A stretch of DNA of 64,000 bases, taken from Haloglomus salinum. Lineage in GTDB: Archaea; Halobacteriota; Halobacteria; Halobacteriales; Haloarculaceae. The position numbers were made by a program, and so were the translations under genes. Location: positions 1,860,001-1,924,000 of the forward strand of contig NZ_CP101153.1 in NCBI RefSeq assembly GCF_024298825.1, given 5' to 3'. Positions 1-64,000 of this stretch are shown one piece after another. The notes under the pieces were generated by a model. That model saw only the letters and a program-made list of their open reading frames with translations, did not search any database and was not told the origin of the DNA. How positions within the stretch are numbered: the first letter of the stretch is position 1; the number at the start of each line of letters is the position of its first letter.

Positions 1-20
1 TCGGCCCAGAGTAGGTTACT

Positions 21-33
21 CAATGGCCCATTG
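21..33. promoter_or_regulatory. Short palindrome CAATGG-C-CCATTG
   Basis: A perfect 6+1+6 palindrome lies beyond the 3' end of the first minus-strand gene. Its core recurs as a longer palindrome at 1706-1724, in front of the nuclease gene. The pair could be binding sites for one regulator. What lies left of the window is unknown, so this site may belong to another gene. Bases 1-78 hold no gene that I can support. Confidence 0.3.
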
Positions 34-78
34 TTTCCACTCGACTACGCTTCAGAGCGGCCTCCAACCCCCCGTCAC

Positions 79-570
79 TTAGCCCTCACTGGTCCCCCCG
101 AACTCCCCCAATTGGAGGACGTAGCGCACGGGAAGCGGAAGCGTGGGGCGCGGCGCATTCCGGTGGCGTCTGATGGACTCGGATTTCCGGGCTCGTTGCT
201 GAATTGCTCGCAACATCGGTACGCTGGCGAGGTAGCCCAGCTCTCCGAGAATAATCACTCCATACGTCGTTGGGCCGTAGAACCGACGTGGGGAGCCGGG
301 GTTCCACTTATCGGAATCATACGTGTACTCGGCTATGATGCCGTGTTCAACCAGCCTCTGGAGATGATATCCGACTACAGGCAGGGGATTACCGGGCAGG
401 AAGTGGGCTATCTCGGACTTGCTCGCCAGGGCGGCAGGGTGTCCGAGGATAGTCTGGATTATCAGGTAGCGATGCTCCTGAGAGAGAAATCTGGCAATCT
501 GAAACAAATACTGCACAGGGCCCAGTGTCGTGCCCTTCCGTGGAACTCCCGATCCATCACGCGGGGTCAC
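79..570 (-). CDS. ArsR-like winged-helix regulator
   Basis: A 163-aa protein and probable DNA-binding regulator. The GTG at 570 was chosen because it overlaps the stop of the upstream nuclease gene as GTGA, a 4-base overlap that suggests translational coupling. An ATG at 651 would overlap the nuclease by 85 bases. Residues about 20-95 read as a winged helix-turn-helix: a helix rich in Leu/Ile/Phe, then a recognition segment with HLQRLVEHGIIAEY and a following wing. The C-terminus is basic and contains no recognisable effector domain. As the last gene behind the Cas4-like nuclease it may regulate that operon. Family assignment is by pattern only. Confidence 0.65.
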   Translation of the reverse strand: MTPRDGSGVPRKGTTLGPVQYLFQIARFLSQEHRYLIIQTILGHPAALASKSEIAHFLPGNPLPVVGYHLQRLVEHGIIAEYTYDSDKWNPGSPRRFYGPTTYGVIILGELGYLASVPMLRAIQQRARKSESIRRHRNAPRPTLPLPVRYVLQLGEFGGTSEG

Positions 571-1703
571 GACTCTGGCTCGACCATGGGAACAGCCTGT
601 TTCTCGGGGGAGGGGCCGGTGAGCTCGGCTGGAATCTCCCTGTGTCTGCAATCAGGGCAGCTGGGGAGCTGGTCTACGTCCCCATCCCAGTCGACGGCCC
701 GCATGGTGTGCGAGGACCCACAGACCGAGCATCGCCAGTCGTAGCTCCCGTATTCCGATGCTAGCTCCGGAAACTCGTGTGCGAGCGTGGGGGTGAGCTT
801 CGCCGTCGGATGAGCCGCCAGATACGTCCTGATTTGCTCTCGCGGATAGTCCGCCACGAGTGGGAGCAACCCGGTTGGACCAGCGTCGGCATGCGGACCA
901 TCCCCCTTCCCGCAACGGCGTCGATATGGGCAGTACTGACACTCCCATTCGTATTCTGGCACGGCAGGTGGGAGCTCTTTCGACTGCCGGAACGCTGTAT
1001 TCTGTTCGGCCCACGGTAGCACCCGATCCTCCCAGAACGCGAGGTCGAAATCGACGTGGAACGTTCTGACCTCGAAGTCCTCACGGCTCGCGTAGAGAAC
1101 CACTGCTTCGCGGAGCTTGCAGTCGTACTTCTCCGATAGCCCGTACAGGTAACAGTGGACCTGAGCAAGGTGTTGCTCCTTCGGCTCTTGCAGGTGTGTG
1201 ACGGAGGACGTGGTCTTGATTTCGGTCAGGAGTAGCGGGGTGCTGTCTTCGTCAACCACAACTGGGTCGGTTTCGCCTCGGATTCGGAGGTCGTCCCCCT
1301 CGCGCCGAATCGTGAAGTCGACCCACATCGAGTTCCGCACGTACTCGTCTGTCCCGGTCTGGTCCCTGAGAAACGGAACGGCGATGTCCGTCTCGAACTT
1401 CGACCCGAACCAGAAGATTCCCTGCGGTGCGGCCGTCTCCTTGGGGGCATTGAATGTATCGTAGAAGCTCCGTCGATGACACCGGAGGAGGCGGCTGGGT
1501 GAGTGGCGACCGGACTCTGGAATCCGTGGCGGCCCGTTGAAGTAGGGTTTACCGTTCTCGATGTTCTGTCGCTGCTGTCGATTCTGATACCATCTGGAGA
1601 ACTCTCGACCAGTGACTCTGGCCGATCGAGGAGACCCGTTTTCGGCTGTCGTTTGCGGTTTCTGAGACGCTGGAGGCACGTCTGTGATTTCCGCCACGGC
1701 CAC
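567..1703 (-). CDS. Cas4/RecB-like PD-(D/E)XK nuclease with Fe-S cysteines
   Basis: A 378-aa predicted DNA exonuclease of the Cas4/Dna2/RecB type. Catalytic signatures are Asp146 (RGETDP), E161-I-K163 and the QxxxY motif at Gln181-Tyr185. A single Cys75 upstream plus C255, C258 and C264 match the split four-cysteine 4Fe-4S pattern of Cas4 and AddB nucleases. A C-terminal extension carries two further CxxC pairs (CSVC and CPDC), probably a zinc ribbon. No cas1, cas2 or CRISPR repeats are nearby, so a role in spacer acquisition is not supported. Stand-alone Cas4-like nucleases are common in defence islands. The GTG start at 1703 lies next to a palindrome; a second GTG sits two codons later. Confidence 0.8.
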   Translation of the reverse strand: MAVAEITDVPPASQKPQTTAENGSPRSARVTGREFSRWYQNRQQRQNIENGKPYFNGPPRIPESGRHSPSRLLRCHRRSFYDTFNAPKETAAPQGIFWFGSKFETDIAVPFLRDQTGTDEYVRNSMWVDFTIRREGDDLRIRGETDPVVVDEDSTPLLLTEIKTTSSVTHLQEPKEQHLAQVHCYLYGLSEKYDCKLREAVVLYASREDFEVRTFHVDFDLAFWEDRVLPWAEQNTAFRQSKELPPAVPEYEWECQYCPYRRRCGKGDGPHADAGPTGLLPLVADYPREQIRTYLAAHPTAKLTPTLAHEFPELASEYGSYDWRCSVCGSSHTMRAVDWDGDVDQLPSCPDCRHREIPAELTGPSPEKQAVPMVEPES

Positions 1704-1705
1704 TT

Positions 1706-1724
1706 GCTCAATGGGCCGTTGAGC
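1706..1724. promoter_or_regulatory. Operator-like palindrome in front of the nuclease gene
   Basis: GCTCAATGG-G-CCGTTGAGC is a 9+1+9 inverted repeat with one mismatch, ending two bases before the GTG of the nuclease gene. It shares the core CAATGGNCCRTTG with the site at 21-33. A protein bound here would block initiation or elongation into the nuclease gene. One of the two neighbouring wHTH proteins could be the ligand; that is inference. Confidence 0.4.
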
Positions 1725-1733
1725 TTCGGATAT

Positions 1734-2111
1734 CTATCTCCGGGGGGATACCCTGGTGTCTCTGAGAACCGCGTCAATAGCAGCCTCGTTGACTGCAGAC
1801 ACAACAGCGGCAATCAGGAGGTTTGGTCCGCGGGAAACACGCTGTCGCTCGGGGTCGTAGATGACGATGTCTGCTTCCGCCAGGGTGGGTAGATGAGTCT
1901 GAGAGAGCGCATTGTAGACGTTCCGATAGGGCTCGCCAGTAGCATGAGACGGTGCGACGAACTGCTCCATCGCGGCTATCTCCCGCGCGAGTTCTCTCGT
2001 GGTCAACGTTATCTCCTGAGACCGATGAAGGAGCCAAACCACGTGGCGGCGTCTGGGTGCCCGCAACGCATGATGCAGATTAGATACCTTCTCTTCCTCG
2101 CTGGAAGGCAT
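1734..2111 (-). CDS. DUF7344-type haloarchaeal HTH protein
   Basis: A 125-aa protein of the haloarchaeal winged-helix type annotated as DUF7344. The N-terminal half has the HHALRAPRRRHVVWLL start helix. This is followed by TTRELAREIAAMEQ, a Tyr-containing helix (YRNVYNALSQTHLPTL) and a hydrophobic wing with DIVIYDPERQRV. The C-terminal 30 residues form a short amphipathic tail. It lies 30 bases upstream of the nuclease gene on the same strand, so the three minus-strand genes may form one regulatory-nuclease operon. The target is unknown. Confidence 0.65.
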   Translation of the reverse strand: MPSSEEEKVSNLHHALRAPRRRHVVWLLHRSQEITLTTRELAREIAAMEQFVAPSHATGEPYRNVYNALSQTHLPTLAEADIVIYDPERQRVSRGPNLLIAAVVSAVNEAAIDAVLRDTRVSPRR

Positions 2112-2224
2112 CCCTCAGTTCTCCTCAATCGATGGGATCGGAAGCCTGGACGACAGGTGTGGCGGCATACACGGGTTCACCGACCTGTCATCTTGACCTG
2201 TAACCACAAAAATCTGTGTCTAAA

Positions 2225-2249
2225 GGTCACTAGAACATGTCTAGAGACC
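2225..2249. promoter_or_regulatory. Candidate repressor operator
   Basis: An inverted repeat with arms GGTCACTAGA and TCTAGAGACC around the centre ACATG; the 10-base arms pair with one mismatch. It lies 46-70 bases upstream of the PhiH1-type repressor gene and downstream of a poly-A segment. Position and symmetry fit an autoregulatory operator. The remaining intergenic DNA (2112-2294) holds no gene I can support. Confidence 0.45.
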
Positions 2250-2294
2250 GGTTTTGTGCGGGTGTTAGGGACGTACGCGGCACATTGCGATTAG

Positions 2295-2552
2295 ATGCGG
2301 CCCCGAATCGAATGGATGACACAGGCGGACGAACGGGTGCTGGAGTTCCTTCACGAGAAGGACATCATAGCGTCGCCGTCCGTGATTGCCGCCAATATAG
2401 ATTACTCGAACGAGTACATTTCTCGCCGGTGCCAGCAGCTGGCTGAGGAGGGCTTCATTCAGCGGACTGATCCATCTAACTACCAGATTACCGACCTGGG
2501 TGAAAAGTTCCTTACAGGCGAATTAGTGGAGGAAGAGGAAGATGAGGCCTGA
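2295..2552 (+). CDS. PhiH1-repressor-like winged-helix protein
   Basis: An 85-aa protein whose whole length fits a small wHTH resembling the repressor of halophage PhiH1 and its many haloarchaeal relatives. It has an aromatic MTQADERVLEFL start, then the IIASPSVIAANIDYS turn and the EYISRRCQQLAEEGFI recognition helix. A short wing ending in YQITDLGEKFL and an acidic C-terminal tail follow. It sits alone, 210 bases ahead of the first SNF2 helicase on the same strand and behind a near-perfect inverted repeat. It is therefore a plausible local regulator of the defence island. Its direct targets are unknown. Confidence 0.75.
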   Translation: MRPRIEWMTQADERVLEFLHEKDIIASPSVIAANIDYSNEYISRRCQQLAEEGFIQRTDPSNYQITDLGEKFLTGELVEEEEDEA

Positions 2553-2728
2553 TCTATAATCTACTCCTAGCAGGACTCTGGATATCTCACCGGCCCCGGT
2601 TCTGGAGCAGTAGTGTCGTCCGATAGGGCTGGTTTCACTCGTCTACACTGCAGGCATCGGCCAGAAAGATAGAACTGAGTCTTCTTGTGATTACCTCTGC
2701 TCTCCTGACTCTCATCGGTGACATACCA

Positions 2729-2739
2729 CTTTATTATGC
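2729..2739 (+). promoter_or_regulatory. TATA-like box for the SNF2 helicase gene
   Basis: The sequence CTTTATTATGC is centred about 28 bases before the ATG at 2763. That spacing is typical of archaeal TATA boxes that give leaderless messages, and no Shine-Dalgarno stretch precedes the ATG. Confidence 0.45.
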
Positions 2740-2762
2740 CATGCGACCCATCCTCATGAACG

Positions 2763-5700
2763 ATGTCGGCGGAGTTCGATGTGGGGGACCAGGTATCGTT
2801 CTATGGGGGACGGGGAAGTGTCGTTGAGGTCATCAGAAATGGCCACAAGACGAAGCTGAGAGTATTGACCGACGAAGGGAAACTGCAGGAGGTTTCGCCT
2901 GATCAACCCCTGTTCCGTCGGGTAGAGGATGCGGAAGCGAATGAGATGGTCGACTTCCTCGGTGGGAAAGCGACTGTCATCGGCAGAGAGGAACGAGCAG
3001 ATGGGGCTGATTTGCTGTACCTTCGGACTGCCGAGGGAGATTTCAAGAAAGTCCCTGCCGATTCGAAAGGACTCCGCCCCGGTCGAACGATTGCTAATCG
3101 GCTCGCCGGTGGGGAATTCAATGACCCGACCCGGTTCAGCCTTCGTGAACGGGCCGCTCGGTTGAGCTTGGCATACGGCTCTGACCGGTTCCTCTCGCTC
3201 TCCGGGAGCCGTATTCGGATTGAGCCATACCAGGTTGACGCGGCTCATGAGGTCCTCACAGCCTACGAGCCGAGATATCTGATTGCCGATGAGGTCGGAC
3301 TCGGAAAGACCATCGAGGCAGGAATCATCATCGAGGAGCTACTTGCCCGGGGGAGAGCTGAACGGATCCTGATTATAACTCCGGCGTCGCTCCGGGACCA
3401 GTGGCAGGCAGAGATGCGCGAGAAGTTCGGTCGCGAGTATGTCGCGTATGACCGGGAGCTGGTGGATTCGCTTCGAAGAACGAATCGCGCCCAGAACGTC
3501 TGGATGGCTGAAGACCAGATTGTGGTCTCGATCGATTTCGCCAAACAGGACGATATGCTGGAGTCCCTCAGACGGCTGGATGCCCCCTGGGACGTGGTCG
3601 TATTCGATGAAGCGCACCACCTGACGGCCCGTGAGGGGAGCGACGGAATCAACCGGGCGGATCGATACCGGGTCGGTGAGGCCGTAGCGGGAAGCACTGA
3701 CGCGCTGCTGTTGCTGACCGGCACTCCCCACAAGGGGAAGCCCGACCAGTTCTACCACCTGCTCCGGCTTCTGGATCCCTATCGATTCAGGGGACCAGAG
3801 GATGTCCGTCCAGAGAAACTGGAGGATCTGATGATCCGGCGGACGAAGAGCGATGACAGTATGATCGACGCGGATGGCACGCCCATGTTCCCTCCTCGAG
3901 AGATACAGACGCTGGGTGTGAACCTCACGCCGGAAGAGCGACGACTCTACGACGACATAACGGAGTATATCTCGGCGGTTTACACGGCCAGTGCTGAATC
4001 AGATCGCCATGCTGCCGGGTTTACGATGGTGATCTACCAGAAACGACTGGTCTCCAGTATCCGGGCCATTCAGCAATCCCTGCAGAATCGGCTGGATGAT
4101 CTGGATACGAAGATATCCGTCGACGCTGCAGTGACAGATAACCTGAATTGCGTCGACGGGACTGTGGAAACGGAGTCCGACGTGCTGGAGCAGCTGATTG
4201 ATGCTGCTGGCGAAATCGGACTCGACTCGAAGGGACGCCGACTGCGGGAATTTCTCGGTGGAATTTTCGATGAGGACCCGGAGGAGAAGGTCCTCGTTTT
4301 CACCGAGTACACCGATACCCTGGAATACCTCAGGGACACGGTCCTGACGGACCTGACAATCGCCGAGATTCATGGCGGAATGGATCAGGAGACACGCCGC
4401 ACGGAGATGAAGCGGTTCGAGGAAGACTGCCAGGTCATGCTTGCGACGGACGCAGCACGCGAGGGGCTGAACCTGCAGTTCGCGCACATCATGGTGAACT
4501 ACGACCTGCCCTGGAACCCCATCCGTATCGACCAGCGGATGGGTCGGCTCCACCGCTATGGGCAGGACGAGAAAGTCCGGATCTACAACCTCTTCATCCG
4601 AGACACACGGGAGAGTGATATTCTCGACCTTCTCGTGACCAAGCTCCAGCAGATCGAGTCGGATACTGGAATGCATTCCGACGTACTCGGCACTGTCCTT
4701 GACGACTACGACGTGGAGGGGGCAATCATGGATGCAGTCACGGGAACGCGGAGCTCGGACGAGGTCAAGGCCGATATCGAAAGCGCCATCGATGAACGAA
4801 AAGAGGCGGTCGAGCGGATAGAGAACGAGTTCCTGATCCGGGACAAGTTCGACCAGGATTCCCTCGAAGAGATACAGGAACTGATCGACCTGAGCGAGAC
4901 ACGTCCGATAGGGGAAGATGACATCGAACAACTCGTCCGCCAGTTCGTCTCGGAGTTCGGCGGTGAGGTACGGAACTCTACTCCCGGTCCCGCCCCTGCA
5001 GAACATCCCCTGTATTCGATCTCGGTCCCGGAGATCCTGTCGATGAATGGGAAGGTACGTGACCAGTATAGCCGCGTCACCTTCTCCCGGGGGACGGCAC
5101 TGGAACGTCCAGAGGCCGAGCTGATTTCGCTAAACCACCCGCTTGTGCAGCAAATCGTCGAGTACTGTCTCGATGGGGACTGGATCGATGGCCAGGTTGC
5201 AGCACTGGTGACGGCAGATTCCGACTCCGCTCCGGGGATTCTCGCAACGTACCGACTCGGATACGTCAGCGGCGATGGGGAGCTACCTACAGAGGATTAC
5301 GTCCGGGTCTATGTCACCGCCGAAGGGGAAGTAATGGAAACACCGCCCCGGATTGCGGGGACACTTCCTCCTGCCGTCGCAACTGCACATCCACAGTCGT
5401 ACGCACTCGCGGAAGAGACGGATTCTCTGCTCGACGTGACTGAATCGAGGGCCCGCGAACGGGTCGAGGAACTCGCAGAGGGTGTTCAAGAGGAACGGCA
5501 GAAGGATGTCGATATCAAGGAACGGCACGCACGCCGCTATTTCGAGCAGAAGATCCGGGAGCAGGAAGACCGGCTCAGGGAATACGAGATCGAAGAGACG
5601 GATACGGACAAGGACATGACGATCGCCATCAGGGGCGCACGGAGCAAACTGGAGGAACTCGAGGAAGAGTGGGAGGCAGAGCAGGAGCGTCTCGAGCGCG

Positions 5701-6293
5701 AGCGGATGGTGATTCCAGACGAACCCGAGTTGATCAACGCTGCCGTCGTCACCAGCAGGATTCCGGCTGTCTCGGAGGCAGTTATGCTCGACGGAACTGG
5801 CGATGATTTCTCTGCTGTCGCGGATGCGATGGATATCGAACAGCCCGACGAGGCGGACTCGCGACTGTCCTTCGTGGAGAGCTACGCAGCTCTCGAATCT
5901 GTCAGTGACCTCGGCTCTGCGGCGCGACTATTCCGGGCAGGCGAAGCACCGGATACATCTGGCTTCACGTATCGGCAGTTCGGTGAAGAAGAAATCGGAC
6001 TCCTGGGAGACACTGATCTATCGAACGAGGATGTCGTGGACGCTGCAGACGGACTCAGGGGGCTGATAGCCGAGTTCAATCAGAGTCCATCTATTCAGCC
6101 CTGTCTTGTTCGCGGAGCCGTGGACGCCTTCTCTCAGGACGGCCAGCTGTTCGTGAACCTCGAAGCCTGGGAGCAACAGCCGCGCCGGTACTGGATTACT
6201 GTACTGGCCCGTGAGATTGCCACAATGCGTTCGCAGGGGGGCCCAGAGCAGCTTTACCAGCGGACGCTCGAAACGATACGAGAGGCAGTCTAG
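2763..6293 (+). CDS. SNF2-family helicase, DrmD-like (copy 1)
   Basis: A 1176-aa Swi2/Snf2 ATPase, predicted double-strand DNA translocase. Two small barrel-like segments come first, each built around a GDxVxFxGGxGxV pattern (about residues 6-25 and 59-80). The RecA-like core follows: DEVGLGKT Walker A (176-183), DEAHH Walker B (282-286) and LLTGTPHKGKP. The second lobe has a VFTEYTDTLEYL block, ATDAAREGLNLQ and QRMGRLHRYGQ. The last third is charged and partly coiled-coil, then a compact C-terminal domain. Large SNF2 proteins of this type are DrmD in class 1 DISARM. It is clearly paralogous to the protein encoded at 10890-13823. Its stop shares a CTAG palindrome with the stop of the convergent methyltransferase gene. 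Confidence 0.85.
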   Translation: MSAEFDVGDQVSFYGGRGSVVEVIRNGHKTKLRVLTDEGKLQEVSPDQPLFRRVEDAEANEMVDFLGGKATVIGREERADGADLLYLRTAEGDFKKVPADSKGLRPGRTIANRLAGGEFNDPTRFSLRERAARLSLAYGSDRFLSLSGSRIRIEPYQVDAAHEVLTAYEPRYLIADEVGLGKTIEAGIIIEELLARGRAERILIITPASLRDQWQAEMREKFGREYVAYDRELVDSLRRTNRAQNVWMAEDQIVVSIDFAKQDDMLESLRRLDAPWDVVVFDEAHHLTAREGSDGINRADRYRVGEAVAGSTDALLLLTGTPHKGKPDQFYHLLRLLDPYRFRGPEDVRPEKLEDLMIRRTKSDDSMIDADGTPMFPPREIQTLGVNLTPEERRLYDDITEYISAVYTASAESDRHAAGFTMVIYQKRLVSSIRAIQQSLQNRLDDLDTKISVDAAVTDNLNCVDGTVETESDVLEQLIDAAGEIGLDSKGRRLREFLGGIFDEDPEEKVLVFTEYTDTLEYLRDTVLTDLTIAEIHGGMDQETRRTEMKRFEEDCQVMLATDAAREGLNLQFAHIMVNYDLPWNPIRIDQRMGRLHRYGQDEKVRIYNLFIRDTRESDILDLLVTKLQQIESDTGMHSDVLGTVLDDYDVEGAIMDAVTGTRSSDEVKADIESAIDERKEAVERIENEFLIRDKFDQDSLEEIQELIDLSETRPIGEDDIEQLVRQFVSEFGGEVRNSTPGPAPAEHPLYSISVPEILSMNGKVRDQYSRVTFSRGTALERPEAELISLNHPLVQQIVEYCLDGDWIDGQVAALVTADSDSAPGILATYRLGYVSGDGELPTEDYVRVYVTAEGEVMETPPRIAGTLPPAVATAHPQSYALAEETDSLLDVTESRARERVEELAEGVQEERQKDVDIKERHARRYFEQKIREQEDRLREYEIEETDTDKDMTIAIRGARSKLEELEEEWEAEQERLERERMVIPDEPELINAAVVTSRIPAVSEAVMLDGTGDDFSAVADAMDIEQPDEADSRLSFVESYAALESVSDLGSAARLFRAGEAPDTSGFTYRQFGEEEIGLLGDTDLSNEDVVDAADGLRGLIAEFNQSPSIQPCLVRGAVDAFSQDGQLFVNLEAWEQQPRRYWITVLAREIATMRSQGGPEQLYQRTLETIREAV

Positions 6294-7585
6294 CTGGCTT
6301 CGAGCGCCTCCCGTATCGCGAGCCCCACGGCTTCGGCGAGAAGCGGTGGAACAGCATTTCCGACCTGTCGGTACGCGGCAGTTCGACTGACGGGGAACAC
6401 GAAACGGTCAGGGAACGACTGGAGCCGCGCGGCCTCTCGAACGGTGAACGACCGAGCCTCGTGGGGATGGATGTGCATGTGGCCATCCTTGTGGATATGC
6501 GCGGGTATCGTCGATGAGGGACGGTCCGCCTGTTGCTTTGTGTAGTTGTCAGCGAACACGTCCTCCCGATAGGGCTGGAGCTCGTCCTGCAGGTCGCCGA
6601 TACGCCACCCGGTCCCGGCTCCAAGGAGCGAGTAGATCGACAAGTCAGTGAGATTGTGGAACCGGGCTTCGTGATTGTGGAGCACCGGTCGCTCGCCGTC
6701 GTCCGTCGCCGCAGCCGGTGCGTCCTCACGGGCCCAGAGCTGATACTCTGTCACGGGTGGGAGTTCGTAGCGATCGGTCGCGGCGGGCGGGTGCGGATCG
6801 TCGGCCCGGGTCCCGGCAGGGGAAAGTGGCGGCAGGTCAGAGATCGCCTCGGCGACGGTGACCCAGGGCTCACGCGACCGGGGCTTCGAACTCGCGTTCT
6901 CCTCTGGGTCATCAACCCACCTGTCCAGTGTCTCCTGTGGCTGTTCGTGCTCCGGATTCGAAGTGAGGCGGGCCTCTCGTTCTTCCTCCGTAGCTGGCTC
7001 ACGATGGGAGCGCCATTCCTCGATTTTCGGTGGCCGTCTGCCGTTCTTCGTCCCGATTATCAGCAGACGCTTTCGGTGCTGTGGAACGCCGTAATCTGCG
7101 GCATCTACTACCCGCGGTCTGACCCTGTAACCCAGGCTACTGAACTGTCCACAGATATGCTCGAGAACAGACTCGCCAGCTTCGTTGGTAGCCGAGGACA
7201 TCCCCTCGACGTTCTCCATGAGAAATGCGGATGGCTCGTATTTATCAACGGCGTCCCGGAGCCGCTCCCAGAGCTGTGTTCGACTGTCGGTGGTGGCATC
7301 ACGGCCCTCCAGCGAGTTCAGTTTCGAGCGTCCGACCACAGAAAACGGAGGGCAGGGTGGGCCGCCCGCCACCAGGTCGATTCCGGTCTCGAACTCGGGG
7401 AGCGTATAACCCGAGAGGTCCGCCGTCGTGCAGTCGACATCAGGGTGATTCTCCCGATACGTTTCCACCGCTGCTTCGTCGTTATCTACTGCCCACTCGA
7501 CCTCGAACCCGGCCCATTCGAGTCCGGTAGAGAGACCCCCAGCTCCGCAGAACAGATCGATCGCAGAGAGCGAATCAGCCGCCAT
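6290..7585 (-). CDS. C5-cytosine DNA methyltransferase (DrmMII-like)
   Basis: A 431-aa Dcm-type enzyme transferring methyl from SAM to cytosine C5. It shows motif I DLFCGAGG (residues 10-17), catalytic Cys78 in GGPPCPPFS, motif VI MENVEG (Glu124) and QHRKRLLIIG of motif VIII. Motif IX/X is QSFPDRF with RQVGNAVPP near the end. The variable region between motifs VIII and IX is long and holds the target recognition domain. The ATG at 7585 was preferred to the one at 7612 because nothing conserved precedes it. It lies 45 bases downstream of a second C5 methyltransferase gene, so both are probably co-transcribed. It overlaps the SNF2 gene tail to tail by four bases. Confidence 0.9.
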   Translation of the reverse strand: MAADSLSAIDLFCGAGGLSTGLEWAGFEVEWAVDNDEAAVETYRENHPDVDCTTADLSGYTLPEFETGIDLVAGGPPCPPFSVVGRSKLNSLEGRDATTDSRTQLWERLRDAVDKYEPSAFLMENVEGMSSATNEAGESVLEHICGQFSSLGYRVRPRVVDAADYGVPQHRKRLLIIGTKNGRRPPKIEEWRSHREPATEEEREARLTSNPEHEQPQETLDRWVDDPEENASSKPRSREPWVTVAEAISDLPPLSPAGTRADDPHPPAATDRYELPPVTEYQLWAREDAPAAATDDGERPVLHNHEARFHNLTDLSIYSLLGAGTGWRIGDLQDELQPYREDVFADNYTKQQADRPSSTIPAHIHKDGHMHIHPHEARSFTVREAARLQSFPDRFVFPVSRTAAYRQVGNAVPPLLAEAVGLAIREALEAS

Positions 7586-7630
7586 ACCGGTACTGCTGGC
7601 GCCAGCAGTCAAGAAGTTTGAGAACTGCGG

Positions 7631-9877
7631 TCAGTCGTCAGTGCTCGCGACGGCTGCCTCCGTGGCTTCCGTTTCGAGCCCCGGAGCATCAGTGAGGTAC
7701 TCACCGAGGATCGAGGCGATCCGTTCCCCGAGCAGAGGGGGGACTGCGTTGCCGATCTGGCGGAACTGACTGGTGAACGGGCCAAGGAAGACGTACGAAT
7801 CAGGGAACGACTGGAGACGGGCAGCCTCACGGGGAGTTATTCCGCGACTCCGGCTGCTATCCTGTTTCGACTCATCAGGTCGGGCGTACTCGTAGTAGTC
7901 GGGAAGGATGAAGCTGTTCCCATCCTTGGCCAGATGCGCAACGATGGTCGGTGAGGGCTGATCCCAGTGGAGCATCCGGTACTTGTCCTTGAATGCCGGG
8001 TTCTCCTCTGTCCCGACGTTGTACTCGATGAGATGGCCGTAATCCGTTCTGTACTTCACGTCCCAGCCGGTATCTCCTGGTTCCATCACCTCGCTGAACA
8101 GCTTCCGGTCTTTCTCCATCGGGTGTTCGCGAGCCCGGTGGTTGTACGTCAGCCGCGTCCCGCCAGCCAGCTCGTTGTCTCGAACGTAATCACTGGCCCG
8201 GCCAGGAGCCCGTCCAGCCACGACACCGCCCCCCTCTCCTCTCCGCAGTCGAGGGAGATTAGAAAGGGCCTGCTGGATCGTTGTCTCTGGCGTTTCCGCC
8301 GGGGACATGTCATCGAAGAACCCCTCCACATGTCCTTCGGGGTCGGGGACGGCATCCTCGCGCGTGCCGAACAGCACTACACGGTCGCGGTATTGCGGTA
8401 TTCCGAACGTCGAACAGTCGAGGAGCTGGTGGTCGGTAGTATACCCCATCTCGGACAGTGCTGCCTCGACATCGTCGATGACACGCCGCTCGCTGTCTCC
8501 CAGCGAACTCAGAATCCCCTCGACGTTCTCCATGATGATGTACCGTGGTTCGAGCGTTTCGAGTAGAGAGACGTAGTGCTGGTAGAGCCGGGTCCGTGGG
8601 TCCTCCAGTACGCTGTACGAATCGTCGTCTGCCAGTCGCGACCGATAGCCGGCGACGGAGAGGGCCTGGCATGGGGGGCCACCAACGACGACATCGACCT
8701 CCGGAGCGAGGTCCTCAATCTGTCCCGGGTCTTCTGCAATGTTGCCGATGTCTTCGCACCGGATCTGTCGGTGGGGGATCTCGGGGTGGTTGAGCCGATA
8801 CGTATCCGTCGCGTCCTGTTCCTGGTCGATCGCGAGGGCCACGTCGAATTCGGGCGCACCGACTCCTCGCGTGAACCCATGTGAGAGGCCTCCAGCTCCA
8901 CAGAACAGATCGACGACGGTCAGGGTCTCCTCATTCCCACTCGCTGCCTGTTCGTGGATACGGTGAGAGAGCGTGAACTGTCGCAGTTCGCAGTCGGCAG
9001 TCGAGTGGTCGCCGGAGCAGTAGTGTGCGTGGGCGGCAAGCGCTCGATGGAGGGGCGGAATCTGTCGATCAGTGAGCTCCTCCTCGAGCTCGTGATGCCG
9101 ACCGCTCCCGGATACATCAGCCGGGTCGAGTAGCCCGAGCTCGGCGAGGAGTCCATCGACGCCATCGGCCGCGGGCCAGACGGGCTTGTCGAACGCAGTC
9201 AGAAGTAGCCACCATGCCTCCGGATCATCTACCCCGGGCAGCCCAGCGAGCATCTCGTGCAGATACTCGTAGGAGACCGAGGGGAGGTCAGTGAGCGTCG
9301 TGCCCTCTGTGTAGCGGTGCTCGTCGATAGCCGCGAGCGCTTCCTGTAGCCGGCTCACGGCCGTATCATCCAGCACACGCCCCCCCTGCGATTCGCGGGC
9401 CGCGCGCTGGAGCCGATCACGCCCGGCAGACGCGATATCGCTCCAGGAACCAACCCGCTCCCGAAGGGCACCAATCAGGTTCCGTTCGTCCCGTGCGAAG
9501 TAGTGTTCGACGACCGAGTCGCTGTTCGAGATCACGACAGCTGCGACGGCGTCGAGCGGGTCGTCGCTGCCGTGGAGTGGGTCACCACAGGCGCAGGCCG
9601 CCCCATCCCGGTCTTCCGATGGTGTCCAGATGCGCTCGTAACAGCACGGGTAGGAACCGTCGTCCTTGCTCCGAGAGCGGGCGAGCATGACCGGTGTCGA
9701 GTCGGGACAGGCGCACGGAACACTCCACTGTCGCTGTTGCTGTTCTGCGGCAAGCGTGTCTGTCAGGAATCTAATGTGACGTAGCAGGAACTCGCGGTGT
9801 TCCGTTCGCTCGCTGTCTGGGCAGTCGGCTACCGCCGGTAGCCGGCCACCTGGTTCTTGACAGCCGTGGTCACTCAT
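7631..9877 (-). CDS. C5-cytosine methyltransferase fused to an EndoIII-like N-terminal domain
   Basis: A 748-aa fusion protein. Residues about 55-100 are Cys-rich (CAC, PCC, CAC clusters). Residues about 165-300 read like the second half of an EndoIII/HhH-GPD glycosylase: LPGV hairpin (213-216), a LLLTAF helix, an Asp in the PAADGVD position, and a late Cys/His segment. The catalytic Lys position is replaced and only part of the Fe-S cysteine pattern remains, so the domain may bind rather than cut DNA. From residue 321 a full Dcm methyltransferase follows: DLFCGAGG, catalytic Cys403 in GGPPCQALS, MENVEG, and RQIGNAVPP at the end. The start at 9877 is chosen over GTG at 9925. The methyltransferase call is firm; the EndoIII-like call is by pattern. 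Confidence 0.85.
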   Translation of the reverse strand: MSDHGCQEPGGRLPAVADCPDSERTEHREFLLRHIRFLTDTLAAEQQQRQWSVPCACPDSTPVMLARSRSKDDGSYPCCYERIWTPSEDRDGAACACGDPLHGSDDPLDAVAAVVISNSDSVVEHYFARDERNLIGALRERVGSWSDIASAGRDRLQRAARESQGGRVLDDTAVSRLQEALAAIDEHRYTEGTTLTDLPSVSYEYLHEMLAGLPGVDDPEAWWLLLTAFDKPVWPAADGVDGLLAELGLLDPADVSGSGRHHELEEELTDRQIPPLHRALAAHAHYCSGDHSTADCELRQFTLSHRIHEQAASGNEETLTVVDLFCGAGGLSHGFTRGVGAPEFDVALAIDQEQDATDTYRLNHPEIPHRQIRCEDIGNIAEDPGQIEDLAPEVDVVVGGPPCQALSVAGYRSRLADDDSYSVLEDPRTRLYQHYVSLLETLEPRYIIMENVEGILSSLGDSERRVIDDVEAALSEMGYTTDHQLLDCSTFGIPQYRDRVVLFGTREDAVPDPEGHVEGFFDDMSPAETPETTIQQALSNLPRLRRGEGGGVVAGRAPGRASDYVRDNELAGGTRLTYNHRAREHPMEKDRKLFSEVMEPGDTGWDVKYRTDYGHLIEYNVGTEENPAFKDKYRMLHWDQPSPTIVAHLAKDGNSFILPDYYEYARPDESKQDSSRSRGITPREAARLQSFPDSYVFLGPFTSQFRQIGNAVPPLLGERIASILGEYLTDAPGLETEATEAAVASTDD

Positions 9878-10070
9878 GACATCCTCCGTACAGGATGCGA
9901 CCCTCCCTCGCGGCCGGCACAGCACCTTCAGGCGACGGAGTCATGACGACCATCTACACCCTGTTGATAACTGGCTAGAATAAAACATTTATGCCACATC
10001 TGCTGCCCCGCAAGGGGGATAGTGATATTGCCGTGCGGTACCTGCTAGATCCCAGAGGTGTCAGTTCGGG

Positions 10071-10862
10071 ATGCCAGATGATACCGGGAGCGTCGATCTT
10101 CCCTTCGGCCGGACCACGGCGACTGCGGCTGAGCTCGCCCAGCAGGCGGACCAGAAAACCGCCTGCTCACTGCTCGCGGAGAACGGCACCCCCGACCCCA
10201 CGAGACGGCTTTCGCTGTTCTTCCAGCAGGTACCTGAACTGCTCCAGTGGCTGGAGGCAAACGGGCGCCACTTCCCCTGGCGGAACACAACCGATCCGTG
10301 GAGGGTCTACCTCTCCGAAATCCTGCTCCAGCGGACCCGTGCAGAGGCGGTCAATGAGCTGTATGGATCGTTCTTCGAGCAGTTTCCCCACCCGGAAGCG
10401 CTCCATCAGGCTTCTGACGAGGAGATTCATAGCCTTATCCAGACCCTGGGGTTCGGGAATCAGCGGACGAGGACGCTGAACGAGGTTGCCGAACTCGTCG
10501 TCACTGAACACGGCGGAGAGGTTCCCCAGTCACTCGAGGAGCTCCAGCGACCATGGCGGGTGGGTCCATACTCCGCCCGGGCGACGATGCTCTTCGCGTA
10601 CGGGGAACCGCTCGCCCTGGTCGACACTAACTTCGCCCGGGTCACCGAGCGTGTGTTCGGCTACGAGATGCCCACGCAGCCACACAAGAGCGACGAGGTC
10701 TACCAGCTACTGGATGCTCTCGTCCCCGCCGAGCCCGCCCTGTGTCGGAGCGTCAATCTGGCACTGCTGGATCTGGCTGATGCGATCTGTACGCCATCGG
10801 AACCCCGGTGTGATGTCTGTCCGCTCGCCGAAGGCTGCCTGTACGCTTCTCCCGGTGAGTAG
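10071..10862 (+). CDS. EndoIII/MutY-superfamily DNA glycosylase, Mig-like
   Basis: A 263-aa HhH-GPD glycosylase with a 4Fe-4S cluster. It has PWRNTTDPWRVYLSEILLQRT near residue 70 (conserved Glu83), hairpin VGPYSARA with Tyr167 at the position of the EndoIII catalytic Lys, and general-base Asp185 in LVDTNFARV. The cysteine set is C240-x6-C247-x2-C250-x5-C256. Tyr at that position is a feature of the thymine glycosylase Mig.Mth and of some MutY proteins. Mig.Mth is encoded beside a 5mC restriction-modification system and repairs T:G mismatches left by 5mC deamination. Here the gene sits next to two 5mC methyltransferase genes, which favours the Mig role; A/G-specific MutY is the alternative. 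It is convergent with the SNF2 gene 27 bases away. Confidence 0.8.
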   Translation: MPDDTGSVDLPFGRTTATAAELAQQADQKTACSLLAENGTPDPTRRLSLFFQQVPELLQWLEANGRHFPWRNTTDPWRVYLSEILLQRTRAEAVNELYGSFFEQFPHPEALHQASDEEIHSLIQTLGFGNQRTRTLNEVAELVVTEHGGEVPQSLEELQRPWRVGPYSARATMLFAYGEPLALVDTNFARVTERVFGYEMPTQPHKSDEVYQLLDALVPAEPALCRSVNLALLDLADAICTPSEPRCDVCPLAEGCLYASPGE

Positions 10863-10889
10863 TTGCCAGCCGGGCATCTCGGCGGGCCA

Positions 10890-13823
10890 TTACATCCCGA
10901 TAACGACCGCGGCGTTGACCAGTTCGGGTTCCTCCGGAACGACGACCTCCTCCTCTTCCAGACGCGAGAGCTCCGCTTCCCGCTCGCTACGGAGATCAGC
11001 AAGCTTCCGTTCGGTCTGGTTAACTAGGACCTGCACGTCCTCTTCGGGGTCGCTCGCACGCTGCCTGTATCGCTCGAGTCGTTCCTCCTGCTCCTCGATC
11101 CGGCTCTCGAAGTAGCGCCGTGCATGCTTGCGCTTGATCTCGATCTCGCGAGAGCGCTCCGACTGGGCCTCCTCTGCGAGCTCGTTGACGCGCTCCCAGG
11201 CCTCTGTCTCTGCAACCTCGATGAGGTCGTCTGCTACCTCTGAAACGGTTGCAACCTCCTCGAATCCGGGTGCATCACCGGGCGGAATCCCTCCAACGAT
11301 TTCCGGATTCTCGGTTATTGTTCCATCTGGCTGCACGTAGATCTGGGCGAGCCGTTCGGTGACCGTATCGCCACGCCCCGACTGGTATCCAAGCCGGTAG
11401 TTGCAGAGCAGTCCCGGAGTCGGTGTCTCCTCCGACCCGACCCTCACAGCCGTCTGGCCGCCGACTGCGTCAGCTCTGAGACAGAACTCGACGATGTTCT
11501 GGACCAGTGGGTGGTCGAGGGCGAGGAACGTCAGCTCGTCGTCCTCCTGTGCGAGGTCCCGAGAGAAGGTCGCCCGATCGTACCTGCTCTCGACCTCGCC
11601 GCCGTCGATGACATCCGGTACGATCAGCTGGAACACGTCGCCGCCCTCGCGTGCTGGTCCCGGATGTGTTCCCCTGATCTCGCCATCGAAGAGGTCGAAG
11701 AAGCTCCGGACGAGTGTCTCGATATCTGTCTCGCTAACCTGCTCGGTGCGGGATTCCTCGATTACATCGAGGATTTCGCGGTCCTCCGCACTGAGGTCGA
11801 ACCGGTCGCGGATCAGGAAGTCCTCCTCTATTCGCCTGATTGCATCCTCGTGTTCCTCGACGGTCTCGTCGACCATCTCGGCGAACTGCTCGACGGACTG
11901 GTCCTTCGCGATGGCCGTCATGATCTGGTTCTCGAGGTCGAACTCGTCGAGTACCATCCCCAGCACGTCAGAGCTCATCCCCAGCGTCGACTCGATCTCC
12001 TCGACCTTCTCCATCAGCACCTCGAGAATGTCGCTCTCGCGGGTGTCGCTGACGAACAGGTTCCGTATCTCGACGGTGTGTTCCTGTCCATAGCGGTGGA
12101 GTCGGCCGATCCGCTGGTCGATACGGATGGGGTTCCAGGGCAGGTCGTAGTTCACCATGATGTGCGCGAACTGCAGGTTCAGCCCCTCGCGTGCTGCGTC
12201 CGTCGCAAGCATGATGTTCGCCTCGTCACGGAACTTCTCGAGTTCGCGCCGGCGCTGGTCCTGGCTCAGATCGCCGTATATCTGCGCGACATCGTGATTG
12301 CTGAAGACCCGCTCCCGCAGGTACTCGAGGGTGTCTGTGTACTCGGTGAAGATGAGCACCTTCTCGTCGGGGTCCTCCCCCAGCACGCCGTCGACGAACT
12401 CGCGGAGCCGCTCCGCCTTCGAGTCGGTCTGGATGCTCTTCGCCTGGTTGTATAGGTCCCGGACGATGTCCAGCTCCTGTTCGATGGCTCCGCCGCCCTG
12501 CCCCAGCGTCACTTCGCCGAGCTCCTCCTCGACGCGCTCGCGCTGTGCGTCCGTGAGCATCTCGGGGTCCGTACGGTACTGGTCCAAGAGACTCTTCACG
12601 AGACTCGAGAGGTCGTCCGGGTCCTTCCCGCCGCTCTTGAGCGTCTCGAGTCGCTTCTTCAGCGACTTCCGGATGGCGTAGATGCTGGAGACCAGTCGTT
12701 TCTGGTAGATCGCCATCGCGAACCCGACGGCGTTGTTGTCCTCCCGCTCGGCGAGGTTATAGTGCTCGCTGATGTAGTCCGTGACGTTGTCGTAGAGGGC
12801 GCGCTCCTCGTCAGTGAAACTCACGGGGAGCGTCTCGATGTTCTTCTCGGGGAACATGCGCGAGCCGTCGGGCTCGTACATGTCCTCCTTCAACCGTCGG
12901 ATCATCAGGTCATCGAGCGCGTCGGGGGTGATGTCGTGCTCGTCCCGGAACCGGTAGGGGGCGAGCAGGTCCATCATGAAGTAGAACTGGTCTGCCTTCC
13001 CCTTGTGTGGCGTCCCCGTCAGGAACAGCAGCCCCTCGGAGTTTCGTGCAACTGCCTTGCCGACCCGGTACCGTTCGGTCGTCTCCTTCGTGTTGTTTCC
13101 TTTCCGTCGGGCGGTCAGGTGGTGGGACTCGTCGAACACCGCGATGTCCCACTCCTGCTCGAGGTTCTGGAGGGCTGCAAGCAGGTCGTCTTGCTTGGCG
13201 AAGTCGATGGAGGTGATGATGCGGTCGTCGTGGGTCCAGACGTTCTCGTTCGGGTGGGCCTTCCGTTTCGCCTCGACGTAGCCACGGTCGTAGATCTGGT
13301 AGTCGCGGTCGAACTTGTCGCGCATCTCCTCCTGCCACTGGACCGTCAGTGGTGCCGGCGTGACGATGAGCACACGGTCGGCACGCCCGCGAGCGATGAG
13401 TTCCTCGATGACGATGGCGGCCTCGATGGTCTTCCCGAGCCCTACCTCGTCGCCGATGAGATAGCGATGGTCGAGCGAGTTGAGAACCTCGTAGGCGGCC
13501 TGGACCTGGTAGGGCTCGATGTCGATACGGCTGCCCGTGAGCGCGACGAAGCGATCCTGCCGGTGGGCGAGCCCGAGCTCGGCGGCCTTCAGCCGGAGGT
13601 CGAACCGTTCGGGGCTATCGAACTCGCCCTTGCCGAGGAGGTCCACTCCGGTATCGAGCTTCTCGATGTTCATCGAGCTCGGGCGCTTCTCGAGTCCGTC
13701 CTCGGTATGGATGTGGAGCAGACATGGGCCCGTCTCCCGGTGGTCTATTTTGGAAATCTCACCCTGTCCCCCGGCGAACGAGACCATATCGCTGACCTCG
13801 AACCCGCAATCGCAGTCGGTCAC
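10890..13823 (-). CDS. SNF2-family helicase, DrmD-like (copy 2)
   Basis: A 977-aa Swi2/Snf2 ATPase paralogous along most of its length to the copy at 2763-6293 but about 200 residues shorter. It has one N-terminal barrel (VSFAGGQGEISKI) instead of two, Walker A DEVGLGKT at 125-132, a DESHH Walker B, LTGTPHKGKADQF, and a second lobe with ATDAAREGLNLQ and QRIGRLHRYGQ. The C-terminal part shares the acidic DLFDGEIRGTHPGPA region and the long charged coiled coil. It ends soon after the PEEPELVNAAVV block, whereas copy 1 continues into another domain. Two different DrmD-like motors in one island is unusual and suggests either two systems or divided labour. Confidence 0.85.
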   Translation of the reverse strand: MTDCDCGFEVSDMVSFAGGQGEISKIDHRETGPCLLHIHTEDGLEKRPSSMNIEKLDTGVDLLGKGEFDSPERFDLRLKAAELGLAHRQDRFVALTGSRIDIEPYQVQAAYEVLNSLDHRYLIGDEVGLGKTIEAAIVIEELIARGRADRVLIVTPAPLTVQWQEEMRDKFDRDYQIYDRGYVEAKRKAHPNENVWTHDDRIITSIDFAKQDDLLAALQNLEQEWDIAVFDESHHLTARRKGNNTKETTERYRVGKAVARNSEGLLFLTGTPHKGKADQFYFMMDLLAPYRFRDEHDITPDALDDLMIRRLKEDMYEPDGSRMFPEKNIETLPVSFTDEERALYDNVTDYISEHYNLAEREDNNAVGFAMAIYQKRLVSSIYAIRKSLKKRLETLKSGGKDPDDLSSLVKSLLDQYRTDPEMLTDAQRERVEEELGEVTLGQGGGAIEQELDIVRDLYNQAKSIQTDSKAERLREFVDGVLGEDPDEKVLIFTEYTDTLEYLRERVFSNHDVAQIYGDLSQDQRRRELEKFRDEANIMLATDAAREGLNLQFAHIMVNYDLPWNPIRIDQRIGRLHRYGQEHTVEIRNLFVSDTRESDILEVLMEKVEEIESTLGMSSDVLGMVLDEFDLENQIMTAIAKDQSVEQFAEMVDETVEEHEDAIRRIEEDFLIRDRFDLSAEDREILDVIEESRTEQVSETDIETLVRSFFDLFDGEIRGTHPGPAREGGDVFQLIVPDVIDGGEVESRYDRATFSRDLAQEDDELTFLALDHPLVQNIVEFCLRADAVGGQTAVRVGSEETPTPGLLCNYRLGYQSGRGDTVTERLAQIYVQPDGTITENPEIVGGIPPGDAPGFEEVATVSEVADDLIEVAETEAWERVNELAEEAQSERSREIEIKRKHARRYFESRIEEQEERLERYRQRASDPEEDVQVLVNQTERKLADLRSEREAELSRLEEEEVVVPEEPELVNAAVVIGM

Positions 13824-13936
13824 TGTCTGATGTCGAAGGCGTCGCTATCCTATTACCTTTTCTGGGCTTCAGAGAGGATATTTCAGTTCAGCAGTGGAGG
13901 GAAAAGATTAGTGACCAGAATCGTATCCAGCGAGCG

Positions 13937-14818
13937 ATGGACCTCGATGATTCCCTGCGAGACAGCATCTATACACATATCGATCAGATCACGCAATGGT
14001 CCCTCTCCAGTTTTGACAGGGAGGTCGACGTTATCGACAAGACCGTCGATACACTGGACGGATTCGAGGATTCGAACGGAGGGCAGAGTGCGAAATTCAA
14101 AACCAAGAAGATGCACCCGTCGCCGAAGGTTGATTTCTCGGGGCCCAGATGGAGTGGAAATAAAGCCAATGCGGACTGGATTGACCGCAAGAACGCCGAA
14201 CTTGCGGACCTGATGTTTGTCGCGAATCGTCTCAGGGGCAATACCGTCGTCAGTAGACGCGTAATGATATCCCAGACGAAGTTCACCAGGGGGGCGTCGA
14301 AAAAGTGGAAGTGGAAAGTCAGGATGCACCAGTTCCATCTGCTGGACAGCCTCCCGGAGATCGAGTTCGTCGAGCCAGCTACTGGCGAACGGTTCGATAT
14401 CGACCCCGATAACCGATCGTTCACGACCTACAGCTTCGCCAGTGATCACTACTTTCCCTTCTTCAACACGACCGCGAAGATGCAGGAGTTCATGAGTTCG
14501 ACGCAGGGAGTCAAGAGCACTACCTTCGATCCCACTCCTGATGCTCCGCACGGGTTCCAGGTATTCAGGGGGATGCTGAAGCGGTTCGTTCTCGGTATGT
14601 ACGGTGAGCGGTTCAGCGCAGACGATACTGTGGGCGAGATGATTCAGCATATGTACGATAACGCCACGTTCGACCAGGGTAGCTCTCCGAACACGCTGAC
14701 AGACGGAGGACAAACGGAAATGAACGACCCGGCGACCGCAGTCGTCCAGATTGATCTTGGTCTGGAGAACCAGGAGGCGAACTTCGATGAACTCGACAGC
14801 GACGGACCGCGCCTCTGA
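13937..14818 (+). CDS. Uncharacterised island protein
   Basis: A 293-aa protein that I do not recognise. It starts with an acidic helical segment (about 1-50). A basic, aromatic middle region follows with RRVMISQTKFTRGASKKW and WKVRMHQFHLLDSLPEIEF, then a Phe/Tyr-rich stretch with HYFPFFNT and GMLKRFVLGMYGERF, and an acidic tail. No nucleotide-binding loop, metal cluster, signal peptide or membrane segment is visible. The gene is divergent from the second SNF2 helicase (113 bases between starts) and lies ahead of the HNH nuclease gene on the same strand. Location argues for a defence role; the sequence does not say which. Confidence 0.6.
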   Translation: MDLDDSLRDSIYTHIDQITQWSLSSFDREVDVIDKTVDTLDGFEDSNGGQSAKFKTKKMHPSPKVDFSGPRWSGNKANADWIDRKNAELADLMFVANRLRGNTVVSRRVMISQTKFTRGASKKWKWKVRMHQFHLLDSLPEIEFVEPATGERFDIDPDNRSFTTYSFASDHYFPFFNTTAKMQEFMSSTQGVKSTTFDPTPDAPHGFQVFRGMLKRFVLGMYGERFSADDTVGEMIQHMYDNATFDQGSSPNTLTDGGQTEMNDPATAVVQIDLGLENQEANFDELDSDGPRL

Positions 14819-14900
14819 CCTGGGCTGGCCACTTGCCTGGTCCCGCAGTGTCGCTCGGCAATGCCACCATTGAATACCCGGCAGTGTGTCGATCAGTCGC

Positions 14901-15947
14901 ATGGGTAGGGCATACCGGGTCGGAGAGACCTACCGCGACACCGGGAGTTACAGGAAGAGCGAGGACCAGTTCCTGCGCTGGATTCGTGGCCCGCTCGACA
15001 GCGGCATCAGGAACACGGGCGGAATCAGGGATATCGGCGCGGACCACTCGGACTCGCCAGCCGCCCTCGTCCTCGTCTCCAACGACAAGGGAGTCTCCCA
15101 GCACGACGACCCGTGGGAGGACACGCTTGCCGTGGATTCCGGGTACATCAGCTACTGGGGCGACGCCAAGGAGGGCAACCCGTACGACGACTCCGACCAG
15201 AACGACAAGGTAGTCGACGCGTTCGACCGGGCTGCGGCCGGCCGCCGCGAGGAGGTTCCGCCGGTGCTCGTGTTCCGGAAGCCGGAGTCCGGCGTGGTCC
15301 AGTTCTGCGGGCTGTGTGTCCCGGACTATCTCGAGGCCCGGCCCTACAGGGATGATGACGGCAACCGGGTGCCGAACTACCTGTTCCACTTCACGATTCT
15401 GAACACGCCGGAGGTCCCGGTCGAGTGGCTCCACTCCAGAGCCCGGGGCGGCAGCAACGAGGCCGCGCCCGACGAGTGGGAGACCTGGACCCGGACGGGC
15501 GAGGTGCACCAGTGGCCGACAGGAGTCCAGCGCGAGCAGAACGAGGGGTGGGTCCGCCGGTACGAACAGGCCGAGATTCCTGTCAGCGAGGACTTCCGGC
15601 AGGAGGCATTCGAACGGTACGGGCGAGCCTGCGTGATCACTGATATCCGCGAGGAGCCAGTGCTCGACCTCGCTCACGTCCTCCCGCGGAGCGAGCGTCC
15701 GGACCTGGCCGAGCACTCGGAGAATGTCCTCGTTCTGAACTCGCTCCATCACCGGGCGTTCGACGCGGATCTGTTCACTATCGACCCCGAAATGCGGTTG
15801 CGCGTTAGCCCCGCGTTCGACCCGGGACATCCGTTCCTCCGGGAGACGATCGTCGAGCGGGAAGGTGAGGAGGTCCGGCTGCCGCCCGATGCCAGCGTGC
15901 GAGGGGAGTTCCTTGAGGAATTGAATGGGAGCCTGTCCTGGGTATAG
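14901..15947 (+). CDS. HNH endonuclease with a possible modified-DNA-reading N-terminus
   Basis: A 348-aa protein. Residues about 230-290 form an HNH nuclease: CVIT-DI, then DLAHVLPRSERPD, NVLVLNSLHHRAFD and a DLFTIDP strand. This is the arrangement seen in McrA-type and other restriction HNH enzymes. The N-terminal 200 residues contain YISYWGDAKEGNPYDD and PVLVFRKPE-GVVQFCGLCVPD. The YWGDA block recalls N-terminal recognition domains of modification-dependent enzymes (AspBHI or ScoMcrA type), but this is a resemblance, not a demonstrated match. Start ATG 14901 is preferred to GTG 14886, with a weak TTGAATA box about 28 bases upstream. It could cut modified phage DNA or unmodified DNA; the sequence cannot decide. 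Confidence 0.7.
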   Translation: MGRAYRVGETYRDTGSYRKSEDQFLRWIRGPLDSGIRNTGGIRDIGADHSDSPAALVLVSNDKGVSQHDDPWEDTLAVDSGYISYWGDAKEGNPYDDSDQNDKVVDAFDRAAAGRREEVPPVLVFRKPESGVVQFCGLCVPDYLEARPYRDDDGNRVPNYLFHFTILNTPEVPVEWLHSRARGGSNEAAPDEWETWTRTGEVHQWPTGVQREQNEGWVRRYEQAEIPVSEDFRQEAFERYGRACVITDIREEPVLDLAHVLPRSERPDLAEHSENVLVLNSLHHRAFDADLFTIDPEMRLRVSPAFDPGHPFLRETIVEREGEEVRLPPDASVRGEFLEELNGSLSWV

Positions 15948-15988
15948 CGATGAATACTCCCGTCGTAGAGATGTCGGATTGACAGATT

Positions 15989-16363
15989 CTACACGTCGCC
16001 GATGAGATTCCGGTGGTCGTCGGAGCTGAGGACCTCATAGGCGGCCTGCACCTATTACGGTTCGATTCCGATGCGGTTGCTGGTCAGCGAGAGGAACCGG
16101 TCGTACTTGTAGGCGAGATCCAGCCGGATCACCCGCTCTCGAAGGTCGTATTGAAGCGGTGCGTCGGATTGGCGTGCTGCAAGATGGTCGACGAGCGAAT
16201 CGAGTTTCTCGGTGCGGGCGAGGCCGCTGGGGAGTTTGCGGAGCTGGCCCGCCGAGGTGTAGGCGTGGAGAAAGTGGCCGCCGTTTGGCCGTTCCTCGAT
16301 TTTCGTGATCTCTGCACGCCCGCCGGCGAATCTAACGTGATTGCCGACTGTGAAGTCAGACAT
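15989..16363 (-). pseudogene. Truncated SNF2 helicase N-terminus (third DrmD-like copy)
   Basis: The reading frame from ATG 16363 matches the first 105 residues of the two complete SNF2 proteins (VRFAGGRAEITKI, then LDLAYKYDRFLSLTSNRIGIEP). It then hits two consecutive stops at 16057-16052, exactly where intact copies have Tyr-Gln. Homology continues past the stops as VQAAYEVLSSDDHRNLIGDV and ends at 15989, just before the Walker A loop. No helicase motor follows, and the HNH gene ends 41 bases beyond. The start overlaps the stop of the TBP gene by eight bases, so TBP and this SNF2 were probably once a coupled pair. Confidence 0.75.
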
Positions 16364-16889
16364 TGGTCAAATTGGCAGATAGCGTACTGAGCGCTTTTGT
16401 GGCACTCTCAGCGTTGGTGAACCCTGTAAGTACCAATTTACCAGAGGAGAAAATCAGGATAACACCTTGATCAAGTCGATATACTAATCCTGGGAATTGC
16501 TCGGGTTCATACTCTACATCTTCTAATCCCAATTTGATAGCCAGCTTATTGAGATCCAAATCTTGTTCTAAATCTGATGTGAATACTATATTTGTAATTG
16601 TAAATTCAGATACTTCTTCTCTGATTCCCAAATCCGATAATCTGTCTTCTAATATTGATTTGTTTTTATATAGTTCTTCTTCAGAGGTTGCGCCTCGGAT
16701 GTTGCAGGAACCAGTTCGGTAGATTGTAATAGTTGGGGAATCTTCATAGAATTTTATATATAACCCGGGAGAATCTTTCTTTGAATAGCTACACGAGTGA
16801 GAATCTATATCGTTTGCAATAGCCTCGAGCTCAAATTCTCTATTGATTTTTCCTGTAGCAACTATGCTAACAATTTTTAACTCACTCAT
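16356..16889 (-). CDS. tbp: Orphan TATA-binding protein paralog
   Basis: A 177-aa protein with the two-fold repeat of archaeal TBP. Repeat 1 has VSIVATGKINREFELEAIA and CNIRG; repeat 2 has ITNIVF and QFPGLVYRLDQG followed by ILIFSSGKLVLTG. TBP recruits TFB and RNA polymerase to TATA boxes. Its length is normal, but the sequence is divergent and rich in Ile, Lys, Asn and Ser. The DNA is strikingly AT-rich beside GC-rich neighbours, suggesting acquisition from elsewhere. It may drive island-specific transcription or mimic or displace the host TBP. It overlaps the remnant SNF2 gene. Confidence 0.85.
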   Translation of the reverse strand: MSELKIVSIVATGKINREFELEAIANDIDSHSCSYSKKDSPGLYIKFYEDSPTITIYRTGSCNIRGATSEEELYKNKSILEDRLSDLGIREEVSEFTITNIVFTSDLEQDLDLNKLAIKLGLEDVEYEPEQFPGLVYRLDQGVILIFSSGKLVLTGFTNAESATKALSTLSANLTNV

Positions 16890-16945
16890 AACATTTCTCT
16901 CTTCGCTCCCGGTTTCTGGGTATTAATACCATTATCAATTTGCCA

Positions 16946-19900
16946 TCAGTCATCTCGAACTGCTGACTCGACAATTTCAATTTCCTCGTCGGTCAATTTG
17001 TAGAGGTCGTAAACAATCTCATTGATTAGCTGGTCGATTTTCTCGATTTTCTCATCCAGATCGTCAGCGCGCTCACGCACCTTGATATACTGCTCCAGTC
17101 CAGTTTGAACCTCACCGATGTCAGGGAGTGTCAGGTCTTTCAGCCGGTCCAGCGGTGAGTTCGTCTTAGTCGCGCCCTGCCGGAAGCCCGCGAATCCGTC
17201 GTCTTCCTCAATGGCGACAGGCACGAACTCTCGCAATAGCGTCTCCTCAGCCTCCGATAGACCGACAAAGGCCATCGCCTCGTAGGTCTCGAACTCCGAT
17301 TCGGCGAGACGGTTCCAGCGGTCTGTCTCGCGTGGGTCTTCCTCGTCGATCTTGTAGCTCAGGCTCACCGACAGCACCAGTCGTCCCCCCTCGTCTGCGA
17401 AGGATACCCCCTCTATACGCAATCCTTCATACTCATCCGTAGTCTTAGTCAGCGGCGTGTCTGCGACGCCCGCTACCGGCATCTGTAAGTCTTCGAGCGT
17501 TTCGCCTGCCTTCGCCTGCGGCAGTTCGTCACTTGGGATTCCGAGATAGTCGAGGAGCGCGAGATTAAGACCGGATTTGTCTTCGGTCTCTTCGGACCGA
17601 ATTCGGGCAAGTATCGCCAACAAATCATGCAATACAACGTCGTGTACTTCTCTTTGCTTAATTTTGCTTATAACATCCCCGACGGAACGTGCTTCTCTTA
17701 TCTCTTCTTCCAACTCGGCTACTAATTCGGACCTTTCGTTCGGCTCACCGTCGAAGTTAATTGCCCGAATCGGGAGGTCACGAAGCTCGTGGATTCGAAC
17801 CTGTGCGAAGGTCCGATCCTCCTCGCCTGACCGGGAGCGGTACACATACCGAAGGACCGCACTGTTAATTAGTGCAAGAACATACCAGAGGTCATACCGC
17901 TCATCGTTGAGTAGAGTCGTATGTACTGACTTGGCGGTGTATAGCTCGTTGGTATCGATTGCTCCGATGAGTGTCTCTGCCGTTTGTCTCGTGAGTAATT
18001 TCTCGGATACCTCGGTGTACTCGGGATACACCTGAATGACAATATCGCCCTCGACGAACGAGTCATAGTCGTGACGCAGCCACTTGTTCTCCGGTTCGAT
18101 ACGGTATCGCTCGATTTCACCACCACCAACGTAGCGGTGATCCTCCTCGTTTTCCTGTTCACCCTCATACATGATGAGATCAGAGATCTTCGTCCCCTCA
18201 CCTCGATTCTGCCAGCCTTGTCCACTTACTTTATAATCGATACCGGCATCGTGACAGGTACATATCGACGGCTCAAGCTCGACTATCTCATCTAACTCAG
18301 TAATTTTCCCCTCGACCCGATCGACAACACGCCATGGCTGTGAAGCTCGTGCCTCTATGGGAATAGAGTATCCTTCATCAGAAATCTCTGCTTCGTCTCC
18401 CTCGACGAGCGTAGCGTTATAATTTTCAGATGGACGCATGTTAGATGCGGTGAGTATCATCGTGAATATCTCCTCGTTGAATACATGATGCTCACCAAAA
18501 TCCACAATCTCCTCTATCGAATATCGCTGGGAGTTTACTCGACGAAATGCCTCGTACTGCTTTCCTTTCAGCGGAGTATTTGGTATGATATAGCTCCATG
18601 TGCCAGCCGCTCTCAGGATTCGGTCAGGAAGCGCAACGAATGCAGTGAAGATATCGGCACGTTCGCTCTCGAATCCCATCCCTTGAGCTCGACAGTATTT
18701 TTTCGCCCGCGTATCGAGAATATCCCCGTACGGTGGGTTCCCGAGTACCACATCAAATCCACCATGATCCTGTCGATCTCCATCCTGCTCGTAGAACGCT
18801 ATCGGGAACTCCAGTTCCCAGTGGAAGAATTGCTGGTCTTTGGCCATCGCCTCCGCCGACTGATACCAATCATATCTTTCGATTTTCTCCCAAGAGTCAT
18901 CCCGCAGGGCCTCTGCCATGCGTTCGTAGGCATCAGCGGGCACGTCCAGCCCGAACCGCTCGGCGGTATGGACGTTCGCCATGGCAATGAGGTGCTGATA
19001 AAGTGGGTCGTCGCGTACCTCGTCGTAGACGGTCTCCATCTCCTTGATGTCGTCCAGTGTCTCGTTGTCGATAGCGAGCAGGTCCTCGAACTGGTTGGTG
19101 ACGTGCTCTAAGGCCTGCCGCCGCGTGCGGTCGAACGACTCTTGCAAGGTTAGCTGACCTTCTTCGGTCCCGTTGTCAGGGTCGCCGTTGTCAAGCACCG
19201 TCTCAATGTCGCTGCCAACCAGCGAGTTCCCCGTCTTGAGATGATGGTCGAGGAAGGCAAGCGGTTGCTCGGCGGCGAGCGTCCGAAGCCATAGCGACAC
19301 CTTCGCCAGTTCGACCGCCAGCGGATTCAGGTCCACGCCGTAGATGCAGCGCTGCGCGACCTGCCGGCGGGCCCAGTTGATGTCGTGTTCCTCGTCGACG
19401 GTTTCGATACCCTGCTGGGCGGCCTGCCGCTCCTGAGCGTCGATAATTTCACGGGCGAGGTAGTCGATAGCGCTCGTCAGGAAGTGGCCGCTGCCCATGG
19501 CGGGGTCCAGGATTTTGAGGTCGAACACCTCCTCAGCGAACTCCTCAGCGAATCCTCCTTCGTCGAACGCACTTTGGCCAACGAGACTCCCCCGGATGTC
19601 GTCGACAATCGGTCCGAGCGTTTCCTCGACGATGTACTCGACGACGTACTCCGGAGTGTAGTACGACCCTGTCGCCTTCCGTTCGCCAGAGTCAGTGGTC
19701 AAGTATACATCGCCCTCGTTCACCACGACTTCGGAGTCACTGTCGGCACTCACGTACTCGCCGGCCTCCACGGCCTTCGGCTCGTGTGCGACGTTCAGCT
19801 GGTATTCGAGCAACCCCTCGTAGATGCTACCCAGATGACGGATGTCCAGCGAGGAGTAATCCACGAAGACCTTGCCGTCACCCTCGTCCGCTTCGCGGCG

Positions 19901-21106
19901 GGTCAGCAGGTCGACCACCTCGGCAAGGTGGGAGTCCGGGGCCTCGTGGCTGGCGAGGAAGAGCGCCTCCTCGCTGTCGTCGGGGTCCGGGTTCGTCCGG
20001 AATAGCCCACCGTTGTACGCTGGAATGTAGAGCTGATCCTCCGGAATCCCCCGGGACTGGCTCCCCTCGTTGATGAGGTCGAACAGTTCTCCCAGGCGGT
20101 TCCAGAGGTCCGTCTTCCAGGCGAGGTAGTGATCCTGCGAGTCCTCGAGGTTATCGGCGACGGTTCGCTTCAGGTCGTTCAGACTGTAACTGTCGCTGTA
20201 GATGTCGTTGTCCGTCGGGAGGAGGTCACGGCCCTCGCTCTCGGCGTACAGGACGAAGATGAGTCGATACAGGTAGATGAGCGAACTGTCGTGGATGCGT
20301 TCGAGGTCCTCCTCCCCGAGGTCGTCGTTGTACTCGAGGAACCCCTCGGCCAGCACGCGGATGGCCTCGTAGATGTTGTCCTGCAGGTCCTCCCCGAGTG
20401 CCTCGGCGAACGTACTGCTCTCGTCGTATACATCGTCGAGGAAGCAGTCGCCGTCGGACTCCTCGACGAAGGCCTGCCGCCGGAAGAAGAGGTAGAAGTA
20501 CCGGAACGCCTCGGTATCGCCCTCCTCCAGTAGCGTCGGCAGATCGATCTCGTAGTACGAGTCTAGGCGGTGACTCGTGGGGCCGTAGTAGAGCCGCCAC
20601 TTCTGGCCGTTGGTCAGCACCGCCCAGGTCGCGGGGGTCTCCTGGAGGTAGACGTGGATCTGATAGCTGGGATTCTCGAAGTCGCGCTCGCGCTTGCCCC
20701 GGGTGTCCAGCTTCCGGCCCCAGCGTTTGGCGTCGGCGACGGCGATGGCCTCCTCGTAGAAGTCACCGCCCTCGTCTCGCCGCTCGTGGGCAGCCTCTTT
20801 GCTCTCCTGGCTCCGGAAGAACGCGTAGTCCGGTCGCCGCTGCCCGCGCTCGACCGTCTCCTCGATCTCGAAGGTGATCCCCAGCCGTTCGAACACGGGA
20901 CGGATGAGTTCGCGCTCCAGTTGCGCCTCGTTGTAGCCCTCCACGCGGTCCGCCTCCGCCTGGTAGAGGTCGCGGATGTCCTCCATGGCGGACTCGACCT
21001 CGTCGTCCGGAACCTCGTTCCAGGGCTCGGTCTTCGGGAGGTGTTCGTTCAGGTAGTAGTTCGAGAACAGGTCGCGGTTCGTGCGGTAGGTGAGTGCCGA
21101 TTGCAT
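16946..21106 (-). CDS. drmMI: Adenine-specific DNA methyltransferase with nuclease motif (DrmMI / type IIG-like)
   Basis: A 1386-aa N6-adenine methyltransferase related to Eco57I, PglX and DISARM DrmMI. Around residues 85-130 a PD-(D/E)XK-like motif (RRPDYAFF, then AVADAKRWG) suggests a restriction-type nuclease domain. SAM motif I is LDPAMGSGHFL (about residue 533) and catalytic motif IV is LGNPPYGDI (about 789). A target recognition region follows, then a C-terminal coiled coil ending in YDLYKLTDEEIEIVESAV, as in PglX-like proteins. ATG 21106 was chosen because the 39 residues before it in the open frame are low-complexity and unconserved. It is divergent from the GHKL-drmA-drmB-drmC operon. 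Base composition shifts AT-rich in the recognition region (about 17.5-18.7 kb), suggesting TRD exchange. Confidence 0.85.
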   Translation of the reverse strand: MQSALTYRTNRDLFSNYYLNEHLPKTEPWNEVPDDEVESAMEDIRDLYQAEADRVEGYNEAQLERELIRPVFERLGITFEIEETVERGQRRPDYAFFRSQESKEAAHERRDEGGDFYEEAIAVADAKRWGRKLDTRGKRERDFENPSYQIHVYLQETPATWAVLTNGQKWRLYYGPTSHRLDSYYEIDLPTLLEEGDTEAFRYFYLFFRRQAFVEESDGDCFLDDVYDESSTFAEALGEDLQDNIYEAIRVLAEGFLEYNDDLGEEDLERIHDSSLIYLYRLIFVLYAESEGRDLLPTDNDIYSDSYSLNDLKRTVADNLEDSQDHYLAWKTDLWNRLGELFDLINEGSQSRGIPEDQLYIPAYNGGLFRTNPDPDDSEEALFLASHEAPDSHLAEVVDLLTRREADEGDGKVFVDYSSLDIRHLGSIYEGLLEYQLNVAHEPKAVEAGEYVSADSDSEVVVNEGDVYLTTDSGERKATGSYYTPEYVVEYIVEETLGPIVDDIRGSLVGQSAFDEGGFAEEFAEEVFDLKILDPAMGSGHFLTSAIDYLAREIIDAQERQAAQQGIETVDEEHDINWARRQVAQRCIYGVDLNPLAVELAKVSLWLRTLAAEQPLAFLDHHLKTGNSLVGSDIETVLDNGDPDNGTEEGQLTLQESFDRTRRQALEHVTNQFEDLLAIDNETLDDIKEMETVYDEVRDDPLYQHLIAMANVHTAERFGLDVPADAYERMAEALRDDSWEKIERYDWYQSAEAMAKDQQFFHWELEFPIAFYEQDGDRQDHGGFDVVLGNPPYGDILDTRAKKYCRAQGMGFESERADIFTAFVALPDRILRAAGTWSYIIPNTPLKGKQYEAFRRVNSQRYSIEEIVDFGEHHVFNEEIFTMILTASNMRPSENYNATLVEGDEAEISDEGYSIPIEARASQPWRVVDRVEGKITELDEIVELEPSICTCHDAGIDYKVSGQGWQNRGEGTKISDLIMYEGEQENEEDHRYVGGGEIERYRIEPENKWLRHDYDSFVEGDIVIQVYPEYTEVSEKLLTRQTAETLIGAIDTNELYTAKSVHTTLLNDERYDLWYVLALINSAVLRYVYRSRSGEEDRTFAQVRIHELRDLPIRAINFDGEPNERSELVAELEEEIREARSVGDVISKIKQREVHDVVLHDLLAILARIRSEETEDKSGLNLALLDYLGIPSDELPQAKAGETLEDLQMPVAGVADTPLTKTTDEYEGLRIEGVSFADEGGRLVLSVSLSYKIDEEDPRETDRWNRLAESEFETYEAMAFVGLSEAEETLLREFVPVAIEEDDGFAGFRQGATKTNSPLDRLKDLTLPDIGEVQTGLEQYIKVRERADDLDEKIEKIDQLINEIVYDLYKLTDEEIEIVESAVRDD

Positions 21107-21270
21107 GAGCGGAGGTCCCCCACGCCCGGGCGCCGTCCGGCGGCCCTGGTGGATACCGACCCCCAGAGACGACTCGCACATAACAGTTGCCAACGGGTCA
21201 GGCACACGCGTGCGAGCACGCACGTGGGTGCGTACGCGCTACGCGCGCCCACGTGTGCCCAGTTCTATAC

Positions 21271-21309
21271 CGACTCGCCCCCGAAACGTTAAGTGAAGGG
21301 GGCGAGTCG
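21271..21309. promoter_or_regulatory. Perfect inverted repeat in the divergent promoter region
   Basis: Arms CGACTCGCCCCC and GGGGGCGAGTCG (12 bases each, no mismatch) flank the 15-base AT-richer loop GAAACGTTAAGTGAA, ending 17 bases before the GHKL gene start. A second, imperfect symmetry around 21215-21258 (CACGTGGG and CCCACGTG cores) lies between it and the methyltransferase gene. The segment 21107-21326 separates the divergent modification and effector arms, so binding here could co-regulate both. The loop could instead form a hairpin in the 5' leader. Confidence 0.5.
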
Positions 21310-21326
21310 TCCCGAGATGTCGCGCT

Positions 21327-24077
21327 ATGACCACACCGCGCCTCACGGGAGCGACCTCCCGAACGTACGCCGAGCGCCTCCTGACCGCCAACGATCCCGA
21401 TGCCGTCGCGGAGATCGTCAGCGAGCTCGAGGACGAGTTCGACGTGGTCTGGAAGCCGCTCGGGGATGACGAGAACAACTACTCGGACGTGTACACGCAG
21501 GCGGCGTCACCTATCCCGGCGTTCTGTGAACTCCCGCTGAACAGCGAGGACTCGCAGATGCTCCGGTTCTACGAGCAGAACGCCGACGATGTCGACCCCG
21601 AGGAGTACACCTCGATGAAGGCGGCCGTCGAGTCCGACTGGGTCGATCTCGAAGACGCCGAGGTCGAGATCATCGCCGACGGGTACAAACCCTCCGAGGG
21701 CAACCTGCTCAACCTCACCGTCCGCGACAACGGCAAGGGGAAGGGCCGGGACGACTTCGACGACTTCGTCGGCCTCCACGCGCCCGGGCTGAAGAAGCAG
21801 AAGTACGGCTTCCTGCAGGGGCAGTACGGCATGGGGAGCACCGCCGTCATGCAGTTCTGCGGGAACATCGAGGAGGAGTACAACGAGCGCGCGTTCAAGT
21901 TCATCGCGAGCGCCTCGGTGCACGACCCGGAGGAGTGGACGTGGACCGTCGTCCACGACAAGCCCCACAAGGGTCGGGTCGAGTACATCACCGTCGGTGG
22001 GGAGTTCCCCATCTTTGACGGCACGTTCGGCGAGGCACTCGTCGAGAAGCACCGCGAGAGCTACGAGAGCTACGACTTCGACGCGCACGTGGATGCGTTC
22101 GACCCGATGGAGCACGGCGCGTTCGTCAAGGTGTACGACTACCGGACGAACGCCTCGCGCGCGCTCATCAGCGGCGACGAGGGCTTCCGGCGCAAGTTCG
22201 AGCGGTGCGTCGTCGAGTCGCCGTTCCCCATCCGGCTAACCGACATGCGGTACGACAACAAGCTCACCCAGAGCACGACCCGCGGGTTCCTGCCTGCCGT
22301 CCGCGACGGCAACGAGCACCTCGTGAAGGGCGAGGAGCACATCACGAAAGAGACGGAGTCCGAGACGCTCGGGGAACGGGACATCCACATCCTGCTGTTC
22401 AAGAGCGACAGCGAACTCGAGAACGTGGACACGACCCGGCGGGGCAAGGATCGGTTCGTCGCGGGCACGACGGGCCACAAGAACGCGACCAGCCGGACTG
22501 GCATCCAGAAGGACCACGCCGTCATGCTCACCATCAACGGCCAGACGCACGGGAGCAAGGGCGAGTACTTCCTGAAGCGCCTCGGCTACTCCAAGGTCGC
22601 GGAGGACACGGTCGTCATCGTCGAGTTCGACGACCTCGCGAATCTCGGGATGGTCAACATGTTCTCGGCGTCCCGGGACACGCTGAAGGACACCCCGCAG
22701 TCCAACCTGTTCCTCGCGGCGCTCGAGGACGCACTGGAGGACAGCGACCTCCTCTCCGACGAGGAGGACCGCCGCCGGGCGAAGCGCGGCAGCGAGGAGA
22801 CAGAGGTGGACACCGAGACGTTCTCCGACTTCGTCCAGAAGAACCCCGAGTTCGCGAACTACATCACCACGGGCGAGCACATCAACGCGCCACGGATCCG
22901 CCCGTCCGATGTCGCTGGGGACGAGGAGGGACCCACCCCGTCCGACGACGCATCGGCCCAGACATCCACGACCGGTGATGACGGCGGAGAGGGTGGGGAG
23001 GGCGATGACGACGAAGACCAGTTCGACACGCCCCAGCTCCCCACCTACCTGCGGCCCATCCGGGAGTACGACCCGGCTGGCGACCACGAGTACTGGGACG
23101 AGTCGGAGGGCATCATGCCGGTCGAGATGCCGGTGAACCAGGGGACGGTCATCCGGTTCGCGACGGACGCCCAGAGCAACTACCTCGTGCGAGAAGTTCT
23201 CAGCGGCTCGCTCAACGTCTCTCCCTCCGCCCGGTTCGAGGCAGTCGAACTGCAGGATGGGCTGCTGACGCTCACCATCTCGCCCGCCGAGAGCGCGGAG
23301 GTCGGTGACGACTTCGGGCTGACTGTCGAGCTGACCCGTCCGGACCCGGCCGACTGCAACCTGTTCGACGACCCCGCCGAGGCGTTCCCCGACGAGGACA
23401 CGGAGGAGGGGCCGGTCGCTGCCGACGGCGGGACAGAGCTCGACACGTCGCCCCTCACGTCGATGTTCACCGTCGAGTACACCGAGCCGGAGGAGGCCCC
23501 GGACACAACGCCCTCCAGCACCTGCGGCAGTGCCGGCCAGGAGGGTGACGAGAGCGGCGACGAGGAGCCTGGGAACGACACCGATGGAGAGGCCACCGAG
23601 GGCGAGCAGGACGGCGAGACCCGTGAACAGGCCCTCGCCATGCCCGAGATCCACTTTGTCTACGAGGAGGACTGGCGGACGGACGACGAGGGGGAGCCCC
23701 TCGACGACGAGGCGTACGACCCCGAGATCGGTGACGCGTTCGACGAGCACCGGCTCGTGCAGGTGGACGAGAGCCGGGACGGCACCATCAGTGGACTCAC
23801 CCTGACGATCAACATGGACGCCGCGCCGCTCCGCTCGTTCATCGTCGAGAAGAACGTCAGCGACACCTGGAAGGAGTTCGTCGAGAACCAGTACCGCCTC
23901 GCGGTGGTGTTCTACACCATCTGCGAGTACCGGGGGCTCGTCGACGAGGACAGCACGTCGCTGGGCAGCGGTGAACTGATGCCAGCGGAACTCGTGGACC
24001 GGACCATCAACGCCCTCGGCCCCGCGCTCATGCCGACAATCATCCCGGAGGACCAGCTCGACCGCATCACGGAGTAA
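21327..24077 (+). CDS. GHKL (MutL/MORC/Hsp90-type) ATPase
   Basis: A 916-aa protein with all three GHKL nucleotide-binding boxes. The N-box is E68-LPL-N72-SE-D75, the G1 box is VRDNGKG (Asp134, Gly136, Gly138) and the G2 box is GQYGMGSTA (165-173). An FSASRDTL segment near residue 450 resembles the transducer end of MutL/MORC proteins. An acidic Ser/Asp/Glu linker (about 515-570), a beta-rich region, a second acidic linker and a helical C-terminal domain follow. The ATP-gated clamp role is inferred from the family. It is the first gene of the drm operon, four bases before the helicase start. GHKL proteins are not among the published core DISARM genes as I know them, though MORC-like ATPases have been predicted in other restriction systems. 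Confidence 0.8.
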   Translation: MTTPRLTGATSRTYAERLLTANDPDAVAEIVSELEDEFDVVWKPLGDDENNYSDVYTQAASPIPAFCELPLNSEDSQMLRFYEQNADDVDPEEYTSMKAAVESDWVDLEDAEVEIIADGYKPSEGNLLNLTVRDNGKGKGRDDFDDFVGLHAPGLKKQKYGFLQGQYGMGSTAVMQFCGNIEEEYNERAFKFIASASVHDPEEWTWTVVHDKPHKGRVEYITVGGEFPIFDGTFGEALVEKHRESYESYDFDAHVDAFDPMEHGAFVKVYDYRTNASRALISGDEGFRRKFERCVVESPFPIRLTDMRYDNKLTQSTTRGFLPAVRDGNEHLVKGEEHITKETESETLGERDIHILLFKSDSELENVDTTRRGKDRFVAGTTGHKNATSRTGIQKDHAVMLTINGQTHGSKGEYFLKRLGYSKVAEDTVVIVEFDDLANLGMVNMFSASRDTLKDTPQSNLFLAALEDALEDSDLLSDEEDRRRAKRGSEETEVDTETFSDFVQKNPEFANYITTGEHINAPRIRPSDVAGDEEGPTPSDDASAQTSTTGDDGGEGGEGDDDEDQFDTPQLPTYLRPIREYDPAGDHEYWDESEGIMPVEMPVNQGTVIRFATDAQSNYLVREVLSGSLNVSPSARFEAVELQDGLLTLTISPAESAEVGDDFGLTVELTRPDPADCNLFDDPAEAFPDEDTEEGPVAADGGTELDTSPLTSMFTVEYTEPEEAPDTTPSSTCGSAGQEGDESGDEEPGNDTDGEATEGEQDGETREQALAMPEIHFVYEEDWRTDDEGEPLDDEAYDPEIGDAFDEHRLVQVDESRDGTISGLTLTINMDAAPLRSFIVEKNVSDTWKEFVENQYRLAVVFYTICEYRGLVDEDSTSLGSGELMPAELVDRTINALGPALMPTIIPEDQLDRITE

Positions 24078-24080
24078 CAC

Positions 24081-27000
24081 ATGTCACAGCAAGAAACCGA
24101 TACGCAGCAGATCGAGGAGGGACCGCCGTCAGACGAGGAGCGAATCGCTCGCCACCTGCGGAAGCGGGTGCTCGAGCAGGCTCGCGGCGACATCGACGAG
24201 CGCGTCCCCCGAGACTTCCCGAGCGAGCGGTTCTTCGCGGGCGCGCTCGCAGCCCGGAGCAGCGACCAGCTGGATGAGCCGGACGACGACCTGCAGTCCA
24301 AGATGGAGCCGAGCGCTCTGGGCTCCACGGTCAGGGTACGTAACGGCTCCCCTGATGACGCCCTCGTCGTCAACGTCGACGCGAGCGTCTGGGTCCGCGT
24401 GTATCCGACATACGAGGAGATGCGGAACCGGGAGTCGTTCGTGGCCCTCGGCGACCGCGACGAGGACGATGACGGCGACGAGCTGCTCCCCGTGTTCCGT
24501 CGGCTAGAACTCGATGTCGACCCGATCCGCATCCCGTTCGACGAGCTCGCCGACCGCCCGCGGCATACCCCCGAGGTCGTCAGGGAGCGCGCGAACACCG
24601 CCCTGCGTGACGCCTTCGAGGACGCCCGCGACCAGGCGCTCGACCAGTTCGATGTGTACGAGGTCCCCGGTGGAGAACCGGGTGACGACGAGGTACCGGC
24701 ACAGGCGCTCGCCAGCGAGGCGGACTTCGAGGGGTATCTCGCCGAGCGGGATGGCGTCCCCGCGATTCCTGACTGGGACGCCGACCTCGCCATCTCGGTG
24801 ATGCCCGACCGCGAGGACGGCGGTGAGGACGTGCTCATCGTCGATATCGAGCTGACGAACCGGGCCATCCAGTCGGAGGCGGACGGGATCCACACGATCC
24901 GCGACCCGACACTCTTCGAAGTCGAGTTCGAGCTCGAGGCCGACGGCAACCTCGAGTTCGTCCCGTTCACGTTCGACCCGCTGCCACAGGACTTCCGGTA
25001 CAACCGAGACCTCTGGGGGCACGGTCGGAACTGCACGGTCGTCGCTCCTGACGAACACGAGACGTTGCGGGACGGGCGTACTCCAGGTCGGCGGGCACCC
25101 GAGGCCGACCCGTCCGCCGACCGGCTCGAGACCCGGTACGTCCCACAGTACCGGCAGCTGGTGTACGAGTCCGCGGACAGGGGTGTCGATCCCCGGTTCG
25201 ACGACCTCTCCGACCTCGACGGCGGTGGACTGGAGGTTCTGGATGATGTCCACCGCTCGATGCAGCGGTACCTCGAGGAGGACTACCCGGCGGCGCTCGA
25301 CCAGTACCGGGAACGGGATGACTGGGACGACGACCCCGAGACCGGTGACCTGGCGGACTTCATCGAGGACCGCAAGGCGTTCGAGCGCGAGATCGCGCGG
25401 TTCGAGCGCGGTATCCGTTGCCTGCGACAGCATCCGGAAACCGTCGGGCGCGCGTTCGAGTGCATGAACGAGACGATGGACCGGATGCACGACTTCGACT
25501 CCTGGCGTCTGTTCCAGCTCGTGTTCATCGTCACGCAGGTCCCCGACGTGACCGCTCGCGAGCACGACGGCTGGGACGAGGTCGAGTGGCGCAACAATGA
25601 TACCGACGACAGGGCAGAGGAGGCCGACTCCGCGCTCGAGGTTGTCGATGTCCTCTGGTTCCCGACGGGCGGTGGCAAGACCGAGGCGTTCCTCGGTGTC
25701 GCGGTCTGGAACATGTTTTTCGACCGCATCCGGGGGAAGGACTTCGGGGTGACTGCCTGGACGCGGTTCCCGCTGCGGCTGCTGTCGCTCCAGCAGCTCC
25801 AGCGGATGTCCGAGACCATCATGTACGCTGACCTCGTCCGCCGGGAACAGCCAGACATCGGCGAGCATCCGTCTCGCTCGTTCTCTGTCGGATACCTCGT
25901 CGGCAAGAAGAACACCCCCAATCAGCTCACAGGGTACAACAACGACAACTACTCCCGGTACAGGAACGACCGCTCGCTCCGCGAGGATGCCAAGGTCGTC
26001 CCCTCCTGTCCGGCCTGCGACGCCCCGGTCGAGATGCGGGTGACGGACGACGACCATCGGCTCGCCCACGTGTGTACGGGCTCGTCGTTCGACTGCCCGT
26101 GGCAGGCGCGGGATGTCGACCCACAGGAACCCTACGATGAGGACGAGCTACCGGTCCACGTCGTGGACAACGAACTCTACCGGTACGCTCCGACCATCCT
26201 CGCCGGCACCATCGACAAGATCACCGCGATCGGCTACCAGCGAAAGGTGGCCCATCTGCTGACCGGCGAGATGGACTGCAAGTGCCCCATCCACGGGTTC
26301 GCCAGCCTCGGCGAGTGCACGGAGAAGTACGGCTGCGAGATCGACCGGGACGAGTTCGAGGAACTCGCGACCCCTGTCGAACCATACGATCCCGCACCCT
26401 CGCTGATGGTGCCCGACGAGCTCCACCTGCTCGAGGAGAGCGTGGGGAGCTTCGACGGCCACTACGAGACCGGTGTCGACGCGCTCCAGGACCTCGTGGA
26501 CGCTGGCACCACCAAGATCATCGCTCCGACGGCGACGATCACGGCGTACGAGGACCAGGTTCACCACCTGTTCATGCGCTCTGCCGAGCGGTTCCCGGCT
26601 CCGGGGCCGTACCTGCGGGAGAACTTCTACGCCCGGGAGCGAGCGGAGACGCAGCGCTACTACATCGGGCTGGTGCCCCACGGGAAGACCCACATCAACT
26701 CGATCATCGACCTGCTCTACTACTTCCACGAGGAGGTCCAGACGCTGCTCCGTGAGGCCCTCGAGAACCCCGAGGCGCTCCTGACCGGCGCCGTACTTGA
26801 GGGGACGGATACCGACCAGCCACTCGAGACCGACCGCGTCGACGAGGTCATCTCGATGCTGACGCTGTACAGCACGAGCCTGACATATCTCCTCTCGAAG
26901 AAGGACGGCGACCGGCTCGACCAGTCCATCGTCTCCCAGCTCGAGGCCTACCTCAAGCGCGATGATCGGCCATCGCTAACGGCGAAGCGGCTCACCGGAG

Positions 27001-27902
27001 GAACACCCTTCGAGGCCGTCCAGGACATCCTCGACACGCTCGAGGAACCCTGGGACGAGGAGCAGGACGAGGACCTGCTGGAGGGGCTTATCGAGCAGGA
27101 CCTCGTCGCCGACGGAACTTCCGAGGAGGTTCTCGAACTTCGGAATCTGCTCGAACGGAGTCTCGACGAGGAGGACGGGGAGGTCGACAACGACCAGTTC
27201 CGGGTCGAGCTCCGCCGCATGTCGGCCGAGACTCGCGAGGGGCTGGCCTGGCTGCTCGCCAGCAGGCTCAACGCCATCACCGCCACGAGCATGATCAGCC
27301 ACGGCGTCGACGTGGAGCGGTTCAACATGATGGTGTTCTTCGGGATGCCCCGGCAGACTGCCGAGTACATCCAGTCGAGCTCGCGTGCGGGACGTACCTT
27401 CCCCGGGCTGGTATTCAACGTCGCCCACCCCATCCGCGAACGTGACCTGAGCCACTACCACTTCTTCGAGAAGTACCACGAGTTCCTCGACCGGCTCGTC
27501 GAGCCCGTGGCGATCAACCGGTGGGCCAAGAACAGCGTCAAGCGGACCCATCCTGGGCTGATGATGGGGCTGCTGCTCAACCACTACATGTACAACGGCG
27601 ACTACGGGAACCTCTACTTCGGCGACCAGGCCGAGGAGTTCGCCAACTCCATCGACGAGGAGGAGCTGGCTGATCAGATCGCCGGGATGTACGGCGACGA
27701 CGACAGCCACGAGGAGTTCATGCAGGATGCCGACGACCTGACCCGGGCGGCACTGTCACAGCTCCGGCTCGACGACTCCCAGTGGACCAGCGGCCGGCTT
27801 CCGCGTGATCCGATGCGAAGCCTCCGCGACGTTGACGAGCAGCTTCCGATCCGGCCCGAGTACAGGGACAATGACATCTTCGAGAGCTTCAACAACAGGT
27901 GA
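24081..27902 (+). CDS. drmA: DrmA-like superfamily 2 helicase
   Basis: A 1273-aa helicase. The first 500 residues are acidic and lack known motifs. The motor begins at PTGGGKTE (528-535), with a zinc-finger-like insertion of paired cysteines (CPACDAPV region) and a DELH Walker B at 779-782. It continues with APTATITAYEDQ and C-terminal motifs SHGVDVERFNMMVFFG and QSSSRAGR (1098-1105). This order with a following DUF1998 gene is the DrmA-DrmB signature of DISARM; related helicases occur in Druantia and other DUF1998 systems. It starts four bases after the GHKL stop and ends seven bases before drmB, so the three genes are surely one transcript. Confidence 0.85.
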   Translation: MSQQETDTQQIEEGPPSDEERIARHLRKRVLEQARGDIDERVPRDFPSERFFAGALAARSSDQLDEPDDDLQSKMEPSALGSTVRVRNGSPDDALVVNVDASVWVRVYPTYEEMRNRESFVALGDRDEDDDGDELLPVFRRLELDVDPIRIPFDELADRPRHTPEVVRERANTALRDAFEDARDQALDQFDVYEVPGGEPGDDEVPAQALASEADFEGYLAERDGVPAIPDWDADLAISVMPDREDGGEDVLIVDIELTNRAIQSEADGIHTIRDPTLFEVEFELEADGNLEFVPFTFDPLPQDFRYNRDLWGHGRNCTVVAPDEHETLRDGRTPGRRAPEADPSADRLETRYVPQYRQLVYESADRGVDPRFDDLSDLDGGGLEVLDDVHRSMQRYLEEDYPAALDQYRERDDWDDDPETGDLADFIEDRKAFEREIARFERGIRCLRQHPETVGRAFECMNETMDRMHDFDSWRLFQLVFIVTQVPDVTAREHDGWDEVEWRNNDTDDRAEEADSALEVVDVLWFPTGGGKTEAFLGVAVWNMFFDRIRGKDFGVTAWTRFPLRLLSLQQLQRMSETIMYADLVRREQPDIGEHPSRSFSVGYLVGKKNTPNQLTGYNNDNYSRYRNDRSLREDAKVVPSCPACDAPVEMRVTDDDHRLAHVCTGSSFDCPWQARDVDPQEPYDEDELPVHVVDNELYRYAPTILAGTIDKITAIGYQRKVAHLLTGEMDCKCPIHGFASLGECTEKYGCEIDRDEFEELATPVEPYDPAPSLMVPDELHLLEESVGSFDGHYETGVDALQDLVDAGTTKIIAPTATITAYEDQVHHLFMRSAERFPAPGPYLRENFYARERAETQRYYIGLVPHGKTHINSIIDLLYYFHEEVQTLLREALENPEALLTGAVLEGTDTDQPLETDRVDEVISMLTLYSTSLTYLLSKKDGDRLDQSIVSQLEAYLKRDDRPSLTAKRLTGGTPFEAVQDILDTLEEPWDEEQDEDLLEGLIEQDLVADGTSEEVLELRNLLERSLDEEDGEVDNDQFRVELRRMSAETREGLAWLLASRLNAITATSMISHGVDVERFNMMVFFGMPRQTAEYIQSSSRAGRTFPGLVFNVAHPIRERDLSHYHFFEKYHEFLDRLVEPVAINRWAKNSVKRTHPGLMMGLLLNHYMYNGDYGNLYFGDQAEEFANSIDEEELADQIAGMYGDDDSHEEFMQDADDLTRAALSQLRLDDSQWTSGRLPRDPMRSLRDVDEQLPIRPEYRDNDIFESFNNR

Positions 27903-27908
27903 TCTGGC

Positions 27909-29870
27909 ATGAGCAAGCACATGGAACGTAGCCGTCAGCAGGTCCTGTACCAGTTCCTCCCCGGGAACACCTTCGACTACAGCGACCGGCGCGGCATCTG
28001 GCAGGTGAACCGGCTCGAGACGAGCGACATGAGCGGCCGCATCGACCGCCAGTACATCCTCGACCGGGTTCTGGCTCGGGCGTGGAACTGGGATGGCGGC
28101 CACCAGGGCTTCACGTCCCAGAACCCCGACCACTACGACTTCGGAGAGCCCGAGTCGGTCAGAGCACGCCCATTCCCCACCACGTTCGGCTGTCGTCGGT
28201 GTGACAAGGTCCACGGCTACTATTCGGCCGATCAGCTCAACGACGAGAACCCGGAGCTGACCTGCGATAACTGCGGGGTTGAGCTTGAACAGTACCAGTT
28301 CGTGAGCGTCCACAGCTGCGGAGAAATCCGGCGGCTCTACCCCCAGCAGTGCCCGACCCACGGTGATCAGCACATCGTCCTCGACACCCAGGGAAGCCAG
28401 CGGGCCCAGAACTTCCACTGGAGATGCGATGTTGGTGACTGTGGCTGGGATACCCGGGTCAGCTACTACCAGAACTGCGGATGTGACTACCAGCCTCCGG
28501 ACGTGTCGGAGGACGACAACCGGATGTACACCACCGTCCACCGGGCGGGATCGACATATTACCCGCACTATATCACGACGGTGAACCTCCACACGGCAGG
28601 GATCGGACACCTCCGCGAAAGCGCCAACGGGGCGCTGAAGGCCATCGCTCGCCTGTTCGGGCTCTCCGAGGCCGAGTCGCTCCAGAGCGTCGATCTCGAC
28701 GCGGACATCGGAGATACCGAAGTCGACGACGACCGTCTCATCGAGGTGTACCAGACGGAGCCCGATGTCAACGGACTCGATGAAGCCGAGGAATGGCTCC
28801 GGGATGCCGGCGAGATCGACTCACAGAGCATCAACCGTCGTCTGGGCGAACTCCTCGACCTGGACAACGAGGACGATGCGACGGAGCTCACCGACGCCGG
28901 TGACGAGCTGCTCCAGTACGTGCTGAGTCTCGAGTCGCTCACCACCCACTCGCTGTCGGATCTGCGTGACGATGCGCGTGACCGGGGCTTCCCCGGGAAG
29001 GCCGACCGGATCGACACGTACTTCGACGACATCGAGCGGCTCGGAATCGATGCCGTGCGCGTCATCGAGGACTTCCCGATCCAGACGTTCGTGTACGGGT
29101 ACACCCGCGGAAGTCGCGAAGAAGGAGAGGCGAAGATCAACGCCTTCTCACAGAACGCCAGCGACGGAGATGGCACACCGATCTTCGTCGACACATCCGA
29201 GACCGAGGCAGTCCAGTTCGATCTCGATCCCGCTCCGGTACTGCTGTGGCTCGCCTGCAACATCCCCTCGACGAGTGAACCCAGCGAGGTGCGGGGCCCC
29301 GTGGTCCTTCCCGAGGTCGACCCGACGGATGCGGACAGCGTCGAACGTGCACGTCGCGAGATCTCGGCGCTTGATCTCGATGAGCAGTGGGCGTTCATCG
29401 TGAATCACCTCTCGCCCGTGGACCGCTACGGCCGGTTTGAGACCTCGACCGATGACGATGTCGAGGGCGAGGTCACGGCGTACATCTTCCAGCTCCTGCA
29501 CACGCTCTCGCACATCCTGCTCAAGCAGGCGAGCACCATCAGCGGGTTCGACAGGACGAACCTCAGCGAGTTCCTGTTCCCGAGAGGGCTCTCCGTGGTC
29601 ATCTACGCGAATAACCGCGAGGAGTTCAACATCGGGGGCATGAACACGATGGTCGAGCAGCAACTCGACAACCTGCTCGGCCAAGCCGAGGCACACGGCA
29701 ACGACTGCCTGATGGACCCGGTCTGCTCCCAGCGTGGCGGGGCGTGTCTCTCGTGCCTCCACGTGAGCGAGATCAGTTGCTCGTACTTCAACCAGGTACT
29801 CGCGCGGGATTACCTGTACGGGAGCCGCCCGAACACTGACAGGGACATCTACGGCTACTGGGAGCTCTGA
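27909..29870 (+). CDS. drmB: DrmB-like DUF1998 zinc-binding protein
   Basis: A 653-aa protein. The N-terminal half holds several cysteine pairs that probably bind zinc: CRRC (95-98), CDNC (119-122), Cys137, Cys148 and a CDVGDC pair near 173. A helical acidic middle follows. The C-terminal DUF1998 region contains LLHTLSHILLKQAS, FLFPRGLSVVIY, NIGGMNTMVEQQL and a dense cysteine motif with CLMDPVC, CLSCLH and SCSYFNQ. DUF1998 proteins partner with DrmA-type helicases in DISARM and are fused to the helicase in Druantia. The biochemical role is unclear; the cysteine clusters suggest DNA binding or scaffolding. Confidence 0.88.
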   Translation: MSKHMERSRQQVLYQFLPGNTFDYSDRRGIWQVNRLETSDMSGRIDRQYILDRVLARAWNWDGGHQGFTSQNPDHYDFGEPESVRARPFPTTFGCRRCDKVHGYYSADQLNDENPELTCDNCGVELEQYQFVSVHSCGEIRRLYPQQCPTHGDQHIVLDTQGSQRAQNFHWRCDVGDCGWDTRVSYYQNCGCDYQPPDVSEDDNRMYTTVHRAGSTYYPHYITTVNLHTAGIGHLRESANGALKAIARLFGLSEAESLQSVDLDADIGDTEVDDDRLIEVYQTEPDVNGLDEAEEWLRDAGEIDSQSINRRLGELLDLDNEDDATELTDAGDELLQYVLSLESLTTHSLSDLRDDARDRGFPGKADRIDTYFDDIERLGIDAVRVIEDFPIQTFVYGYTRGSREEGEAKINAFSQNASDGDGTPIFVDTSETEAVQFDLDPAPVLLWLACNIPSTSEPSEVRGPVVLPEVDPTDADSVERARREISALDLDEQWAFIVNHLSPVDRYGRFETSTDDDVEGEVTAYIFQLLHTLSHILLKQASTISGFDRTNLSEFLFPRGLSVVIYANNREEFNIGGMNTMVEQQLDNLLGQAEAHGNDCLMDPVCSQRGGACLSCLHVSEISCSYFNQVLARDYLYGSRPNTDRDIYGYWEL

Positions 29871-29916
29871 CCTGCCCGGGGACGCCGCAAGGCCGATATA
29901 CGTACTCCTGAAATCG

Positions 29917-30852
29917 ATGGCTATGCCCGACGACATCTCTCGCTTTGACCGGGCACTCGCGATTGCAGACATTCTGGACCATGACGAGCACCTGGTTCAG
30001 GAAGTCGAGGGGCATCTGCTGGTGGCTGCAGGCCGGTCAGAAACCATCTCTCCTGCCATAATTGCTCGTGAAACATCCCTCGAACGAGAAGAGGCAAGCG
30101 ACCTGTTCAGACAACTTGATGAACAGGGTGCTGTCCTGCGAGATTCGTATCAAGCGCCGGTGGTGGAGACGAACTACCGTGTCCGGGCCAGCTCGGTACG
30201 TGCAGCATTTGACACCGTTCGAAACGCTGTTGCAACCATAGCTGCGTACCAGGATCGAGTTCCCCGGGCAGAGGTAACTCCTCTGGTGACTTTCCCAGAT
30301 GACCCCTCGTTCGATGCCACTACGCCGGCTGAATTCGGGATGGAGGGGCTGATGTCGACCCTCGTGTCGGCAGTAAAAGATTCGTCCGAGGAAATCGTGC
30401 TCCTGTCTCCGTTTTTCGAGCAGACCGGTTTCGGCCGCCTCGCAGACGTCCTGCTTGATGCCCTCGGGCGGGGGGTGGAACTGACAGTCGTGACACGATA
30501 TCTCGGTGACTCATCATCGCACAACCACTCTGTCATTCAGGATTTTGTGACCCGGGCTCGCGAGCGTGGGGTCGCCAAGGGGCTCAAGACGGTCGATTAT
30601 ACTGTCTGGGCCGATGATGTCCCCGCGAGTGACCGGAATCAGGAGGGAGAGAATCCAGCCTTCACTCTGCACGCCAAGGTGATGGTGTTCGACCGAACGT
30701 CTGCGTACGTCGGCAGTGCTAACGTCACTGATTACGGATTTGGGAGGTATCTGGAACTCGGAGTCCTCCTCGGGGGGCCTCCAGTAAAACAGGTTTCGGA
30801 GCTCTGCAACTTTCTGCTGGAATCCGATGCAGCGACGACTGTCTCTCTGTGA
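29917..30852 (+). CDS. drmC: DrmC-like phospholipase-D-fold nuclease
   Basis: A 311-aa protein. Residues 1-75 resemble a winged-helix segment. The C-terminal half has one clear PLD motif, H252-x-K254-x4-D259, followed by SAYVGSANVTDYGFGRYLELGVL. A preceding IVLLSPFFEQTGFGRL strand-helix is typical of the first half of PLD nucleases. One HKD motif per chain implies a dimeric active site, as in bacterial Nuc and BfiI. It begins 46 bases after drmB on the same strand, and DrmC closes DISARM operons in the same way. In tested DISARM systems drmC was reported as not strictly required. Confidence 0.85.
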   Translation: MAMPDDISRFDRALAIADILDHDEHLVQEVEGHLLVAAGRSETISPAIIARETSLEREEASDLFRQLDEQGAVLRDSYQAPVVETNYRVRASSVRAAFDTVRNAVATIAAYQDRVPRAEVTPLVTFPDDPSFDATTPAEFGMEGLMSTLVSAVKDSSEEIVLLSPFFEQTGFGRLADVLLDALGRGVELTVVTRYLGDSSSHNHSVIQDFVTRARERGVAKGLKTVDYTVWADDVPASDRNQEGENPAFTLHAKVMVFDRTSAYVGSANVTDYGFGRYLELGVLLGGPPVKQVSELCNFLLESDAATTVSL

Positions 30853-30891
30853 CTCGGTGAATATCTGCTTCAGTTCCGTCGCGACGAACGG

Positions 30892-30997
30892 TTAGAAGCG
30901 CTTTTTCATCTCGGAACCGTGTATCCATACGGCGGCAATGATGACGGTTACCCCCACTGAGCCCATTTCTGATGAGGTCTAAGAACTGAGCCGCCAT
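30892..30997 (-). pseudogene. Frameshifted microgene (MAAQ family, copy C)
   Basis: The first 14 bases from ATG 30997 (ATGGCGGCTCAGTT) and the later block GGGCTCAGTGGGGGTAAC match copy A at 42.46 kb, but the spacer is one base longer. Read straight through, the frame gives MAAQFLDLIRNGLSGG and loses similarity. In the shifted frame the second block reads GSVGVTVIIAAVWIHGSEM and stops at 30892, which looks like a small membrane peptide. This suggests a decayed gene for a protein of about 35 residues. The rest of 30853-31076 shows nothing else. Confidence 0.35.
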
Positions 30998-31076
30998 CTC
31001 ACCATCCCGGACGGCCGCAAAGACCCACCAGTGTCCGTCTGAGGCCGAACAGTACCAGCTTCGATGTACGGAAGAC

Positions 31077-32330
31077 TCACCGAACGGTGTCGAGCGGCTC
31101 ACGGAGCCGCCACGAGTCCGTCGGTGGATCGAGTCGGTGGGGTTCTGCGCCGCGCTCGGCCAAGACTCCGGCGTGGTACAGCATCGCCTTCAGCTGGAAG
31201 ACGGTGGGTGAGTGGTACACGTTCCCGTCGTCGAGTTCGTCGGCGCGGAGCTCGCCGTCCTCAGTGAGGACGCAGCCACGGGCATCGTCCGTCCCTCGGA
31301 GAAACAGCTCGACGGCGAACGTCGGGTGCTGGACGTGGAACCACTCGACAAGGTCGACGAGCGACGGGTCGGTGATACCGTCGTCGTGCATCGTCTGCAG
31401 TTCCTCGACGAGCAGTTGCGTCGCCGGGTACGCCCAGACCACACGTCTGGTCAGGAGGCCCCATTCGGGCGCGAGGTCGCAGAACCGTCTTCTCGACCCC
31501 TGCCAGTCCGCGAACGTCGCGAGTGCCGCCTCGACCGATCCGTACCGGTCCAGCGCGAACCGAACGACCTCCTCGCCGAGTGGCGTGAGATCGGTCCGGC
31601 CGTGTCGGTCCGTGACGAGGCCGAGGAAGGCCGCCCCACGGTGGGCGTCGGCCGTCGCACCGACCACGTGCTCGGCAAGGAGGGCGTCGGTGTCGGCGGA
31701 GTGGTATCGAGCCAGCGGCACGCCGAGGTAGTTCTTCGGGTGGTTCAGGCCGAACGACTGGTTGGCGACGCCCTGTGTGGTCGACTGGAAGCGGATGGCC
31801 GTCGCCTCGTCGGTGGTCCGATTACCCACGACCCGGGGAACCTCCAGCGCCTCGACCGCGCCGCCGGGTTCGACTCCGAGGACGCCGACGTTCAGCTCCC
31901 GGGCGAGGGTGCGGTCGGACTCGGAGACGGCCGTGGTCGGCGCGGCGGCGTAGGCGGCGTTGGCCTCGTGGAGCCGGTCGTATGCTTGGACGATGCCACG
32001 TTCGACATCGACCGTTCCCGCCGCTGTCCGTCCCTTCGCCTCGACAACGACCAGTGGCGACTCGTCGCCGACCCGTTCGACCGCCAGGAGGTCGGACTCG
32101 AGGGGCCGAACGCCGACGAGGTCCGGGTAGCCCGACCCGAGCCGGACGTGGTTGAACGGGGCGAGGGCCTCGCGAACCTCCGCCGAGATGGGCTCGCCGG
32201 GGAGCCATTCGTCCGTCGCGAACTGCGTATCGACGACCGAGTAGGTCCCTGGCTCATCGGTGTCGGGGAAGAGCCGCCGTTTCGTGTGTGCGAGCACTTC
32301 CGGCTCCGAGAGCGACGCCGCGCTGGCCAT
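31077..32330 (-). CDS. Predicted PD-(D/E)XK-type nuclease-like protein
   Basis: A 417-aa haloarchaeal protein. Near residues 62-95 it carries YPDLVGV followed by a strand and VVVEAKG, the D...ExK arrangement of restriction-type nucleases. The remaining 300 residues are helical and acidic, with GLNHPKNYLGVPLARYH and DLVEWFHVQHPTFAVELF segments that I cannot place. Such proteins are widespread on haloarchaeal plasmids and islands, often annotated hypothetical. It is divergent from the orc gene with 121 bases between them. It may be a repair or defence nuclease; activity is inferred from the motif only. Confidence 0.65.
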   Translation of the reverse strand: MASAASLSEPEVLAHTKRRLFPDTDEPGTYSVVDTQFATDEWLPGEPISAEVREALAPFNHVRLGSGYPDLVGVRPLESDLLAVERVGDESPLVVVEAKGRTAAGTVDVERGIVQAYDRLHEANAAYAAAPTTAVSESDRTLARELNVGVLGVEPGGAVEALEVPRVVGNRTTDEATAIRFQSTTQGVANQSFGLNHPKNYLGVPLARYHSADTDALLAEHVVGATADAHRGAAFLGLVTDRHGRTDLTPLGEEVVRFALDRYGSVEAALATFADWQGSRRRFCDLAPEWGLLTRRVVWAYPATQLLVEELQTMHDDGITDPSLVDLVEWFHVQHPTFAVELFLRGTDDARGCVLTEDGELRADELDDGNVYHSPTVFQLKAMLYHAGVLAERGAEPHRLDPPTDSWRLREPLDTVR

Positions 32331-32390
32331 GGCCTACCCAGCCGGGTGTAGAGCAAGAAGCTTCGGCTGGGATGGTCCTCCGACACCGCT

Positions 32391-32430
32391 TTCGGAACTT
32401 TCGGAAACCACCCCGTTCCGTTTATCGGGT
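32391..32430 (+). promoter_or_regulatory. TTCGGAA repeats and TATA-like box upstream of orc
   Basis: Two TTCGGAA copies (32391-32397 and 32400-32406, nine bases apart) sit just upstream of a GTTTATCG box at about 32419, which is about 30 bases before the orc ATG. The same heptamer recurs three times after the orc stop. Repeats that flank an orc gene on both sides are typical of archaeal origins and of Orc autoregulation. Confidence 0.45.
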
Positions 32431-32451
32431 CGCGTTCAGAAACGTCCCGAT

Positions 32452-33453
32452 ATGATCGGCGATGCTCGGGTCCTCCAGCCGGAGTTCGTGCCGCGGGAGG
32501 TCGAGCATCGCGATGGCGAGGTCGATGCCCTGACGAACGCGCTCGACCCCATCACGCGCGGTGAGTCCGGGGAGACCGCCTTCCTGTTCGGGCCCTCGGG
32601 AACGGGCAAGACCTGTATCGCGCAGTACACCGTCGAGCGCCTCCGCGAGCAGGTCGTCGATATCGAATACCAGTACGTCAACTGCTGGCGCGACTACACC
32701 CGCTATCGGGCGCTGTACCGCATCCTCGAAGGTATCGAGGGGACGCTCGACATCCATCGGCAGTCCACCCCCACGGACGAACTCTCCGAGCGCCTGCGCT
32801 CGTACAATGGCTCGCCGTACGTGGTCGTCCTCGACGAGGTCGACCAGTTGCAGGGCACGGGCGTCCTCTACGATCTCTACAGCGCCCACGACTGTACGAT
32901 GGTCCTCATCGCGAACCGCGAGACGGACGTGTTCGACGACCTCGACGACCGGCTCAGTTCCCGCCTCCACAGCGCACGCCGTGTCCGGTTCGACAAGTAT
33001 GGTCTCGACGAACTCGTGACGATTCTCGAGGCCCGGGTCAGGCGGGGCCTCACGACCGATGTCGATCGGATGCACCTTGAACACATCGCGGACGCGGCTG
33101 CTGGCGACGCGCGTATCGCCATCGGCATCCTCCGGAACGCCGCCCGCGACGCCGAGCGTGCGGGGCGCGAGGAGCTGACGACCGACCTCGTCAAGGGGGC
33201 TGTCCCCGAGGCGCGGCAGCAGGTCCGCCGGACGAACCTCGAGACGCTCACCGAGCACCAGCGCGTCCTCTACGACATCATCGACGAGCAGGGCGAGGTC
33301 GACCCCGGGGAGCTGTACGGCCAGTACCAGGAGCGGGTCGCCGATCCGAAGACGAACCGGACGGTCCGCAATCACCTCCAGAAGATGGTCCACTACGACC
33401 TCGTCGTCGCCGAGGGCGAGAAGCGCGCCCGGACGTACCGCACCCGAAACTGA
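32452..33453 (+). CDS. Orc1/Cdc6-family replication initiator
   Basis: A 333-aa AAA+ initiator, shorter than the roughly 400 aa of chromosomal Orc1/Cdc6. It has the EVEHRDGEVDALTNAL start, Walker A FGPSGTGKT, Walker B VVLDEVDQL, a sensor region (LIANRETDVFDDLDDRLSSRL) and a C-terminal winged helix (about 265-333) with an HLQKMVHYDLV recognition segment. It loads MCM and binds repeats beside its gene. ATG 32452 is supported by the TATA-like box and by the lack of conserved sequence before it. Divergent short Orc proteins are typical of plasmids and integrated replicons in haloarchaea, and the PolB2 cluster follows. Confidence 0.9.
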   Translation: MIGDARVLQPEFVPREVEHRDGEVDALTNALDPITRGESGETAFLFGPSGTGKTCIAQYTVERLREQVVDIEYQYVNCWRDYTRYRALYRILEGIEGTLDIHRQSTPTDELSERLRSYNGSPYVVVLDEVDQLQGTGVLYDLYSAHDCTMVLIANRETDVFDDLDDRLSSRLHSARRVRFDKYGLDELVTILEARVRRGLTTDVDRMHLEHIADAAAGDARIAIGILRNAARDAERAGREELTTDLVKGAVPEARQQVRRTNLETLTEHQRVLYDIIDEQGEVDPGELYGQYQERVADPKTNRTVRNHLQKMVHYDLVVAEGEKRARTYRTRN

Positions 33454-33537
33454 TTCGGAAGTGATTCGGAAAGCGGTGAAATGGCGATCTTTGGGGTGTA
33501 TTGGCAGGATTCTACGGTTGTTCGCGGAATTTCGGAA
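33454..33537. repeat. TTCGGAA repeats downstream of orc
   Basis: Exact TTCGGAA copies lie at 33454-33460, 33465-33471 and 33531-33537, with a related ACGGAAGC just after. Together with the two copies upstream they bracket the orc gene. The intervening DNA is AT-richer than its surroundings. This could be an origin with initiator sites, or an operator region for the following gene at 33591. Confidence 0.45.
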
Positions 33538-33590
33538 ATAACGGAAGCGACGCTCACGAGACTATCCCGCCCGTCCGTGTTCAGCCGGGT

Positions 33591-34274
33591 ATGGCAACAA
33601 CCAGTCACGAACCGGTCCCGTCCCTGCCGGCGCTCGATCCGGGCATCACGCGGGTCGAGACCGACGGGCGCGCGACGGGCGCACTGGCGTCGCTCATCCT
33701 CGACCACGCGATGCTCAACGACGGGCCGGTGTGGTGGGTGGACAGCGGCGAACACGCACAGACCGGACGGATCGCACGACTCGCGCCCAGTATGCGAACA
33801 CTCGAACGAATACGCGTCGCCCGGGCCTTCACTCCGTACCAGCACTCGTCGCTCGTCCAGCGACTCACCGAGCGTGCCACCGCGGACGCGACTCTCGCCG
33901 TCTGTCCGGCCATCGACGGCCAGTACCGGAGCGGTGACGCCCCGCGGGGCGCCCCGCGCCGGATGGTCGACAGTGCCGTCGACCGACTGGGTGCGCTGGC
34001 TGACGAGCATGACCTGGCCGTTCTCGTGACCTGCGAGGCCGAGGACTCGCTCTCGGGGCCGGTCGTGGACCGAGCGGACCGGACGCTGCGCTGCGAGCGG
34101 ACGCGGTTCGGCCCGCGGTTCGTTGGCGAGGAGACGGAGACGCTCGTCTACGAGGACGCCACCGGGTACCAGACGACACTCGCGTTCTGGGAGCAGGTGC
34201 TGACGCGGCGACGGTCGGCACTCGAGAACGGGACGCTCTCGCCGACGGAGGTGCTCGCGGATGGGTCGCACTAA
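33591..34274 (+). CDS. RecA/KaiC-like haloarchaeal protein next to polB2
   Basis: A 227-aa protein with the general layout of a RecA-fold ATPase that has lost its Walker A loop. An N-terminal GITRVETDGRATGALASLIL segment is followed by VWWVDSGEHAQTGRIARLAP, TLAVCPAIDGQYRSGD and a hydrophobic LAVLVTCEAE strand in the Walker B position. Similar proteins sit next to PolB2 in haloarchaea and are usually annotated as hypothetical or RecA-like. It overlaps the next small gene by 14 bases, so the three genes up to polB2 form an operon. Function in replication or repair is inferred from this linkage. Confidence 0.6.
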   Translation: MATTSHEPVPSLPALDPGITRVETDGRATGALASLILDHAMLNDGPVWWVDSGEHAQTGRIARLAPSMRTLERIRVARAFTPYQHSSLVQRLTERATADATLAVCPAIDGQYRSGDAPRGAPRRMVDSAVDRLGALADEHDLAVLVTCEAEDSLSGPVVDRADRTLRCERTRFGPRFVGEETETLVYEDATGYQTTLAFWEQVLTRRRSALENGTLSPTEVLADGSH

Positions 34275-34536
34275 TCCGACCTTCCGCGACCTCCTGCGGG
34301 CGCTGGAGCGGCGCTGGAGCGACTACCGGCGTGGGCTCCGTCACCGCGACCAGGAGCGGTTCGACCAGCTGTTCGTCGACGCGGCCGACTACGCCGATGC
34401 CGCAGGTTACCTCAACCACGACGAGCCGTTCCAGCCCGTGCTGTTCTCGATCTGCCTGGCCCAGCAGCGCCGCATCGACGAGCTTCGGGAACGGGTGGAC
34501 GTGCTGGAGGGGCACGTGGACACTGGTGATGGCTGA
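34261..34536 (+). CDS. Small helical protein in the polB2 operon
   Basis: A 91-aa highly charged, mainly helical protein with a FRDLLRALERRWSDYRRGL start and a C-terminal IDELRERVDVLEGHV segment that could form a coiled coil. No catalytic motif is visible. It overlaps the gene before it by 14 bases and shares a single base with the polB2 start, so expression is coupled. It is probably an accessory subunit of the polymerase cluster. Confidence 0.65.
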   Translation: MGRTNPTFRDLLRALERRWSDYRRGLRHRDQERFDQLFVDAADYADAAGYLNHDEPFQPVLFSICLAQQRRIDELRERVDVLEGHVDTGDG

Positions 34537-36668
34537 TGCCGTACAAGATCGACTTCGTCGACGGTGATGCGTTCACGTGGACGCTCACCGACGACGGCGC
34601 GACCGTCGAGCGCGACCCCGACTGGACGCCGACGTTCTACGTCCACCACGACGACCCCGCGGTGCTGGACGAGATCCGACCGCACGTCCACACGCTCCCG
34701 GATGTCGAGTTGACCGTCCGCGAGCGCCACCGCCCGGGCTTCCGTCACGGGGCCGAGCCCGTTCTCCGCGTGGACACGACCGACCTCGACACGCTCCACT
34801 CCCGGGCGCACGACCTGTGGGGCTGGCGCGACCCGGGCGAGTTGACCTGCTGGAACGTCGACTTCAGCCCCGAATTCCGGTACTGCCTGGAGACCGACCA
34901 GTCATCCGTTCCCGGACGCGAGTTGCGGACACTCGAACTCGAGCGGCCGGACGGCCCGGATGCCCCGACTGTCGACGAGCTGCGAATCGGTGAGGCGACA
35001 GTCGAAGGCGAGGCCGCGGTGCTGGAACACCTCTCGAGACGACTTGAACGCGAGGACCCCGACGTGCTCTTTCTCGGGTCGGCGTCGCTCGTCCCGCGAC
35101 TGTACGAGGCGGCCGAGCGCCACGACCGCGCGGCGTTCGACCTCGGCCGCGGCGAGGGCGACGATCTGCCGGCCTACCAGCAGCGAGCCGGGCGCTCCAC
35201 ATACGAGAGCTACGGCCGGACGGGTCACTCGCCCGCCCGCTACAACGTCCCCGGCCGCGTGACGATCAACGCTGGGAACATGTTCTTCTGGGACCAGACG
35301 AACCTCGACGGCTGTCTCGACCTCGTCGAACGCTCACGGAAGCCGCTGCAGGAACTCGCCTGGGCCTCCATCGGGAACGTCCTGACTGCCATCCAGGTCC
35401 GCGAGGCCCGCAAGCGCGACGTGCTGGTGCCGTGGCACTCCTGGCGCCACGAGTTCTTCAAGAGCGCCCGGACGCTCCACGACGCCGACCGTGGCGGGTT
35501 CACCTTCGCCCCCGACGTGGGCCTCCACGAGGACGTTCACGAACTGGACTTCTCCTCGCTGTATCCGAACATCATCGTCACGCGGAACATCAGCCCGGAG
35601 ACGACGCGCTGTGACTGCTGTGACACCGATGACGTGCCCGGCCTCGGCTACAGCATCTGCGAGGAGCGGGGCTACCTCGCGGACGTGCTCCAGCCGATCA
35701 TCGAGGACCGCGATCGGATCAAGCAGGAGCTCCGAGACTGCGACGACCTCGAGCGTCGGGAAGAGCTGGAGGGTCAATCAAGCGCGCTGAAGTGGATTCT
35801 CGTCTCGTGTTTCGGCTATCAGGGCTTCTCGAACGCGAAATTCGGACGCATCGAGTGCCACGAGAGCATCAACGCGTTCGCCCGCGAACTCCTGCTCGAC
35901 GCGAAGGAGCGCCTCGAAGCGGGCGGCTGGCGCGTCGTCCACGGTATCGTCGATTCGCTGTGGGTGACACCGATGGCCGACCGGGAGCAGGCCGACCTCG
36001 ACGATCTGGCTGCGACCATCACCGACGAACTGGGCATCGACCTGGAGTACGAGGCGGGTTACGACTGGCTGGCGTTCGTCCCACGACGGAACGACGCGGC
36101 AGGTGCGCTCACGAAGTACTTCGGGCGGAAGCGCGACGAGGATCTCGGCGCCGGGGCAGACCCGTACAAACTGCGAGGGATCGAGGCTCGACAACGGAGT
36201 ACGGCACCACTGGTCGAGGAGGTCCAGCGCGAACTCATCGAGGTCCTCAATGAGAAACGACGGCCGGAGGGGGTCTGTGACAGACTCCAGCGGTGGCTTG
36301 GCCGGGTCCGGCGTGGAAGCGTCGTGGCGTCCGACCTCGTTCTGACCCAGCGCGTCTCGAAGCCACTCGAGGCATACCAGTCACGGACGCGGACGGTTGC
36401 GGCACTCCAGCGGGCCGAGCGCCGCGGGCTCTCGGTCCACCCCGGCGAGAGTGTCTCATACGTCGTGACGGACGATTCGAAGCGGTCGCACGAGCGGGTC
36501 CGCCTCGCCTTCGAGGTCGATGAAGACACACCGTACGACGAGAGCTTCTACCGTGATCGGTTGCTTCGGGCTGGAGAGAGTGTCCTCTCGCCGCTGGGCT
36601 GGCGAAGAGCCGATATCGAGTCGTATCTGGATGACAGCAAGGACGTGTCTCTGGGGGCGTTTGGATGA
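34536..36668 (+). CDS. polB2: Family B DNA polymerase PolB2, probably catalytically impaired
   Basis: A 710-aa B-family polymerase. Motif A is intact (DFSSLYPNII, Asp338). Motif B keeps its Lys (LKWILVSCFGYQGFSNAKFG). Motif C, normally YGDTDS, reads HGIVDSLW: Ile471 stands where the first catalytic Asp should be and Asp473 remains. The N-terminal region lacks a recognisable exonuclease DxE motif. A CDCCDTDD pair may bind zinc. PolB2 enzymes with damaged active sites are known in archaea and were proposed to have structural or damage-related roles; some have been reported to retain activity. It ends the operon with the RecA-like and small genes. Confidence 0.85.
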   Translation: MPYKIDFVDGDAFTWTLTDDGATVERDPDWTPTFYVHHDDPAVLDEIRPHVHTLPDVELTVRERHRPGFRHGAEPVLRVDTTDLDTLHSRAHDLWGWRDPGELTCWNVDFSPEFRYCLETDQSSVPGRELRTLELERPDGPDAPTVDELRIGEATVEGEAAVLEHLSRRLEREDPDVLFLGSASLVPRLYEAAERHDRAAFDLGRGEGDDLPAYQQRAGRSTYESYGRTGHSPARYNVPGRVTINAGNMFFWDQTNLDGCLDLVERSRKPLQELAWASIGNVLTAIQVREARKRDVLVPWHSWRHEFFKSARTLHDADRGGFTFAPDVGLHEDVHELDFSSLYPNIIVTRNISPETTRCDCCDTDDVPGLGYSICEERGYLADVLQPIIEDRDRIKQELRDCDDLERREELEGQSSALKWILVSCFGYQGFSNAKFGRIECHESINAFARELLLDAKERLEAGGWRVVHGIVDSLWVTPMADREQADLDDLAATITDELGIDLEYEAGYDWLAFVPRRNDAAGALTKYFGRKRDEDLGAGADPYKLRGIEARQRSTAPLVEEVQRELIEVLNEKRRPEGVCDRLQRWLGRVRRGSVVASDLVLTQRVSKPLEAYQSRTRTVAALQRAERRGLSVHPGESVSYVVTDDSKRSHERVRLAFEVDEDTPYDESFYRDRLLRAGESVLSPLGWRRADIESYLDDSKDVSLGAFG

Positions 36669-37199
36669 CTTCTGTAGACAGATTCCCGAATTGAGTTGGC
36701 TGCCTGTTACCCGGAATCGAATCTACTAATTCAGAGACGATTGCCGAGAGTCAGAACTGACTGATATTTTCGAAACGAGAACGGGTTGACCCGAACCCGT
36801 GTGTTTTGCCAGAGTTCGCTGCCGTTTCTGGCTGTCCGCTAGCGATCAGTGCCCCGCTGATCGCGTTCTCGAGTGGACGACAAACCGGGTAATTGTCGTC
36901 CACTTGCCAGATGGTGAGCATATGTAAAATAAATTTCCCTGATGCAACTCCTGGCTCTCCGAGACGACGGCATGTCGATATCGTTGTAGATGGTTCGTCC
37001 TGAGGCAGGGTGACGCCACAACGAGGAAAGGCAACCAGACGAATTGCGATGACTGAGCAAATCTGTGGAGATTGCTCTTGCCGGAGCAGAAGTAACGGAT
37101 TCGTCCCATCCGCTTGCGCCTCATCATCCCGTCTCTCTGTTGACTCGTGAGCCTGCTCCACCACCTATTGTTATTGGCGCCACATGATATCTCACCGGC
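36669..37199. other. Long intergenic region with consecutive hairpins
   Basis: These 531 bases hold no convincing gene. A 137-codon open frame on the minus strand (36751-37164) has no domain-like composition and runs through the hairpins described separately. The left part contains four stem-loops; the middle has an AT-rich TATA-like stretch near 36922-36935; the right part before 37200 shows nothing I can name. Confidence 0.5.
36770..36905 (-). ncRNA. Candidate structured small RNA with four stem-loops
   Basis: Four consecutive perfect inverted repeats lie within 125 bases: 36781-36800 (arms ACGGGTT/AACCCGT), 36808-36832 (GCCAGA/TCTGGC), 36842-36864 (GCGATCAG/CTGATCGC) and 36873-36903 (GTGGACGAC/GTCGTCCAC). 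On the minus strand they are preceded by an AT-rich TATA-like segment about 25 bases upstream and followed by a T-rich run (GTTTTCGAAAATATC) that could end transcription. This organisation fits a small RNA. A single-strand initiation site or replication structure next to polB2 is the alternative. The strand is inferred. Confidence 0.35.
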
Positions 37200-38156
37200 A
37201 TGGACGAAGAAATCGCTCAGGTGGAAGAACACGAACTCCGTTCCGTGTGGCCCCACGAAGAGAACGACTTCACGCGGTGGTTGATGGAGCACCTCCATCT
37301 CCTCGCGGCGGAGCTGGGGATCGAGGTGGAGGAGGTCACACGAGAGGAGGCCGTAGGGGACTTTTCGGCTGATATCGTCGCGAAGGAGATGAACACTGGT
37401 GGGCAGGTCGTTGTCGAGAACCAGTACGGCGCGACGGATCACGATCATCTCGGGAAGCTCCTCACCTACTCCGCGGGTCGGGATGCTGCGTTCACCATCT
37501 GGGTCGCCGAAGAGTTCCGGCCGGAGCATCGGAGCGTTCTGGAGTGGTTGAACGAGAGCGGTCCACAGGACGCTCGCTTCTTCGCGGTCAAGCCGCGCGT
37601 TCTCACGATCGAGGGGAATGAGACGAGAGGCTTCGAATTCGAGGTGTTAGTCGAACCAAACGACTGGGAGCGCCAGCTCACGCAGTCCCTGACCGAGACA
37701 GAGAAAGCATACAAAGACTTCTTCGCCGATCTCACCGAGGCATACGCCGAGCGACGACCGGACTGGTATCAACTGAAACCGCAGCCCCAGAGCTGGTTAT
37801 CCTTCGGTGCTGGAATGAGCGGCGTTTCGATTGGCTGGGTGTTCCATCAGGGGCCCGAGTTCTCGCTTGACCTCTACATCGACACCTCGGATGCCGACCG
37901 GAACGAGGCTGTCTTCCAGGCGCTCGAAGACGACTGCGAGGCAATCGAGGATGCGCTGGACGCCGAGCTGGTCTGGGAACGACTTCCGGAGAAGCGGGCC
38001 TGCCGTATCAAACTCCCGCGAGAAATCGAAGGACGGATTACCGAGTTGACGGCCGTACAGCGAAACCAGCTTATCGAGTGGGGAGTCGGCCGGATGGACG
38101 AGTTCCAGGACGAATTCGAAGGGCGGATTGAGGGTCTTGAGGTCGGACTGTCTTGA
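37200..38156 (+). CDS. DUF4268 protein with PD-(D/E)XK-like N-terminal domain
   Basis: A 318-aa protein. Residues about 45-110 have FSADIVAKE followed by VVVENQYG and DHDHLGKLLTYSAG, the signature of a nuclease-like fold where the usual ExK is ENQ. The C-terminal part (about 165-318) is the DUF4268 region, with FFADLTEAYAERRPDW, SWLSFGAGMSGVSIGWVFH and ELYIDT-like strands. Such proteins recur in bacterial and archaeal defence and mobile regions without a proven activity. It stands alone on the plus strand after the hairpin region. Confidence 0.75.
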   Translation: MDEEIAQVEEHELRSVWPHEENDFTRWLMEHLHLLAAELGIEVEEVTREEAVGDFSADIVAKEMNTGGQVVVENQYGATDHDHLGKLLTYSAGRDAAFTIWVAEEFRPEHRSVLEWLNESGPQDARFFAVKPRVLTIEGNETRGFEFEVLVEPNDWERQLTQSLTETEKAYKDFFADLTEAYAERRPDWYQLKPQPQSWLSFGAGMSGVSIGWVFHQGPEFSLDLYIDTSDADRNEAVFQALEDDCEAIEDALDAELVWERLPEKRACRIKLPREIEGRITELTAVQRNQLIEWGVGRMDEFQDEFEGRIEGLEVGLS

Positions 38157-38217
38157 GTGATATTTGCCTTATTTCCGAACCAGAAATCAAAATTCGTTGA
38201 GCAAGTGAGATACTATT

Positions 38218-39858
38218 TCACCGCTTCATGGATTTTGAGAGAGTGAAAATAAATAGTGCAATCAAGACTGAACCAGCTAATGCTTCCCCCCCTGCAATGA
38301 GTTTGGTATGGAGAGTTATTGGAGAAAAGTCGCCGTACCCTAAAGTAGTGAAGGTTGAAATACTAAAGTATAGTGAGTCTCCGAGAACCTCCGTCAGAGT
38401 ACTATTTGCTCTCCCATAGATTATCTCTTGACTCGCTCTTTTAACTCCGCCAGAGTATGGATAGTATAACGTGGTGAAAGTCAACATGAGGAAAGCCCAT
38501 CCAAAGGTTCGGAGGGGGCTTTCACCATAGTTACACGTATACTGGAGAAAGACTGCTTTTGCGTATCTGACAGCATGAATCAGTCGTGACCGACCGTGTC
38601 TTGGGTTGGGCTGAGCTATTTGTCGTCGATTGATGAGTTTCCTTGCTCTGGACGCTCTGGTGAAAAACTTGGATGCAGAGATGTAATCGCCCTGTAATTC
38701 GGCAGCACGGGTGGCATTGATATATGTCGATTCGAAATCTCGGATACGTGCTGTTGTCTGATATCGATTTGAAGAGGGATACTCATCAATATGACCGACA
38801 CCACCCCCCGAGAGCAACTCCAGATCATTGTATTCTCTGAACTTGCTGCTGAATTCGTGCAAATTCCAATTTGCCTCTTTCAGAGCATCCGCATGTCGCC
38901 TCAGATTGAAATTGTCTAGGTCTGTCGATTCAAAATAATAATTCTCCAACCCTTTTTCGGCTGTGTGGAGTTCTACGTCCCCAAGCCTGGCTCCGGATAG
39001 GTCATAGAGAACATCGGGCCCTGAGTCAGGGTCTGGCTTGTAGCGCGGAAGGTCCTCGGTCCCCGTGCCACGCATATTACCCGAACGAATCTCTGAATCC
39101 TTCAACTGGACTAGCGTATCTTCAAGATCAAATATCTGGCAGTCCATCTCTGAGATCTCGCAATCTGTCAGCACGAATGACCCGATTCTGGAGATTGGAT
39201 TAGCATCGATTCCGCCTAAGAACCGACAACGGTGAGCAACGATGTCAGAGAGCGACTGAACCTCGGAAAGTCCAACATTCTCTCGGAATTCTGTGTCAAA
39301 AATATACGTCCAGTGGTCTATCTTTGAGCCTTCAAAATCTAAACAACCGTCGAAGGAACTCCCGGAAATATTTATGGATGATTTTATTTTGCATGTATGA
39401 AAATTAATGCGGCCATTAGATTCGAAGTCGCAGATATTTATCGAGTCAATAGCGGCATTCTTGAACTCGATGTCACCTGTGAAAACACCATCTCCGCCCC
39501 TTATTTTGGATATTTGAGGAGACAGCAATTTCACCTCGCGGCCTTCAATATCAATATTTCCAAGGTGGATTTCATTAAAATTCGCATCTAGAATACCATT
39601 ATACTCAGTTACATATTCTGCAAATACTTCATCTTCGTCTAGTCCGTCCCACTCTAGTTCCTGTGATGACGCGTGAAATCGACACTTGGCTGAATGATCA
39701 AGTGGCGGTTCTGAACACTCTTGGGGACCATCTCCCGCAGGTGGAATTTCGTGCTCTGCTCGCCACTCATCGGGTTGGAAGGTATGGTCGCACGTTGCCT
39801 CTTGACCAGTCTCTTCCTGTTCAATATCAGCTGCCCACCCCAGTCCAGCGTTTCCCAT
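38218..39858 (-). CDS. Pentapeptide-repeat protein fused to a two-TM potassium channel
   Basis: A 546-aa membrane protein. Residues about 15-60 hold a Cys/His cluster (CDHTF, ECSE, KCRFH) that may bind zinc. Residues about 80-340 are degenerate pentapeptide-like repeats predicted to form a beta-helix. The C-terminal 110 residues are a pore module: TM1 (TFGWAFLMLTFTTLYY), selectivity filter TTLGYGDFSP (about residue 505) and TM2 (GSVLIALFIFTL). TLGYGD indicates potassium selectivity. The DNA is AT-rich compared with neighbours. Channel effectors that depolarise infected cells are known in several defence systems; that role here is inference. Confidence 0.8.
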   Translation of the reverse strand: MGNAGLGWAADIEQEETGQEATCDHTFQPDEWRAEHEIPPAGDGPQECSEPPLDHSAKCRFHASSQELEWDGLDEDEVFAEYVTEYNGILDANFNEIHLGNIDIEGREVKLLSPQISKIRGGDGVFTGDIEFKNAAIDSINICDFESNGRINFHTCKIKSSINISGSSFDGCLDFEGSKIDHWTYIFDTEFRENVGLSEVQSLSDIVAHRCRFLGGIDANPISRIGSFVLTDCEISEMDCQIFDLEDTLVQLKDSEIRSGNMRGTGTEDLPRYKPDPDSGPDVLYDLSGARLGDVELHTAEKGLENYYFESTDLDNFNLRRHADALKEANWNLHEFSSKFREYNDLELLSGGGVGHIDEYPSSNRYQTTARIRDFESTYINATRAAELQGDYISASKFFTRASRARKLINRRQIAQPNPRHGRSRLIHAVRYAKAVFLQYTCNYGESPLRTFGWAFLMLTFTTLYYPYSGGVKRASQEIIYGRANSTLTEVLGDSLYFSISTFTTLGYGDFSPITLHTKLIAGGEALAGSVLIALFIFTLSKSMKR

Positions 39859-40045
39859 TATTCGAAATCACATATGCGAATCAAAAATAGGTATGGTCAG
39901 AAAGCCCTCGCACGCCTATCCCAACGTTTCGCAGAGCTACCAGCAGAAATCGCGGTACGACTACATAACTGAGATAGAATCGAGATACGACTGGTCTTCA
40001 GTGTTCTCCCACGTCATCATGCCCTGACTTCTTCACTCGGTGTCA

Positions 40046-40276
40046 TCACCGTTCGGGTGCAGGTCGCAGATCTCGCCATCGGAAGTCCACCACCTCGTCC
40101 GCGTCTAGCTCGACCCGATACCGGATATCGTCACGGGGGTCACCCGTCATGTCACTCCCATCGTCCTTGGCCACCTCGATGACGGTCCCGTACGTGTCAT
40201 GGTAGAGAGCGTGGTCCGGATCGGTTTCGTCCGGAATATCGATTCGGACCCGGTCACCAGGCGTGAACCGCTGCAT
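40046..40276 (-). CDS. Small SH3-like haloarchaeal protein
   Basis: A 76-aa protein with a FTPGDRVRIDIPDETDPDH start, then YGTVIEVAKDDG and RYRVELDADEVVDFRWRDLRP. This is the pattern of a single small beta-barrel of the KOW/SH3 type, common among short haloarchaeal proteins of unknown function. No catalytic residues are evident. It is divergent from the gene at 40402. Coding is supported by the acid-rich composition and complete barrel pattern. Confidence 0.6.
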   Translation of the reverse strand: MQRFTPGDRVRIDIPDETDPDHALYHDTYGTVIEVAKDDGSDMTGDPRDDIRYRVELDADEVVDFRWRDLRPAPER

Positions 40277-40401
40277 TCGATTCAGTGATGAGTGGCCCTG
40301 CGTGGTATGTTCTTCTACCGGAAACGAGGTCGAACGAGCACTATCGGAATATCGGAAGTCACCCTTCGGAGATTATGCTCTCCGCCCGGAGAGGCTTGGC
40401 T

Positions 40402-40761
40402 ATGCTTCGCCGTGAATTCCTCTCGGCTGCCGGTGCGTCTGCAACCGCTCCTCACCTGTTCAACACAGAGGCCCAGATCGATTTCGATCAAGAGGTCGCC
40501 GGTCCAGAGATCATGAATCGGCTCACATCCTGGATCGGTAAGCTGGCTGCCCTCGGTATCGAGGGGACACGACAGGTACTCGTTGAGAGTGCGAATGCGA
40601 TTGCGCCGGTTTACCAGAAAGCAAGCGACCTGTATCTGGATCATCTCGAAGTTATCGACCCGAAGACGGTGTTCGTGAACGCCTACGAAACTGTCGAGCC
40701 GTATCTCCCTGCGCCGACGAAGGTAAATATCAACCGAGAGATGCACCGAGTGGACTTGTAA
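40402..40761 (+). CDS. Small protein with a Tat-like N-terminus
   Basis: A 119-aa protein starting MLRREFLSAAGASATAPHLF, which has a twin-arginine plus Phe-Leu but only a short hydrophobic stretch. Export is therefore possible, not certain. The rest is helical (WIGKLAALGIEGTRQVLVESA and YQKASDLYLDHLEVI) and ends near PAPTKVNINREM. The ATG at 40402 is preferred to 40285 because the extra 39 residues are not protein-like. I do not recognise the family. Confidence 0.5.
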   Translation: MLRREFLSAAGASATAPHLFNTEAQIDFDQEVAGPEIMNRLTSWIGKLAALGIEGTRQVLVESANAIAPVYQKASDLYLDHLEVIDPKTVFVNAYETVEPYLPAPTKVNINREMHRVDL

Positions 40762-40804
40762 TCAGTACTCAGGACGCCTAGCAGTTCATGTTCCGGACTA
40801 TCGA

Positions 40805-41902
40805 CTACGTATCGGGTGCCGATACCCCGAACTCTTCATATAATTTGTCGAGAGTCTGCTTGTCGCTGAGTTCTGTGACGGTATTCTGGTTCGCGTACAT
40901 CCCTTTTTCCCAAATCGCATTCTCGATATCTCGTGTCCGGACCCAGTCCACCCCAATGAGGTACTCCCTGAGTTCAGGGTCGTCCTCGTTTTTACTCAGG
41001 TCGCCATCGAGATCTGCTTCCGTGATTGGGGTTCCATCTTCAACCTCAAAATCTGGTGCTGCCGTCTTCTCCTGATTGACTATCCCTACGCCGATGTAGC
41101 CTTCTCCCGGCGAATAGACAAACAGACGGTCGCCCTCCGAGGCCTTCCCCATCGTTCGACTGTACCATGTCCCCTGGCCCGCAGCGACGAATCCGTACTC
41201 CCGGGCATCACTCCATCTTCTCCACTGAGATTCGCCATAGTTTGCATAGTAGTCGTGGCCGTTCCATGAGTCCCCTTCCTCCGTCTCATCCTCAGATTCG
41301 TCTTCAACTTCGAATGGATCTTTGAGCCATGTCCTTGCGATGTACTCACGCCCGTCGTCTGAGTAGTAATTGAATCGGACTGCATTGATCGGAACCTCGA
41401 ATTCATCGTGCAGATAGCCAATAATCCGCTCAGTAGAGCTATCGAGCTCGGAGGCAACGACGGTCAGAGTGTGTTCCTCGTTCACTTCGCCCGGTCCTTT
41501 CGGGGTCCCATCGTAATCTGGCCGAAATTTCTTGTCGAATCCAGCTTCGAATGAGTCGTCATTTTGATCCGAATCTTCGTATATAGCCTTGATCTCTTCA
41601 TAGGACAGATTACGGACCCAAGAAGCGTAGTCCATCACCTGAGCGGTGACCTCCCGAGGAGACATGTCCCGTTTCAGTTCAATAACATGCAAGTCACCGT
41701 CGCTATCGATGGCGAGGATATCGAGTCGCTTCTGCCCTACCGTGTTGACCTCCTCAGCGATTATTTTGAGTGGTCTACCTAGGACGTTTGGGTCCTGTAG
41801 AAGGAATCGTTTCAAACGAGTCTCTTTGTCCAGCTTGTTCGATGATACACGAGTGAATTCGCCGTCATCGGCAATTCGCCAAAGCCCCAGATCAACGGGC
41901 AT
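40805..41902 (-). CDS. NucS-like nuclease domain with C-terminal PUA/EVE-like domain
   Basis: A 365-aa protein. Residues about 45-95 are a NucS/DUF91-type PD-(D/E)XK core: QKRLDILAIDSDGDLHVIELKRD, then TAQVMDYASWV. An acidic linker (about 203-215) leads to a C-terminal segment with YGFVAAGQGTWYSRTM and GDRLFVYSPGEGYIGVGIV, which resembles the PUA/EVE-like fold that reads modified bases. Nuclease plus EVE-type reader is an arrangement of modification-dependent restriction enzymes. Catalytic Asp and Glu-x-Lys are present. The start at 41902 has an initiating motif typical of this family (MPVDLGLWRI). Confidence 0.75.
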   Translation of the reverse strand: MPVDLGLWRIADDGEFTRVSSNKLDKETRLKRFLLQDPNVLGRPLKIIAEEVNTVGQKRLDILAIDSDGDLHVIELKRDMSPREVTAQVMDYASWVRNLSYEEIKAIYEDSDQNDDSFEAGFDKKFRPDYDGTPKGPGEVNEEHTLTVVASELDSSTERIIGYLHDEFEVPINAVRFNYYSDDGREYIARTWLKDPFEVEDESEDETEEGDSWNGHDYYANYGESQWRRWSDAREYGFVAAGQGTWYSRTMGKASEGDRLFVYSPGEGYIGVGIVNQEKTAAPDFEVEDGTPITEADLDGDLSKNEDDPELREYLIGVDWVRTRDIENAIWEKGMYANQNTVTELSDKQTLDKLYEEFGVSAPDT

Positions 41903-41994
41903 ATATCCGGATCACAGAGGTAACAAAAATAGCTTGTCTCGAAACCAGTGTATCGCTACTGAATGTACCAGGAGTGTGAATGAGTCCGAGTCCG

Positions 41995-42252
41995 TTACTG
42001 AATTCTATATTCAATTACGCATTCTGAGGCGTACAGACTCCCATCATGAGTGTTCTTCACCTTCTCTCCAAAAGTGTCGACAAATCGGTCGACTCCCTTC
42101 TCTGGAGTCAGGCTCAAAACATTCCCCTCGGGAAATACCTTTTCAGGTGCTTTGTCGGATTCGGCATCAAAACCCATGTGCATCCCATTCTCTTTGACTA
42201 CGACATATTCGAATTCAAACTCCGAGCCACTGGTGGTTTCCAGCGTCACCAT
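41995..42252 (-). CDS. Small acidic protein of unknown function
   Basis: An 85-aa protein from ATG 42252, with a beta-rich N-terminus (MVTLETTSGSEFEFEYVVV) and no known motif. An ATG at 42327 gives 25 more residues, but they overlap a cluster of palindromes and look non-coding. It lies downstream of the NucS-like gene's promoter side. Function unknown; coding potential is moderate. Confidence 0.45.
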   Translation of the reverse strand: MVTLETTSGSEFEFEYVVVKENGMHMGFDAESDKAPEKVFPEGNVLSLTPEKGVDRFVDTFGEKVKNTHDGSLYASECVIEYRIQ

Positions 42253-42291
42253 GCTACGATAATGAACGAGGACAACAAAAGGTGTGATCAA

Positions 42292-42330
42292 TTCGCACAC
42301 GTGTGCACAGTAGTGCACAGTTCGCACACG
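42292..42330. promoter_or_regulatory. Cluster of GTGCAC/TTCGCACACG palindromes
   Basis: Two TTCGCACACG repeats (42292-42301 and 42321-42330) enclose a GTGCAC pair (42303-42308 and 42313-42318). The first repeat extends into a perfect GCACACGTGTGC palindrome. The block lies 40-78 bases upstream of the small minus-strand gene at 42252 and looks like a multi-site operator. Confidence 0.4.
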
Positions 42331-42406
42331 CCCAAATCTCAGAGCGACCTCTCCACCCGCTCACGCCGACCATTATCGGATACTAGCTCAGGCAAATCTA
42401 CTAGTG

Positions 42407-42535
42407 GAAAGCGCGTTACCCCCACCGAGCCCCGTGTGACGATGGACTCCAACTGAGCCGCCATCCCTGGACCAACGGAAGAAGCCGCGGTATCCGCTCC
42501 GAGCCCGTGTGAAGGGGCTCCAACCGAGCCAGCAT
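42407..42535 (-). repeat. Tandem degenerate MAAQ-type repeats (copies A and B)
   Basis: Copy A starts at ATG 42464 and reads MAAQLESIVTRGSVGVT; copy B starts at ATG 42535 and reads MLARLEPLHTGSE. Both keep ATGSYGGCTCRGTTGGAG followed by CACACGGG-GCTCGG. A third copy lies at 30892-30997. They may be remnants of a microgene family or of a mobile element end. The surrounding 42253-42594 holds no other gene I can support. Confidence 0.4.
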
Positions 42536-42594
42536 CCCGGCGGGACGCCATCGTGACGCGTCAGGTTCATATCTCGTGCCCGGAAGCCGCGGGT

Positions 42595-42975
42595 ATGAGC
42601 GACGACACCTCCGGCCCCTCGCTCGGTGCGACCGTCGGCAAACTCCTGACGGGTGGAATCTTCGGTGGTGACCTCCCGGGGAACATGGACCGCGGGCTCT
42701 ACACGACGACCCGACTGGCCGTCGAGGACGGCGTCGGCGAGCTGCTGGGTCCCATCGCGGTCTGGATTATCGTCGGCGTGACCTTCCTCGTCGGCCTCGA
42801 GTTCGTCGCCGTCGGCGCCATCATCATGGGCGTGCCGAACGTCGGCCTCCTCATCTTCGGTGCCGGCGTCACGGCCATCCTCGGTGCCGCGGTGGCGGCC
42901 GCGTATCTGGTCTTCTCGGCCCAGCAGGAGGGGTCGAACGTCGATCGTGAGGATGCATCCGAGACAGAGCCGTGA
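42595..42975 (+). CDS. Small haloarchaeal membrane protein with two TM segments
   Basis: A 126-aa protein from ATG 42595, after a Gly/Thr-rich soluble N-terminus. Two adjacent hydrophobic segments follow: IAVWIIVGVTFLVGLEFVAVGAII and VGLLIFGAGVTAILGAAVAAAYLVF. The C-terminal tail is acidic. The longer start at 42553 adds 14 residues overlapping the repeat region and is less likely. I do not recognise a function; it marks the return to ordinary GC-rich chromosome. Confidence 0.65.
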   Translation: MSDDTSGPSLGATVGKLLTGGIFGGDLPGNMDRGLYTTTRLAVEDGVGELLGPIAVWIIVGVTFLVGLEFVAVGAIIMGVPNVGLLIFGAGVTAILGAAVAAAYLVFSAQQEGSNVDREDASETEP

Positions 42976-43040
42976 TGCCCGTCTCCGGGTGAGGTCTGCA
43001 TCTGGGGACCGAACTGCGTCGGAGGCCGTGACGTTCCCAT

Positions 43041-44855
43041 CTAAACTGCGTAGTCGTCCGTCACATCGATAAGCTCTACCTCCTCGTCGGGGACCCGATA
43101 CGCGGCGATGACCTCACGCTCGGCATCCATCGAGTTCTCGTGTTTGTCGACACCGTAGGCGACGTAGGTGCAGTCATCGCGGGTGAACTCGACGACGGAG
43201 TAGCCCCAGTGGTGCGAGTCGAAGAACTCCAGATGCGGGTTCTGCGCGGTGATGAACCTGCGGAGGAGCGGCTCCGTGATGCGCCCGACCAGCCCTTCGG
43301 TCATACCCAGCGCCTCCGCGACGTTGAGGCTGGACACGGCGGGGGTCATGAACTCGACGCCGACGCGCTCGCCGGGGTCGAACAGCCGCTCGGTGACGGG
43401 CCCGCCGTACTCGGTCTTCTTGTAGCCCGCGATGTAGCAGTGCATGTCGCCCGTGAGCGTGACGAAGTTGCGGGGGGAGAACTCTCGGAGTTTGTCCTTG
43501 ATGTACTGGCGCTCGCGGGTGTAGCCGTCCCAGCCGCCCTGGACGGGGAAGATGGAGGCCCGGCCGATGCCCAGCCGGAAGGGGATGGTGAGCACCTCGT
43601 CGGACCAGACGGTCCAGCGGGCCTCGGAGTCGCGGATCTGCGCGAGGAACCACGCGAGCTGGTCCTCGCCGAGCATCGTACGGCCCGGTGGCTCGTTCTC
43701 CGGTCGGCAGTTCGTCGCCGTCGGCAACGCCTCGCGCGGCGGGTCACGATACAGACGCTCGTCGGTCATCACGAGCTTCAGCAGGTCCCCGAACTCGAAC
43801 GAGCGCCACAGCTGGAAGCGGTCCTGCAGGGACTCGGCCTCGGGGTCGTACCCCAGGCGTGCGGGGACGAACTCCCACCAGGCGTGGATGGCGTCCGCAG
43901 TCAGCTTCGTCATGAACTCCGGGTCCTCGCCGCGCGGGTGGTCGGCCTTCGGCGCGTCCGTCTCCGGGTCCCAGTAGATGTCGTTGGCGATCTCGTGGTC
44001 GTCCCATGCGGCGATGAGGGTGTGCTCCTCCAGGGCCCGCTGGAGGAACCGGTCCGAGCGGTACGTGCGGTAGATGTAGCGGTAGTCGGCCAGGTCCTGC
44101 ACCCGGTCCTCGCCGCTGGGCAGGTCGATGTTCCGGTCGGGGTAGTCGCGGCTGTCGAGACCCTTGAACTCCCCTGCCCCCGACTCGTAGATGAAGTCGC
44201 CGACGTGGATGAGGAAGTCCAGGTCCTCCTCGGCGACGTAGCCCAGTGCCGGGTAGTAGCCGTTGAGGTAGTTCTGACACGCGAGGACCCCGAACCGCAG
44301 GGAGTCGGGCGAGGCATCCGGTTCCGGGAGCGTGTGGCAGGTCCCGACCCGCGAGGCGACGCCGTCGTAGACGAACCGGTAGCGGTACTCCCGATTCGGC
44401 TCCAGCGCCCCGTCGACGTCGACCTTCACGACGTGGTCGTGGGCCCGGATACGGCCGGTGTCGTCGACGACGCCACGATAGACGATGTCGTCGAAGTCGC
44501 CGCTGTGGGCGATCTCCACGCCGAGCGGCTCGTCGGGGTCGAACGACTCCGGGTCGATACGGGTCCAGAGGATGACGCCCTCCTGGGTCGGCCCGCCCGA
44601 GGCGACCGACTGCGGGAACACCGCATCGGGCGCCCGGCCGTCGTCGGCGACGAAGACCTCGTCGCGGGCCGGCGCGTGGGGCTGCTGACTCAGGAGGAGG
44701 TCCTCGTTCGAGAGGAGCGACGCGAGTTCGGCGTGTCCGTCCGGGCGCTCGGCCTCGTCGTGTGGCGCGGCGTCCGGGTCCGGCGCGGGTGCGCCCGACT
44801 CGGCGACTTCGCCTCCAGCGTCACCGTCCGTCTCGGTGTCGTCCCCCTGTTCCAT
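43041..44855 (-). CDS. phoD: PhoD-family alkaline phosphatase D
   Basis: A 604-aa metallophosphatase. An acidic N-terminus (about 1-65) without a clear Tat or Sec signal precedes a beta-domain with FPQSVASGGPTQEGVILWTR and YRYRFVYDG. The catalytic domain then has FGVLACQNYLNGYYPALGY, LDFLIHVGDFIYE, AAWDDHEIANDIYWD and TLTGDMHCY, which carry the metal-binding Asp, Asn and His residues of PhoD. It removes phosphate from phosphodiesters and monoesters. Absence of a Tat signal is unusual for this mainly secreted family. It is convergent with the membrane protein at 42595. Confidence 0.9.
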   Translation of the reverse strand: MEQGDDTETDGDAGGEVAESGAPAPDPDAAPHDEAERPDGHAELASLLSNEDLLLSQQPHAPARDEVFVADDGRAPDAVFPQSVASGGPTQEGVILWTRIDPESFDPDEPLGVEIAHSGDFDDIVYRGVVDDTGRIRAHDHVVKVDVDGALEPNREYRYRFVYDGVASRVGTCHTLPEPDASPDSLRFGVLACQNYLNGYYPALGYVAEEDLDFLIHVGDFIYESGAGEFKGLDSRDYPDRNIDLPSGEDRVQDLADYRYIYRTYRSDRFLQRALEEHTLIAAWDDHEIANDIYWDPETDAPKADHPRGEDPEFMTKLTADAIHAWWEFVPARLGYDPEAESLQDRFQLWRSFEFGDLLKLVMTDERLYRDPPREALPTATNCRPENEPPGRTMLGEDQLAWFLAQIRDSEARWTVWSDEVLTIPFRLGIGRASIFPVQGGWDGYTRERQYIKDKLREFSPRNFVTLTGDMHCYIAGYKKTEYGGPVTERLFDPGERVGVEFMTPAVSSLNVAEALGMTEGLVGRITEPLLRRFITAQNPHLEFFDSHHWGYSVVEFTRDDCTYVAYGVDKHENSMDAEREVIAAYRVPDEEVELIDVTDDYAV

Positions 44856-45204
44856 CGCCCACCGCTACGCGGGGGTGTGGTTTGGCGCTTGTGGCACGCG
44901 CAACTGGGCGGATACCGGGCCGGACCGCGGCTGGCGTCGGATCAGGTCTCGCGTCGGTTCCACCAGGCGGCGACGGCCTACAGCTCCTTGTTCCGGGCCG
45001 TTCTGGACCGCGTATGGCGGATTTCGTCCGTTCCTGGATCGACCGCAGCGTACGGCCAGTCTCACTCGCCGCCGAGACAGATTACGGTTTCGCCGACCGC
45101 GACGTGCTCTGGCGAGCGCCCCGATTCCGGCTGTAGGTCGGTTTCGTGAACCCGGTCACGAACGGTGGAACGCGCCCGTTCAACACCGAACCGCTCGATA
45201 AGTT
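44856..45204. other. Intergenic region, no gene supported
   Basis: These 349 bases lie between phoD (start side) and the membrane protein gene (end side). Open frames crossing them are extensions of the phoD antisense frame. I see no convincing promoter box, hairpin or RNA gene. Confidence 0.4.
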
Positions 45205-46068
45205 TCAGGCCCCGGAAGTGAACCGCCGAGACACGTCAAGGCGGCGAAGACCGTATTCGATACCTGCTACGATGAGGAGGATACCCAGGTAGAGGAACCA
45301 GGCGCCGAAGTAGAGTGCGTGGGGGTCCTCCACGCTCGCGGTGAACGCTGCCTGTACGTCGATCAGGATGAACACCGTCAGTAGCGTCGCTGGCGCGATC
45401 AGGCAGTGTCGTACCAAGATGTAGAGTGGAACCGCCGCGAGTATCCACATCCCAACGGCACCGAACAGATACAGCAGCCATTCGAAGCCACCGGAAAGTG
45501 TCACACCCAGGCGGGCAGCGTACCATACCATCACAGCGGCGTGGAGACTCCCACCGACAGAGGCGATCGCAGTCGCTCGTCGTCGTGGAGCTGGAATCGA
45601 CAGCCACGGAACCGACCTCGGAACGGATGGCAGTTGTGTCCACATATTCCGACTCGTGTACTCGACGAGTCCAAGGAACAGGAACCCGACCGTCCAGACC
45701 GCTGCGTTGAGCATGTACCGGACGATGTAGAGCCCGTTCTCGACGACGGTGATGCCGGTTGGCTCGGCAAGGCCTTCGAGCTCGGCGACATCACGGAACG
45801 TCGGTCCGGGAGGCGTAAGCTCCATCCCCAGGACGTAACCCGCTGTGACGATGAGCGCAGCCGCGGGTGTAACGAGGCGAAATCGACCGGCGAGCCAGAC
45901 CGGAACTGCTGCGACGACGACGAGACCGCCATATCGCCACAGGAGCCCGACGAGCGAGTACTGTGATGGACCGATCGAATAGCCGAGGCCGAGAGCGACG
46001 AGGAGCAACCCGACTGCATGAATGACGCCGATAGCGAGGCCGAACCCGACGGCTCGTCTGGAGGGCAT
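45205..46068 (-). CDS. Multi-spanning membrane protein of unknown function
   Basis: A 287-aa integral membrane protein with about eight hydrophobic segments, such as FGLAIGVIHAVGLLLVALGL, GLVVVAAVPVWL, AALIVTAGYVLGMEL, WTVGFLFLGLVEY, LLYLFGAVGMWILAAVPLYIL and WFLYLGILLIVAGIEYGL. The ATG at 46068 is preferred to 46260, whose 64 extra residues are not membrane-like. No transporter or enzyme signature is evident. It stands alone between intergenic stretches. Confidence 0.65.
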   Translation of the reverse strand: MPSRRAVGFGLAIGVIHAVGLLLVALGLGYSIGPSQYSLVGLLWRYGGLVVVAAVPVWLAGRFRLVTPAAALIVTAGYVLGMELTPPGPTFRDVAELEGLAEPTGITVVENGLYIVRYMLNAAVWTVGFLFLGLVEYTSRNMWTQLPSVPRSVPWLSIPAPRRRATAIASVGGSLHAAVMVWYAARLGVTLSGGFEWLLYLFGAVGMWILAAVPLYILVRHCLIAPATLLTVFILIDVQAAFTASVEDPHALYFGAWFLYLGILLIVAGIEYGLRRLDVSRRFTSGA

Positions 46069-46260
46069 GTGTTTGACTGAGTGTTCGTCTGGCTTCTTTG
46101 TTATCCCGAGAAGACATCCGGGACTGGGGCTGGAATCTGACATTACCAGCGTGTTCAACTCGAGTGTCCCGAAGAGGGCGGTCAGCCGACGCGTTCCCTC
46201 TCGGTGGCGACCGATCGGTATCCTGCCCCGTATGCGAGTCTCCCTATCACAGAGCTGCAA

Positions 46261-46358
46261 GGAGGAAGTCCACGGCTTTAGCCGTCCTCAGAACGGCTCC
46301 GCCGTTCTGACGGGCTGCACAAGAGCTTCGCTCTTGTGAACGTGGGAGGAATCCGACA
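46261..46358 (+). mobile_element. Hairpin array resembling an IS200/IS605 right end without tnpB
   Basis: The phrase GGAAGTCCACGGCTTTAGCCGT and the later CGTGGGAGGA resemble sequence that follows tnpB genes in haloarchaea and forms the 3' omega-RNA/right-end hairpin. Between them lie two extra perfect hairpins: GAACGGC-TCC-GCCGTTC near 46291-46307 and CACAAGAGC-TTC-GCTCTTGTG at 46318-46338. No tnpA or tnpB sequence is adjacent, so this is an orphan or mini-element. The rest of 46069-46508 holds no gene. Confidence 0.45.
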
Positions 46359-46508
46359 ACGCTCGACGGCTGCTAGCGACCGCCCTCCGTCTGCTGGTTG
46401 ATAAAGAGCCACAGAAACGTGGCAGATTCCTCAGGCTGTTCACTCCCCTCGGTCGGGACGAGTTCCCAGGGGCCGCGTGGCCCAACATACGAACGGAGGA
46501 CACAGCAC

Positions 46509-47222
46509 ATGACGCTCTTCCCCACCGAACAGTGGCTCGCCCAGTACGGCCGTCGTCTCGACGAGAGCGACGCGCTCGACGATGTCTCGGCCGGCTGGGG
46601 TGTCGGCTTCGACGGTGACATCCGCATGGTCATCGACGACGTGCCGCTGGCCGAGACCACGCTCGGGGACCTCCCACCGGAGGTCCTCGCCGAACTCCCG
46701 GAGGACATCCGCGCTGGCGTCGAGGACGTGACGCTCGCGCAGGCGCCCGAACGGTTCGGCGAGCACATCCGGCCGACCCTCCCGGAGATCGTACAGGACC
46801 TGCTCCGGCAGATCGAGGAGAACGTCCACGACGGCGCCATCCACGCCCACATCGGCCTGCGCGAGGGCAGCGTCACCGAGGTCGAGACCCTGACCGATCC
46901 AGACGCGCGGGACGCCGGTTTCCTCATCCACGGTTCGCTCACCACCTGGCAGGGCATCCTCGACGGCCGCCCGGCGGTCTCGGCACTCCTGACCAACGAC
47001 CTGACGGTGCAGGGGAACCAGGTGCGGCTGCTGCGCTACGCCTCGATGCTCGGGCTACTCGGCGAGGTAGCCGCCGAGGTCGAGACCACCCACCTGTTCG
47101 CCGAACCGGGCCCGTCCGTCACGCGAAACGTCGTCGACGCGGCCACGCGACCGGGGGTCACGGTGGGGCGCTCGGCCGAGCGACAGGTGACACGGACGCT
47201 CCAGGACCTCTCGCTGCTGTAG
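46509..47222 (+). CDS. SCP2 sterol-binding domain protein
   Basis: A 237-aa soluble protein from ATG 46509. The middle, about residues 85-175, has the SCP2-like pattern: a strand-rich segment with IHAHIGLREGSV, AGFLIHGSLTTWQGILDGR and VSALLTNDLTVQGNQVRLLRYASML. SCP2 domains bind lipids or other hydrophobic ligands. The C-terminal tail is short. The first 80 residues are acidic with FPTEQWLAQYGRRL. It is transcribed alone, 331 bases before the MFS gene. Confidence 0.7.
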   Translation: MTLFPTEQWLAQYGRRLDESDALDDVSAGWGVGFDGDIRMVIDDVPLAETTLGDLPPEVLAELPEDIRAGVEDVTLAQAPERFGEHIRPTLPEIVQDLLRQIEENVHDGAIHAHIGLREGSVTEVETLTDPDARDAGFLIHGSLTTWQGILDGRPAVSALLTNDLTVQGNQVRLLRYASMLGLLGEVAAEVETTHLFAEPGPSVTRNVVDAATRPGVTVGRSAERQVTRTLQDLSLL

Positions 47223-47553
47223 CGCCGGGGTCGCCTGTTCCGCGGCTCCCCCGCGACAGCCGGATTTATAAGTGCTTATAGAGACGTTCAGAATGCTCGA
47301 AACCGATGCCACGCCGACGACCCGCTCGGTTTCGCCAACATCCCGCAGGGACACGATGAGGATTGCGCCCGCGAACACCTCGCACAGTCATCGAACACCG
47401 CCGTATCGATGGCCACCGTCGTCCACGATCAGGCCGGGACTCACGAAGGGCAAGCAGCGGGGAGGAGACGACCGGCAAGAAACGGTTGCCACTTAACCAC
47501 GGTTCCTATACAAAGGAACACGTCCAGCGTCCTCTCCCTCTCAGGGTGGGTGT
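47223..47553. other. Intergenic region with two palindromic TATA-like sites
   Basis: Bases 47267-47280 are a palindrome (TATAAG-TG-CTTATA), with no convincing gene behind it on either strand. Bases 47502-47519 form an operator-promoter for the MFS gene, listed separately. Short open frames here (for example 47272-47496) are basic and Ser/Thr-rich and do not look like real haloarchaeal proteins. Confidence 0.4.
47502..47519 (+). promoter_or_regulatory. TATA box enclosed by an inverted repeat, before the MFS gene
   Basis: Arms GTTCC and GGAAC flank TATACAAA, centred 44 bases before the ATG at 47554. A repressor dimer on the arms would directly mask the TATA element. Confidence 0.4.
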
Positions 47554-48828
47554 ATGTCACCCAGTGTCGAATCGGAGGGCGGCGTGCGCTACCGGTGGGT
47601 CGTGCTCGTCGTCGCGTTCCTCGTCCACCTGACCAGCATCTCGCTTATCTGGCAATCGATATCACCGTTGAAGCAGGCGATGGCGGCGGAGCTCGGGGTC
47701 CCCTGGCCGAACGTCGTCGTCGTGCTCGCTGCCATCTCCTTCGGGCTCGTGTTCACGCAGTTGCCGGGCGGTGCCCTCGGGGACAAGTACCCCGTCCGGT
47801 ACGCCGTGGGAGTCGGCGCGCTGCTGGCCGGGGTCGCCACGGCCGTCCGGTTCGCGGCGCCGACGGTCCCGGGACAGGTCGCGGTCAGCATCCTGGCGGC
47901 CCTCGGGATGGGCGTCGTCAACCCCAACCTCATCAAGGTCGTCACGGAGTGGTTCCCCTCCGGACAACTGGGACTCGCGCAGGGTGTCCTCATGTCCGGC
48001 AACACGCTCGGCGCCGCGGTCGCGCTCGGGCTGTCGGGCGGAATCGTGCTGGATGCGGTCGGTAACTGGCAGAACGTGTTCCTCCTGTACGGCGGGCTCA
48101 CCGCTGCCGTGGGCGTCGTATGGCTGCTGCTCGCCCGCTCGCCACGCGAGGAGGAACGGCCGACCGATGTAGAGACCGGGGTGCCGTTCACCTCGGGCGA
48201 GCGCATCCCGCTCCGGACGTCGTTCCCGACGGTGCTCCGGTCCCCGTCGACGCCGTGGGCCGTCGCGCTCATCGGGCTCGCGTACTGGTCCGCGGTGGGA
48301 TCGCTCGCCGTGCTCCCCGAGTACGCCGACGCACACGCGTTCGCCGTCCCCGAGTTCATGCTCGGGATCTCGCCGCTGGCCTCGGCAGTGGGGGCGCTGC
48401 TGCTCCCCGTGCTCTCCGACCGCTACACCCGCCGCCTGGGTCTGAACCTGGGCATCCTCGGGCTCGCGCTCGGCATCGCCGTGGGCGGGTTCGCCCCCGG
48501 GCTGACGGTCTTCCTGCTTGGGCTGCTCGTCGCGGGGTTCTTTGGCGGCGGCCTGATGGCGATGTTCTACATCCTGCCCGGTGAACTGGCGGACATCAGC
48601 CCCGACCACGTCGGGACGATGTCGGGCATCCTGCTGTCTCTCGGGCAGCTCGGATCGGTTCTGGGCAGTATCGTCGGGGCCGAGGTGCTCGCGGCGGCCG
48701 GGCTGGAGGCGTCCGCGCTCGTCATGGCCGGTCCCTGCCTGCTCGGGTTGGTACTCATCACACGACTCCGCCTCGATGGGCGCCAGGAGCCCGAGGAGCG
48801 GACCGCGGCGGCCACCGCCGGCGACTGA
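47554..48828 (+). CDS. Major facilitator superfamily transporter
   Basis: A 424-aa integral membrane protein with about twelve hydrophobic segments in two halves. The loop between TM2 and TM3 has PGGALGDKYPVRY, close to the MFS signature G-x-L-x-D-R, and its repeat in the second half is LLPVLSDRYTRRLG. The cytoplasmic central loop is acidic (EEERPTDVETG). This looks like the nitrate/sugar-phosphate or general antiporter branch, but the substrate cannot be read from the sequence. Confidence 0.85.
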   Translation: MSPSVESEGGVRYRWVVLVVAFLVHLTSISLIWQSISPLKQAMAAELGVPWPNVVVVLAAISFGLVFTQLPGGALGDKYPVRYAVGVGALLAGVATAVRFAAPTVPGQVAVSILAALGMGVVNPNLIKVVTEWFPSGQLGLAQGVLMSGNTLGAAVALGLSGGIVLDAVGNWQNVFLLYGGLTAAVGVVWLLLARSPREEERPTDVETGVPFTSGERIPLRTSFPTVLRSPSTPWAVALIGLAYWSAVGSLAVLPEYADAHAFAVPEFMLGISPLASAVGALLLPVLSDRYTRRLGLNLGILGLALGIAVGGFAPGLTVFLLGLLVAGFFGGGLMAMFYILPGELADISPDHVGTMSGILLSLGQLGSVLGSIVGAEVLAAAGLEASALVMAGPCLLGLVLITRLRLDGRQEPEERTAAATAGD

Positions 48829-49029
48829 CGTCGCCAGCCCCTCGCGACCAGAGCAGCCTACGGACATTCGTGTTTTCAGCAGAATATGCAACTTACGAGA
48901 ATTATATGTCGCCCGTGTTATCGAATATGTCTCGAATTCTCTATATATCAGAGCTATTCCGGGCCCGGAGCCAGTCGGTCGTCGGAGCCATCGCTCGAAT
49001 AGGCGGACCCGTCGGCCGGAGCAGTCCCG

Positions 49030-50079
49030 CTACTCCCAGGAGATCCCTCGCGGGCTGGTCGGTGGCGCCAGCGGGCTCGCGGGGAGATCGCCGCTCGGGT
49101 CCGGGTCGTTGTACGCCGTCGGTGCCACGTCGTTCGGCGCGTCCGGGTAGAACAGCGACGCGACGGCGTGGAGGTGTTCCCGGCCGACGCCGAGTTCGAA
49201 CTGCCCGCCGCCGAACATCCGGATGTCGTGCTCGCGACAGTAGTCGATGGTGTCGAACAGCGACCGCACCGAGCCAAAACGGGACGGCTTGATGTTGAGC
49301 CACTCCGGCTCCCAGGGGAGGTCCTCGACGGTCTCGACACCGCGGATGGGATAATCCCACGTCACGCGCGCCTCCTCGCCCTCGAACAGCGGTCGCGTCT
49401 CCTCGTTCAGTTCTGGGTCCTCGATGAGCGCGTCGGGGAACCCCTCGACGACGCGCTCGTACAGCGCGGGGTCGGCGGGCTGGTCGACCGTCGTCCCGTG
49501 GTACTGTCCCTTCAGGTCGAGCGTGCGCACCGCGCCGGTCGCGGCGAGCCGCTCGACGACCTCGTCGGCCCACTCGGAGGTGGGATCGAGCTTGAACTCC
49601 AGGTCCGGGTTCCGGTCGAGCCAGTCGAGGACGCGGTCGCCGGTCGGCGGCTCATCGAGTCGCGTGCTGACGACGAACCGGACCGGGTCGTACGTGCGGC
49701 CGAGCCGCTCGGCGAGGTTCGTGTCGGCCTGCCGCAACGCGAGGTCGAGCGCGGCGCTCTCGAACGCCCACCGGCGGTAGTTCCGGAAGATGGCCTGCTC
49801 GGGTTCCGTACCGAGGAAGAGATCGATGCCGGACAGGTGCCCGGAGAACTCGTCGAGCGTGTACGTCCCGGCGAGGTCGAACGGTTCGTCGGTATCGCGG
49901 AGGGCATCGTGGGCGTCGTTGTCGTAGGTCACGTCCTCTCCGCGACCGACCTCGCCGTCGCCGTGCAGCGGGACGACGGTCGTCGCCCGTGTGAAGCCGC
50001 TCGACGTGTCGCGCTCGCGCCGGTCGAGTTCGTAGTCGTCGACGGTCAGGTCGAGGTCGGCGACCGAGTCGTAGAGCAT
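49030..50079 (-). CDS. Enolase-superfamily enzyme (mandelate racemase/MLE-like)
   Basis: A 349-aa protein. The barrel domain shows metal ligands typical of the superfamily: Asp188 in LDLK, Glu220 in LIEDP, and Asp242 in TWDYP. Lys264 in NIKPSRFGS is the second acid/base residue. The usual KxK at the end of strand two reads KLD at Lys163, so the first base is altered. The N-terminal capping domain covers about residues 1-125. The substrate is unknown. It is divergent from the YcaC-like hydrolase gene and convergent with the MFS gene. Confidence 0.8.
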   Translation of the reverse strand: MLYDSVADLDLTVDDYELDRRERDTSSGFTRATTVVPLHGDGEVGRGEDVTYDNDAHDALRDTDEPFDLAGTYTLDEFSGHLSGIDLFLGTEPEQAIFRNYRRWAFESAALDLALRQADTNLAERLGRTYDPVRFVVSTRLDEPPTGDRVLDWLDRNPDLEFKLDPTSEWADEVVERLAATGAVRTLDLKGQYHGTTVDQPADPALYERVVEGFPDALIEDPELNEETRPLFEGEEARVTWDYPIRGVETVEDLPWEPEWLNIKPSRFGSVRSLFDTIDYCREHDIRMFGGGQFELGVGREHLHAVASLFYPDAPNDVAPTAYNDPDPSGDLPASPLAPPTSPRGISWE

Positions 50080-50238
50080 GTACCCGTCCGTGCTCCCCCG
50101 CCGAGGTTAACCTCACGAATCGGTGCGAACGTGCCCGGTGGATGGGCCACTCCCAATGGGCGTTCCGTCCCGGCAGCGTCGACTGCACACACATTAGCGG
50201 CGTCAGAACTACCTGACTGCCGATTCCCGTCCGGAACC

Positions 50239-50865
50239 ATGGCCGACGCAACTCCGAGCGAGCGGTTGCTCACCCCCGAGAACTGTGCGGTGACGTTCAT
50301 CGACCACCAGCCGGAGATGGTGCTCGGCGTCAACACCATCGGGACCGGGACGCTCCGGAACAACGTCGCCGGCCTCGCGAAGGCCGTCGACGCCTACGAC
50401 GTACCGACGGTCCTCACGACCATCGGTCGGGACTACAATGGGCCGTTGTTCGACGAGGTCCGGGAGACGCTCCCCGAAGAGGCGGTTATCGACCGCACGA
50501 CGATGAACTCCTGGGAGGACGAGGCGTTCGTCGAGGCCGTCGAGTCGACCGGTCGAGGCCGACTGGTCATCGCCGGGCTCTGGACCGAGGTGTGTGTCTG
50601 TTTCGCCGCCCTCTCCGCGCTGGAGGCAGGCTACGACGTCTACGTCGTCGCCGACGCCTGTGGCGGCCAGACCGAGGCCGACCACGAGCGTGCGATGGAG
50701 CGGATGGTCGAGGCCGGCGTCACGCCGGTCACCTGGTCGCAGGTGCTCTACGAGTTCCAGCGCGACTGGGCACGCGAGGGCGCCGACGAGGCCCACCAGA
50801 TCGCCAAAGAGCACGGCGGTGACTTCGGGATGGCTGTCGAGTTCGCGGACTTCCTGAGCGAGTAG
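50239..50865 (+). CDS. YcaC-like isochorismatase-family hydrolase
   Basis: A 208-aa cysteine hydrolase. Asp22 (FIDHQ) and nucleophile Cys119 (GLWTEVCVCFAALSALE) belong to the isochorismatase-fold triad, and SWEDEAFVEAVESTGRGRLVIAG plus YDVYVVADACGG follow the E. coli YcaC pattern closely. The residue at the conserved Lys position is not obvious. ATG 50239 is chosen because upstream codons in this frame are antisense to the enolase-family gene. Its substrate is not known in YcaC either. Confidence 0.85.
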   Translation: MADATPSERLLTPENCAVTFIDHQPEMVLGVNTIGTGTLRNNVAGLAKAVDAYDVPTVLTTIGRDYNGPLFDEVRETLPEEAVIDRTTMNSWEDEAFVEAVESTGRGRLVIAGLWTEVCVCFAALSALEAGYDVYVVADACGGQTEADHERAMERMVEAGVTPVTWSQVLYEFQRDWAREGADEAHQIAKEHGGDFGMAVEFADFLSE

Positions 50866-50888
50866 CGCTGGGGCCCCCGGCAGTCGAC

Positions 50889-51230
50889 TCAGGGGACCTT
50901 GATGTACTGGTACCCCGCGTCCTGCCGGCGCGTGAGTTCGCCGACCGAGGTGGGTGCCGTCTCGACGACATCGAGGATGTCGTCCCGGGTGAGGCCGGCT
51001 GCCTCCATCGACTTCTCGCACGCGATGAACTCGACGGCACCCGACGAGAGGTCGGTGATCTCTTCGGCGTAGGCCGAATCCGCCCGGACGAGTTCGATGC
51101 CGGACGCGTTCGCGACGACCGCGACGGCGTCCATCTCGACGGACGGGTCCTCGAAGATGCCGGCGGCGTAGCGGATGGCCGCGTCCTGTACGTCGTCCGC
51201 CCCGTCCGCGACGTGGAAGACCGTCTTCAT
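50889..51230 (-). CDS. DsrE-family sulfur-relay-like protein
   Basis: A 113-aa protein of the DsrE/F fold: MKTVFHVADGADDVQDAAIRYAAG start, then VAVVANASGIELV and a conserved Cys in EFIACEKSMEAAGL. DsrE-like proteins carry persulfide or bind small molecules. The Cys is in the usual position for the sulfur acceptor. It converges with the YcaC-like gene 23 bases away and may be unrelated to it. Confidence 0.8.
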   Translation of the reverse strand: MKTVFHVADGADDVQDAAIRYAAGIFEDPSVEMDAVAVVANASGIELVRADSAYAEEITDLSSGAVEFIACEKSMEAAGLTRDDILDVVETAPTSVGELTRRQDAGYQYIKVP

Positions 51231-51565
51231 GCCGCGCCGAACCGGGGGGAGCGGCTAAGGGCTTTCGGCGCTGCTCCCGTCCCCTGATTCCCCGGTGGCG
51301 ACCCCGATGTCCGCGTGCGTCCCATCGAAGCACGGCTGTTCTCGGACCCACCGAACCGACACAGCCCCGCCCCATCCTCGCGACGCTCCGAGCTATCCTC
51401 GGCACCAGGAACCTCGAACGGTAAGGCGCCGGTGGGAACATCGTGTGACCACCGACGCGATGCCCTCCGGCCGTGTGTTCGTGACCGTTCTGGTTCACGT
51501 GTAGTCCGCCGGGAGTCGGTATCCGTTGTCGAGGTCCAGGTCGGGGCTGGGCGAGAGATGGCTGC
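51231..51565. other. Intergenic region, nothing recognised
   Basis: These 335 bases between the DsrE gene start and the LtrA gene end show no gene, hairpin or clear TATA box. Short frames are basic and lack acidic haloarchaeal composition. Confidence 0.4.
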
Positions 51566-52753
51566 TCAGTCCCGTACCGTCCGCCGGAACTCCGAGCGTG
51601 CCGTCTCGACGCCCGCAAGCCCGACGAACAGGACCACGAGGACGGCAAGGGGGAGTGGCGCGGCCAGTTGCGTGGCTATCGGCACCACCAGACACGCTCC
51701 CCCTGCGACGGCGAGCCGGAGCATGCTGACGGTCCCGGTGTCGCGCAATCGGAAGAGGACGTGACCGAGCAGGTACAGTGCGCTGCCGCCACCGAGTGCG
51801 ACCGCCGGCACGGGGCCCAGCGGCTCGCCGATGTGCGCGAGTGTCTGCTCGATGCCGAGTGCGACGAAGATGATGCCCGCGACCATCGGGAGGTGGAGGT
51901 AGCTGTACGAGTCACGGGCGAGCGCCGCTCGCGCTTCGCCGGTCGCCGACGCGAGCCGTCGTTCCGCAGCGAGGACGACGTAGTCGAAGTAGAGCCACCA
52001 GAGTGCGATGACGAGGACGATCCCGGAGAGCGCGGCACCGACGACAGCCGGGGAGAGCGGCAGTCCCCCACTGTCGACCCCGATTCCGATTGCCACGATG
52101 GACTCGCCGAGCGCGATGATGAGGATGAGTCGGTGGCGCTCGACGAAGTGACCCGCCTGGATCGTGAATCCGGACACTCCTCGGACGAGCGGGACACCGT
52201 AGTCGATGGCGAGTGCCACGACCCAGAGGAGCCCCTGCAGCGGCCCATCGAGGAATCCTGCGGGGATGAGCAGTGCCGGCCCGAGCAGGAACCCGGGAGC
52301 GAGGCGGATCACCGCGGCCCGGGTCTCCGGATCGGTCGCGAGTGCGTACAGCACGACGTGTGACACCCGGACGACGAAGTACGCAAGTCCGAACAGCACG
52401 CCGTCGTCCCCGAAGGCGTCGGGGACGGCGAGTGCGACGACGAGCATGACCGCCATCGCGGCGAGGATCACCACTCGTGCCGGCAGTGCCTCCTCGGCGG
52501 GAATGGCGTTCGTCAACCAGGAGTAGGTGACCCACGCCCACCAGAGAACAGCGAGCAGGCCGACGCCACGAACGACCCCGATCCAGGAGAGATTGTGGGC
52601 GAGGAAACTACTCACCTGGGTCATGGCGAAGACGAACACGAGGTCGAAGAACAGCTCCAGCGGTGTGACCTTCTGGTCGTCGTCCAGAACGGTACCTTGC
52701 CCCGAAGCGAAGGGGAACGGTCCACTCATCTGCGTCGTCGTATCCGGTACCAT
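51566..52753 (-). CDS. ltrA: LtrA-family low-temperature-requirement membrane protein
   Basis: A 395-aa integral membrane protein. The N-terminus has the LtrA signature VTPLELFFDLVFVFAMTQVSSFLAHN. About ten hydrophobic segments follow, with conserved WWAWVTYSWLTNAI, HFVERHRLILIIALGESIVAIG and WWLYFDYVVL. The molecular function of LtrA is unknown; it was first linked to growth of Listeria in the cold. The gene is divergent from a VOC-family gene with a promoter-rich 204-base gap. Confidence 0.88.
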   Translation of the reverse strand: MVPDTTTQMSGPFPFASGQGTVLDDDQKVTPLELFFDLVFVFAMTQVSSFLAHNLSWIGVVRGVGLLAVLWWAWVTYSWLTNAIPAEEALPARVVILAAMAVMLVVALAVPDAFGDDGVLFGLAYFVVRVSHVVLYALATDPETRAAVIRLAPGFLLGPALLIPAGFLDGPLQGLLWVVALAIDYGVPLVRGVSGFTIQAGHFVERHRLILIIALGESIVAIGIGVDSGGLPLSPAVVGAALSGIVLVIALWWLYFDYVVLAAERRLASATGEARAALARDSYSYLHLPMVAGIIFVALGIEQTLAHIGEPLGPVPAVALGGGSALYLLGHVLFRLRDTGTVSMLRLAVAGGACLVVPIATQLAAPLPLAVLVVLFVGLAGVETARSEFRRTVRD

Positions 52754-52912
52754 GGCTTCAAAGCTCGGCTTTCCGACAGGCTTGCCGATCGCCGCGGCTG
52801 CTCCAGGGGGAGATTGAATCTGTGCTCCGTCGGTGATTGAGCGGTTCTTCGGGAACCACTGCGGGGAAAGGTACCGACATCGCTGTCACCTGGTACACCT
52901 CGTGTCCGGGAA

Positions 52913-52921
52913 CGTTTATAA
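52913..52921 (+). promoter_or_regulatory. TATA-like box upstream of the VOC gene
   Basis: GTTTATAAT lies about 41 bases before the GTG at 52958, embedded in an AT-richer stretch that also contains GGTAACGTAAC. It could serve the plus-strand VOC gene; symmetry of the second element hints at an operator. Confidence 0.4.
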
Positions 52922-52957
52922 TGATTCGAGAACGAACCTGGTAACGTAACAAAACCA

Positions 52958-53593
52958 GTGGCAGACGACGCACACACACCCACCGACCCGCCCGTGACCG
53001 CCGCCCCGCCGGAGAGTGCGTTCCGCACGACCGGTCTGGACCACGTCTCCATCATCGGGAGCAACGTCGAGGAGACCGTCGCGTTCTACCGCGACGTGCT
53101 TGGGATGTCGCTCGTCCTCAGACAGCCGAACCTCGATGCGCCACACATCACGCACCTGTTCTTCGACACGGGTGACGGCCGCATGCTCACCTTCTTCGTC
53201 GAGGAGGAGCGTGACTCGAACGACGGGCGCCTTCGGACGCCGGTCGGCGGCGTCCACCACGTCGCGTTCCGCTTCGAGCCCGAGCGACTGGCGGCAATCT
53301 GGGCCGGACTCGAGGAGCACGGCCACCACTACAACGAGTTCGACCGGGGCATCTTCCACTCGCTGTACACGACGGACCACAACGGGCTCGTCATCGAACT
53401 CGCGACGGACAAGTACGAGATTCCCGACGACCGGCGCGGAGAGGTCCTCGCCCGTGCCCAGGCAAAGCGCCTGCAAGCCGGTGCTGAGTACGCCAGAGCC
53501 GAGGACCTCGCGGCCGCACTCGAGGAACTCGGCCTGCCGATCGAGCGGAAGGACCTCTCGGACGCGGACTCCGGCGCGGCCGGGCTCGGCTGA
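52958..53593 (+). CDS. VOC-family (glyoxalase/dioxygenase-like) protein
   Basis: A 211-aa metal-dependent VOC protein. Two beta-alpha-beta-beta-beta modules: TGLDHVSIIGSNVEETVAFYRDVLGM with a metal His, then VGGVHHVAFRFEPERLAAIW with the second His, and GLVIELAT with the Glu ligand. FHSLYTTDHNG precedes that Glu. A 60-residue helical tail (about 150-211) extends beyond the usual fold. The start is GTG. The gene lies ahead of a second VOC gene on the same strand. The substrate is unknown; ring-cleaving or glyoxalase-like chemistry is possible. Confidence 0.8.
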   Translation: MADDAHTPTDPPVTAAPPESAFRTTGLDHVSIIGSNVEETVAFYRDVLGMSLVLRQPNLDAPHITHLFFDTGDGRMLTFFVEEERDSNDGRLRTPVGGVHHVAFRFEPERLAAIWAGLEEHGHHYNEFDRGIFHSLYTTDHNGLVIELATDKYEIPDDRRGEVLARAQAKRLQAGAEYARAEDLAAALEELGLPIERKDLSDADSGAAGLG

Positions 53594-53745
53594 ATCACCA
53601 GCCCGCGCCGCTGACCACTCGCTCGGGTCGCCAATCGTCGGCCCGTGCCGCTGGCCGCTCTGCAAGTCGCTCGCCGCCGGGCCGCGCCTATCGCCCGTCG
53701 AACGACCCGCCGACCACCCACCGAACGCCCCCTCGACCACAGCCC

Positions 53746-54687
53746 ATGCTCACAGACACCCCCGGAATCCATCACATCACCGGCATCGTCCGCGACGCTG
53801 CCGAGAACGTCCGCTTCTACCGGGACGTTCTCGGTCTCCGCCTCGTCAAGCAGACGGTGAACTTCACCGACCGGTTCACCCGGCATCTGTTCTACGGGGA
53901 CGAGACCGGGTCGCCTGGCACCGCGCTGACGTTCTTCCCGTACCCCGCGGAGGAGGACGGCCGGGTCGGGAAGCCCCAAATCACCACCGCCGCGCTGGTC
54001 ATTCCGCCGGACTCGGTGGACTACTGGCGTGACCGACTCGCCGACCACGACCTCGATGTCACGGAGACCGGGCGATTCGAGGAGACGGTGCTCCAGTTCG
54101 CCGATCCCGACGGGACCGAGCTCGAACTCGTCACCGGCGAGTCCGACGTGGCGCCGTGGGCGGATGGACCCGTCCCGACCGAGCACGCCATCCGGGGTAT
54201 CCACGGGGTGACGCTGCTCTCGACGAGCATCTTCGCCACCGCGAGCCTGCTCGAGACCATGGGCTTCGAGCTGATTGCCCAGGATGGCGACCGCGTGCGC
54301 TACCGGGCGCCGGGCGACCGCGCGACCGTCGTCGACCTCCTCGACCGGGCGGCCGAGTTCGGCCGCGAGGGAGCCGGCTCCATCCACCACGTCGCCGTCC
54401 GCGTTCCCGACGAGGACCAGCTCTACGAGTGGCACGACCTCCTCCGGGAGCGCGGCTACGACGTCTCGCGGGTGAAAGACCGCCACTTCTTCCACTCGCT
54501 GTACGTCCGCGAGCCCGGTGGCATCCTGTTCGAGCTCGCGACCGAGGGGCCGGGACTCGCGGCCGAGGCCGACCCCGCCACGCTCGGCGAGTCGCTGTTC
54601 CTCCCGCCGTGGCTCGAGGAGGACCGCGAGATGATCGAGGACCAGCTCCCGCCGCTCGATCCGGGTTCCGGCCCGGGGGCGGACTGA
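53746..54687 (+). CDS. Ring-cleaving dioxygenase-like VOC protein with duplicated domains
   Basis: A 313-aa protein with two VOC domains. Domain 1 begins IHHITGIVRDAAENVRFYRDVLGLRLVKQTVNF; domain 2 begins with IRGIHGVTLLSTSIFATASLLETMGF and carries IHHVAVRVPDEDQLYEW and GILFELAT with metal His and Glu. This is the arrangement of proteins annotated as ring-cleaving dioxygenases (MhqO/LinE type). Together with the CoA-binding gene downstream it may belong to a small catabolic group, but spacing (152 bases before, 60 after) does not prove one operon. Confidence 0.82.
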   Translation: MLTDTPGIHHITGIVRDAAENVRFYRDVLGLRLVKQTVNFTDRFTRHLFYGDETGSPGTALTFFPYPAEEDGRVGKPQITTAALVIPPDSVDYWRDRLADHDLDVTETGRFEETVLQFADPDGTELELVTGESDVAPWADGPVPTEHAIRGIHGVTLLSTSIFATASLLETMGFELIAQDGDRVRYRAPGDRATVVDLLDRAAEFGREGAGSIHHVAVRVPDEDQLYEWHDLLRERGYDVSRVKDRHFFHSLYVREPGGILFELATEGPGLAAEADPATLGESLFLPPWLEEDREMIEDQLPPLDPGSGPGAD

Positions 54688-54747
54688 CACCGTCGTGCTG
54701 GTCGCACGCCCCGGAACACTGATTCCCCGCCGTCGACAGGTCCGCCC

Positions 54748-55170
54748 ATGCCGATAACCGACGCCGACGGGCTCCGCCGGGTCCTCGGCCACGACCGCGT
54801 TGCCGTCGTCGGGGCCTCGACGGACTACGACAAGGCGGCCCACATCGTCCCGGCGTACCTCCAGCGCCACGGCTACGAGCTGACGCCGGTCAACCCGACC
54901 GCAGACGAGATATTCGGCGAGCCGGCATTCGATTCACTGGCCGACGTTCCGGACCCCGTCGACATCGTCGAGGTGTTCCGACCGAGCGAGGAGGTGCCGG
55001 GTATCATCGAGCAGGCGCTCGCCCGGGACGACGTGCGGGCGGTCTGGCTGCAACCCGGCATCACGCACGACGCGGCCGCACGGGACGCGGAAGCCGCCGG
55101 GCTGGACGTGGTTCAGGACCGCTGCATGAAGGTCGAACACGGCCAGCTGATTCGGAACCCGATGGACTGA
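54748..55170 (+). CDS. CoA-binding domain protein
   Basis: A 140-aa Rossmann-fold protein with VAVVGASTDYDKAAHIVPAYL (dinucleotide/CoA-binding loop), a hinge YELTPVNPTADEIFGEPAF and VDIVEVFRPSEEVPGIIEQAL. The chain matches stand-alone CoA-binding proteins of the YccU type. The C-terminal ending has RCMKVEH, typical of the family. It is probably a CoA-binding regulatory or carrier protein; the partner is unknown. Confidence 0.85.
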   Translation: MPITDADGLRRVLGHDRVAVVGASTDYDKAAHIVPAYLQRHGYELTPVNPTADEIFGEPAFDSLADVPDPVDIVEVFRPSEEVPGIIEQALARDDVRAVWLQPGITHDAAARDAEAAGLDVVQDRCMKVEHGQLIRNPMD

Positions 55171-55335
55171 ATCGTTGTCGCTACAGCAAGCCCGCCGTTC
55201 GCGCAAGCAACGCAGCGCACGCTCGCGTTCCAGTGCCATAATCAGCACGACGGCTTCTGCTCCGGAACTCCCCGATTCCCCAGTACCCGCAGTTGCCGTT
55301 CGTATCGGCTGGTGTAGAAGAGCCAACCAGGAGTC

Positions 55336-56598
55336 TCAGCGGAACGACCGGCCCTCGTTCGCGTACAGAACCGCCGACGCGAAGATGTTGGCCGACATCA
55401 TGTCCTCGGCGGCCGCCGCCCGCTCCTCGTAGACGTTCGCGACCGCGGTCTGGACCGCCTCGTCCTCCGGTGCGGCCTCCAGCGCGTAGTCCGCGAGGTG
55501 GCACGCCAGCCGCCCCTCGCCCTCCTCTATCAGCGCCTCGGCACGCGTGGCGAGCGTCTCGGCGTCGCCCACGAGGTCGGCAATCTCCGCCGCCAGCGCG
55601 TCCCGTCGCGCCGGTTTGAGTTCGCTCGGCCGGCCGGTCCACCAGCCGCCGTAGTACCGGATGACGTTCCGCGCGATGAACTCCCCGCAGTCGTACTCCG
55701 ACTGGAGCCAGGGTTCCTCCGGCTCGGGGAGGTCGATATCACGGACGATGTCGACGTGCGGCGGCGCGCCGTCGTTGAGCGCCTCGAGTGTGCGGTCGAC
55801 GACGGTGTCGAGGTAGTCCGCACAGCCGAGGAGCCGACGCTCGATGGCCTCCGGGTCGTCGACGGCCGGCTGGCCGTGGCCCGGCAGGAGGGTCGCGGGG
55901 TCGAGCGCCGCCATCTCGCGGAGGGCGTCGGCCCAGTCCCACGGGTAGCGCTGGACCTTCTGCGGGTTCCCAGCGTTCGGCGCGGAGGCCGTGACGAGGT
56001 CACCCGAGCAGAGCACGTCCCGGTCCGGGCAGTAGAGCCACGTCGCGTCGTCGGTCTCGCCGCGGGCGTGGTGGAGTTCGAACGTGGTGTCTCCGACCGT
56101 GACCGTGAGGTCGTCGCTGTACCACGTCGTCGGCGGGTGCTCGGGCCACTCGAACATCCCCTCGTCCATGAGGTCGTGGGAGTCCGCGGCCTCCGGGTCA
56201 GCGGAGAACTGCCGGCCGTTGATGACCTCGTTGTACTGCTTCGTCTGCGCGTACCGGTCGAAGCGGTCGGCCATCGCCTCGTTCGCGATGACGGTCGGCG
56301 GGGCCTGCCCGTCGACCAGGAACGGCTCGAGCCCGTAGGCGTGGTCGACGTGTCCGTGGGTGTAGATGACTGTGTGCACAGGCGAGTCCGTGTGCGCCCT
56401 GAGTGCCTCCGCCATGTGCTCCGAGAGCGCGGCCAGACCGGTATCGACCATGACCAGTCCCTCGGCCGTGTCGAACGCCGTGCAGTTCGCGAAGGACGTA
56501 CACTGGTAGGTGTCCTCGGCGACCTCGGTGATATCGACGCCCGCGTCGAAGTTGTCGACATCGAATATCGGAACCGCGTTCGCTGCCTTCTGCGACAT
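55336..56598 (-). CDS. Metallo-beta-lactamase-fold hydrolase with alkylsulfatase-like dimerisation domain
   Basis: A 420-aa protein. The MBL metal motif is T-HGHVDHAYG (His81, His83, Asp85, His86), with further ligands in HHARGETDD, VLCSGDLV and LLPGHGQP. The C-terminal 120 residues, with EFIARNVIRYYGGWWTGRPSELKP and a helical repeat domain, match the dimerisation region of the BDS1/SdsA1 alkylsulfatase group. This suggests hydrolysis of sulfate esters or a related substrate. It has no signal peptide and should be cytosolic. It is divergent from the bacterio-opsin-activator-like gene region. Confidence 0.82.
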   Translation of the reverse strand: MSQKAANAVPIFDVDNFDAGVDITEVAEDTYQCTSFANCTAFDTAEGLVMVDTGLAALSEHMAEALRAHTDSPVHTVIYTHGHVDHAYGLEPFLVDGQAPPTVIANEAMADRFDRYAQTKQYNEVINGRQFSADPEAADSHDLMDEGMFEWPEHPPTTWYSDDLTVTVGDTTFELHHARGETDDATWLYCPDRDVLCSGDLVTASAPNAGNPQKVQRYPWDWADALREMAALDPATLLPGHGQPAVDDPEAIERRLLGCADYLDTVVDRTLEALNDGAPPHVDIVRDIDLPEPEEPWLQSEYDCGEFIARNVIRYYGGWWTGRPSELKPARRDALAAEIADLVGDAETLATRAEALIEEGEGRLACHLADYALEAAPEDEAVQTAVANVYEERAAAAEDMMSANIFASAVLYANEGRSFR

Positions 56599-56738
56599 AC
56601 CTGGCAGTCCGTGTCTCGGAGGGAGCCAGTTCCCCTTGCCATGAACAGGTAGTATAAGACAGCCGGTCCGAAGCGGGTGTCACGATATCTCGGGACGCCC
56701 TCACGCCCGGACAGCCAGAAGAGGTGCCGGCACCGGGC

Positions 56739-57422
56739 TCAGGAGGCGGGTGTCTCGGTCGGTGCACTGGGCTCCTTGAACAGTTCGGTGACGAGCTTGT
56801 TCTCGATGCGCCGCAGTATCTCGCCGACGTTCGCCGGGGAGCAGTCCAGATGCGACGCGATCTCCTCGTGGGTCGTCCCGCGTGGTTCCTCGTAGTACCC
56901 CTGCTCGTAGGCGAGTCGAAGTACCTCCCGCTGGCGCTCGCTCAGCCGGTCGAAGTAGTTCGCGTTGCTCGGTGTGTACTGCCCCACGCGCTCGATCATC
57001 GTCTCGAGTTCCTCGGGGACCTCCTCGAACGCCTCGCTCAGGTCCGACTGGAACCCGATCAGGGTCACCTCGAACGTGCCGTCCTCGTGGATCGGGATGG
57101 GGGTATCGAGGACGAGCCCGTACTCCTCGACGCTGTCGAGGAGCCGCTGGACGGTCTCGTTCGGCGTGTAGTGGATGTACGCGGCGACGCGGTCCTGAAG
57201 CTGGGTCACCCGGTACTCCGTGGCCTGCTCGTTCTCGGCGAGGACCTGACGGACGGCGTCGGCGTCGCCCGCCAGTTCGTAGAGCATGAGGGCGGTGCCG
57301 TCGCCGAGTGACCGGGTGGCGTGAATCGCGACCGGCTCCACGTCCGCGTGGGCGCCGAAGGCCGCCCCGAGCGACTGGACGAAGCCCTCGGGATGGCGAT
57401 AGACGATGGTGGCGAACTGCAT
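56739..57422 (-). CDS. HTH-10 (bacterio-opsin activator type) regulator
   Basis: A 227-aa regulator. The first 150 residues form a sensor-like domain with MQFATIVYRHPEGFVQSLG start, and the C-terminal part is the HTH-10 domain: LSERQREVLRLAYEQGYYEEPRGTTHEEIASHLDCSPANVGEILRRIENKL. ATG 57422 was chosen because the longer start at 57467 adds only low-complexity residues. Such proteins act as transcription factors in haloarchaea. It is divergent from a second HTH-10 gene, which suggests recent duplication or cross-regulation. Confidence 0.85.
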   Translation of the reverse strand: MQFATIVYRHPEGFVQSLGAAFGAHADVEPVAIHATRSLGDGTALMLYELAGDADAVRQVLAENEQATEYRVTQLQDRVAAYIHYTPNETVQRLLDSVEEYGLVLDTPIPIHEDGTFEVTLIGFQSDLSEAFEEVPEELETMIERVGQYTPSNANYFDRLSERQREVLRLAYEQGYYEEPRGTTHEEIASHLDCSPANVGEILRRIENKLVTELFKEPSAPTETPAS

Positions 57423-57591
57423 ACCCCCGACTCGGTCATCCGGGCACCTGTATCTATCTCCACACACCCTGCTGGTCGGGACGGATGTCCGTCACCTCCC
57501 AGGGACAGCGCCGGCAGCATCCGTGGAGCGACAGCGTCTACGACATCTCGGCGGCCTGCCAGAGCGACAGACACCGCCAGCACCACTCGCG

Positions 57592-58107
57592 GTGCGCCGG
57601 GGGGACCGCCTCGACCGGATCCGGGCCATCCTGGAGGCGGAGCCGGATGTCTTCGGCTTCAGCATCTCCGGCGAGGACGACCGGGGCGGCCTCGTCTACG
57701 TCCACAGCCGCCCGCCGGCGGGTGTCGCAGCGTTCCTCGGCCTCCCGAAGACACACGAGGTCTTCTTCGACTTCCCCATCGAGGCGACGCCCGACGGCCG
57801 CTACCGGGTCGACGTGGTCGGCGAGACGAACGAGGTGGTGCAGGCCGCGCTGGCGGACATCCCCGAGAGCATCGAGTTCAGTATCGAGCGCATCGGGCCG
57901 TATCTGGAGGCGCGGGGGGACCTCGCGGCGCTGCTGACCGAGCGCCAGCGCGAGGTGCTCGCCACGGCCCGCGACCTGGGCTACTACGAGGTCCCCCGCG
58001 AGGCGACCCACCGGGATATCGCCGACCGACTGGCCCTCGCCACGGGGACCGTCGCCGAACACCTCCAGAAGATCGAAGCCCGGGTGTTCTCCACGGTCGA
58101 GCCGTAG
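57592..58107 (+). CDS. Second HTH-10 regulator, start uncertain
   Basis: The HTH-10 domain is clear at the C-terminus: LTERQREVLATARDLGYYEVPREATHRDIADRLALATGTVAEHLQKIEA. Before it, RRGDRLDRIRAILEAEPDVFGFSISGEDDRGGLVYV is a credible sensor domain. The GTG at 57592 gives 171 residues. Related proteins usually have about 40 more residues at the N-terminus; the frame upstream does not look coding, while a different frame from ATG 57486 does. A frameshift in the first 100 bases is therefore possible. Confidence 0.6.
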   Translation: MRRGDRLDRIRAILEAEPDVFGFSISGEDDRGGLVYVHSRPPAGVAAFLGLPKTHEVFFDFPIEATPDGRYRVDVVGETNEVVQAALADIPESIEFSIERIGPYLEARGDLAALLTERQREVLATARDLGYYEVPREATHRDIADRLALATGTVAEHLQKIEARVFSTVEP

Positions 58108-58236
58108 CGACCGAGCCGCTGGCCGGGCTCACGGTCACGCGTGTCGACGTCGAGCGGTAGGCGCTGCCACCGGCCGTCGATAAGGATGGGCCCGCAGCGT
58201 CGACTGTCGTCCCCCGAAGGGGGACGCTGGCTCGCC

Positions 58237-58998
58237 TCACTCAGACGGGCCCTCGCCCCCGTTCTCCAGCCGTTCTCGACGGCGGTGGAACTCCGCTTCG
58301 TCGATCTCTCCACGGGCGTAACGGCGCTGAAGGGTCTCCATCGCGGAACTATCCTTCCGGGAGGGAGCGCCATCTCGCCCGAGTGCCCAGTAGAGGAGCC
58401 CACCGACCAGCCCCAGCATTCCGAGTGCCCCGCCGACGAACGGCAGCCCGCCACCCCATCCACCGGTCCGGCCGTTCATCATTCCCGGACCAGACCCCAT
58501 CCCAGGCCCCATCATTCCGCCGTCGGAGTTCCCGCCACCTCCGGTGCTGGACCCATACGCTATCGCGCCCTGTTCGACTATCGCATCGCTATCTGGCACG
58601 TCACCGTCCGGAATCGGACGCTCCTCGGCTGGACCACCGGGGTTGCCGACAACGATACGACCGACCATCCCGACCGACTTGTGCGGGATGCAGTAGTAGT
58701 CGTACGTACCCGGCTCGTCGAACGTGTGCTCGAACCCCCCCGACGAGATGACCCCACTATCGAACGTCGTCGCGTCGGCTGGAATCCGGTTCTCGTAGGC
58801 GGTGGCCGAGTGCGATCCGGCCGCTATCTCGAAGCGGACGGTCGTGCCGGGGTCGACGTGGAGCCCGATCGGGTCGAAGTAGTTGTTCCCCATCTCGACG
58901 ACGGGCGTCTCCTGTGCAGCAACTGGCCGGGGGAGGCCCGCAGTTGCAACCGTGCCGGCCCCGAGCGCCCCGATGAACTGGCGTCTACTGTAATTCAT
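58237..58998 (-). CDS. Halocyanin-domain protein with C-terminal SHOCT domain
   Basis: A 253-aa exported copper protein. The Tat-like signal is MNYSRRQFIGALGAGTVATA, followed by AAQET. The blue-copper domain (about 33-118) has HSATAYENR with a ligand His and YDYYCIPHKSVGMVGRIVV with the Cys-His-Met set. A Met/Gly-rich stretch (about 165-185) leads to a TM segment and a SHOCT domain (LQRRYARGEIDEAEFHRRRERL). Fusion of a halocyanin to a membrane SHOCT tail is unusual. It probably sits at the cell surface in electron transfer or copper handling. Confidence 0.85.
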   Translation of the reverse strand: MNYSRRQFIGALGAGTVATAGLPRPVAAQETPVVEMGNNYFDPIGLHVDPGTTVRFEIAAGSHSATAYENRIPADATTFDSGVISSGGFEHTFDEPGTYDYYCIPHKSVGMVGRIVVGNPGGPAEERPIPDGDVPDSDAIVEQGAIAYGSSTGGGGNSDGGMMGPGMGSGPGMMNGRTGGWGGGLPFVGGALGMLGLVGGLLYWALGRDGAPSRKDSSAMETLQRRYARGEIDEAEFHRRRERLENGGEGPSE

Positions 58999-59020
58999 TG
59001 TCTGAGTTGTCTGGTTTCAG

Positions 59021-59329
59021 TTATCCGCGGACGAGACTGGCAATCCGCTGTGCGAGGCCGGCCGATTGCTGCTCAGCGCTCTGGATAGCGGCCTCCAGGT
59101 CGTCCCGGTCGACGACCCCGATGAACTCGGCAGTCCGTTCCCCGTTCGCGTACACGAGCGTCGTGGGCGTCTTCCGGACCCCGTACGCGTTGGCTGTCCC
59201 CAGCTCGTTCTGGATATCGACCTCCCGAAATTCGACATCGGGGTATTCGTCCTCCAGGCCCCCGGTTTTCTCTCGTTGCGTTGCACATGCCCCACACGTC
59301 TCCTGCGTGAAGAGGAGTACCTCTGTCAT
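59021..59329 (-). CDS. Thioredoxin-like protein
   Basis: A 102-aa thioredoxin-fold protein. The active site is C-GA-C in TQETCGACATQREKTGG, followed by VEFREVDIQNELGTANAYGVRKTPTTLVYANGERT with the cis-Pro (TP) and FIGVVDRDDLEAAI. The ATG at 59329 gives a normal length. The CGAC redox motif differs from the usual CGPC and is found in diverse glutaredoxin/thioredoxin-like proteins. It lies 22 bases downstream of the halocyanin gene on the minus strand, and upstream of it a GC-poor intergenic stretch contains the TGTGC/GCACA inverted repeat. Confidence 0.85.
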   Translation of the reverse strand: MTEVLLFTQETCGACATQREKTGGLEDEYPDVEFREVDIQNELGTANAYGVRKTPTTLVYANGERTAEFIGVVDRDDLEAAIQSAEQQSAGLAQRIASLVRG

Positions 59330-59584
59330 ACAGTACAGTACGATTTTGTGCCTTTTGCACATTTCTATTAGTATCCGAAAGCTCAGCCGGTCGCAGAGTC
59401 CGGATTCGAAGGGAGCCTACGGACGGCATCCCCGGAGTCCCTGTTCGAATCGTACACTCCGGGCTCGAGGAGACACCCCCCTCGTAATCGATCCTGCCCG
59501 AGTGTCGAGCTTGTCTCGACGGGGAGTGCCGCAACGACGGGCGTCGAAGGTGGGGTGTACCGGGTGGAACAGCAGCTGTTCCGG

Positions 59585-59938
59585 TCATCCGGTACGTTCG
59601 AGCTGTGTTCGCCGTCGGTCGAATTCGTCGTCCGAGAGCTCACCCCGGGCGTAGCGCTCACGGAGAACCGACAGCGGCTGCTCGTCGTTCTCGCCGGAGC
59701 CTCGGTTGAGGAGCGCATACAGGATGTAGAGCGGGACAGCGAAGAGGAGCCCCATCCAGAGGAGTCCCCAGAGCCCCATCGCTCCGCCGAAGAGTCCCCA
59801 GCCGCCGCCCATCATGCCGCCGCCGTAGCTCCCGCCACCGTGGGCAGCAACCGTTCCAGTCGCCGCGACCAGCAGCGGGACGGCGAGGATCGCGGGTCGG
59901 CGGGCAGTGCGTCCGATGTGAATGGTGAGTTGGGTCAT
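59585..59938 (-). CDS. Small SHOCT-domain membrane protein
   Basis: A 117-aa protein. A Sec-like signal (LAVPLLVAATGTVAAHGGG) is followed by a Gly/Met-rich stretch, one strong TM segment (MGLWGLLWMGLLFAVPLYILYALL) and a SHOCT motif LRERYARGELSDDEFDRRRTQLE. SHOCT proteins of this type accompany membrane and metal-stress genes in haloarchaea. The gene is arranged in line with the two minus-strand genes around it. Confidence 0.8.
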   Translation of the reverse strand: MTQLTIHIGRTARRPAILAVPLLVAATGTVAAHGGGSYGGGMMGGGWGLFGGAMGLWGLLWMGLLFAVPLYILYALLNRGSGENDEQPLSVLRERYARGELSDDEFDRRRTQLERTG

Positions 59939-59994
59939 TGTTCTGGGTTGGGTAATCGGGTGTTCGGTCGAAGCGATCGGAACGGTCAGGGCCG

Positions 59995-60315
59995 TCAGCA
60001 GTGGCCCTGCCCGTACATCCCGCCGTTGGAGCCGGTTTCGGCCCCGTTGTGGTATTCCTCGTCAGCCATGTCCCGGGCCATCTCGTCGACGGTCACACCC
60101 ATGTGCGACTCCATCCACTCGACGGCACCAGGGCCCATGTGTTCGGTCATCTGTGCCTCCATCCAGGCCGCCCAGTCGCCGGTGGGCTCGTCGGACGGGG
60201 GCGCATCGTCTGCGGTCGTGTCGTTGCCGTGGGCGCTGACCACGGGGGCGGCGAACGCGAGTCCGACAATCGCGAGTGCCACGAGCAGCCAGCGGCCGAG
60301 TTCGAAGTTGGTCAT
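59995..60315 (-). CDS. Small secreted His/Met-rich protein
   Basis: A 106-aa protein with a Sec signal (LLVALAIVGLAFAAPVVSAHG) and an acidic mature part containing many Met and His residues (MEAQMTEHMGPG, ESHMGVTVDEMARDMADEEYHNG) and a C-terminal GQGHC. The pattern is like periplasmic or surface metal-binding peptides. No domain was recognised. Together with the halocyanin-SHOCT protein it points to a copper or redox function. Confidence 0.75.
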   Translation of the reverse strand: MTNFELGRWLLVALAIVGLAFAAPVVSAHGNDTTADDAPPSDEPTGDWAAWMEAQMTEHMGPGAVEWMESHMGVTVDEMARDMADEEYHNGAETGSNGGMYGQGHC

Positions 60316-60385
60316 TGTCGTTCTCCTCGGTTACTCGTAGGACCGCTCGGGAGTTATCTCGATGGGTGTGAATCCGCGCAGGAGA

Positions 60386-60399
60386 ACGTTCGAGAACGT
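60386..60399. promoter_or_regulatory. Palindrome with overlapping TATA-like box
   Basis: ACGTTC-GA-GAACGT is a perfect 6+2+6 palindrome next to CATATACG, about 70-85 bases upstream of the secreted His/Met-rich protein gene on the minus strand. It could be the operator that controls the metal/redox cluster. The 331-base gap 60316-60646 has no gene that I can support. Confidence 0.45.
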
Positions 60400-60646
60400 A
60401 TATGGGGTTCGCTAATCGTCTTTCAGAAATGAAATCGTTCATCTCCGCCGAATTCGGCGGGAGTGAGGGTTCCCCACCTCGGTCCGGTGGAACGCTCGGC
60501 CGCCAGTCGGAGGGACAGACACAGACCGCCGAGTACCGACCCACCCAGTCGCAGCGGAATCCGTGCCCCCGCCGGACATGGGTGCACCTCCTGAGCGGCG
60601 GGCTCGGAACCTGACTCTATGCCGCCTCAATCTGAAGCCCGACTAC

Positions 60647-61096
60647 ATGTACGACCGCATTCTGCTTTCGACGGACGGGACAGTCGCGTCCGAACGGGCT
60701 GCGGCGCACGCACTCGAACTTGCGGCGACTCACGATGCTGTCCTCCACGTGCTCTACGTCGTCGACGAGGACGTCGTGACTGCCTACAGCGGGGACGAGT
60801 ACGTCGACGAAGCCGAAGGCCCGGAGCACGGACTGGAAAAGCACGGGGAGGAGACGCTTTCGGCACTCCGTCACCGGGCATCGGAGGCCGATGTCGATAT
60901 CGAGACGGCGATGCAGCACGGCCGCCCCGACGAGACGATCGTGCGGTACGGCGACGACCAGGAGGTGGACGTACTCGTGCTGGGAACCAAACGCCGACCG
61001 GAAGAGTACCGGACGCTTCTCGGGAGTGTCACCGACCGCGTCCTCCGATTGACCACCCGCCCTGCAATCGTCGTGAAGACAGAGGTCAAAGAGTAG
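60647..61096 (+). CDS. Universal stress protein (UspA family)
   Basis: A 149-aa Usp-fold protein. The N-terminal strand is YDRILLSTDGTVASERAAAHALELAATHDAVLHVLYVVDE. The C-terminal GTKRRPEEYRTLLGSVTDRVLRLTTRPAIVVK contains a degenerate form of the ATP-binding signature. The ATG at 60647 gives the usual start MYDRIL. These proteins bind nucleotide and are induced by stress. It faces the membrane-anchored regulator gene tail to tail. Confidence 0.88.
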   Translation: MYDRILLSTDGTVASERAAAHALELAATHDAVLHVLYVVDEDVVTAYSGDEYVDEAEGPEHGLEKHGEETLSALRHRASEADVDIETAMQHGRPDETIVRYGDDQEVDVLVLGTKRRPEEYRTLLGSVTDRVLRLTTRPAIVVKTEVKE

Positions 61097-61142
61097 CGAC
61101 AACCGGTCATCTTCAGCCCTGGTCGACAGGCAGGAGCGACGG

Positions 61143-61742
61143 CTAGCTCTGGCTCTGCTCCAGGTCGTCGCTCGGATAGATCCGGTAGGTCCGTCCCTGG
61201 CGCTCCCGGTACAGCAGGCCCCGCTTCTCGAGGCCACTGACCGTCTGGCTCACCTTGCTCTTCGAGAAGTCCGACCGATCCCTGAGTTCGACCTGCGTGA
61301 TACCGGGTGAGGAGAGGACCGGGTCGAGGATACGTCGTTCGTCCTCCGGCAACAGGTCCAGCACGCGGGCCCGAGGCTGGGCCTCTGGATTGCTGCCGTC
61401 GTTCGAGCGAGCGGTGTCACCTGATGTCTCAGCACTCCCCTGGGCAATTTGCTCCGATGCAGCACGCCGTTGCTGGTCGACTCCCCCCGTGCTGGTGAGC
61501 TCATCGCGAATCGCCAGATATCCACCGCCGACGAGGGTCGCGACGAGGAGGGTCCCGAGGACGTACCAGAGCGGATTCGTCCCGTGAACGGTCCCCATGG
61601 ACGTGCCCATCATCGACCCCATCTGCTCGAATGCCTGCTGTTGCTGGTAGGCGTCCCAGCTGAGTGCTCCGCCGACGAGAACGACTGCAGCGACGAGGAG
61701 ACCGACTACTGCATCGGCTCGCCGTCGATTCATCCACCCCAC
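61143..61742 (-). CDS. Membrane-anchored winged-helix regulator
   Basis: A 199-aa protein. Two hydrophobic segments (VGLLVAAVVLVGGALSW and YVLGTLLVATLVGGGYLAI) flank a Met-rich loop (MGSMMGTSMGT). The C-terminal 75 residues are a winged helix-turn-helix of MarR type: LLPEDERRILDPVLSSPGITQVELRDRSDFSKSKVSQTVSGLEKRGLLYRERQGR. The Met-rich loop between two membrane segments might sense metal at the surface. The regulator may control the permease and SHOCT genes beside it. Confidence 0.75.
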   Translation of the reverse strand: MGWMNRRRADAVVGLLVAAVVLVGGALSWDAYQQQQAFEQMGSMMGTSMGTVHGTNPLWYVLGTLLVATLVGGGYLAIRDELTSTGGVDQQRRAASEQIAQGSAETSGDTARSNDGSNPEAQPRARVLDLLPEDERRILDPVLSSPGITQVELRDRSDFSKSKVSQTVSGLEKRGLLYRERQGRTYRIYPSDDLEQSQS

Positions 61743-61865
61743 CTCGGCCTGTCGTGAGACTGGGTCATACCCGAGCGTTGACGAGACACCACCGTACCAG
61801 TTGTGATTGGCCGACGCAAGACTCGTGGGGGCCTGGCCCCGGTACCCGGTGTCGAGAGGTGGCGT

Positions 61866-63269
61866 TCAGTGATGGTCATGGCTCTGGGAGGCTCTATTTC
61901 CTGCGATTTCTGGGTGCTGGTGTGCGAATTCGGATGGGTGTTTCTCGAACGACTGTTTGCATCGGTCCGAACAGAAGTAGTACGTCTCGCCGTCGTGGGT
62001 GAGACTCGGCCCGCTATCATCGGTCCGCATCCCACAGACCGGGTCACGGTACTGGCCAGGTGCACCGAGTCCACGCCGATAGACGTAGAGGAGGAAGCCA
62101 GAGAACACGAACGCGATGAGGTTGAGGTAGAAGGTGTAGTTGAACTCGAAGTACGTCTGCTCGGATGCGGTCTCCCCGCGGGCGAGGTTCGGGACGATGC
62201 CGAGGGCGTTGAACAGTTCCTCCATGAGAAAGCCCGTGAAGGCCATGGTCACGAAGAAGATGCCGAGGATGTACAGCATCACATGCCAGCCGTAGTACTT
62301 CCGGTAGATGTTCAGGACGGGGATGGTGATGAGGTCGGCGTAGACGAACGCGATGACACCGGCGAAACTGATGCCACCGCCCCACAGCGCGACGGCGAAG
62401 GGAACGTTGCCCATGCTACCGACGAAGCTGATGACCGCGATTGCCACACCCATGACGGCGTTCTCTGCGCTCACCAACAGTCCATCACCCTGGAGGAACA
62501 GTGTGTTCCAGACCCACTGCGGGACGAAGACGATGACGAACCCCGAGATGAGAAAGCCCGCGACGACGTCCTTCCAGATCATCGACCACTCCTTGCGGTA
62601 CTGGTTCCCGACCTTGTACCAGCCGCCCCACGACAGGAGCTCGTCGCGCCACCCGCCGCTGCTGGCCACCTCCTGCTGGTAGGTCTCCATACACCCCTCC
62701 GAGCAGAACGTCACTGTCTCGCCGCCGTCGGTCGTCAGCGAGTACTCGTCCGTGCCTTCCATCCCGCAGGTCGGGTCCTCGCTGACACCCTGTGCCAGCT
62801 CGCGTTGATTCAGTTCCCGTCGGACCTCGTCGAAGCGGTTCTCGGGGAGGGTCAGATGGACGAGGAGTGCCATCACGGCGATGAGGATGACACCGCCGAG
62901 GAGTTCGGCGACGAGGAACTCCCACCCGAGCAGGATGAGTATCATCAGGCCGAGTTCGACGATGAGGTTCGTCGAGGCGAACATGAACGCGAGGACGTTC
63001 ACCGTGTGCGCACCCTTCTTGAACAGGCCTTTCCCGATTGCGACGGCCCCGAAGCTACAGCCACTACTCGCGGCGCCGAACACCGTCGCCTTCGTGAGGC
63101 CGCTCAGGTCCTCGGTTCCGAGGACCTGGGCCATCCGTTCCTTCGAGACGTAGACCTGGACGAGGCTCGTGATCACCAGCCCCATGATGATCGCCCAGGC
63201 TGCCGTCCAGAGGAAGCCGACACCGATCCGCAGCGACTCGAGGATTCCGTCGAGGAGGGCGGCCTGCAT
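61866..63269 (-). CDS. Permease (DUF318/ArsP type) with two YHS/TRASH-like motifs
   Basis: A 467-aa membrane protein with eight or more hydrophobic segments. GAASSGCSFGAVAIGKGLFKKG and FVGSMGNVPFAVALWGGGISFAG are hallmarks of the DUF318/ArsP permease family that exports arsenic or other compounds. Two metal-binding cysteine motifs are inserted: DPTCGME then FCSEGCMETY between the two halves, and DPVCGM then YFCSDRCKQSF near the His-rich C-terminus. These are TRASH/YHS-like motifs. Copper or other metal export is likely, but the substrate is not certain. Confidence 0.82.
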   Translation of the reverse strand: MQAALLDGILESLRIGVGFLWTAAWAIIMGLVITSLVQVYVSKERMAQVLGTEDLSGLTKATVFGAASSGCSFGAVAIGKGLFKKGAHTVNVLAFMFASTNLIVELGLMILILLGWEFLVAELLGGVILIAVMALLVHLTLPENRFDEVRRELNQRELAQGVSEDPTCGMEGTDEYSLTTDGGETVTFCSEGCMETYQQEVASSGGWRDELLSWGGWYKVGNQYRKEWSMIWKDVVAGFLISGFVIVFVPQWVWNTLFLQGDGLLVSAENAVMGVAIAVISFVGSMGNVPFAVALWGGGISFAGVIAFVYADLITIPVLNIYRKYYGWHVMLYILGIFFVTMAFTGFLMEELFNALGIVPNLARGETASEQTYFEFNYTFYLNLIAFVFSGFLLYVYRRGLGAPGQYRDPVCGMRTDDSGPSLTHDGETYYFCSDRCKQSFEKHPSEFAHQHPEIAGNRASQSHDHH

Positions 63270-63375
63270 GTCTAATCCATCACAGCCATCTGTTTTGCCA
63301 ATTGCTCTTACGAAACCGAGGCAGTAGGCGAGGATAGAATTTGCATCCGGAGGTGAAACCCCCCATCAGCTGTGG

Positions 63376-63870
63376 TTACCCGTTCTGGGTCCGGGTTCGG
63401 CCCGTTCGTTTCTGTGCGTCACTGGCTCCAGTTGGTGGGTGCTGCTCGTTCCTCCGACGGAACGGCCACGCGGATGTCAGCGTCGTACCGCTGTTCTCCC
63501 ACGAGATTCCCGTGTCGTGTTGGCAGAAACAGAACCCCGGCGTCTCCCCGGCGGTATCGACCGCGTCCCAGCTGCCCCCGGTGCCGAGGAACACCTGACC
63601 GGTGTCGGTGGAGTAGTACTCGGCGCCGTCCCTGGGTTCGTAGTCGCCGGTGGTCGCTTCCACGTCGCGGACCTCGATGTCGGTGTCGTACTGCTCGACG
63701 TTCTCGTCGGACGGCTGGTGCCAGTCCTGCTCGCCCTCGTTCAGGACGTTGCAGTCGTGGCTGGGTGTCTTGGGTGTGAGTCCGTCAGTCGTCGGCCGGC
63801 GCTGGTGACGGGTCCGTGGTATCGGCAGCTCCGGGCTCCCGCACCACCCGCTTGTCCGCGTGGCCGTCAC
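63376..63870 (-). pseudogene. Possible gene fragment with surface-protein-like repeats
   Basis: A minus-strand open frame of 164 codons whose first 35 overlap the preceding partial CDS and look non-coding. Its middle part (GEQDWHQPSDENVEQYDTDIEVRDVE, then YYSTDTGQVFLGTGGSWDAVD) reads like the start of a haloarchaeal or viral beta-helix surface protein. There is no good start codon in the middle and the C-terminus is basic. I read it as a decayed or truncated gene. The rest of 63270-63784 holds nothing I can name. Confidence 0.3.
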
Positions 63871-64000
63871 GGGTCCCCTTCACGGTGTAGGAGAACTCGT
63901 AGTCGCCGGTGCCGTCGAGGTCCGCGAACACCAGCCGCTCCGTGGACCGTTCGACGGCCGCAAGGCCGTTCGATTCGACCGCGTACGGTGTCGTCTGGAC
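63785..64000 (-). CDS. Partial CDS, C-terminal end of an unknown protein
   Basis: The last 71 residues of a minus-strand gene that enters the window from the right edge and stops at 63785. The segment has LVFADLDGTGDYEFSYTVKGTRDG and a Pro/Asp-rich tail. It looks like a beta-rich extracellular domain. The rest is outside the window, so no name is given. Confidence 0.6.
   Translation of the reverse strand, partial: VQTTPYAVESNGLAAVERSTERLVFADLDGTGDYEFSYTVKGTRDGHADKRVVREPGAADTTDPSPAPADD

Follow-up and report, generated by a model that had tools for sequence, protein, structure and literature searches.

What does an endonuclease III (EndoIII)-like domain do at the front of a C5 DNA methyltransferase? 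The question is raised by a gene in a 64,000-nucleotide stretch of Haloglomus salinum DNA (the window, i.e. the whole stretch that was analysed), which a preliminary description had placed at 7631-9877 and read as a C5 methyltransferase (MTase), termed Dcm, tethered to a degenerate domain of the HhH-GPD superfamily. Both the open reading frame and the MTase domain were borne out. An alternative GTG start lies upstream at 9925 and gives an open reading frame of 764 residues (7631-9925, minus strand). As the Met of the ATG at 9877 is an invariant column in the alignment of full-length orthologs (A2; 20 of 21 rows, L015 omitted), the coordinates 7631-9877 are right. Residue numbers of the Dcm protein are counted from the GTG throughout; ATG numbering is obtained by subtracting 16. 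Pfam PF00145 matches the protein with 195 bits and identifies it as a C5 DNA methyltransferase. The residues of FxGxG, PPCQ, ENV, QxRxR and GNAVPP, which we take to be the motifs of this enzyme class, are invariant or nearly so among 20 orthologs, and the region between conserved motifs at residues ~525-690 has space for an ordinary target-recognition region. A Pfam search with the first 330 residues returned no match, the C5 methyltransferase domain being the only one seen. The coordinates of the features are collected in Table 1.

Table 1. Features of the fused methyltransferase gene and its surroundings in the window.
Feature	Position	Strand	Remarks
SNF2/RapA-type helicase, DrmD/BrxHII-like	2763..6293	(+)	PADLOC
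Second C5 methyltransferase, without N-terminal extension	6290..7612	(-)	Pfam
C5 DNA methyltransferase with N-terminal HhH-GPD-like domain	7631..9877	(-)	748 aa from ATG
C5-methyltransferase domain	7712..8920	(-)	Pfam PF00145, residues 336-738, invariant Cys419 in PPCQ, ENV
N-terminal HhH-GPD / endonuclease III-like domain	8939..9820	(-)	Residues 36-329 (approx.); AlphaFold2, Foldseek, VIA, profiles
Catalytic Asp position	9167..9169	(-)	Ala253 in window copy, Asp one residue further on
Invariant Trp238-Trp239	9209..9214	(-)	Trp239 aligns with OGG1 Cys253 (C253W in PDB 6w13)
Catalytic Lys position	9221..9223	(-)	Pro235 in window copy
Cys-rich insert, residues 65-120, between first two EndoIII helices	9566..9733	(-)	Ortholog alignment
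Mig-type HhH-GPD glycosylase, divergent neighbour	10071..10862	(+)	Mig Tyr and Asp and four Fe-S Cys kept
Second SNF2/RapA-type helicase, DrmD/BrxHII-like	10890..13823	(-)	PADLOC
DrmMI-like adenine methyltransferase	16946..21223	(-)	PADLOC
DrmA-like helicase	24081..27902	(+)	
DrmB-like protein	27909..29870	(+)	
DrmC-like PLD nuclease	29917..30852	(+)	

The N-terminal half (N-domain) was addressed by structure prediction and profile comparison. An AlphaFold2 model obtained from an alignment of the 21 orthologs (A1, glycosylases excluded; the L009 row extends into the MTase) reached a pLDDT of 83 and a pTM of 0.82. With this model, Foldseek placed endonuclease III-1 and III-3 of D. radiodurans on top (E 2.6e-6, probability 1.00). 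VIA gave Z scores of 15.3 for 4uob (rmsd 5.4 over 226 residues) and 15.2 for 4unf, along with 14.2 for E. coli EndoIII (2abk), 14.2 for ROS1 with 5mC DNA (7yhp), i.e. about 1 Z below the top match, and 13.0 for Mig; the matches listed, the best 50, are all HhH-GPD glycosylases. The sequence profile of the N-domain likewise found EndoIII of D. radiodurans as its best match in the PDB (E 1.6e-5). Comparison with free-standing haloarchaeal EndoIII-like proteins by hhalign (profile of 12 of the 16 rows; sa_L029, L104, L105 and L106 omitted) resulted in a probability of 97.75% and a score of 88, as opposed to a maximum of 20.7 over 50 column shuffles, 15.7 for the reversed profile against the same group and 11-16 for the reversed profile against the remaining groups. 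Among curated models, NCBIfam NF053634 (“monofunctional DNA glycosylase”) matches the window N-domain best, with 26.7 bits (E 3.6e-6) and thus short of its curated cut-off of 400 bits. At the gathering score of PF00730 (HhH-GPD) there is no match in the window N-domain, and one of the 21 orthologs matches (E 0.0038). The preliminary description had recognised an EndoIII-like part in this half, proposed AlphaFold with Foldseek as a check, and named an unrelated fold as the outcome that would speak against it. The predicted fold is that of HhH-GPD proteins, all-helical and of the EndoIII type, and on the strength of this model the N-domain belongs to the superfamily by fold.

The glycosylase activity that goes with this fold appears to be gone, judging from the residues of the N-domain. 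The catalytic Lys that follows the hairpin in endonuclease III is found in 0 of 21 orthologs (Pro235 in the window copy), and the Fe-S region at the C-terminal end of the domain holds two Cys where EndoIII has four, both as described beforehand. The iron-sulphur loop of EndoIII has the spacing C-x6-C-x2-C-x5-C, which is not found in the N-domain. Conversely, the “conserved Asp” formerly reported did not hold for the window copy: the aligned position in the GPD loop is Ala253, so that the catalytic Asp of HhH-GPD proteins is missing there, with an Asp one residue later. Asp occupies this position in 17 of the 21 orthologs, replaced elsewhere by Ala (window), Gly, Asn or Ser in four scattered copies (L007, L013, L021, L026).

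Trp238, Trp239, Lys247, Pro248, Trp250 and Pro251 are invariant in all 21 orthologs, KPxWP being kept in the Asp-less copies too. No Trp was seen at the positions of Trp238 and Trp239 in 32 comparison glycosylases, i.e. those out of 34 in which the hairpin was located by motif. Trp239 aligns with the Trp that replaces Cys253 of OGG1 in PDB 6w13, albeit in a weak OGG1 match (E 0.09 / 0.011). This engineered C253W exchange is described, in the portions of the two reports available here, as keeping the base out of the pocket (PMC7477556) and as leaving OGG1 without glycosylase activity (PMC12499884). The base pocket of the N-domain thus appears to be plugged by the invariant Trp239, which makes the earlier designation as a “base-flipping” domain doubtful. 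Still, DNA scanning by the tethered domain is plausible, and the N-domain may inspect DNA while admitting no flipped base to its pocket. Within the Cys-rich insert, C73, C94 and C113 are present in 21/21 orthologs and C111 in 20/21; this Cys4 insert may bind a metal. Neither the insert nor the Trp-Trp pair nor the DISARM setting (see below) was part of the preliminary description, whose observation is partly confirmed and whose interpretation is partly supported; its central statement, an MTase tethered to a degenerate EndoIII-like domain, was right.

The divergent neighbour had been called an intact glycosylase of the same superfamily, in agreement with our results. Its best match is the thymine-DNA glycosylase Mig.MthI (PDB 1kea, E 2.2e-39), with MutY next, and it keeps the Mig residues Phe27, Glu42, Arg47, Ala50, Tyr126, Asp144 and Leu187, the roles of which were taken from the available part of PMC2714593. 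In the 13 of 22 Mig-type proteins that were used for comparison, the window copy included, Tyr126, Asp144 and the four Fe-S Cys are present in 13/13; Phe27 is exchanged for Tyr in 11, Ala50 for Gly or Ser in 10, and Leu187 for Phe in 3. The neighbour is thus a candidate for an intact Mig-type glycosylase, with predicted T:G activity. At E 1e-45 or better, a Mig-type gene is present in 12 of the 21 fusion genomes, as compared to 10 of the 370 genomes that lack the fusion. In nine of the latter ten, a C5 MTase gene lies divergently beside the Mig-type gene (L129-L137), and homologues of the second C5 MTase of the window are divergent neighbours of the Mig-type gene in other genomes. This pairing is consistent with the reported function of Mig, namely to repair deaminated 5mC (PMC2714593, as far as available), and suggests that haloarchaeal C5 methyltransferases tend to be accompanied by Mig-type repair; at the fusion locus, repair could already come from this separate, intact enzyme. 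As separate observations, the Mig-type gene looks interrupted in G034 (L044:12625-15234), contains a stop or frame break in G092 (L140:6237-7003) and is present as a fragment only in G261 (L050:10372-10524), the fused MTase being intact in each case. PADLOC labels the window glycosylase as a type II nicking endonuclease.

A survey of Dcm proteins with this extension, as formerly proposed, covered a sample of 391 genomes of the halobacterial class and located the N-domain as an MTase fusion in 21 of them. In 33 further genomes of the class there are weaker N-domain matches only, which lie in other reading frames; those among them that were extracted proved to be short EndoIII-like proteins in which Lys, Asp and the Fe-S Cys are present. 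A search with the MTase half alone recovered the same 21 genomes (open frames of at least 745 residues), after which the E-value drops from 1.4e-133 to 4.5e-44 and the next three matches reside in open reading frames of 396-426 residues. Thus, this MTase ortholog group always carries the N-domain in the sample (21/21). The genera concerned include Natrinema, Halorhabdus, Halorubrum, Halomarina, Halomicrobium, Halapricum, Halarchaeum and Salinarchaeum. Relatives outside the haloarchaea were considered and rejected: a scan of genome contigs with two peptide patterns returned 10 relatives, all of them haloarchaeal; a phylum sample of 392 genomes contained 3 fusions, all already among those of the class, the other 7 being short EndoIII-like proteins; and the plasmid records that carry the N-domain are 3 haloarchaeal ones. 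On the plasmid of halophilic archaeon DL31 (L143:15031-17187), the annotated form of the fused MTase begins at an internal start, and part of the N-domain is covered by an open reading frame annotated on the opposite strand. Among the papers returned by searches of the open-licence literature, we recognised none that describes this fusion, and the word “glycosylase” does not occur in the available part of PMC12458937.

The N-domain changes faster than the MTase, with mean pairwise identities of 48% and 63%, respectively. For seven close pairs selected from 210, the last of which (L007-L008) is near saturation, omega amounts to 0.08-0.21 in the N-domain and 0.05-0.13 in the MTase; the former range indicates that the N-domain is maintained by purifying selection. 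That the fused domain might be a copy of the neighbouring glycosylase was rejected. In a midpoint-rooted tree of HhH-GPD proteins (53 of 55 rows; sa_L029 and sa_L106 omitted), the fused domains and the Mig-type proteins fall into separate groups (support 100/100 and 99/99, respectively), and hhalign assigns 97.75% to the EndoIII-like group as compared to 1% for the Mig-type group. The fusion was thus not copied from the adjacent gene, as far as the long branches of the tree permit. A viral origin was rejected as well, as the N-domain has no relatives in viral contigs, whether searched by single protein or profile, and no viral structure matches it at E 0.001 or better.

The locus around the fusion is of the DISARM type. 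According to the available part of PMC9142583, DISARM is defined by DrmA, DrmB and DrmC together with a DrmM methyltransferase in one locus. This gene content is found in the window, where DrmA, DrmB, DrmC and DrmMI are accompanied by two SNF2-type helicases and a second C5 MTase; a role of the locus against viruses is predicted. DrmA homologues lie inside the stretch examined in 17 of the 20 other fusion loci and near one more (G138). Of the 21 fusion genomes, 20 contain a DrmB match, mostly as part of a DISARM-type locus, as compared to 27 of the 370 genomes that lack the fusion (Fisher 1e-19), many of the 27 matches being weak, and a close DrmB (at least 57% identity) occurs in 16 genomes, all 16 of which have the fusion. 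Some further genes may be mentioned. The two SNF2/RapA-type helicases, each matching both BrxHII and DrmD models, flank the MTase/glycosylase group, and locus L037 likewise holds two SNF2b-like genes. Directly upstream of the DrmA-like gene, a 916-residue protein is encoded (21327-24077, plus strand) for which there is no match in Pfam, PADLOC (at E 1e-8) or the PDB; homologues with 44-62% identity occur in 6 of 20 related loci, and it is possibly a DISARM component of a new sort. A TATA-binding-protein gene (16356-16889, minus strand; PF00352, E 2.8e-40) lies within the defence island, with homologues in the related loci L037 and L056, and a Cas4-like PD-(D/E)XK nuclease (567-1703, minus strand) recurs close to the fused MTase of loci L039 and L040.

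We favour, with a probability of about one half, the reading that the N-domain is a non-catalytic DNA-reading module by which a repurposed EndoIII-like domain positions or gates methylation. The Dcm protein would represent the DrmMII-like C5 methyltransferase of a DISARM-type locus in haloarchaea. Glycosylase chemistry would have been lost from its N-terminal half, with the Lys gone, the Asp dispensable, the Fe-S set incomplete and an invariant Trp plugging the pocket. The N-domain would hold the duplex or slide along it, as the HhH-GPD fold does during interrogation, and thereby position or gate the attached MTase on host DNA; the methylated host DNA would then be recognised as self by DISARM. 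Chemistry that seems lost and a pocket that is apparently plugged, yet strong selection, make it probable that the domain aids DNA reading rather than repair. For DISARM of Serratia, the available part of PMC9142583 reports that the ATPase of DrmAB is lowered by methylation and that the complex is less active on 5mC DNA, so the sites written by this MTase should matter for the distinction between self and foreign. The persistence of Asp in 17/21 orthologs, more than an unused residue requires, argues against the DNA-reading module. A more specific version sees the pocket-plugged glycosylase as a DNA-patrol head, locked in interrogation with no base flipped into the pocket, that licenses cytosine methylation only on acceptable DNA; the DISARM self mark would then depend on repair-type inspection. 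We regard this version as rather speculative.

The rival explanations decrease in likelihood from a docking role over a residual glycosylase to a site sensor. A purely structural role accounts for the same data as the DNA-reading module. The N-domain would serve as a scaffold for docking or folding, e.g. with DrmA/DrmB, the SNF2 helicases or the Mig-type enzyme, and make no contact with DNA. The HhH hairpin is indeed altered, its second Gly (position 233) being Gly in 3 of the 21 orthologs, a loss that could weaken backbone binding by the N-domain. Moreover, the fusion and DrmB co-occur almost constantly, and the linker to the MTase appears to be only a few residues long in a full-length model (20-row alignment), the mean pLDDT of which is 67.8, poor past residue 545, so that the domain packing is not readable. 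Among the prospective partners, however, DrmB has no match at all in one fusion genome (G091), and the Mig-type gene is not an obligate one, as 9 of the 21 fusion genomes lack it at the threshold applied. A docking role is therefore the foremost alternative to the DNA-reading module, if an unlikely one.

We consider it improbable that the N-domain is still a monofunctional glycosylase in most orthologs, with Asp but no Lys as in MutY or Mig, that excises either a modified base of viral DNA or a product of methylation such as T opposite G; the copy in the window would then be a decayed member. The prevalence of Asp at the catalytic position would be explained, NF053634 is the best curated match, if far below its cut-off, and Mig-type glycosylases do accompany C5 MTases. 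Still, Asp was lost in four copies in which WW and KPxWP stayed invariant, the invariant Trp sits at the position of OGG1 Cys253, and a Mig-type gene already adjoins the fusion in many loci. The accessory domains of DNMT1 provide a precedent for steering a methyltransferase, and the N-domain might analogously be an added target-recognition domain or a sensor of 5mC or hemimethylated DNA, as its conserved Cys4 insert and the rank of ROS1 on 5mC DNA could suggest, but this rank reflects the fold only and the MTase has space for an ordinary target-recognition region, so that we hold a sensor to be the least probable explanation.

If the DNA-reading module is correct, the N-domain represents a conserved pseudo-glycosylase, a base-excision fold that was retained under selection after the loss of its chemistry and is joined to the enzyme that sets the self mark for an immune locus. 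Should the Trp plug be real, nature would have introduced the very exchange by which crystallographers trapped the search state of OGG1, and the N-domain would be a tool for studying DNA search by such enzymes.

Among known systems, the best matches in sequence (E 1.6e-5) and fold (Z 15.3 and 15.2) are Endonuclease III-1 and III-3 of D. radiodurans (4unf, 8a5c, 4uob). In the available part of PMC9268735, these are free-standing enzymes with Lys, Asp and an Fe-S cluster, and DrEndoIII3 is described as a natural member that is catalytically silent on the usual substrates but binds tightly to DNA, and its entrance may impede the passage of a base. The N-domain differs in that the Lys is missing, the Fe-S Cys are incomplete, the Cys4 insert is added and a C5 MTase is attached. 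DrmMII is likewise a C5 MTase in a DISARM-type locus, and the MTase half hits DrmMII models of PADLOC (E 2.7e-73). The models listed have 333-491 positions and none of them spans the N-domain; with the N-domain alone, two orthologs matched no PADLOC model, and the match of a third query was confined to the part that extended into the MTase. A DrmMII annotation can thus conceal a second domain. The likeness to Mig.MthI (1kea) belongs to the neighbour and not to the fused domain. ROS1 and DEMETER rely on an active Lys/Asp pair. As Lys is found in 0/21 orthologs, the similarity to these 5mC glycosylases is one of fold only (Z 14.2). Base-excision restriction was rejected as a precedent, as the review PMC10273834 covers, in its available part, the PabI HALFPIPE fold and not HhH-GPD. 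OGG1 C253W (6w13) has Trp at the same aligned pocket position, by which the enzyme is trapped while the base still resides in the helix (PMC7477556, available part); this Trp is engineered into an otherwise intact enzyme, whereas that of the N-domain is natural, invariant and accompanied by the loss of Lys. Finally, in MBD4 a single protein connects an HhH glycosylase with 5mC biology, according to the available part of PMC9266487. There, a reader domain is combined with an active glycosylase; here, a writer enzyme is combined with a degenerate one.

Follow-up and report, generated by a model that had tools for sequence, protein, structure and literature searches.

The window analysed in the present study, i.e., the whole stretch of 64,000 nucleotides from Haloglomus salinum (contig NZ_CP101153.1, positions 1,860,001 to 1,924,000), carries on its forward strand (10071-10862) an intact open reading frame that starts with ATG, contains no internal stop and encodes a protein of 263 aa (P0001), which the reading frame, the Pfam match, the alignment and the structure model together mark as a probable Mig-type HhH-GPD DNA glycosylase. 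HhH-GPD (PF00730, E 7.9e-20) is the sole Pfam domain found in it. Aligned with Mig.Mth, the thymine/uracil-DNA glycosylase of plasmid pFV1 (PDB 1kea), P0001 has F68, R71, E83, R88, A91, Y167, D185 and L230 at its pocket and catalytic positions, all eight identical to the Mig.Mth residues F27, R30, E42, R47, Ala50, Y126, D144 and L187. The Fe-S cluster cysteines are C240, C247, C250 and C256, and the chain ends 7 residues beyond the last of them, without the 8-oxoG-reading C-terminal domain of MutY. The hairpin of the HhH motif reads PWRVG, versus LPGVG. The N-terminal extension, residues 1-50 (10071-10220, forward strand), is specific to the family, carries a conserved PFGRT-like motif and lacks a counterpart in Mig.Mth; it might contact the partner methyltransferase.

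The gene lies between two SNF2 helicase genes (2763-6293, forward strand, and 10890-13823, reverse strand), which profile matches describe as DrmD/BrxHII-like and which differ from those of DISARM in that their best PADLOC score is BrxHII. Two cytosine-5 methyltransferase genes on the reverse strand, which the initial annotation had already read as neighbouring 5mC writers, were recovered: MT1 (6290-7612, 440 aa, PF00145 at 7.4e-69), DrmMII-like with a PADLOC score of 291 bits, and MT2 (7631-9925, PF00145 at 2.9e-57), with a long N-terminal extension and a length of 764 aa if it starts at a GTG or 748 aa if, like several of its homologues, it starts at the ATG at 9877. A PF00145 match was found nowhere else in the genome, a single contig of 4.19 Mb. 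If MT2 starts at the ATG at 9877, the divergent intergenic region between the glycosylase and this fusion methyltransferase spans 9878-10070, and it probably holds the promoters of both genes.

The surroundings are those of a defence island, with a DISARM set that is complete by PADLOC (drmA, drmB, drmC and methyltransferase). On the forward strand stand the genes for the DrmA helicase (24081-27902, 502 bits), DrmB (27909-29870, 179 bits) and the PLD nuclease DrmC (29917-30852, 51 bits), and on the reverse strand that for a DrmMI-like adenine methyltransferase (16946-21223, 335 bits). Directly before drmA, a 916-aa protein without Pfam or PADLOC match (21327-24077, forward strand), whose N-terminal part looks GHKL-ATPase-like by eye, is co-conserved with DrmA and/or MT2 at five further loci (L097, L099, L149, L156 and L162). 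The island also holds an extra TATA-binding protein gene (PF00352; 16356-16889, reverse strand), whose relatives in L148 and L155 lie close to DrmMI-like genes, and a gene for a protein resembling methyl-directed restriction enzymes, with an AspBHI-N domain and an HNH nuclease (14886-15947, forward strand; relatives in L108 and L153). Elsewhere in the window is a Cas4-like PD-(D/E)XK protein gene (567-1703, reverse strand), with homologues also near MT2 in L150 and L153. The island is thus like DISARM in its drmA, drmB, drmC, drmMI, drmD-like and drmMII-like genes, and goes beyond it with the Mig-type glycosylase and a second 5mC methyltransferase bearing a glycosylase-fold domain. In PMC9142583, the Serratia DISARM is given one 5mC and one adenine methyltransferase, and the ATPase activity of DrmAB is reported to be lower on 5mC-DNA.

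The substrate pocket offers the closest view of what P0001 may do. According to PMC2714593, Ala50 together with Leu187 sets the preference of Mig for T/G over A/G, the double exchange A50V/L187Q is reported to shift Mig to A:G, and F27, R47, E42 and Y126 are further pocket residues; R30 was assigned to the pocket by us from a remark on Q25R in that paper. Across the 18 intact members of the P0001 family, R30, E42, R47, Y126, D144 and the four cluster cysteines (Mig numbering) are invariant, position 187 is Leu in 15 and Phe in 3, and position 27 is Tyr in 15 and Phe in 3. At position 50 we counted Gly in 11, Ala in 4 and Ser in 3, so that the family keeps a small residue there, mostly not the Ala of Mig. 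The MutY references carry V, I or L at position 50 and Q, S or N at 187, and the Val45- and Gln182-type adenine determinants of MutY are absent from P0001, which has A91 and L230 instead.

It had also been claimed that Tyr167 occupies the place of the catalytic Lys of EndoIII and marks the protein as Mig-like. The alignment bears out the first part, since Tyr167 falls on Mig Tyr126, MutY Ser120 and EndoIII Lys120, the catalytic Lys of EndoIII being absent from P0001. The second part did not survive: Tyr is also found at this position in the MutY of the same genome (L129), in another haloarchaeal MutY (L138) and in bacterial MutYs (L140-L142), and, according to PMC2714593, in Bacillus MutY as well. 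Because housekeeping MutYs share it, Tyr167 is not diagnostic of Mig, and we rejected it as proof of Mig identity.

Whole-protein comparisons lean in the same direction as the pocket. Among PDB sequences, the best match of P0001 is Mig.Mth (1kea) at 139 bits, MutY reaching 118 and EndoIII 83, and P0001 scores far below the cut-off of the NCBIfam mutY equivalog model (160.8 bits versus 286.5) and below that of the nth (EndoIII) model (78.3 versus 211.7). Its AlphaFold model (pLDDT 89.8) finds 1kea as the closest solved structure, at Z 24.9 and an rmsd of 1.9 across 215 residues; the best MutY follows at Z 22.5 and EndoIII at Z 21.6, and Foldseek agreed with this. No UDG-type chain was among the matches listed in the structure search, which does not in itself speak against such a fold. 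Identity to Mig.Mth in the structural alignment is 34%. A tree of 67 rows, without resolution in its backbone, shows the P0001 family as one clade (100/100) and MutY as another (99/99); with 39 rows, MutY stands as its own clade (100/98) with P0001 outside, and three lineages join at 93/90, namely the P0001 family, a second haloarchaeal group, and Mig.Mth together with relatives from Caldicellulosiruptor and Thermus. Two constrained placements of the family were rejected, one among haloarchaeal MutYs (p 0.019) and one among those of bacteria (p 0.008); joining it to MutY as a whole (p 0.08) or to EndoIII (p 0.14) was not rejected. A common branch of the P0001 family and Mig.Mth is therefore likely from these sequence comparisons, the support of 93/90 being moderate and not firm: nesting within MutY fails, while descent with Mig.Mth stays short of proven. 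The phylogenetic comparison with Mig.Mth, MutY and EndoIII that had been called for at the outset accordingly speaks against placement in housekeeping MutY (p 0.008-0.019). The genome in fact encodes a separate housekeeping MutY of 397 aa, and with this gene, the pocket residues and the nesting tests at hand we rejected the identification of P0001 as that enzyme. Among the best 20 of 31 phage records, identity to P0001 reached at most 37%.

The P0001 family was found in 22 of the 391 sampled genomes of the class, at 48-74% identity over the matched stretch, and below it a sharp gap leads down to the next group at about 40%, a distribution by which the reading frame is more than a chance one. 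Members from the same order include Natrinema and Natronobeatus. Eighteen copies are intact and four are broken or partial (L034 of Natrinema gari, L035 of Natrinema pallidum, L106 and L108). As for the neighbourhood, 17 of the 18 intact copies lie head-to-head with a PF00145 5mC methyltransferase gene, the starts ranging from a 34 bp overlap to 377 bp apart (by longest ORF), and the one exception (L091) has methyltransferases about 15 kb off and none adjoining. This family-wide layout upholds the link to 5mC first proposed from the window. The head-to-head partner is MT2 in 8 cases, the window included, MT1 in 8 and a divergent methyltransferase in 1 (L107), with MT1 additionally standing behind MT2 in the window and in L090. 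For 8 of the 18 genomes a PF00145 search returned a single gene, in each case the head-to-head neighbour.

The restriction machinery around the pair varies. DISARM drmABC lies near 10 of the 18 intact loci and was not found near the other 8, several of which have restriction-endonuclease-like neighbours: often the gene next to MT1 codes for a protein whose EcoRII-C match is weak and below the cut-off, some loci also have a BsaWI-like protein above the cut-off, and L107 has an XcyI-like protein below it. One fixed restriction system as the partner of the glycosylase was consequently rejected, the gene being found with MT1, MT2 or a divergent methyltransferase, with or without DISARM; since both partner methyltransferases and restriction systems differ, the constant element is the 5mC writer, and not a particular system or target site. 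The protein with the weak EcoRII-C match (357 aa beside MT1, L098:13392-14465 and its relatives, 11 loci) probably serves the MT1 system as its cognate restriction enzyme, judging from its sequence and position.

Similar company is kept outside the family. Of the 9 loci of the second haloarchaeal Mig-like group, 7 have a 5mC methyltransferase at a distance of up to about 10 kb; the same search gave 0 of 11 for the controls, namely a third haloarchaeal glycosylase family (10 loci) and one MutY. A cytosine methyltransferase stands close to mig itself on pFV1 and close to the Mig-like genes on plasmids of Caldicellulosiruptor, Thermus, Halomicrobium, Haloplanus, Halorubrum and Halobaculum; near the Mig-like gene on a Gloeothece plasmid, none is annotated. 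The third family, again of HhH type (L110, L112, L115, L119, L121, L123, L124, L126, L127 and L128, with the match near 9.6-10.7 kb), has Tyr at position 126 and mostly His at 187, and a 5mC methyltransferase was found nearby in 0 of its 10 loci.

Looking from the side of the methyltransferases, we searched the 391 class genomes with thresholds of >700 bits for MT2 and >390 bits for MT1. MT2 homologues occur in 21 genomes, 12 of them with the glycosylase, and MT1 homologues in 20, 11 of them with it, and partial MT1 matches were seen in 10 more genomes, all of which are also MT2 genomes. Either methyltransferase is present in 33 genomes, the glycosylase accompanies it in 20 of these, and 20 of the 22 glycosylase genomes have an MT1 or MT2 homologue, although the genomes are related, so that neither the counts given here nor the p-values computed on them are independent; in one of the two remaining genomes (G329), a divergent 5mC methyltransferase adjoins the gene. 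The other 13 of the 33 methyltransferase genomes are without a member of the P0001 family, and a search of them gave matches at the level of MutY and EndoIII, with a Mig-like one only in G191. In G261, a glycosylase remnant of about 60 residues persists beside MT2, and in L161 a weak glycosylase fragment sits at the divergent position. The absence from these 13 genomes, together with the 4 broken or partial copies among 22, tells us that the glycosylase gene is dispensable, and its decay while the methyltransferase stays is natural for a repair accessory and awkward for an essential partner. Vsr (PF03852), the bacterial enzyme for T:G mismatches from 5mC deamination, was found in 0 of 31 genomes searched, the own genome included, while the controls matched in 5 of 14, and PF03852 is not among the Pfam matches of P0001.

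Taking all of this together, we consider with good but not full confidence that P0001 is a Mig-type, Fe-S-containing monofunctional thymine (probably also uracil) DNA glycosylase that acts as a general guard of 5mC sites, the activity on T:G being inferred. In this proposal, the restriction/DISARM island would know self DNA by the 5mC that MT1 and MT2 write, this 5mC would deaminate spontaneously to T opposite G, and P0001 would flip out the T and cleave its N-glycosidic bond by means of Asp185, with Tyr167 and the small, hydrophobic pocket of Ala91 and Leu230 accepting thymine, after which ordinary base excision repair would restore the C. A shared divergent promoter may keep P0001 and the methyltransferase under common regulation. 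Being paired with at least 3 different methyltransferases, P0001, like Mig, does not appear tied to one recognition sequence. The Mig-like specificity suggested by the initial annotation thus draws support from the eight matching pocket residues, from 1kea as the structure closest to the model and from the rejected nesting in MutY, as far as sequence and modelling can speak for an activity.

The place of the gene in a defence island with DISARM genes spontaneously raises the thought that P0001 could instead be a defence effector, a restriction glycosylase acting on bases of incoming DNA from which the methyltransferases protect the host. Antiviral and restriction glycosylases do exist in prokaryotes according to PMC11078745 and PMC10273834, the model cases being Brig1, which acts on modified T4 bases, and PabI-type enzymes, which act on unmethylated sites. 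Nevertheless, we regard such a role as unlikely: the restriction machinery varies, with drmABC at hardly more than half of the intact loci, MT2 and DISARM persist where the glycosylase has been lost or broken, the pocket is identical to the one in an established T:G repair enzyme, and Brig1 belongs, according to PMC11078745, to the uracil-glycosylase superfamily, whereas the only Pfam match of P0001 is HhH-GPD. Somewhat more doubtful still is an extra MutY-like glycosylase for A:G or A:8-oxoG that merely hitch-hikes in the island. In sequence and fold, MutY comes next after Mig.Mth, a sister relation to it was not rejected (p 0.08), and Tyr occurs in MutY too; but the adenine determinants are missing, 263 aa leave no C-terminal domain of the MutY kind in a genome that already has its 397-aa MutY, nesting in MutY was rejected, and the pairing with 5mC methyltransferases would go unexplained.

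The least probable reading, to which we give hardly any credit, is that P0001 excises 5mC as such or takes part in erasing the self mark. It does pair with 5mC writers, and the 5mC glycosylase ROS1 shares its fold (Z 16.5, row 47 in the structure search), yet the active site is of the monofunctional type with Lys absent, nothing in the pocket points to cytosine specificity, and with an eraser encoded together with the writer of the self mark the host would fall prey to its own restriction. Each of these three explanations is less likely than Mig-type repair.

Repair of the Mig type also places P0001 among known systems. It resembles Mig.Mth as an HhH-GPD Fe-S protein without the C-terminal MutY domain, in the eight compared pocket residues and in a gene neighbourhood with a cytosine methyltransferase and its restriction enzyme, and differs from it in sequence (34% identity), in the 50 extra N-terminal residues and the PWRVG hairpin, in lying head-to-head with the methyltransferase, in having DISARM at about half of its loci and in belonging to a salt-loving and not a heat-loving lineage. 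With MutY it shares the superfamily fold, the Fe-S cluster, the catalytic Asp and often the Tyr, but not the substrate-pocket residues, the length, the C-terminal domain or the position in the tree. By analogy, its role in vivo would be that of Vsr for Dcm in bacteria, the proposed mending of T:G from 5mC deamination beside a 5mC methyltransferase. Vsr, however, has no homology with P0001, and it nicks DNA, while P0001 would act by base excision.

The N-terminus of MT2 adds another glycosylase fold to the locus. Its region 9116-9571 (reverse strand) is EndoIII-like (HhH-GPD) by hhalign, NCBIfam and Foldseek on a low-confidence model: hhalign gave 96.8% (E 2.4e-10) against the EndoIII profile, 59.7% against MutY and 30.1% against the Mig-type profile, versus 0.3% for the methyltransferase domain of MT2 as negative control, and the NCBIfam glycosylase model NF053634 matched at 1.4e-5. 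Pfam did not detect an HhH-GPD-like domain in MT2, and a direct PDB sequence search with the N-terminal domain returned nothing significant. Foldseek listed EndoIII and OGG1 in its first rows (best E 6.7e-3), which lends weak support because the AlphaFold model behind it has a pLDDT of 48.4 and was built from two sequences. The fusion of such a domain to a cytosine-5 methyltransferase is conserved in 21 of the 391 class genomes. None of these 21 family members has Lys or Tyr at the EndoIII Lys position, and 17 retain the catalytic Asp, which is replaced by Ala in the window copy; a working glycosylase is unlikely here, and the region is probably, by its sequence, a glycosylase-fold domain that is non-catalytic in the window copy and perhaps serves as a DNA reader. 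No relative of MT2 was found in viral contigs, and the MT2-type domain was found in 3 plasmid records, all from haloarchaea and in every case within a gene annotated as a cytosine methyltransferase. It is tempting to imagine a write-and-proofread pair, in which the MT2 domain reads T:G mismatches or the abasic sites left by P0001 at MT2 sites and brings about immediate re-methylation, so that DISARM never meets an unmarked self site after deamination. We hold this scenario for speculative and rather improbable; if true, a methyltransferase with a built-in mismatch reader would work beside a dedicated thymine glycosylase encoded head-to-head with it.

The association of mig with a 5mC restriction system is already known. 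What appears to be new, so far as our literature search shows, is a separate family in haloarchaea that has an N-terminal extension of its own, the link of such a glycosylase to both DISARM and type II-like systems, the head-to-head layout throughout the family and the glycosylase-fold domain on the neighbouring methyltransferase; in the titles and visible abstracts of the papers covered, mostly from outside subscription journals, we found no report of a glycosylase of this kind in haloarchaea or DISARM, nor of a glycosylase-methyltransferase fusion. Self marks made of 5mC are mutagenic, and a probable thymine glycosylase is kept beside their writers across swaps of methyltransferase and restriction system. 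Mig-type repair would then be an archaeal counterpart of Vsr in a lineage where Vsr was not found, and would extend from the plasmids of heat-loving organisms to the chromosomes of salt-loving ones and to DISARM. It predicts C-to-T hot spots at the methyltransferase sites wherever the glycosylase gene has been deleted or has decayed. As a minor observation, the AspBHI-N and HNH gene of the island stands beside two 5mC writers, an apparent conflict unless its product reads another context.

Follow-up and report, generated by a model that had tools for sequence, protein, structure and literature searches.

The DISARM operon of Haloglomus salinum begins with a gene for a putative GHKL-type ATPase, which raises the question of whether this protein belongs to the defence system and what it could contribute to it. 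The operon lies in a stretch of 64,000 nucleotides (contig NZ_CP101153.1, positions 1,860,001 to 1,924,000), referred to here as the window and numbered from its first letter. A sequence-only reading of this DNA had taken the 916-residue protein for the likely first component of a drmA-drmB-drmC operon and had imagined an ATP-gated DNA clamp acting together with DrmA and DrmB.

The DISARM locus and its first gene

The gene order is GHKL-drmA-drmB-drmC, with DrmA, DrmB and DrmC recognised by PADLOC, and both the first place of the GHKL gene and its ORF with N-box, G1 and G2 motifs were found as the sequence-only reading had given them. The proposed distance of four bases to drmA held for the adjacency and not for the number, since the GHKL stop codon occupies 24075-24077 and the drmA ATG starts at 24081, leaving a gap of three bases. 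The locus consists of the following features:

10890-13823, minus strand: drmD/brxHII-type SNF2 helicase, 977 aa (PADLOC BrxHII E 2.6e-175, DrmD E 6.9e-114)
16946-21223, minus strand: drmMI, adenine-type DNA methyltransferase, 1425 aa, divergent from the GHKL gene (PADLOC DrmMI E 3e-100; PF07669 E 6e-30; NPPY at 829)
21224-21326, no strand: divergent intergenic region of 103 bp between drmMI and the GHKL gene (from ORF coordinates)
21327-24077, plus strand: GHKL ATPase gene, 916 aa, ATG start, first gene of the operon (ORF, motifs, family alignment, AF2 model)
24081-27902, plus strand: drmA, SF2 helicase, 1273 aa (PADLOC DrmA E 6.9e-151; NCBIfam DrmAS E 1e-118, below cut-off; GGGKT at about 529-533, DELH at 779)
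27909-29870, plus strand: drmB, 653 aa (PADLOC DrmB E 4.1e-53; CxxC pairs at 95, 119 and 613)
29917-30852, plus strand: drmC, PLD-family nuclease, 311 aa (PF13091 E 3.6e-10; PADLOC DrmC E 2.4e-14; HxK....D at 252)

The DISARM core, the DrmA helicase and DrmB, is present by PADLOC with NCBIfam cut-offs unreached, and so are the class I extras DrmMI and DrmD, the BrxHII model outscoring DrmD for the helicase; a drmD/BrxHII homologue was found in most class I loci examined. The window thus resembles DISARM class I in having all five genes (DrmMI, DrmD, DrmA, DrmB and DrmC), and differs from it in the extra GHKL gene before drmA and in scores below the NCBIfam cut-offs. Because the PADLOC matches fall short of these curated cut-offs (DrmA 398 of 950 bits, DrmB 64.5 of 240, DrmC 57.6 of 133), the locus is regarded as a divergent haloarchaeal DISARM. 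Motifs are intact in DrmA, DrmB, DrmC, DrmD and DrmMI, and no match to the DrmE family occurred among the subset of window ORFs scanned. The 103-bp region between drmMI and the GHKL gene presumably carries both promoters; a promoter scan of the operon gave nothing useful, its consensus being of the sigma-70 type, as expected for an archaeon.

Several other genes occur in and near the locus. Between drmD and drmMI lies a TATA-binding protein (TBP) gene (16356-16889, minus strand; PF00352, E 3e-40), and TBP-related genes or fragments are present in the DISARM loci L035, L099 and L101; TBP genes have been reported in TOTE/TALON conflict systems. ORFs without assignment fill 13883-15830 (minus strand) between drmD and the TBP gene, and pieces akin to ORF 14613-15830 recur between drmD and drmMI in L099, L101, L111 and L115. 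An HhH-GPD/EndIII-like glycosylase gene (10071-10862, plus strand), matched by the PADLOC type II nicking endonuclease model, is found again beside haloarchaeal DISARM (L036-L038, L097-L099, L101, L105), in many cases close to a C5 methyltransferase; its product is possibly a mismatch glycosylase paired with such a methyltransferase. Directly downstream of the operon, an Orc1/Cdc6-like AAA+ gene (32260-33453, plus strand) and a family B DNA polymerase gene (34536-36668, plus strand) suggest a replicon remnant or an integrated element, and ORF 37200-38156 (plus strand) strongly matches the PADLOC candidate defence family PDC-S11 (E 6e-98).

Domains and relatives of the GHKL protein

The protein comprises the following domains:

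21462-22286, plus strand: GHKL (Bergerat) ATP-binding domain, about residues 46-320; N-box E68/N72/D75, G1 D134/G136/G138, G2 GQYGMG at 165-170
22314-22796, plus strand: S5/transducer-like domain, about residues 330-490; NGQTH (404-408) and R450-D451 conserved; structural matches reach about residue 489
23043-23486, plus strand: Ig-like beta-sandwich domain, about residues 573-720; weak fold assignment from AF2 of the C-terminal part
23646-24074, plus strand: C-terminal domain, residues 774-916; mostly helical in the model; N829/D831 conserved

The G1 box reads D134-N-G136-K-G138 and the G2 box G165-Q-Y-G-M-G-S-T-A. In an alignment of 23 family members, four of them bacterial, E68, N72, D75, D134, G136, G138, G165 and G170 are at least 95% conserved, and conserved residues are also found towards the C-terminus (P773, W783, N829, D831 and Y856). 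The GHKL fold expected from these motifs was recovered by structure prediction, the resulting AF2 model (11 sequences; mean pLDDT 65, pTM 0.51) being of moderate confidence for the whole protein. VIA matches over residues 46-489, which span the ATP-binding and S5/transducer domains, include Hsp90 (Z 17.7), MORC3 (15.5), TopoVI-B (14.9), SMCHD1 (14.4) and MutL (13.8), with GyrB also among them (overall Z range 13-18), and Foldseek returned GRP94 (E 2e-10, the best), GyrB, ParE and SMCHD1. The model points to a GHKL plus S5 fold, and its Z-scores single out no one GHKL subfamily. PF13589 is matched by 14 of 15 family members, the window protein itself giving a sub-threshold match in a single-sequence Pfam scan (E 0.0054). 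Nothing was found with the single sequence by phmmer against the PDB or in a scan of the genome contigs, a profile search of PDB sequences with the family returned chance matches only, and no PADLOC or NCBIfam model matches the protein.

The domains that follow S5 gave no informative fold match in the C-terminal AF2 model, in which the Ig-like part reached a best Z of 8.2 with many generic Ig-like folds at 7-8. No nuclease domain or motif was recognised in the C-terminal part by Pfam or in this model: a PD-(D/E)xK-like fold is absent among the matches listed, which barely cover the last ~140 residues, and RE-fold nuclease and TIR appear neither as Pfam domains nor among the C-terminal folds listed, with the same thin coverage of the last domain. 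Pfam scans of the window protein likewise revealed no kinase-specific domain.

Relatives outside DISARM are found mainly beside DNA-modification genes. A long form in Haloferax sulfurifontis (L041, ~46% identical) adjoins an N4/N6-type methyltransferase, with an MvaI/BcnI-type endonuclease and GmrSD near, and another in G281 (L042, ~46% identical) adjoins two C5 methyltransferases. At L041:8543-18791 a 405-aa unassigned gene precedes the GHKL gene with a 4-bp overlap, followed by the N4/N6 methyltransferase, GmrSD-like and MvaI/BcnI-type endonuclease genes, and most of this set recurs in L048. Short forms (750-810 aa) adjoin N4/N6 methyltransferases (L045, L048, L049, L051, L054), lie within an ARMADA-like operon (L044) or have no recognised partner, as in four Haladaptatus loci (L047, L050, L052, L053). 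The L044 operon (L044:1-16707) combines BrxHII-like, PglX/DrmMI-like, GajA/OLD-like and YprA/DruE-like genes with the short-form GHKL gene. ARMADA itself (PMC12458937) has related helicase and methyltransferase partners, and the window differs from it by its DrmB and DISARM-type DrmA; the text of the ARMADA paper makes no mention of GHKL, HATPase or MORC. The remoter archaeal relatives at L134 and L135 are next to N4/N6 methyltransferases, and the one at L137 is next to a PLD-ResIII helicase. In the bacteria Devosia, Ensifer and Hymenobacter, PAPS-reductase genes occur close to the relatives, accompanied by DUF4007 in Devosia and Hymenobacter, and a kinase-like gene is the direct neighbour in Devosia (HEF_HK type) and Ensifer; the Pontibacillus relative has no PAPS-reductase, DUF4007 or kinase-like neighbour. 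This family (GHKL, S5, Ig-like and C-terminal domains) is recurrently associated with DNA-modification genes, and DISARM has probably acquired it as a portable module driven by ATP.

That MutL/MORC-type ATPases occur in restriction systems, as the sequence-only reading noted, was already predicted by Iyer, Abhiman and Aravind (2008, PMC2292703), whose text treats GHKL/R-M associations as paraMORCs in restriction systems and proposes that paraMORCs of R-M operons loop DNA. Like the paraMORCs and prokaryotic MORCs of that text, the window protein combines GHKL and S5 domains with intact ATP motifs, lies beside SF2 helicase, methyltransferase and nuclease genes and falls in the HATPase_c_3 superfamily; the paraMORC partners named in the main text, Rad25-like, SNF2 and DThhQ-motif helicases, are unlike the DISARM set found here. 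By architecture and context it fits the paraMORC group in the general sense, a placement above the level of paraMORC1-5. The MORC S5 motif as printed there, GhXhhpXXRhl, is absent in 23/23 family members, and the MORC family proper is rejected on this ground. A GHKL ATPase is also found in VcSduA, a Shedu protein with an N-terminal GHKL domain in which E27A abolishes anti-phage activity (PMC12137116). In VcSduA the GHKL domain is thus experimentally needed and the middle domain is predicted to be clamp-like; it differs in carrying its own PD-(D/E)xK nuclease, none being recognised in the window protein.

Distribution and history of the GHKL-drmA pair

Among 392 haloarchaeal genomes, DrmA (E <= 1e-30) is present in at least 49, a GHKL family member in at least 23 and a GHKL gene directly upstream of drmA in at least eight (the window and seven others, from at least four families), all counts being lower bounds because only the best candidates per genome were scored. 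In one of the eight, Natrinema pallidum (G217), the GHKL frame is broken in a draft contig. Depth searches of plasmid, phage and archaeal whole-genome collections revealed the same arrangement on a plasmid of Halarchaeum sp. CBA1220, and homologs adjoining drmA/drmB, a neighbourhood on which the initial proposal depended, thus recur in at least eight genomes and on plasmids. Where the distance to drmA was measured, it ranges from -4 to about +5 bp, so that the genes abut or overlap. No relatives of the protein were detected in viral contigs or the phage collection.

The status of a fixed DISARM member, which the sequence-only reading had touched on, is excluded by the distribution of GHKL among DrmA carriers. 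Seven of the 15 close DrmA relatives lack the gene (G181, G069, G053, G372, G010, G360 and G207, with DrmA 57-72% identical to that of the window), drmMI being directly divergent from drmA in the first six, and almost all DrmA carriers beyond the close relatives lack it too. The family is absent from 36 of 39 DrmA plasmids, the three carriers all belonging to the clade of the window, and on the plasmid of archaeon DL31 only a C-terminal remnant (~58 last codons) precedes an intact drmA. When the positions before other drmA genes were searched with a local profile for overlooked GHKL genes, they proved to hold DrmE, DrmE-like or unassigned proteins. Since close relatives do without GHKL and one plasmid kept DISARM after its near-deletion, the operon appears able to dispense with it.

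On the DrmA tree the GHKL carriers form one clade (support 100/98) nested among non-carriers, with one state change, and because of this a single gain would be the simplest account in the sample studied. The DISARM-linked GHKL proteins also form one clade in their own tree (100/100). GHKL is nevertheless not strictly co-inherited with DrmA, because the trees disagree on one genome, G036, which pairs with the window for GHKL and with other carriers for DrmA and DrmB; the GHKL data reject the DrmA/B-type placement (AU p 0.007). These topologies indicate that GHKL was exchanged relative to drmAB after its gain; for G036, the DrmC and DrmMI trees are too uneven in rate to tell which of the two operon halves had been exchanged. 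The window and G036 share the divergent drmMI-GHKL arrangement.

GHKL proteins beside drmA are only 60-82% identical at the lower end, with dS mostly 0.8-1.7, and because synonymous sites are near saturation the GHKL-drmA linkage has been maintained beyond chance. GHKL is under purifying selection (dN/dS 0.12-0.38, versus 0.045-0.23 for DrmA), evolving faster and under less constraint than DrmA in every pair compared.

Possible roles of the ATPase in DISARM

The N-domains of GHKL-S5 proteins come together as a dimer when ATP binds and open again on its hydrolysis, and in MutL and type II topoisomerases this cycle holds DNA and signals to a nuclease. We consider it fairly probable that the window encodes a class-I-like DISARM in which a paraMORC-like ATPase, recruited once upstream of drmA, gates or licenses DrmAB. 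In such a system, ATP binding would dimerise the protein via its GHKL domains, and the dimer would close around or contact DNA or DNA-bound partners. Where incoming DNA is without the DrmMI mark, the dimer would then license or load the co-translated DrmA-DrmB helicase through contact with it, nucleases such as DrmC would act after this loading, and ATP hydrolysis would reset the protein, whose part in defence would accordingly depend on methylation. A more specific version, which is put forward tentatively as something less than probable, is a separate subtype of DISARM: an ATP-gated clamp of MutL/MORC type would occupy the slot that DrmE takes in class II and control the engagement of DNA by DrmA-DrmB, and the module would be common to several unrelated DNA-modification defences.

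The main alternative is a largely self-standing restriction ATPase whose links to DISARM are limited to a common promoter and the DrmMI modification, and which would be a second effector instead of a regulator of DrmAB. Family members that live without any DISARM gene, alone or beside a single methyltransferase, speak for it, as do the conflict between the GHKL and DrmA/B trees, the loss of GHKL from the DISARM of the DL31 plasmid, and the window and G036, both with divergent drmMI-GHKL genes, whose GHKL proteins group together while their DrmA and DrmB do not. In every DISARM case, however, GHKL immediately precedes drmA, abutting or overlapping it, and a protein in which no nuclease domain is recognised would still need an effector; we regard independence as rather unlikely. 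Less plausible still is an Hsp90-like chaperone or a signalling or regulatory GHKL protein whose task would be to assemble DrmAB or to control expression of the operon, without acting on DNA. The highest Z-score does belong to Hsp90 and histidine-kinase-like genes lie beside the relatives in Devosia and Ensifer, but MORC3, TopoVI-B and MutL follow within a few Z units, so that the fold does not choose, most genes that neighbour family members encode DNA-modification enzymes, helicases or nucleases, and the window protein has no kinase-specific domain.

A fixed core component, functionally equal to DrmE of class II, is hardly credible: DrmE-type genes do occupy this position immediately before drmA in L103, L109, L110 and a Halobacterium GSL-19 plasmid, but GHKL is missing from close relatives and from nearly all other carriers, and its profile fails to match DrmE proteins. 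Class II resembles the window in having a gene for ~740-920 aa immediately upstream of drmA and differs in that no GHKL-family gene occurs in the class II loci examined; the common slot does no more than hint at an analogous role. Long proteins (924-1396 aa) are also encoded beside drmA in L104, L106, L107 and L108; the three scanned or compared have no Pfam match, are mutually similar and weakly DrmE-like, and possibly represent a diverged DrmE group.

GHKL proteins in restriction systems were already known. Their association with DISARM, in the form of a variant that carries a paraMORC-like ATPase as an accessory, was not found in the largely open-access literature searched. The finding bears on how DISARM discriminates foreign from self DNA, for which a structural study proposes that DrmAB senses DNA structure (5' overhangs; PMC9142583). 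Closely related operons with and without GHKL, together with the near-deleted plasmid copy, make the contribution of this protein directly testable, and the pairing with GHKL ties DISARM to an earlier prediction that places the origin of MORC-like ATPases in restriction systems.
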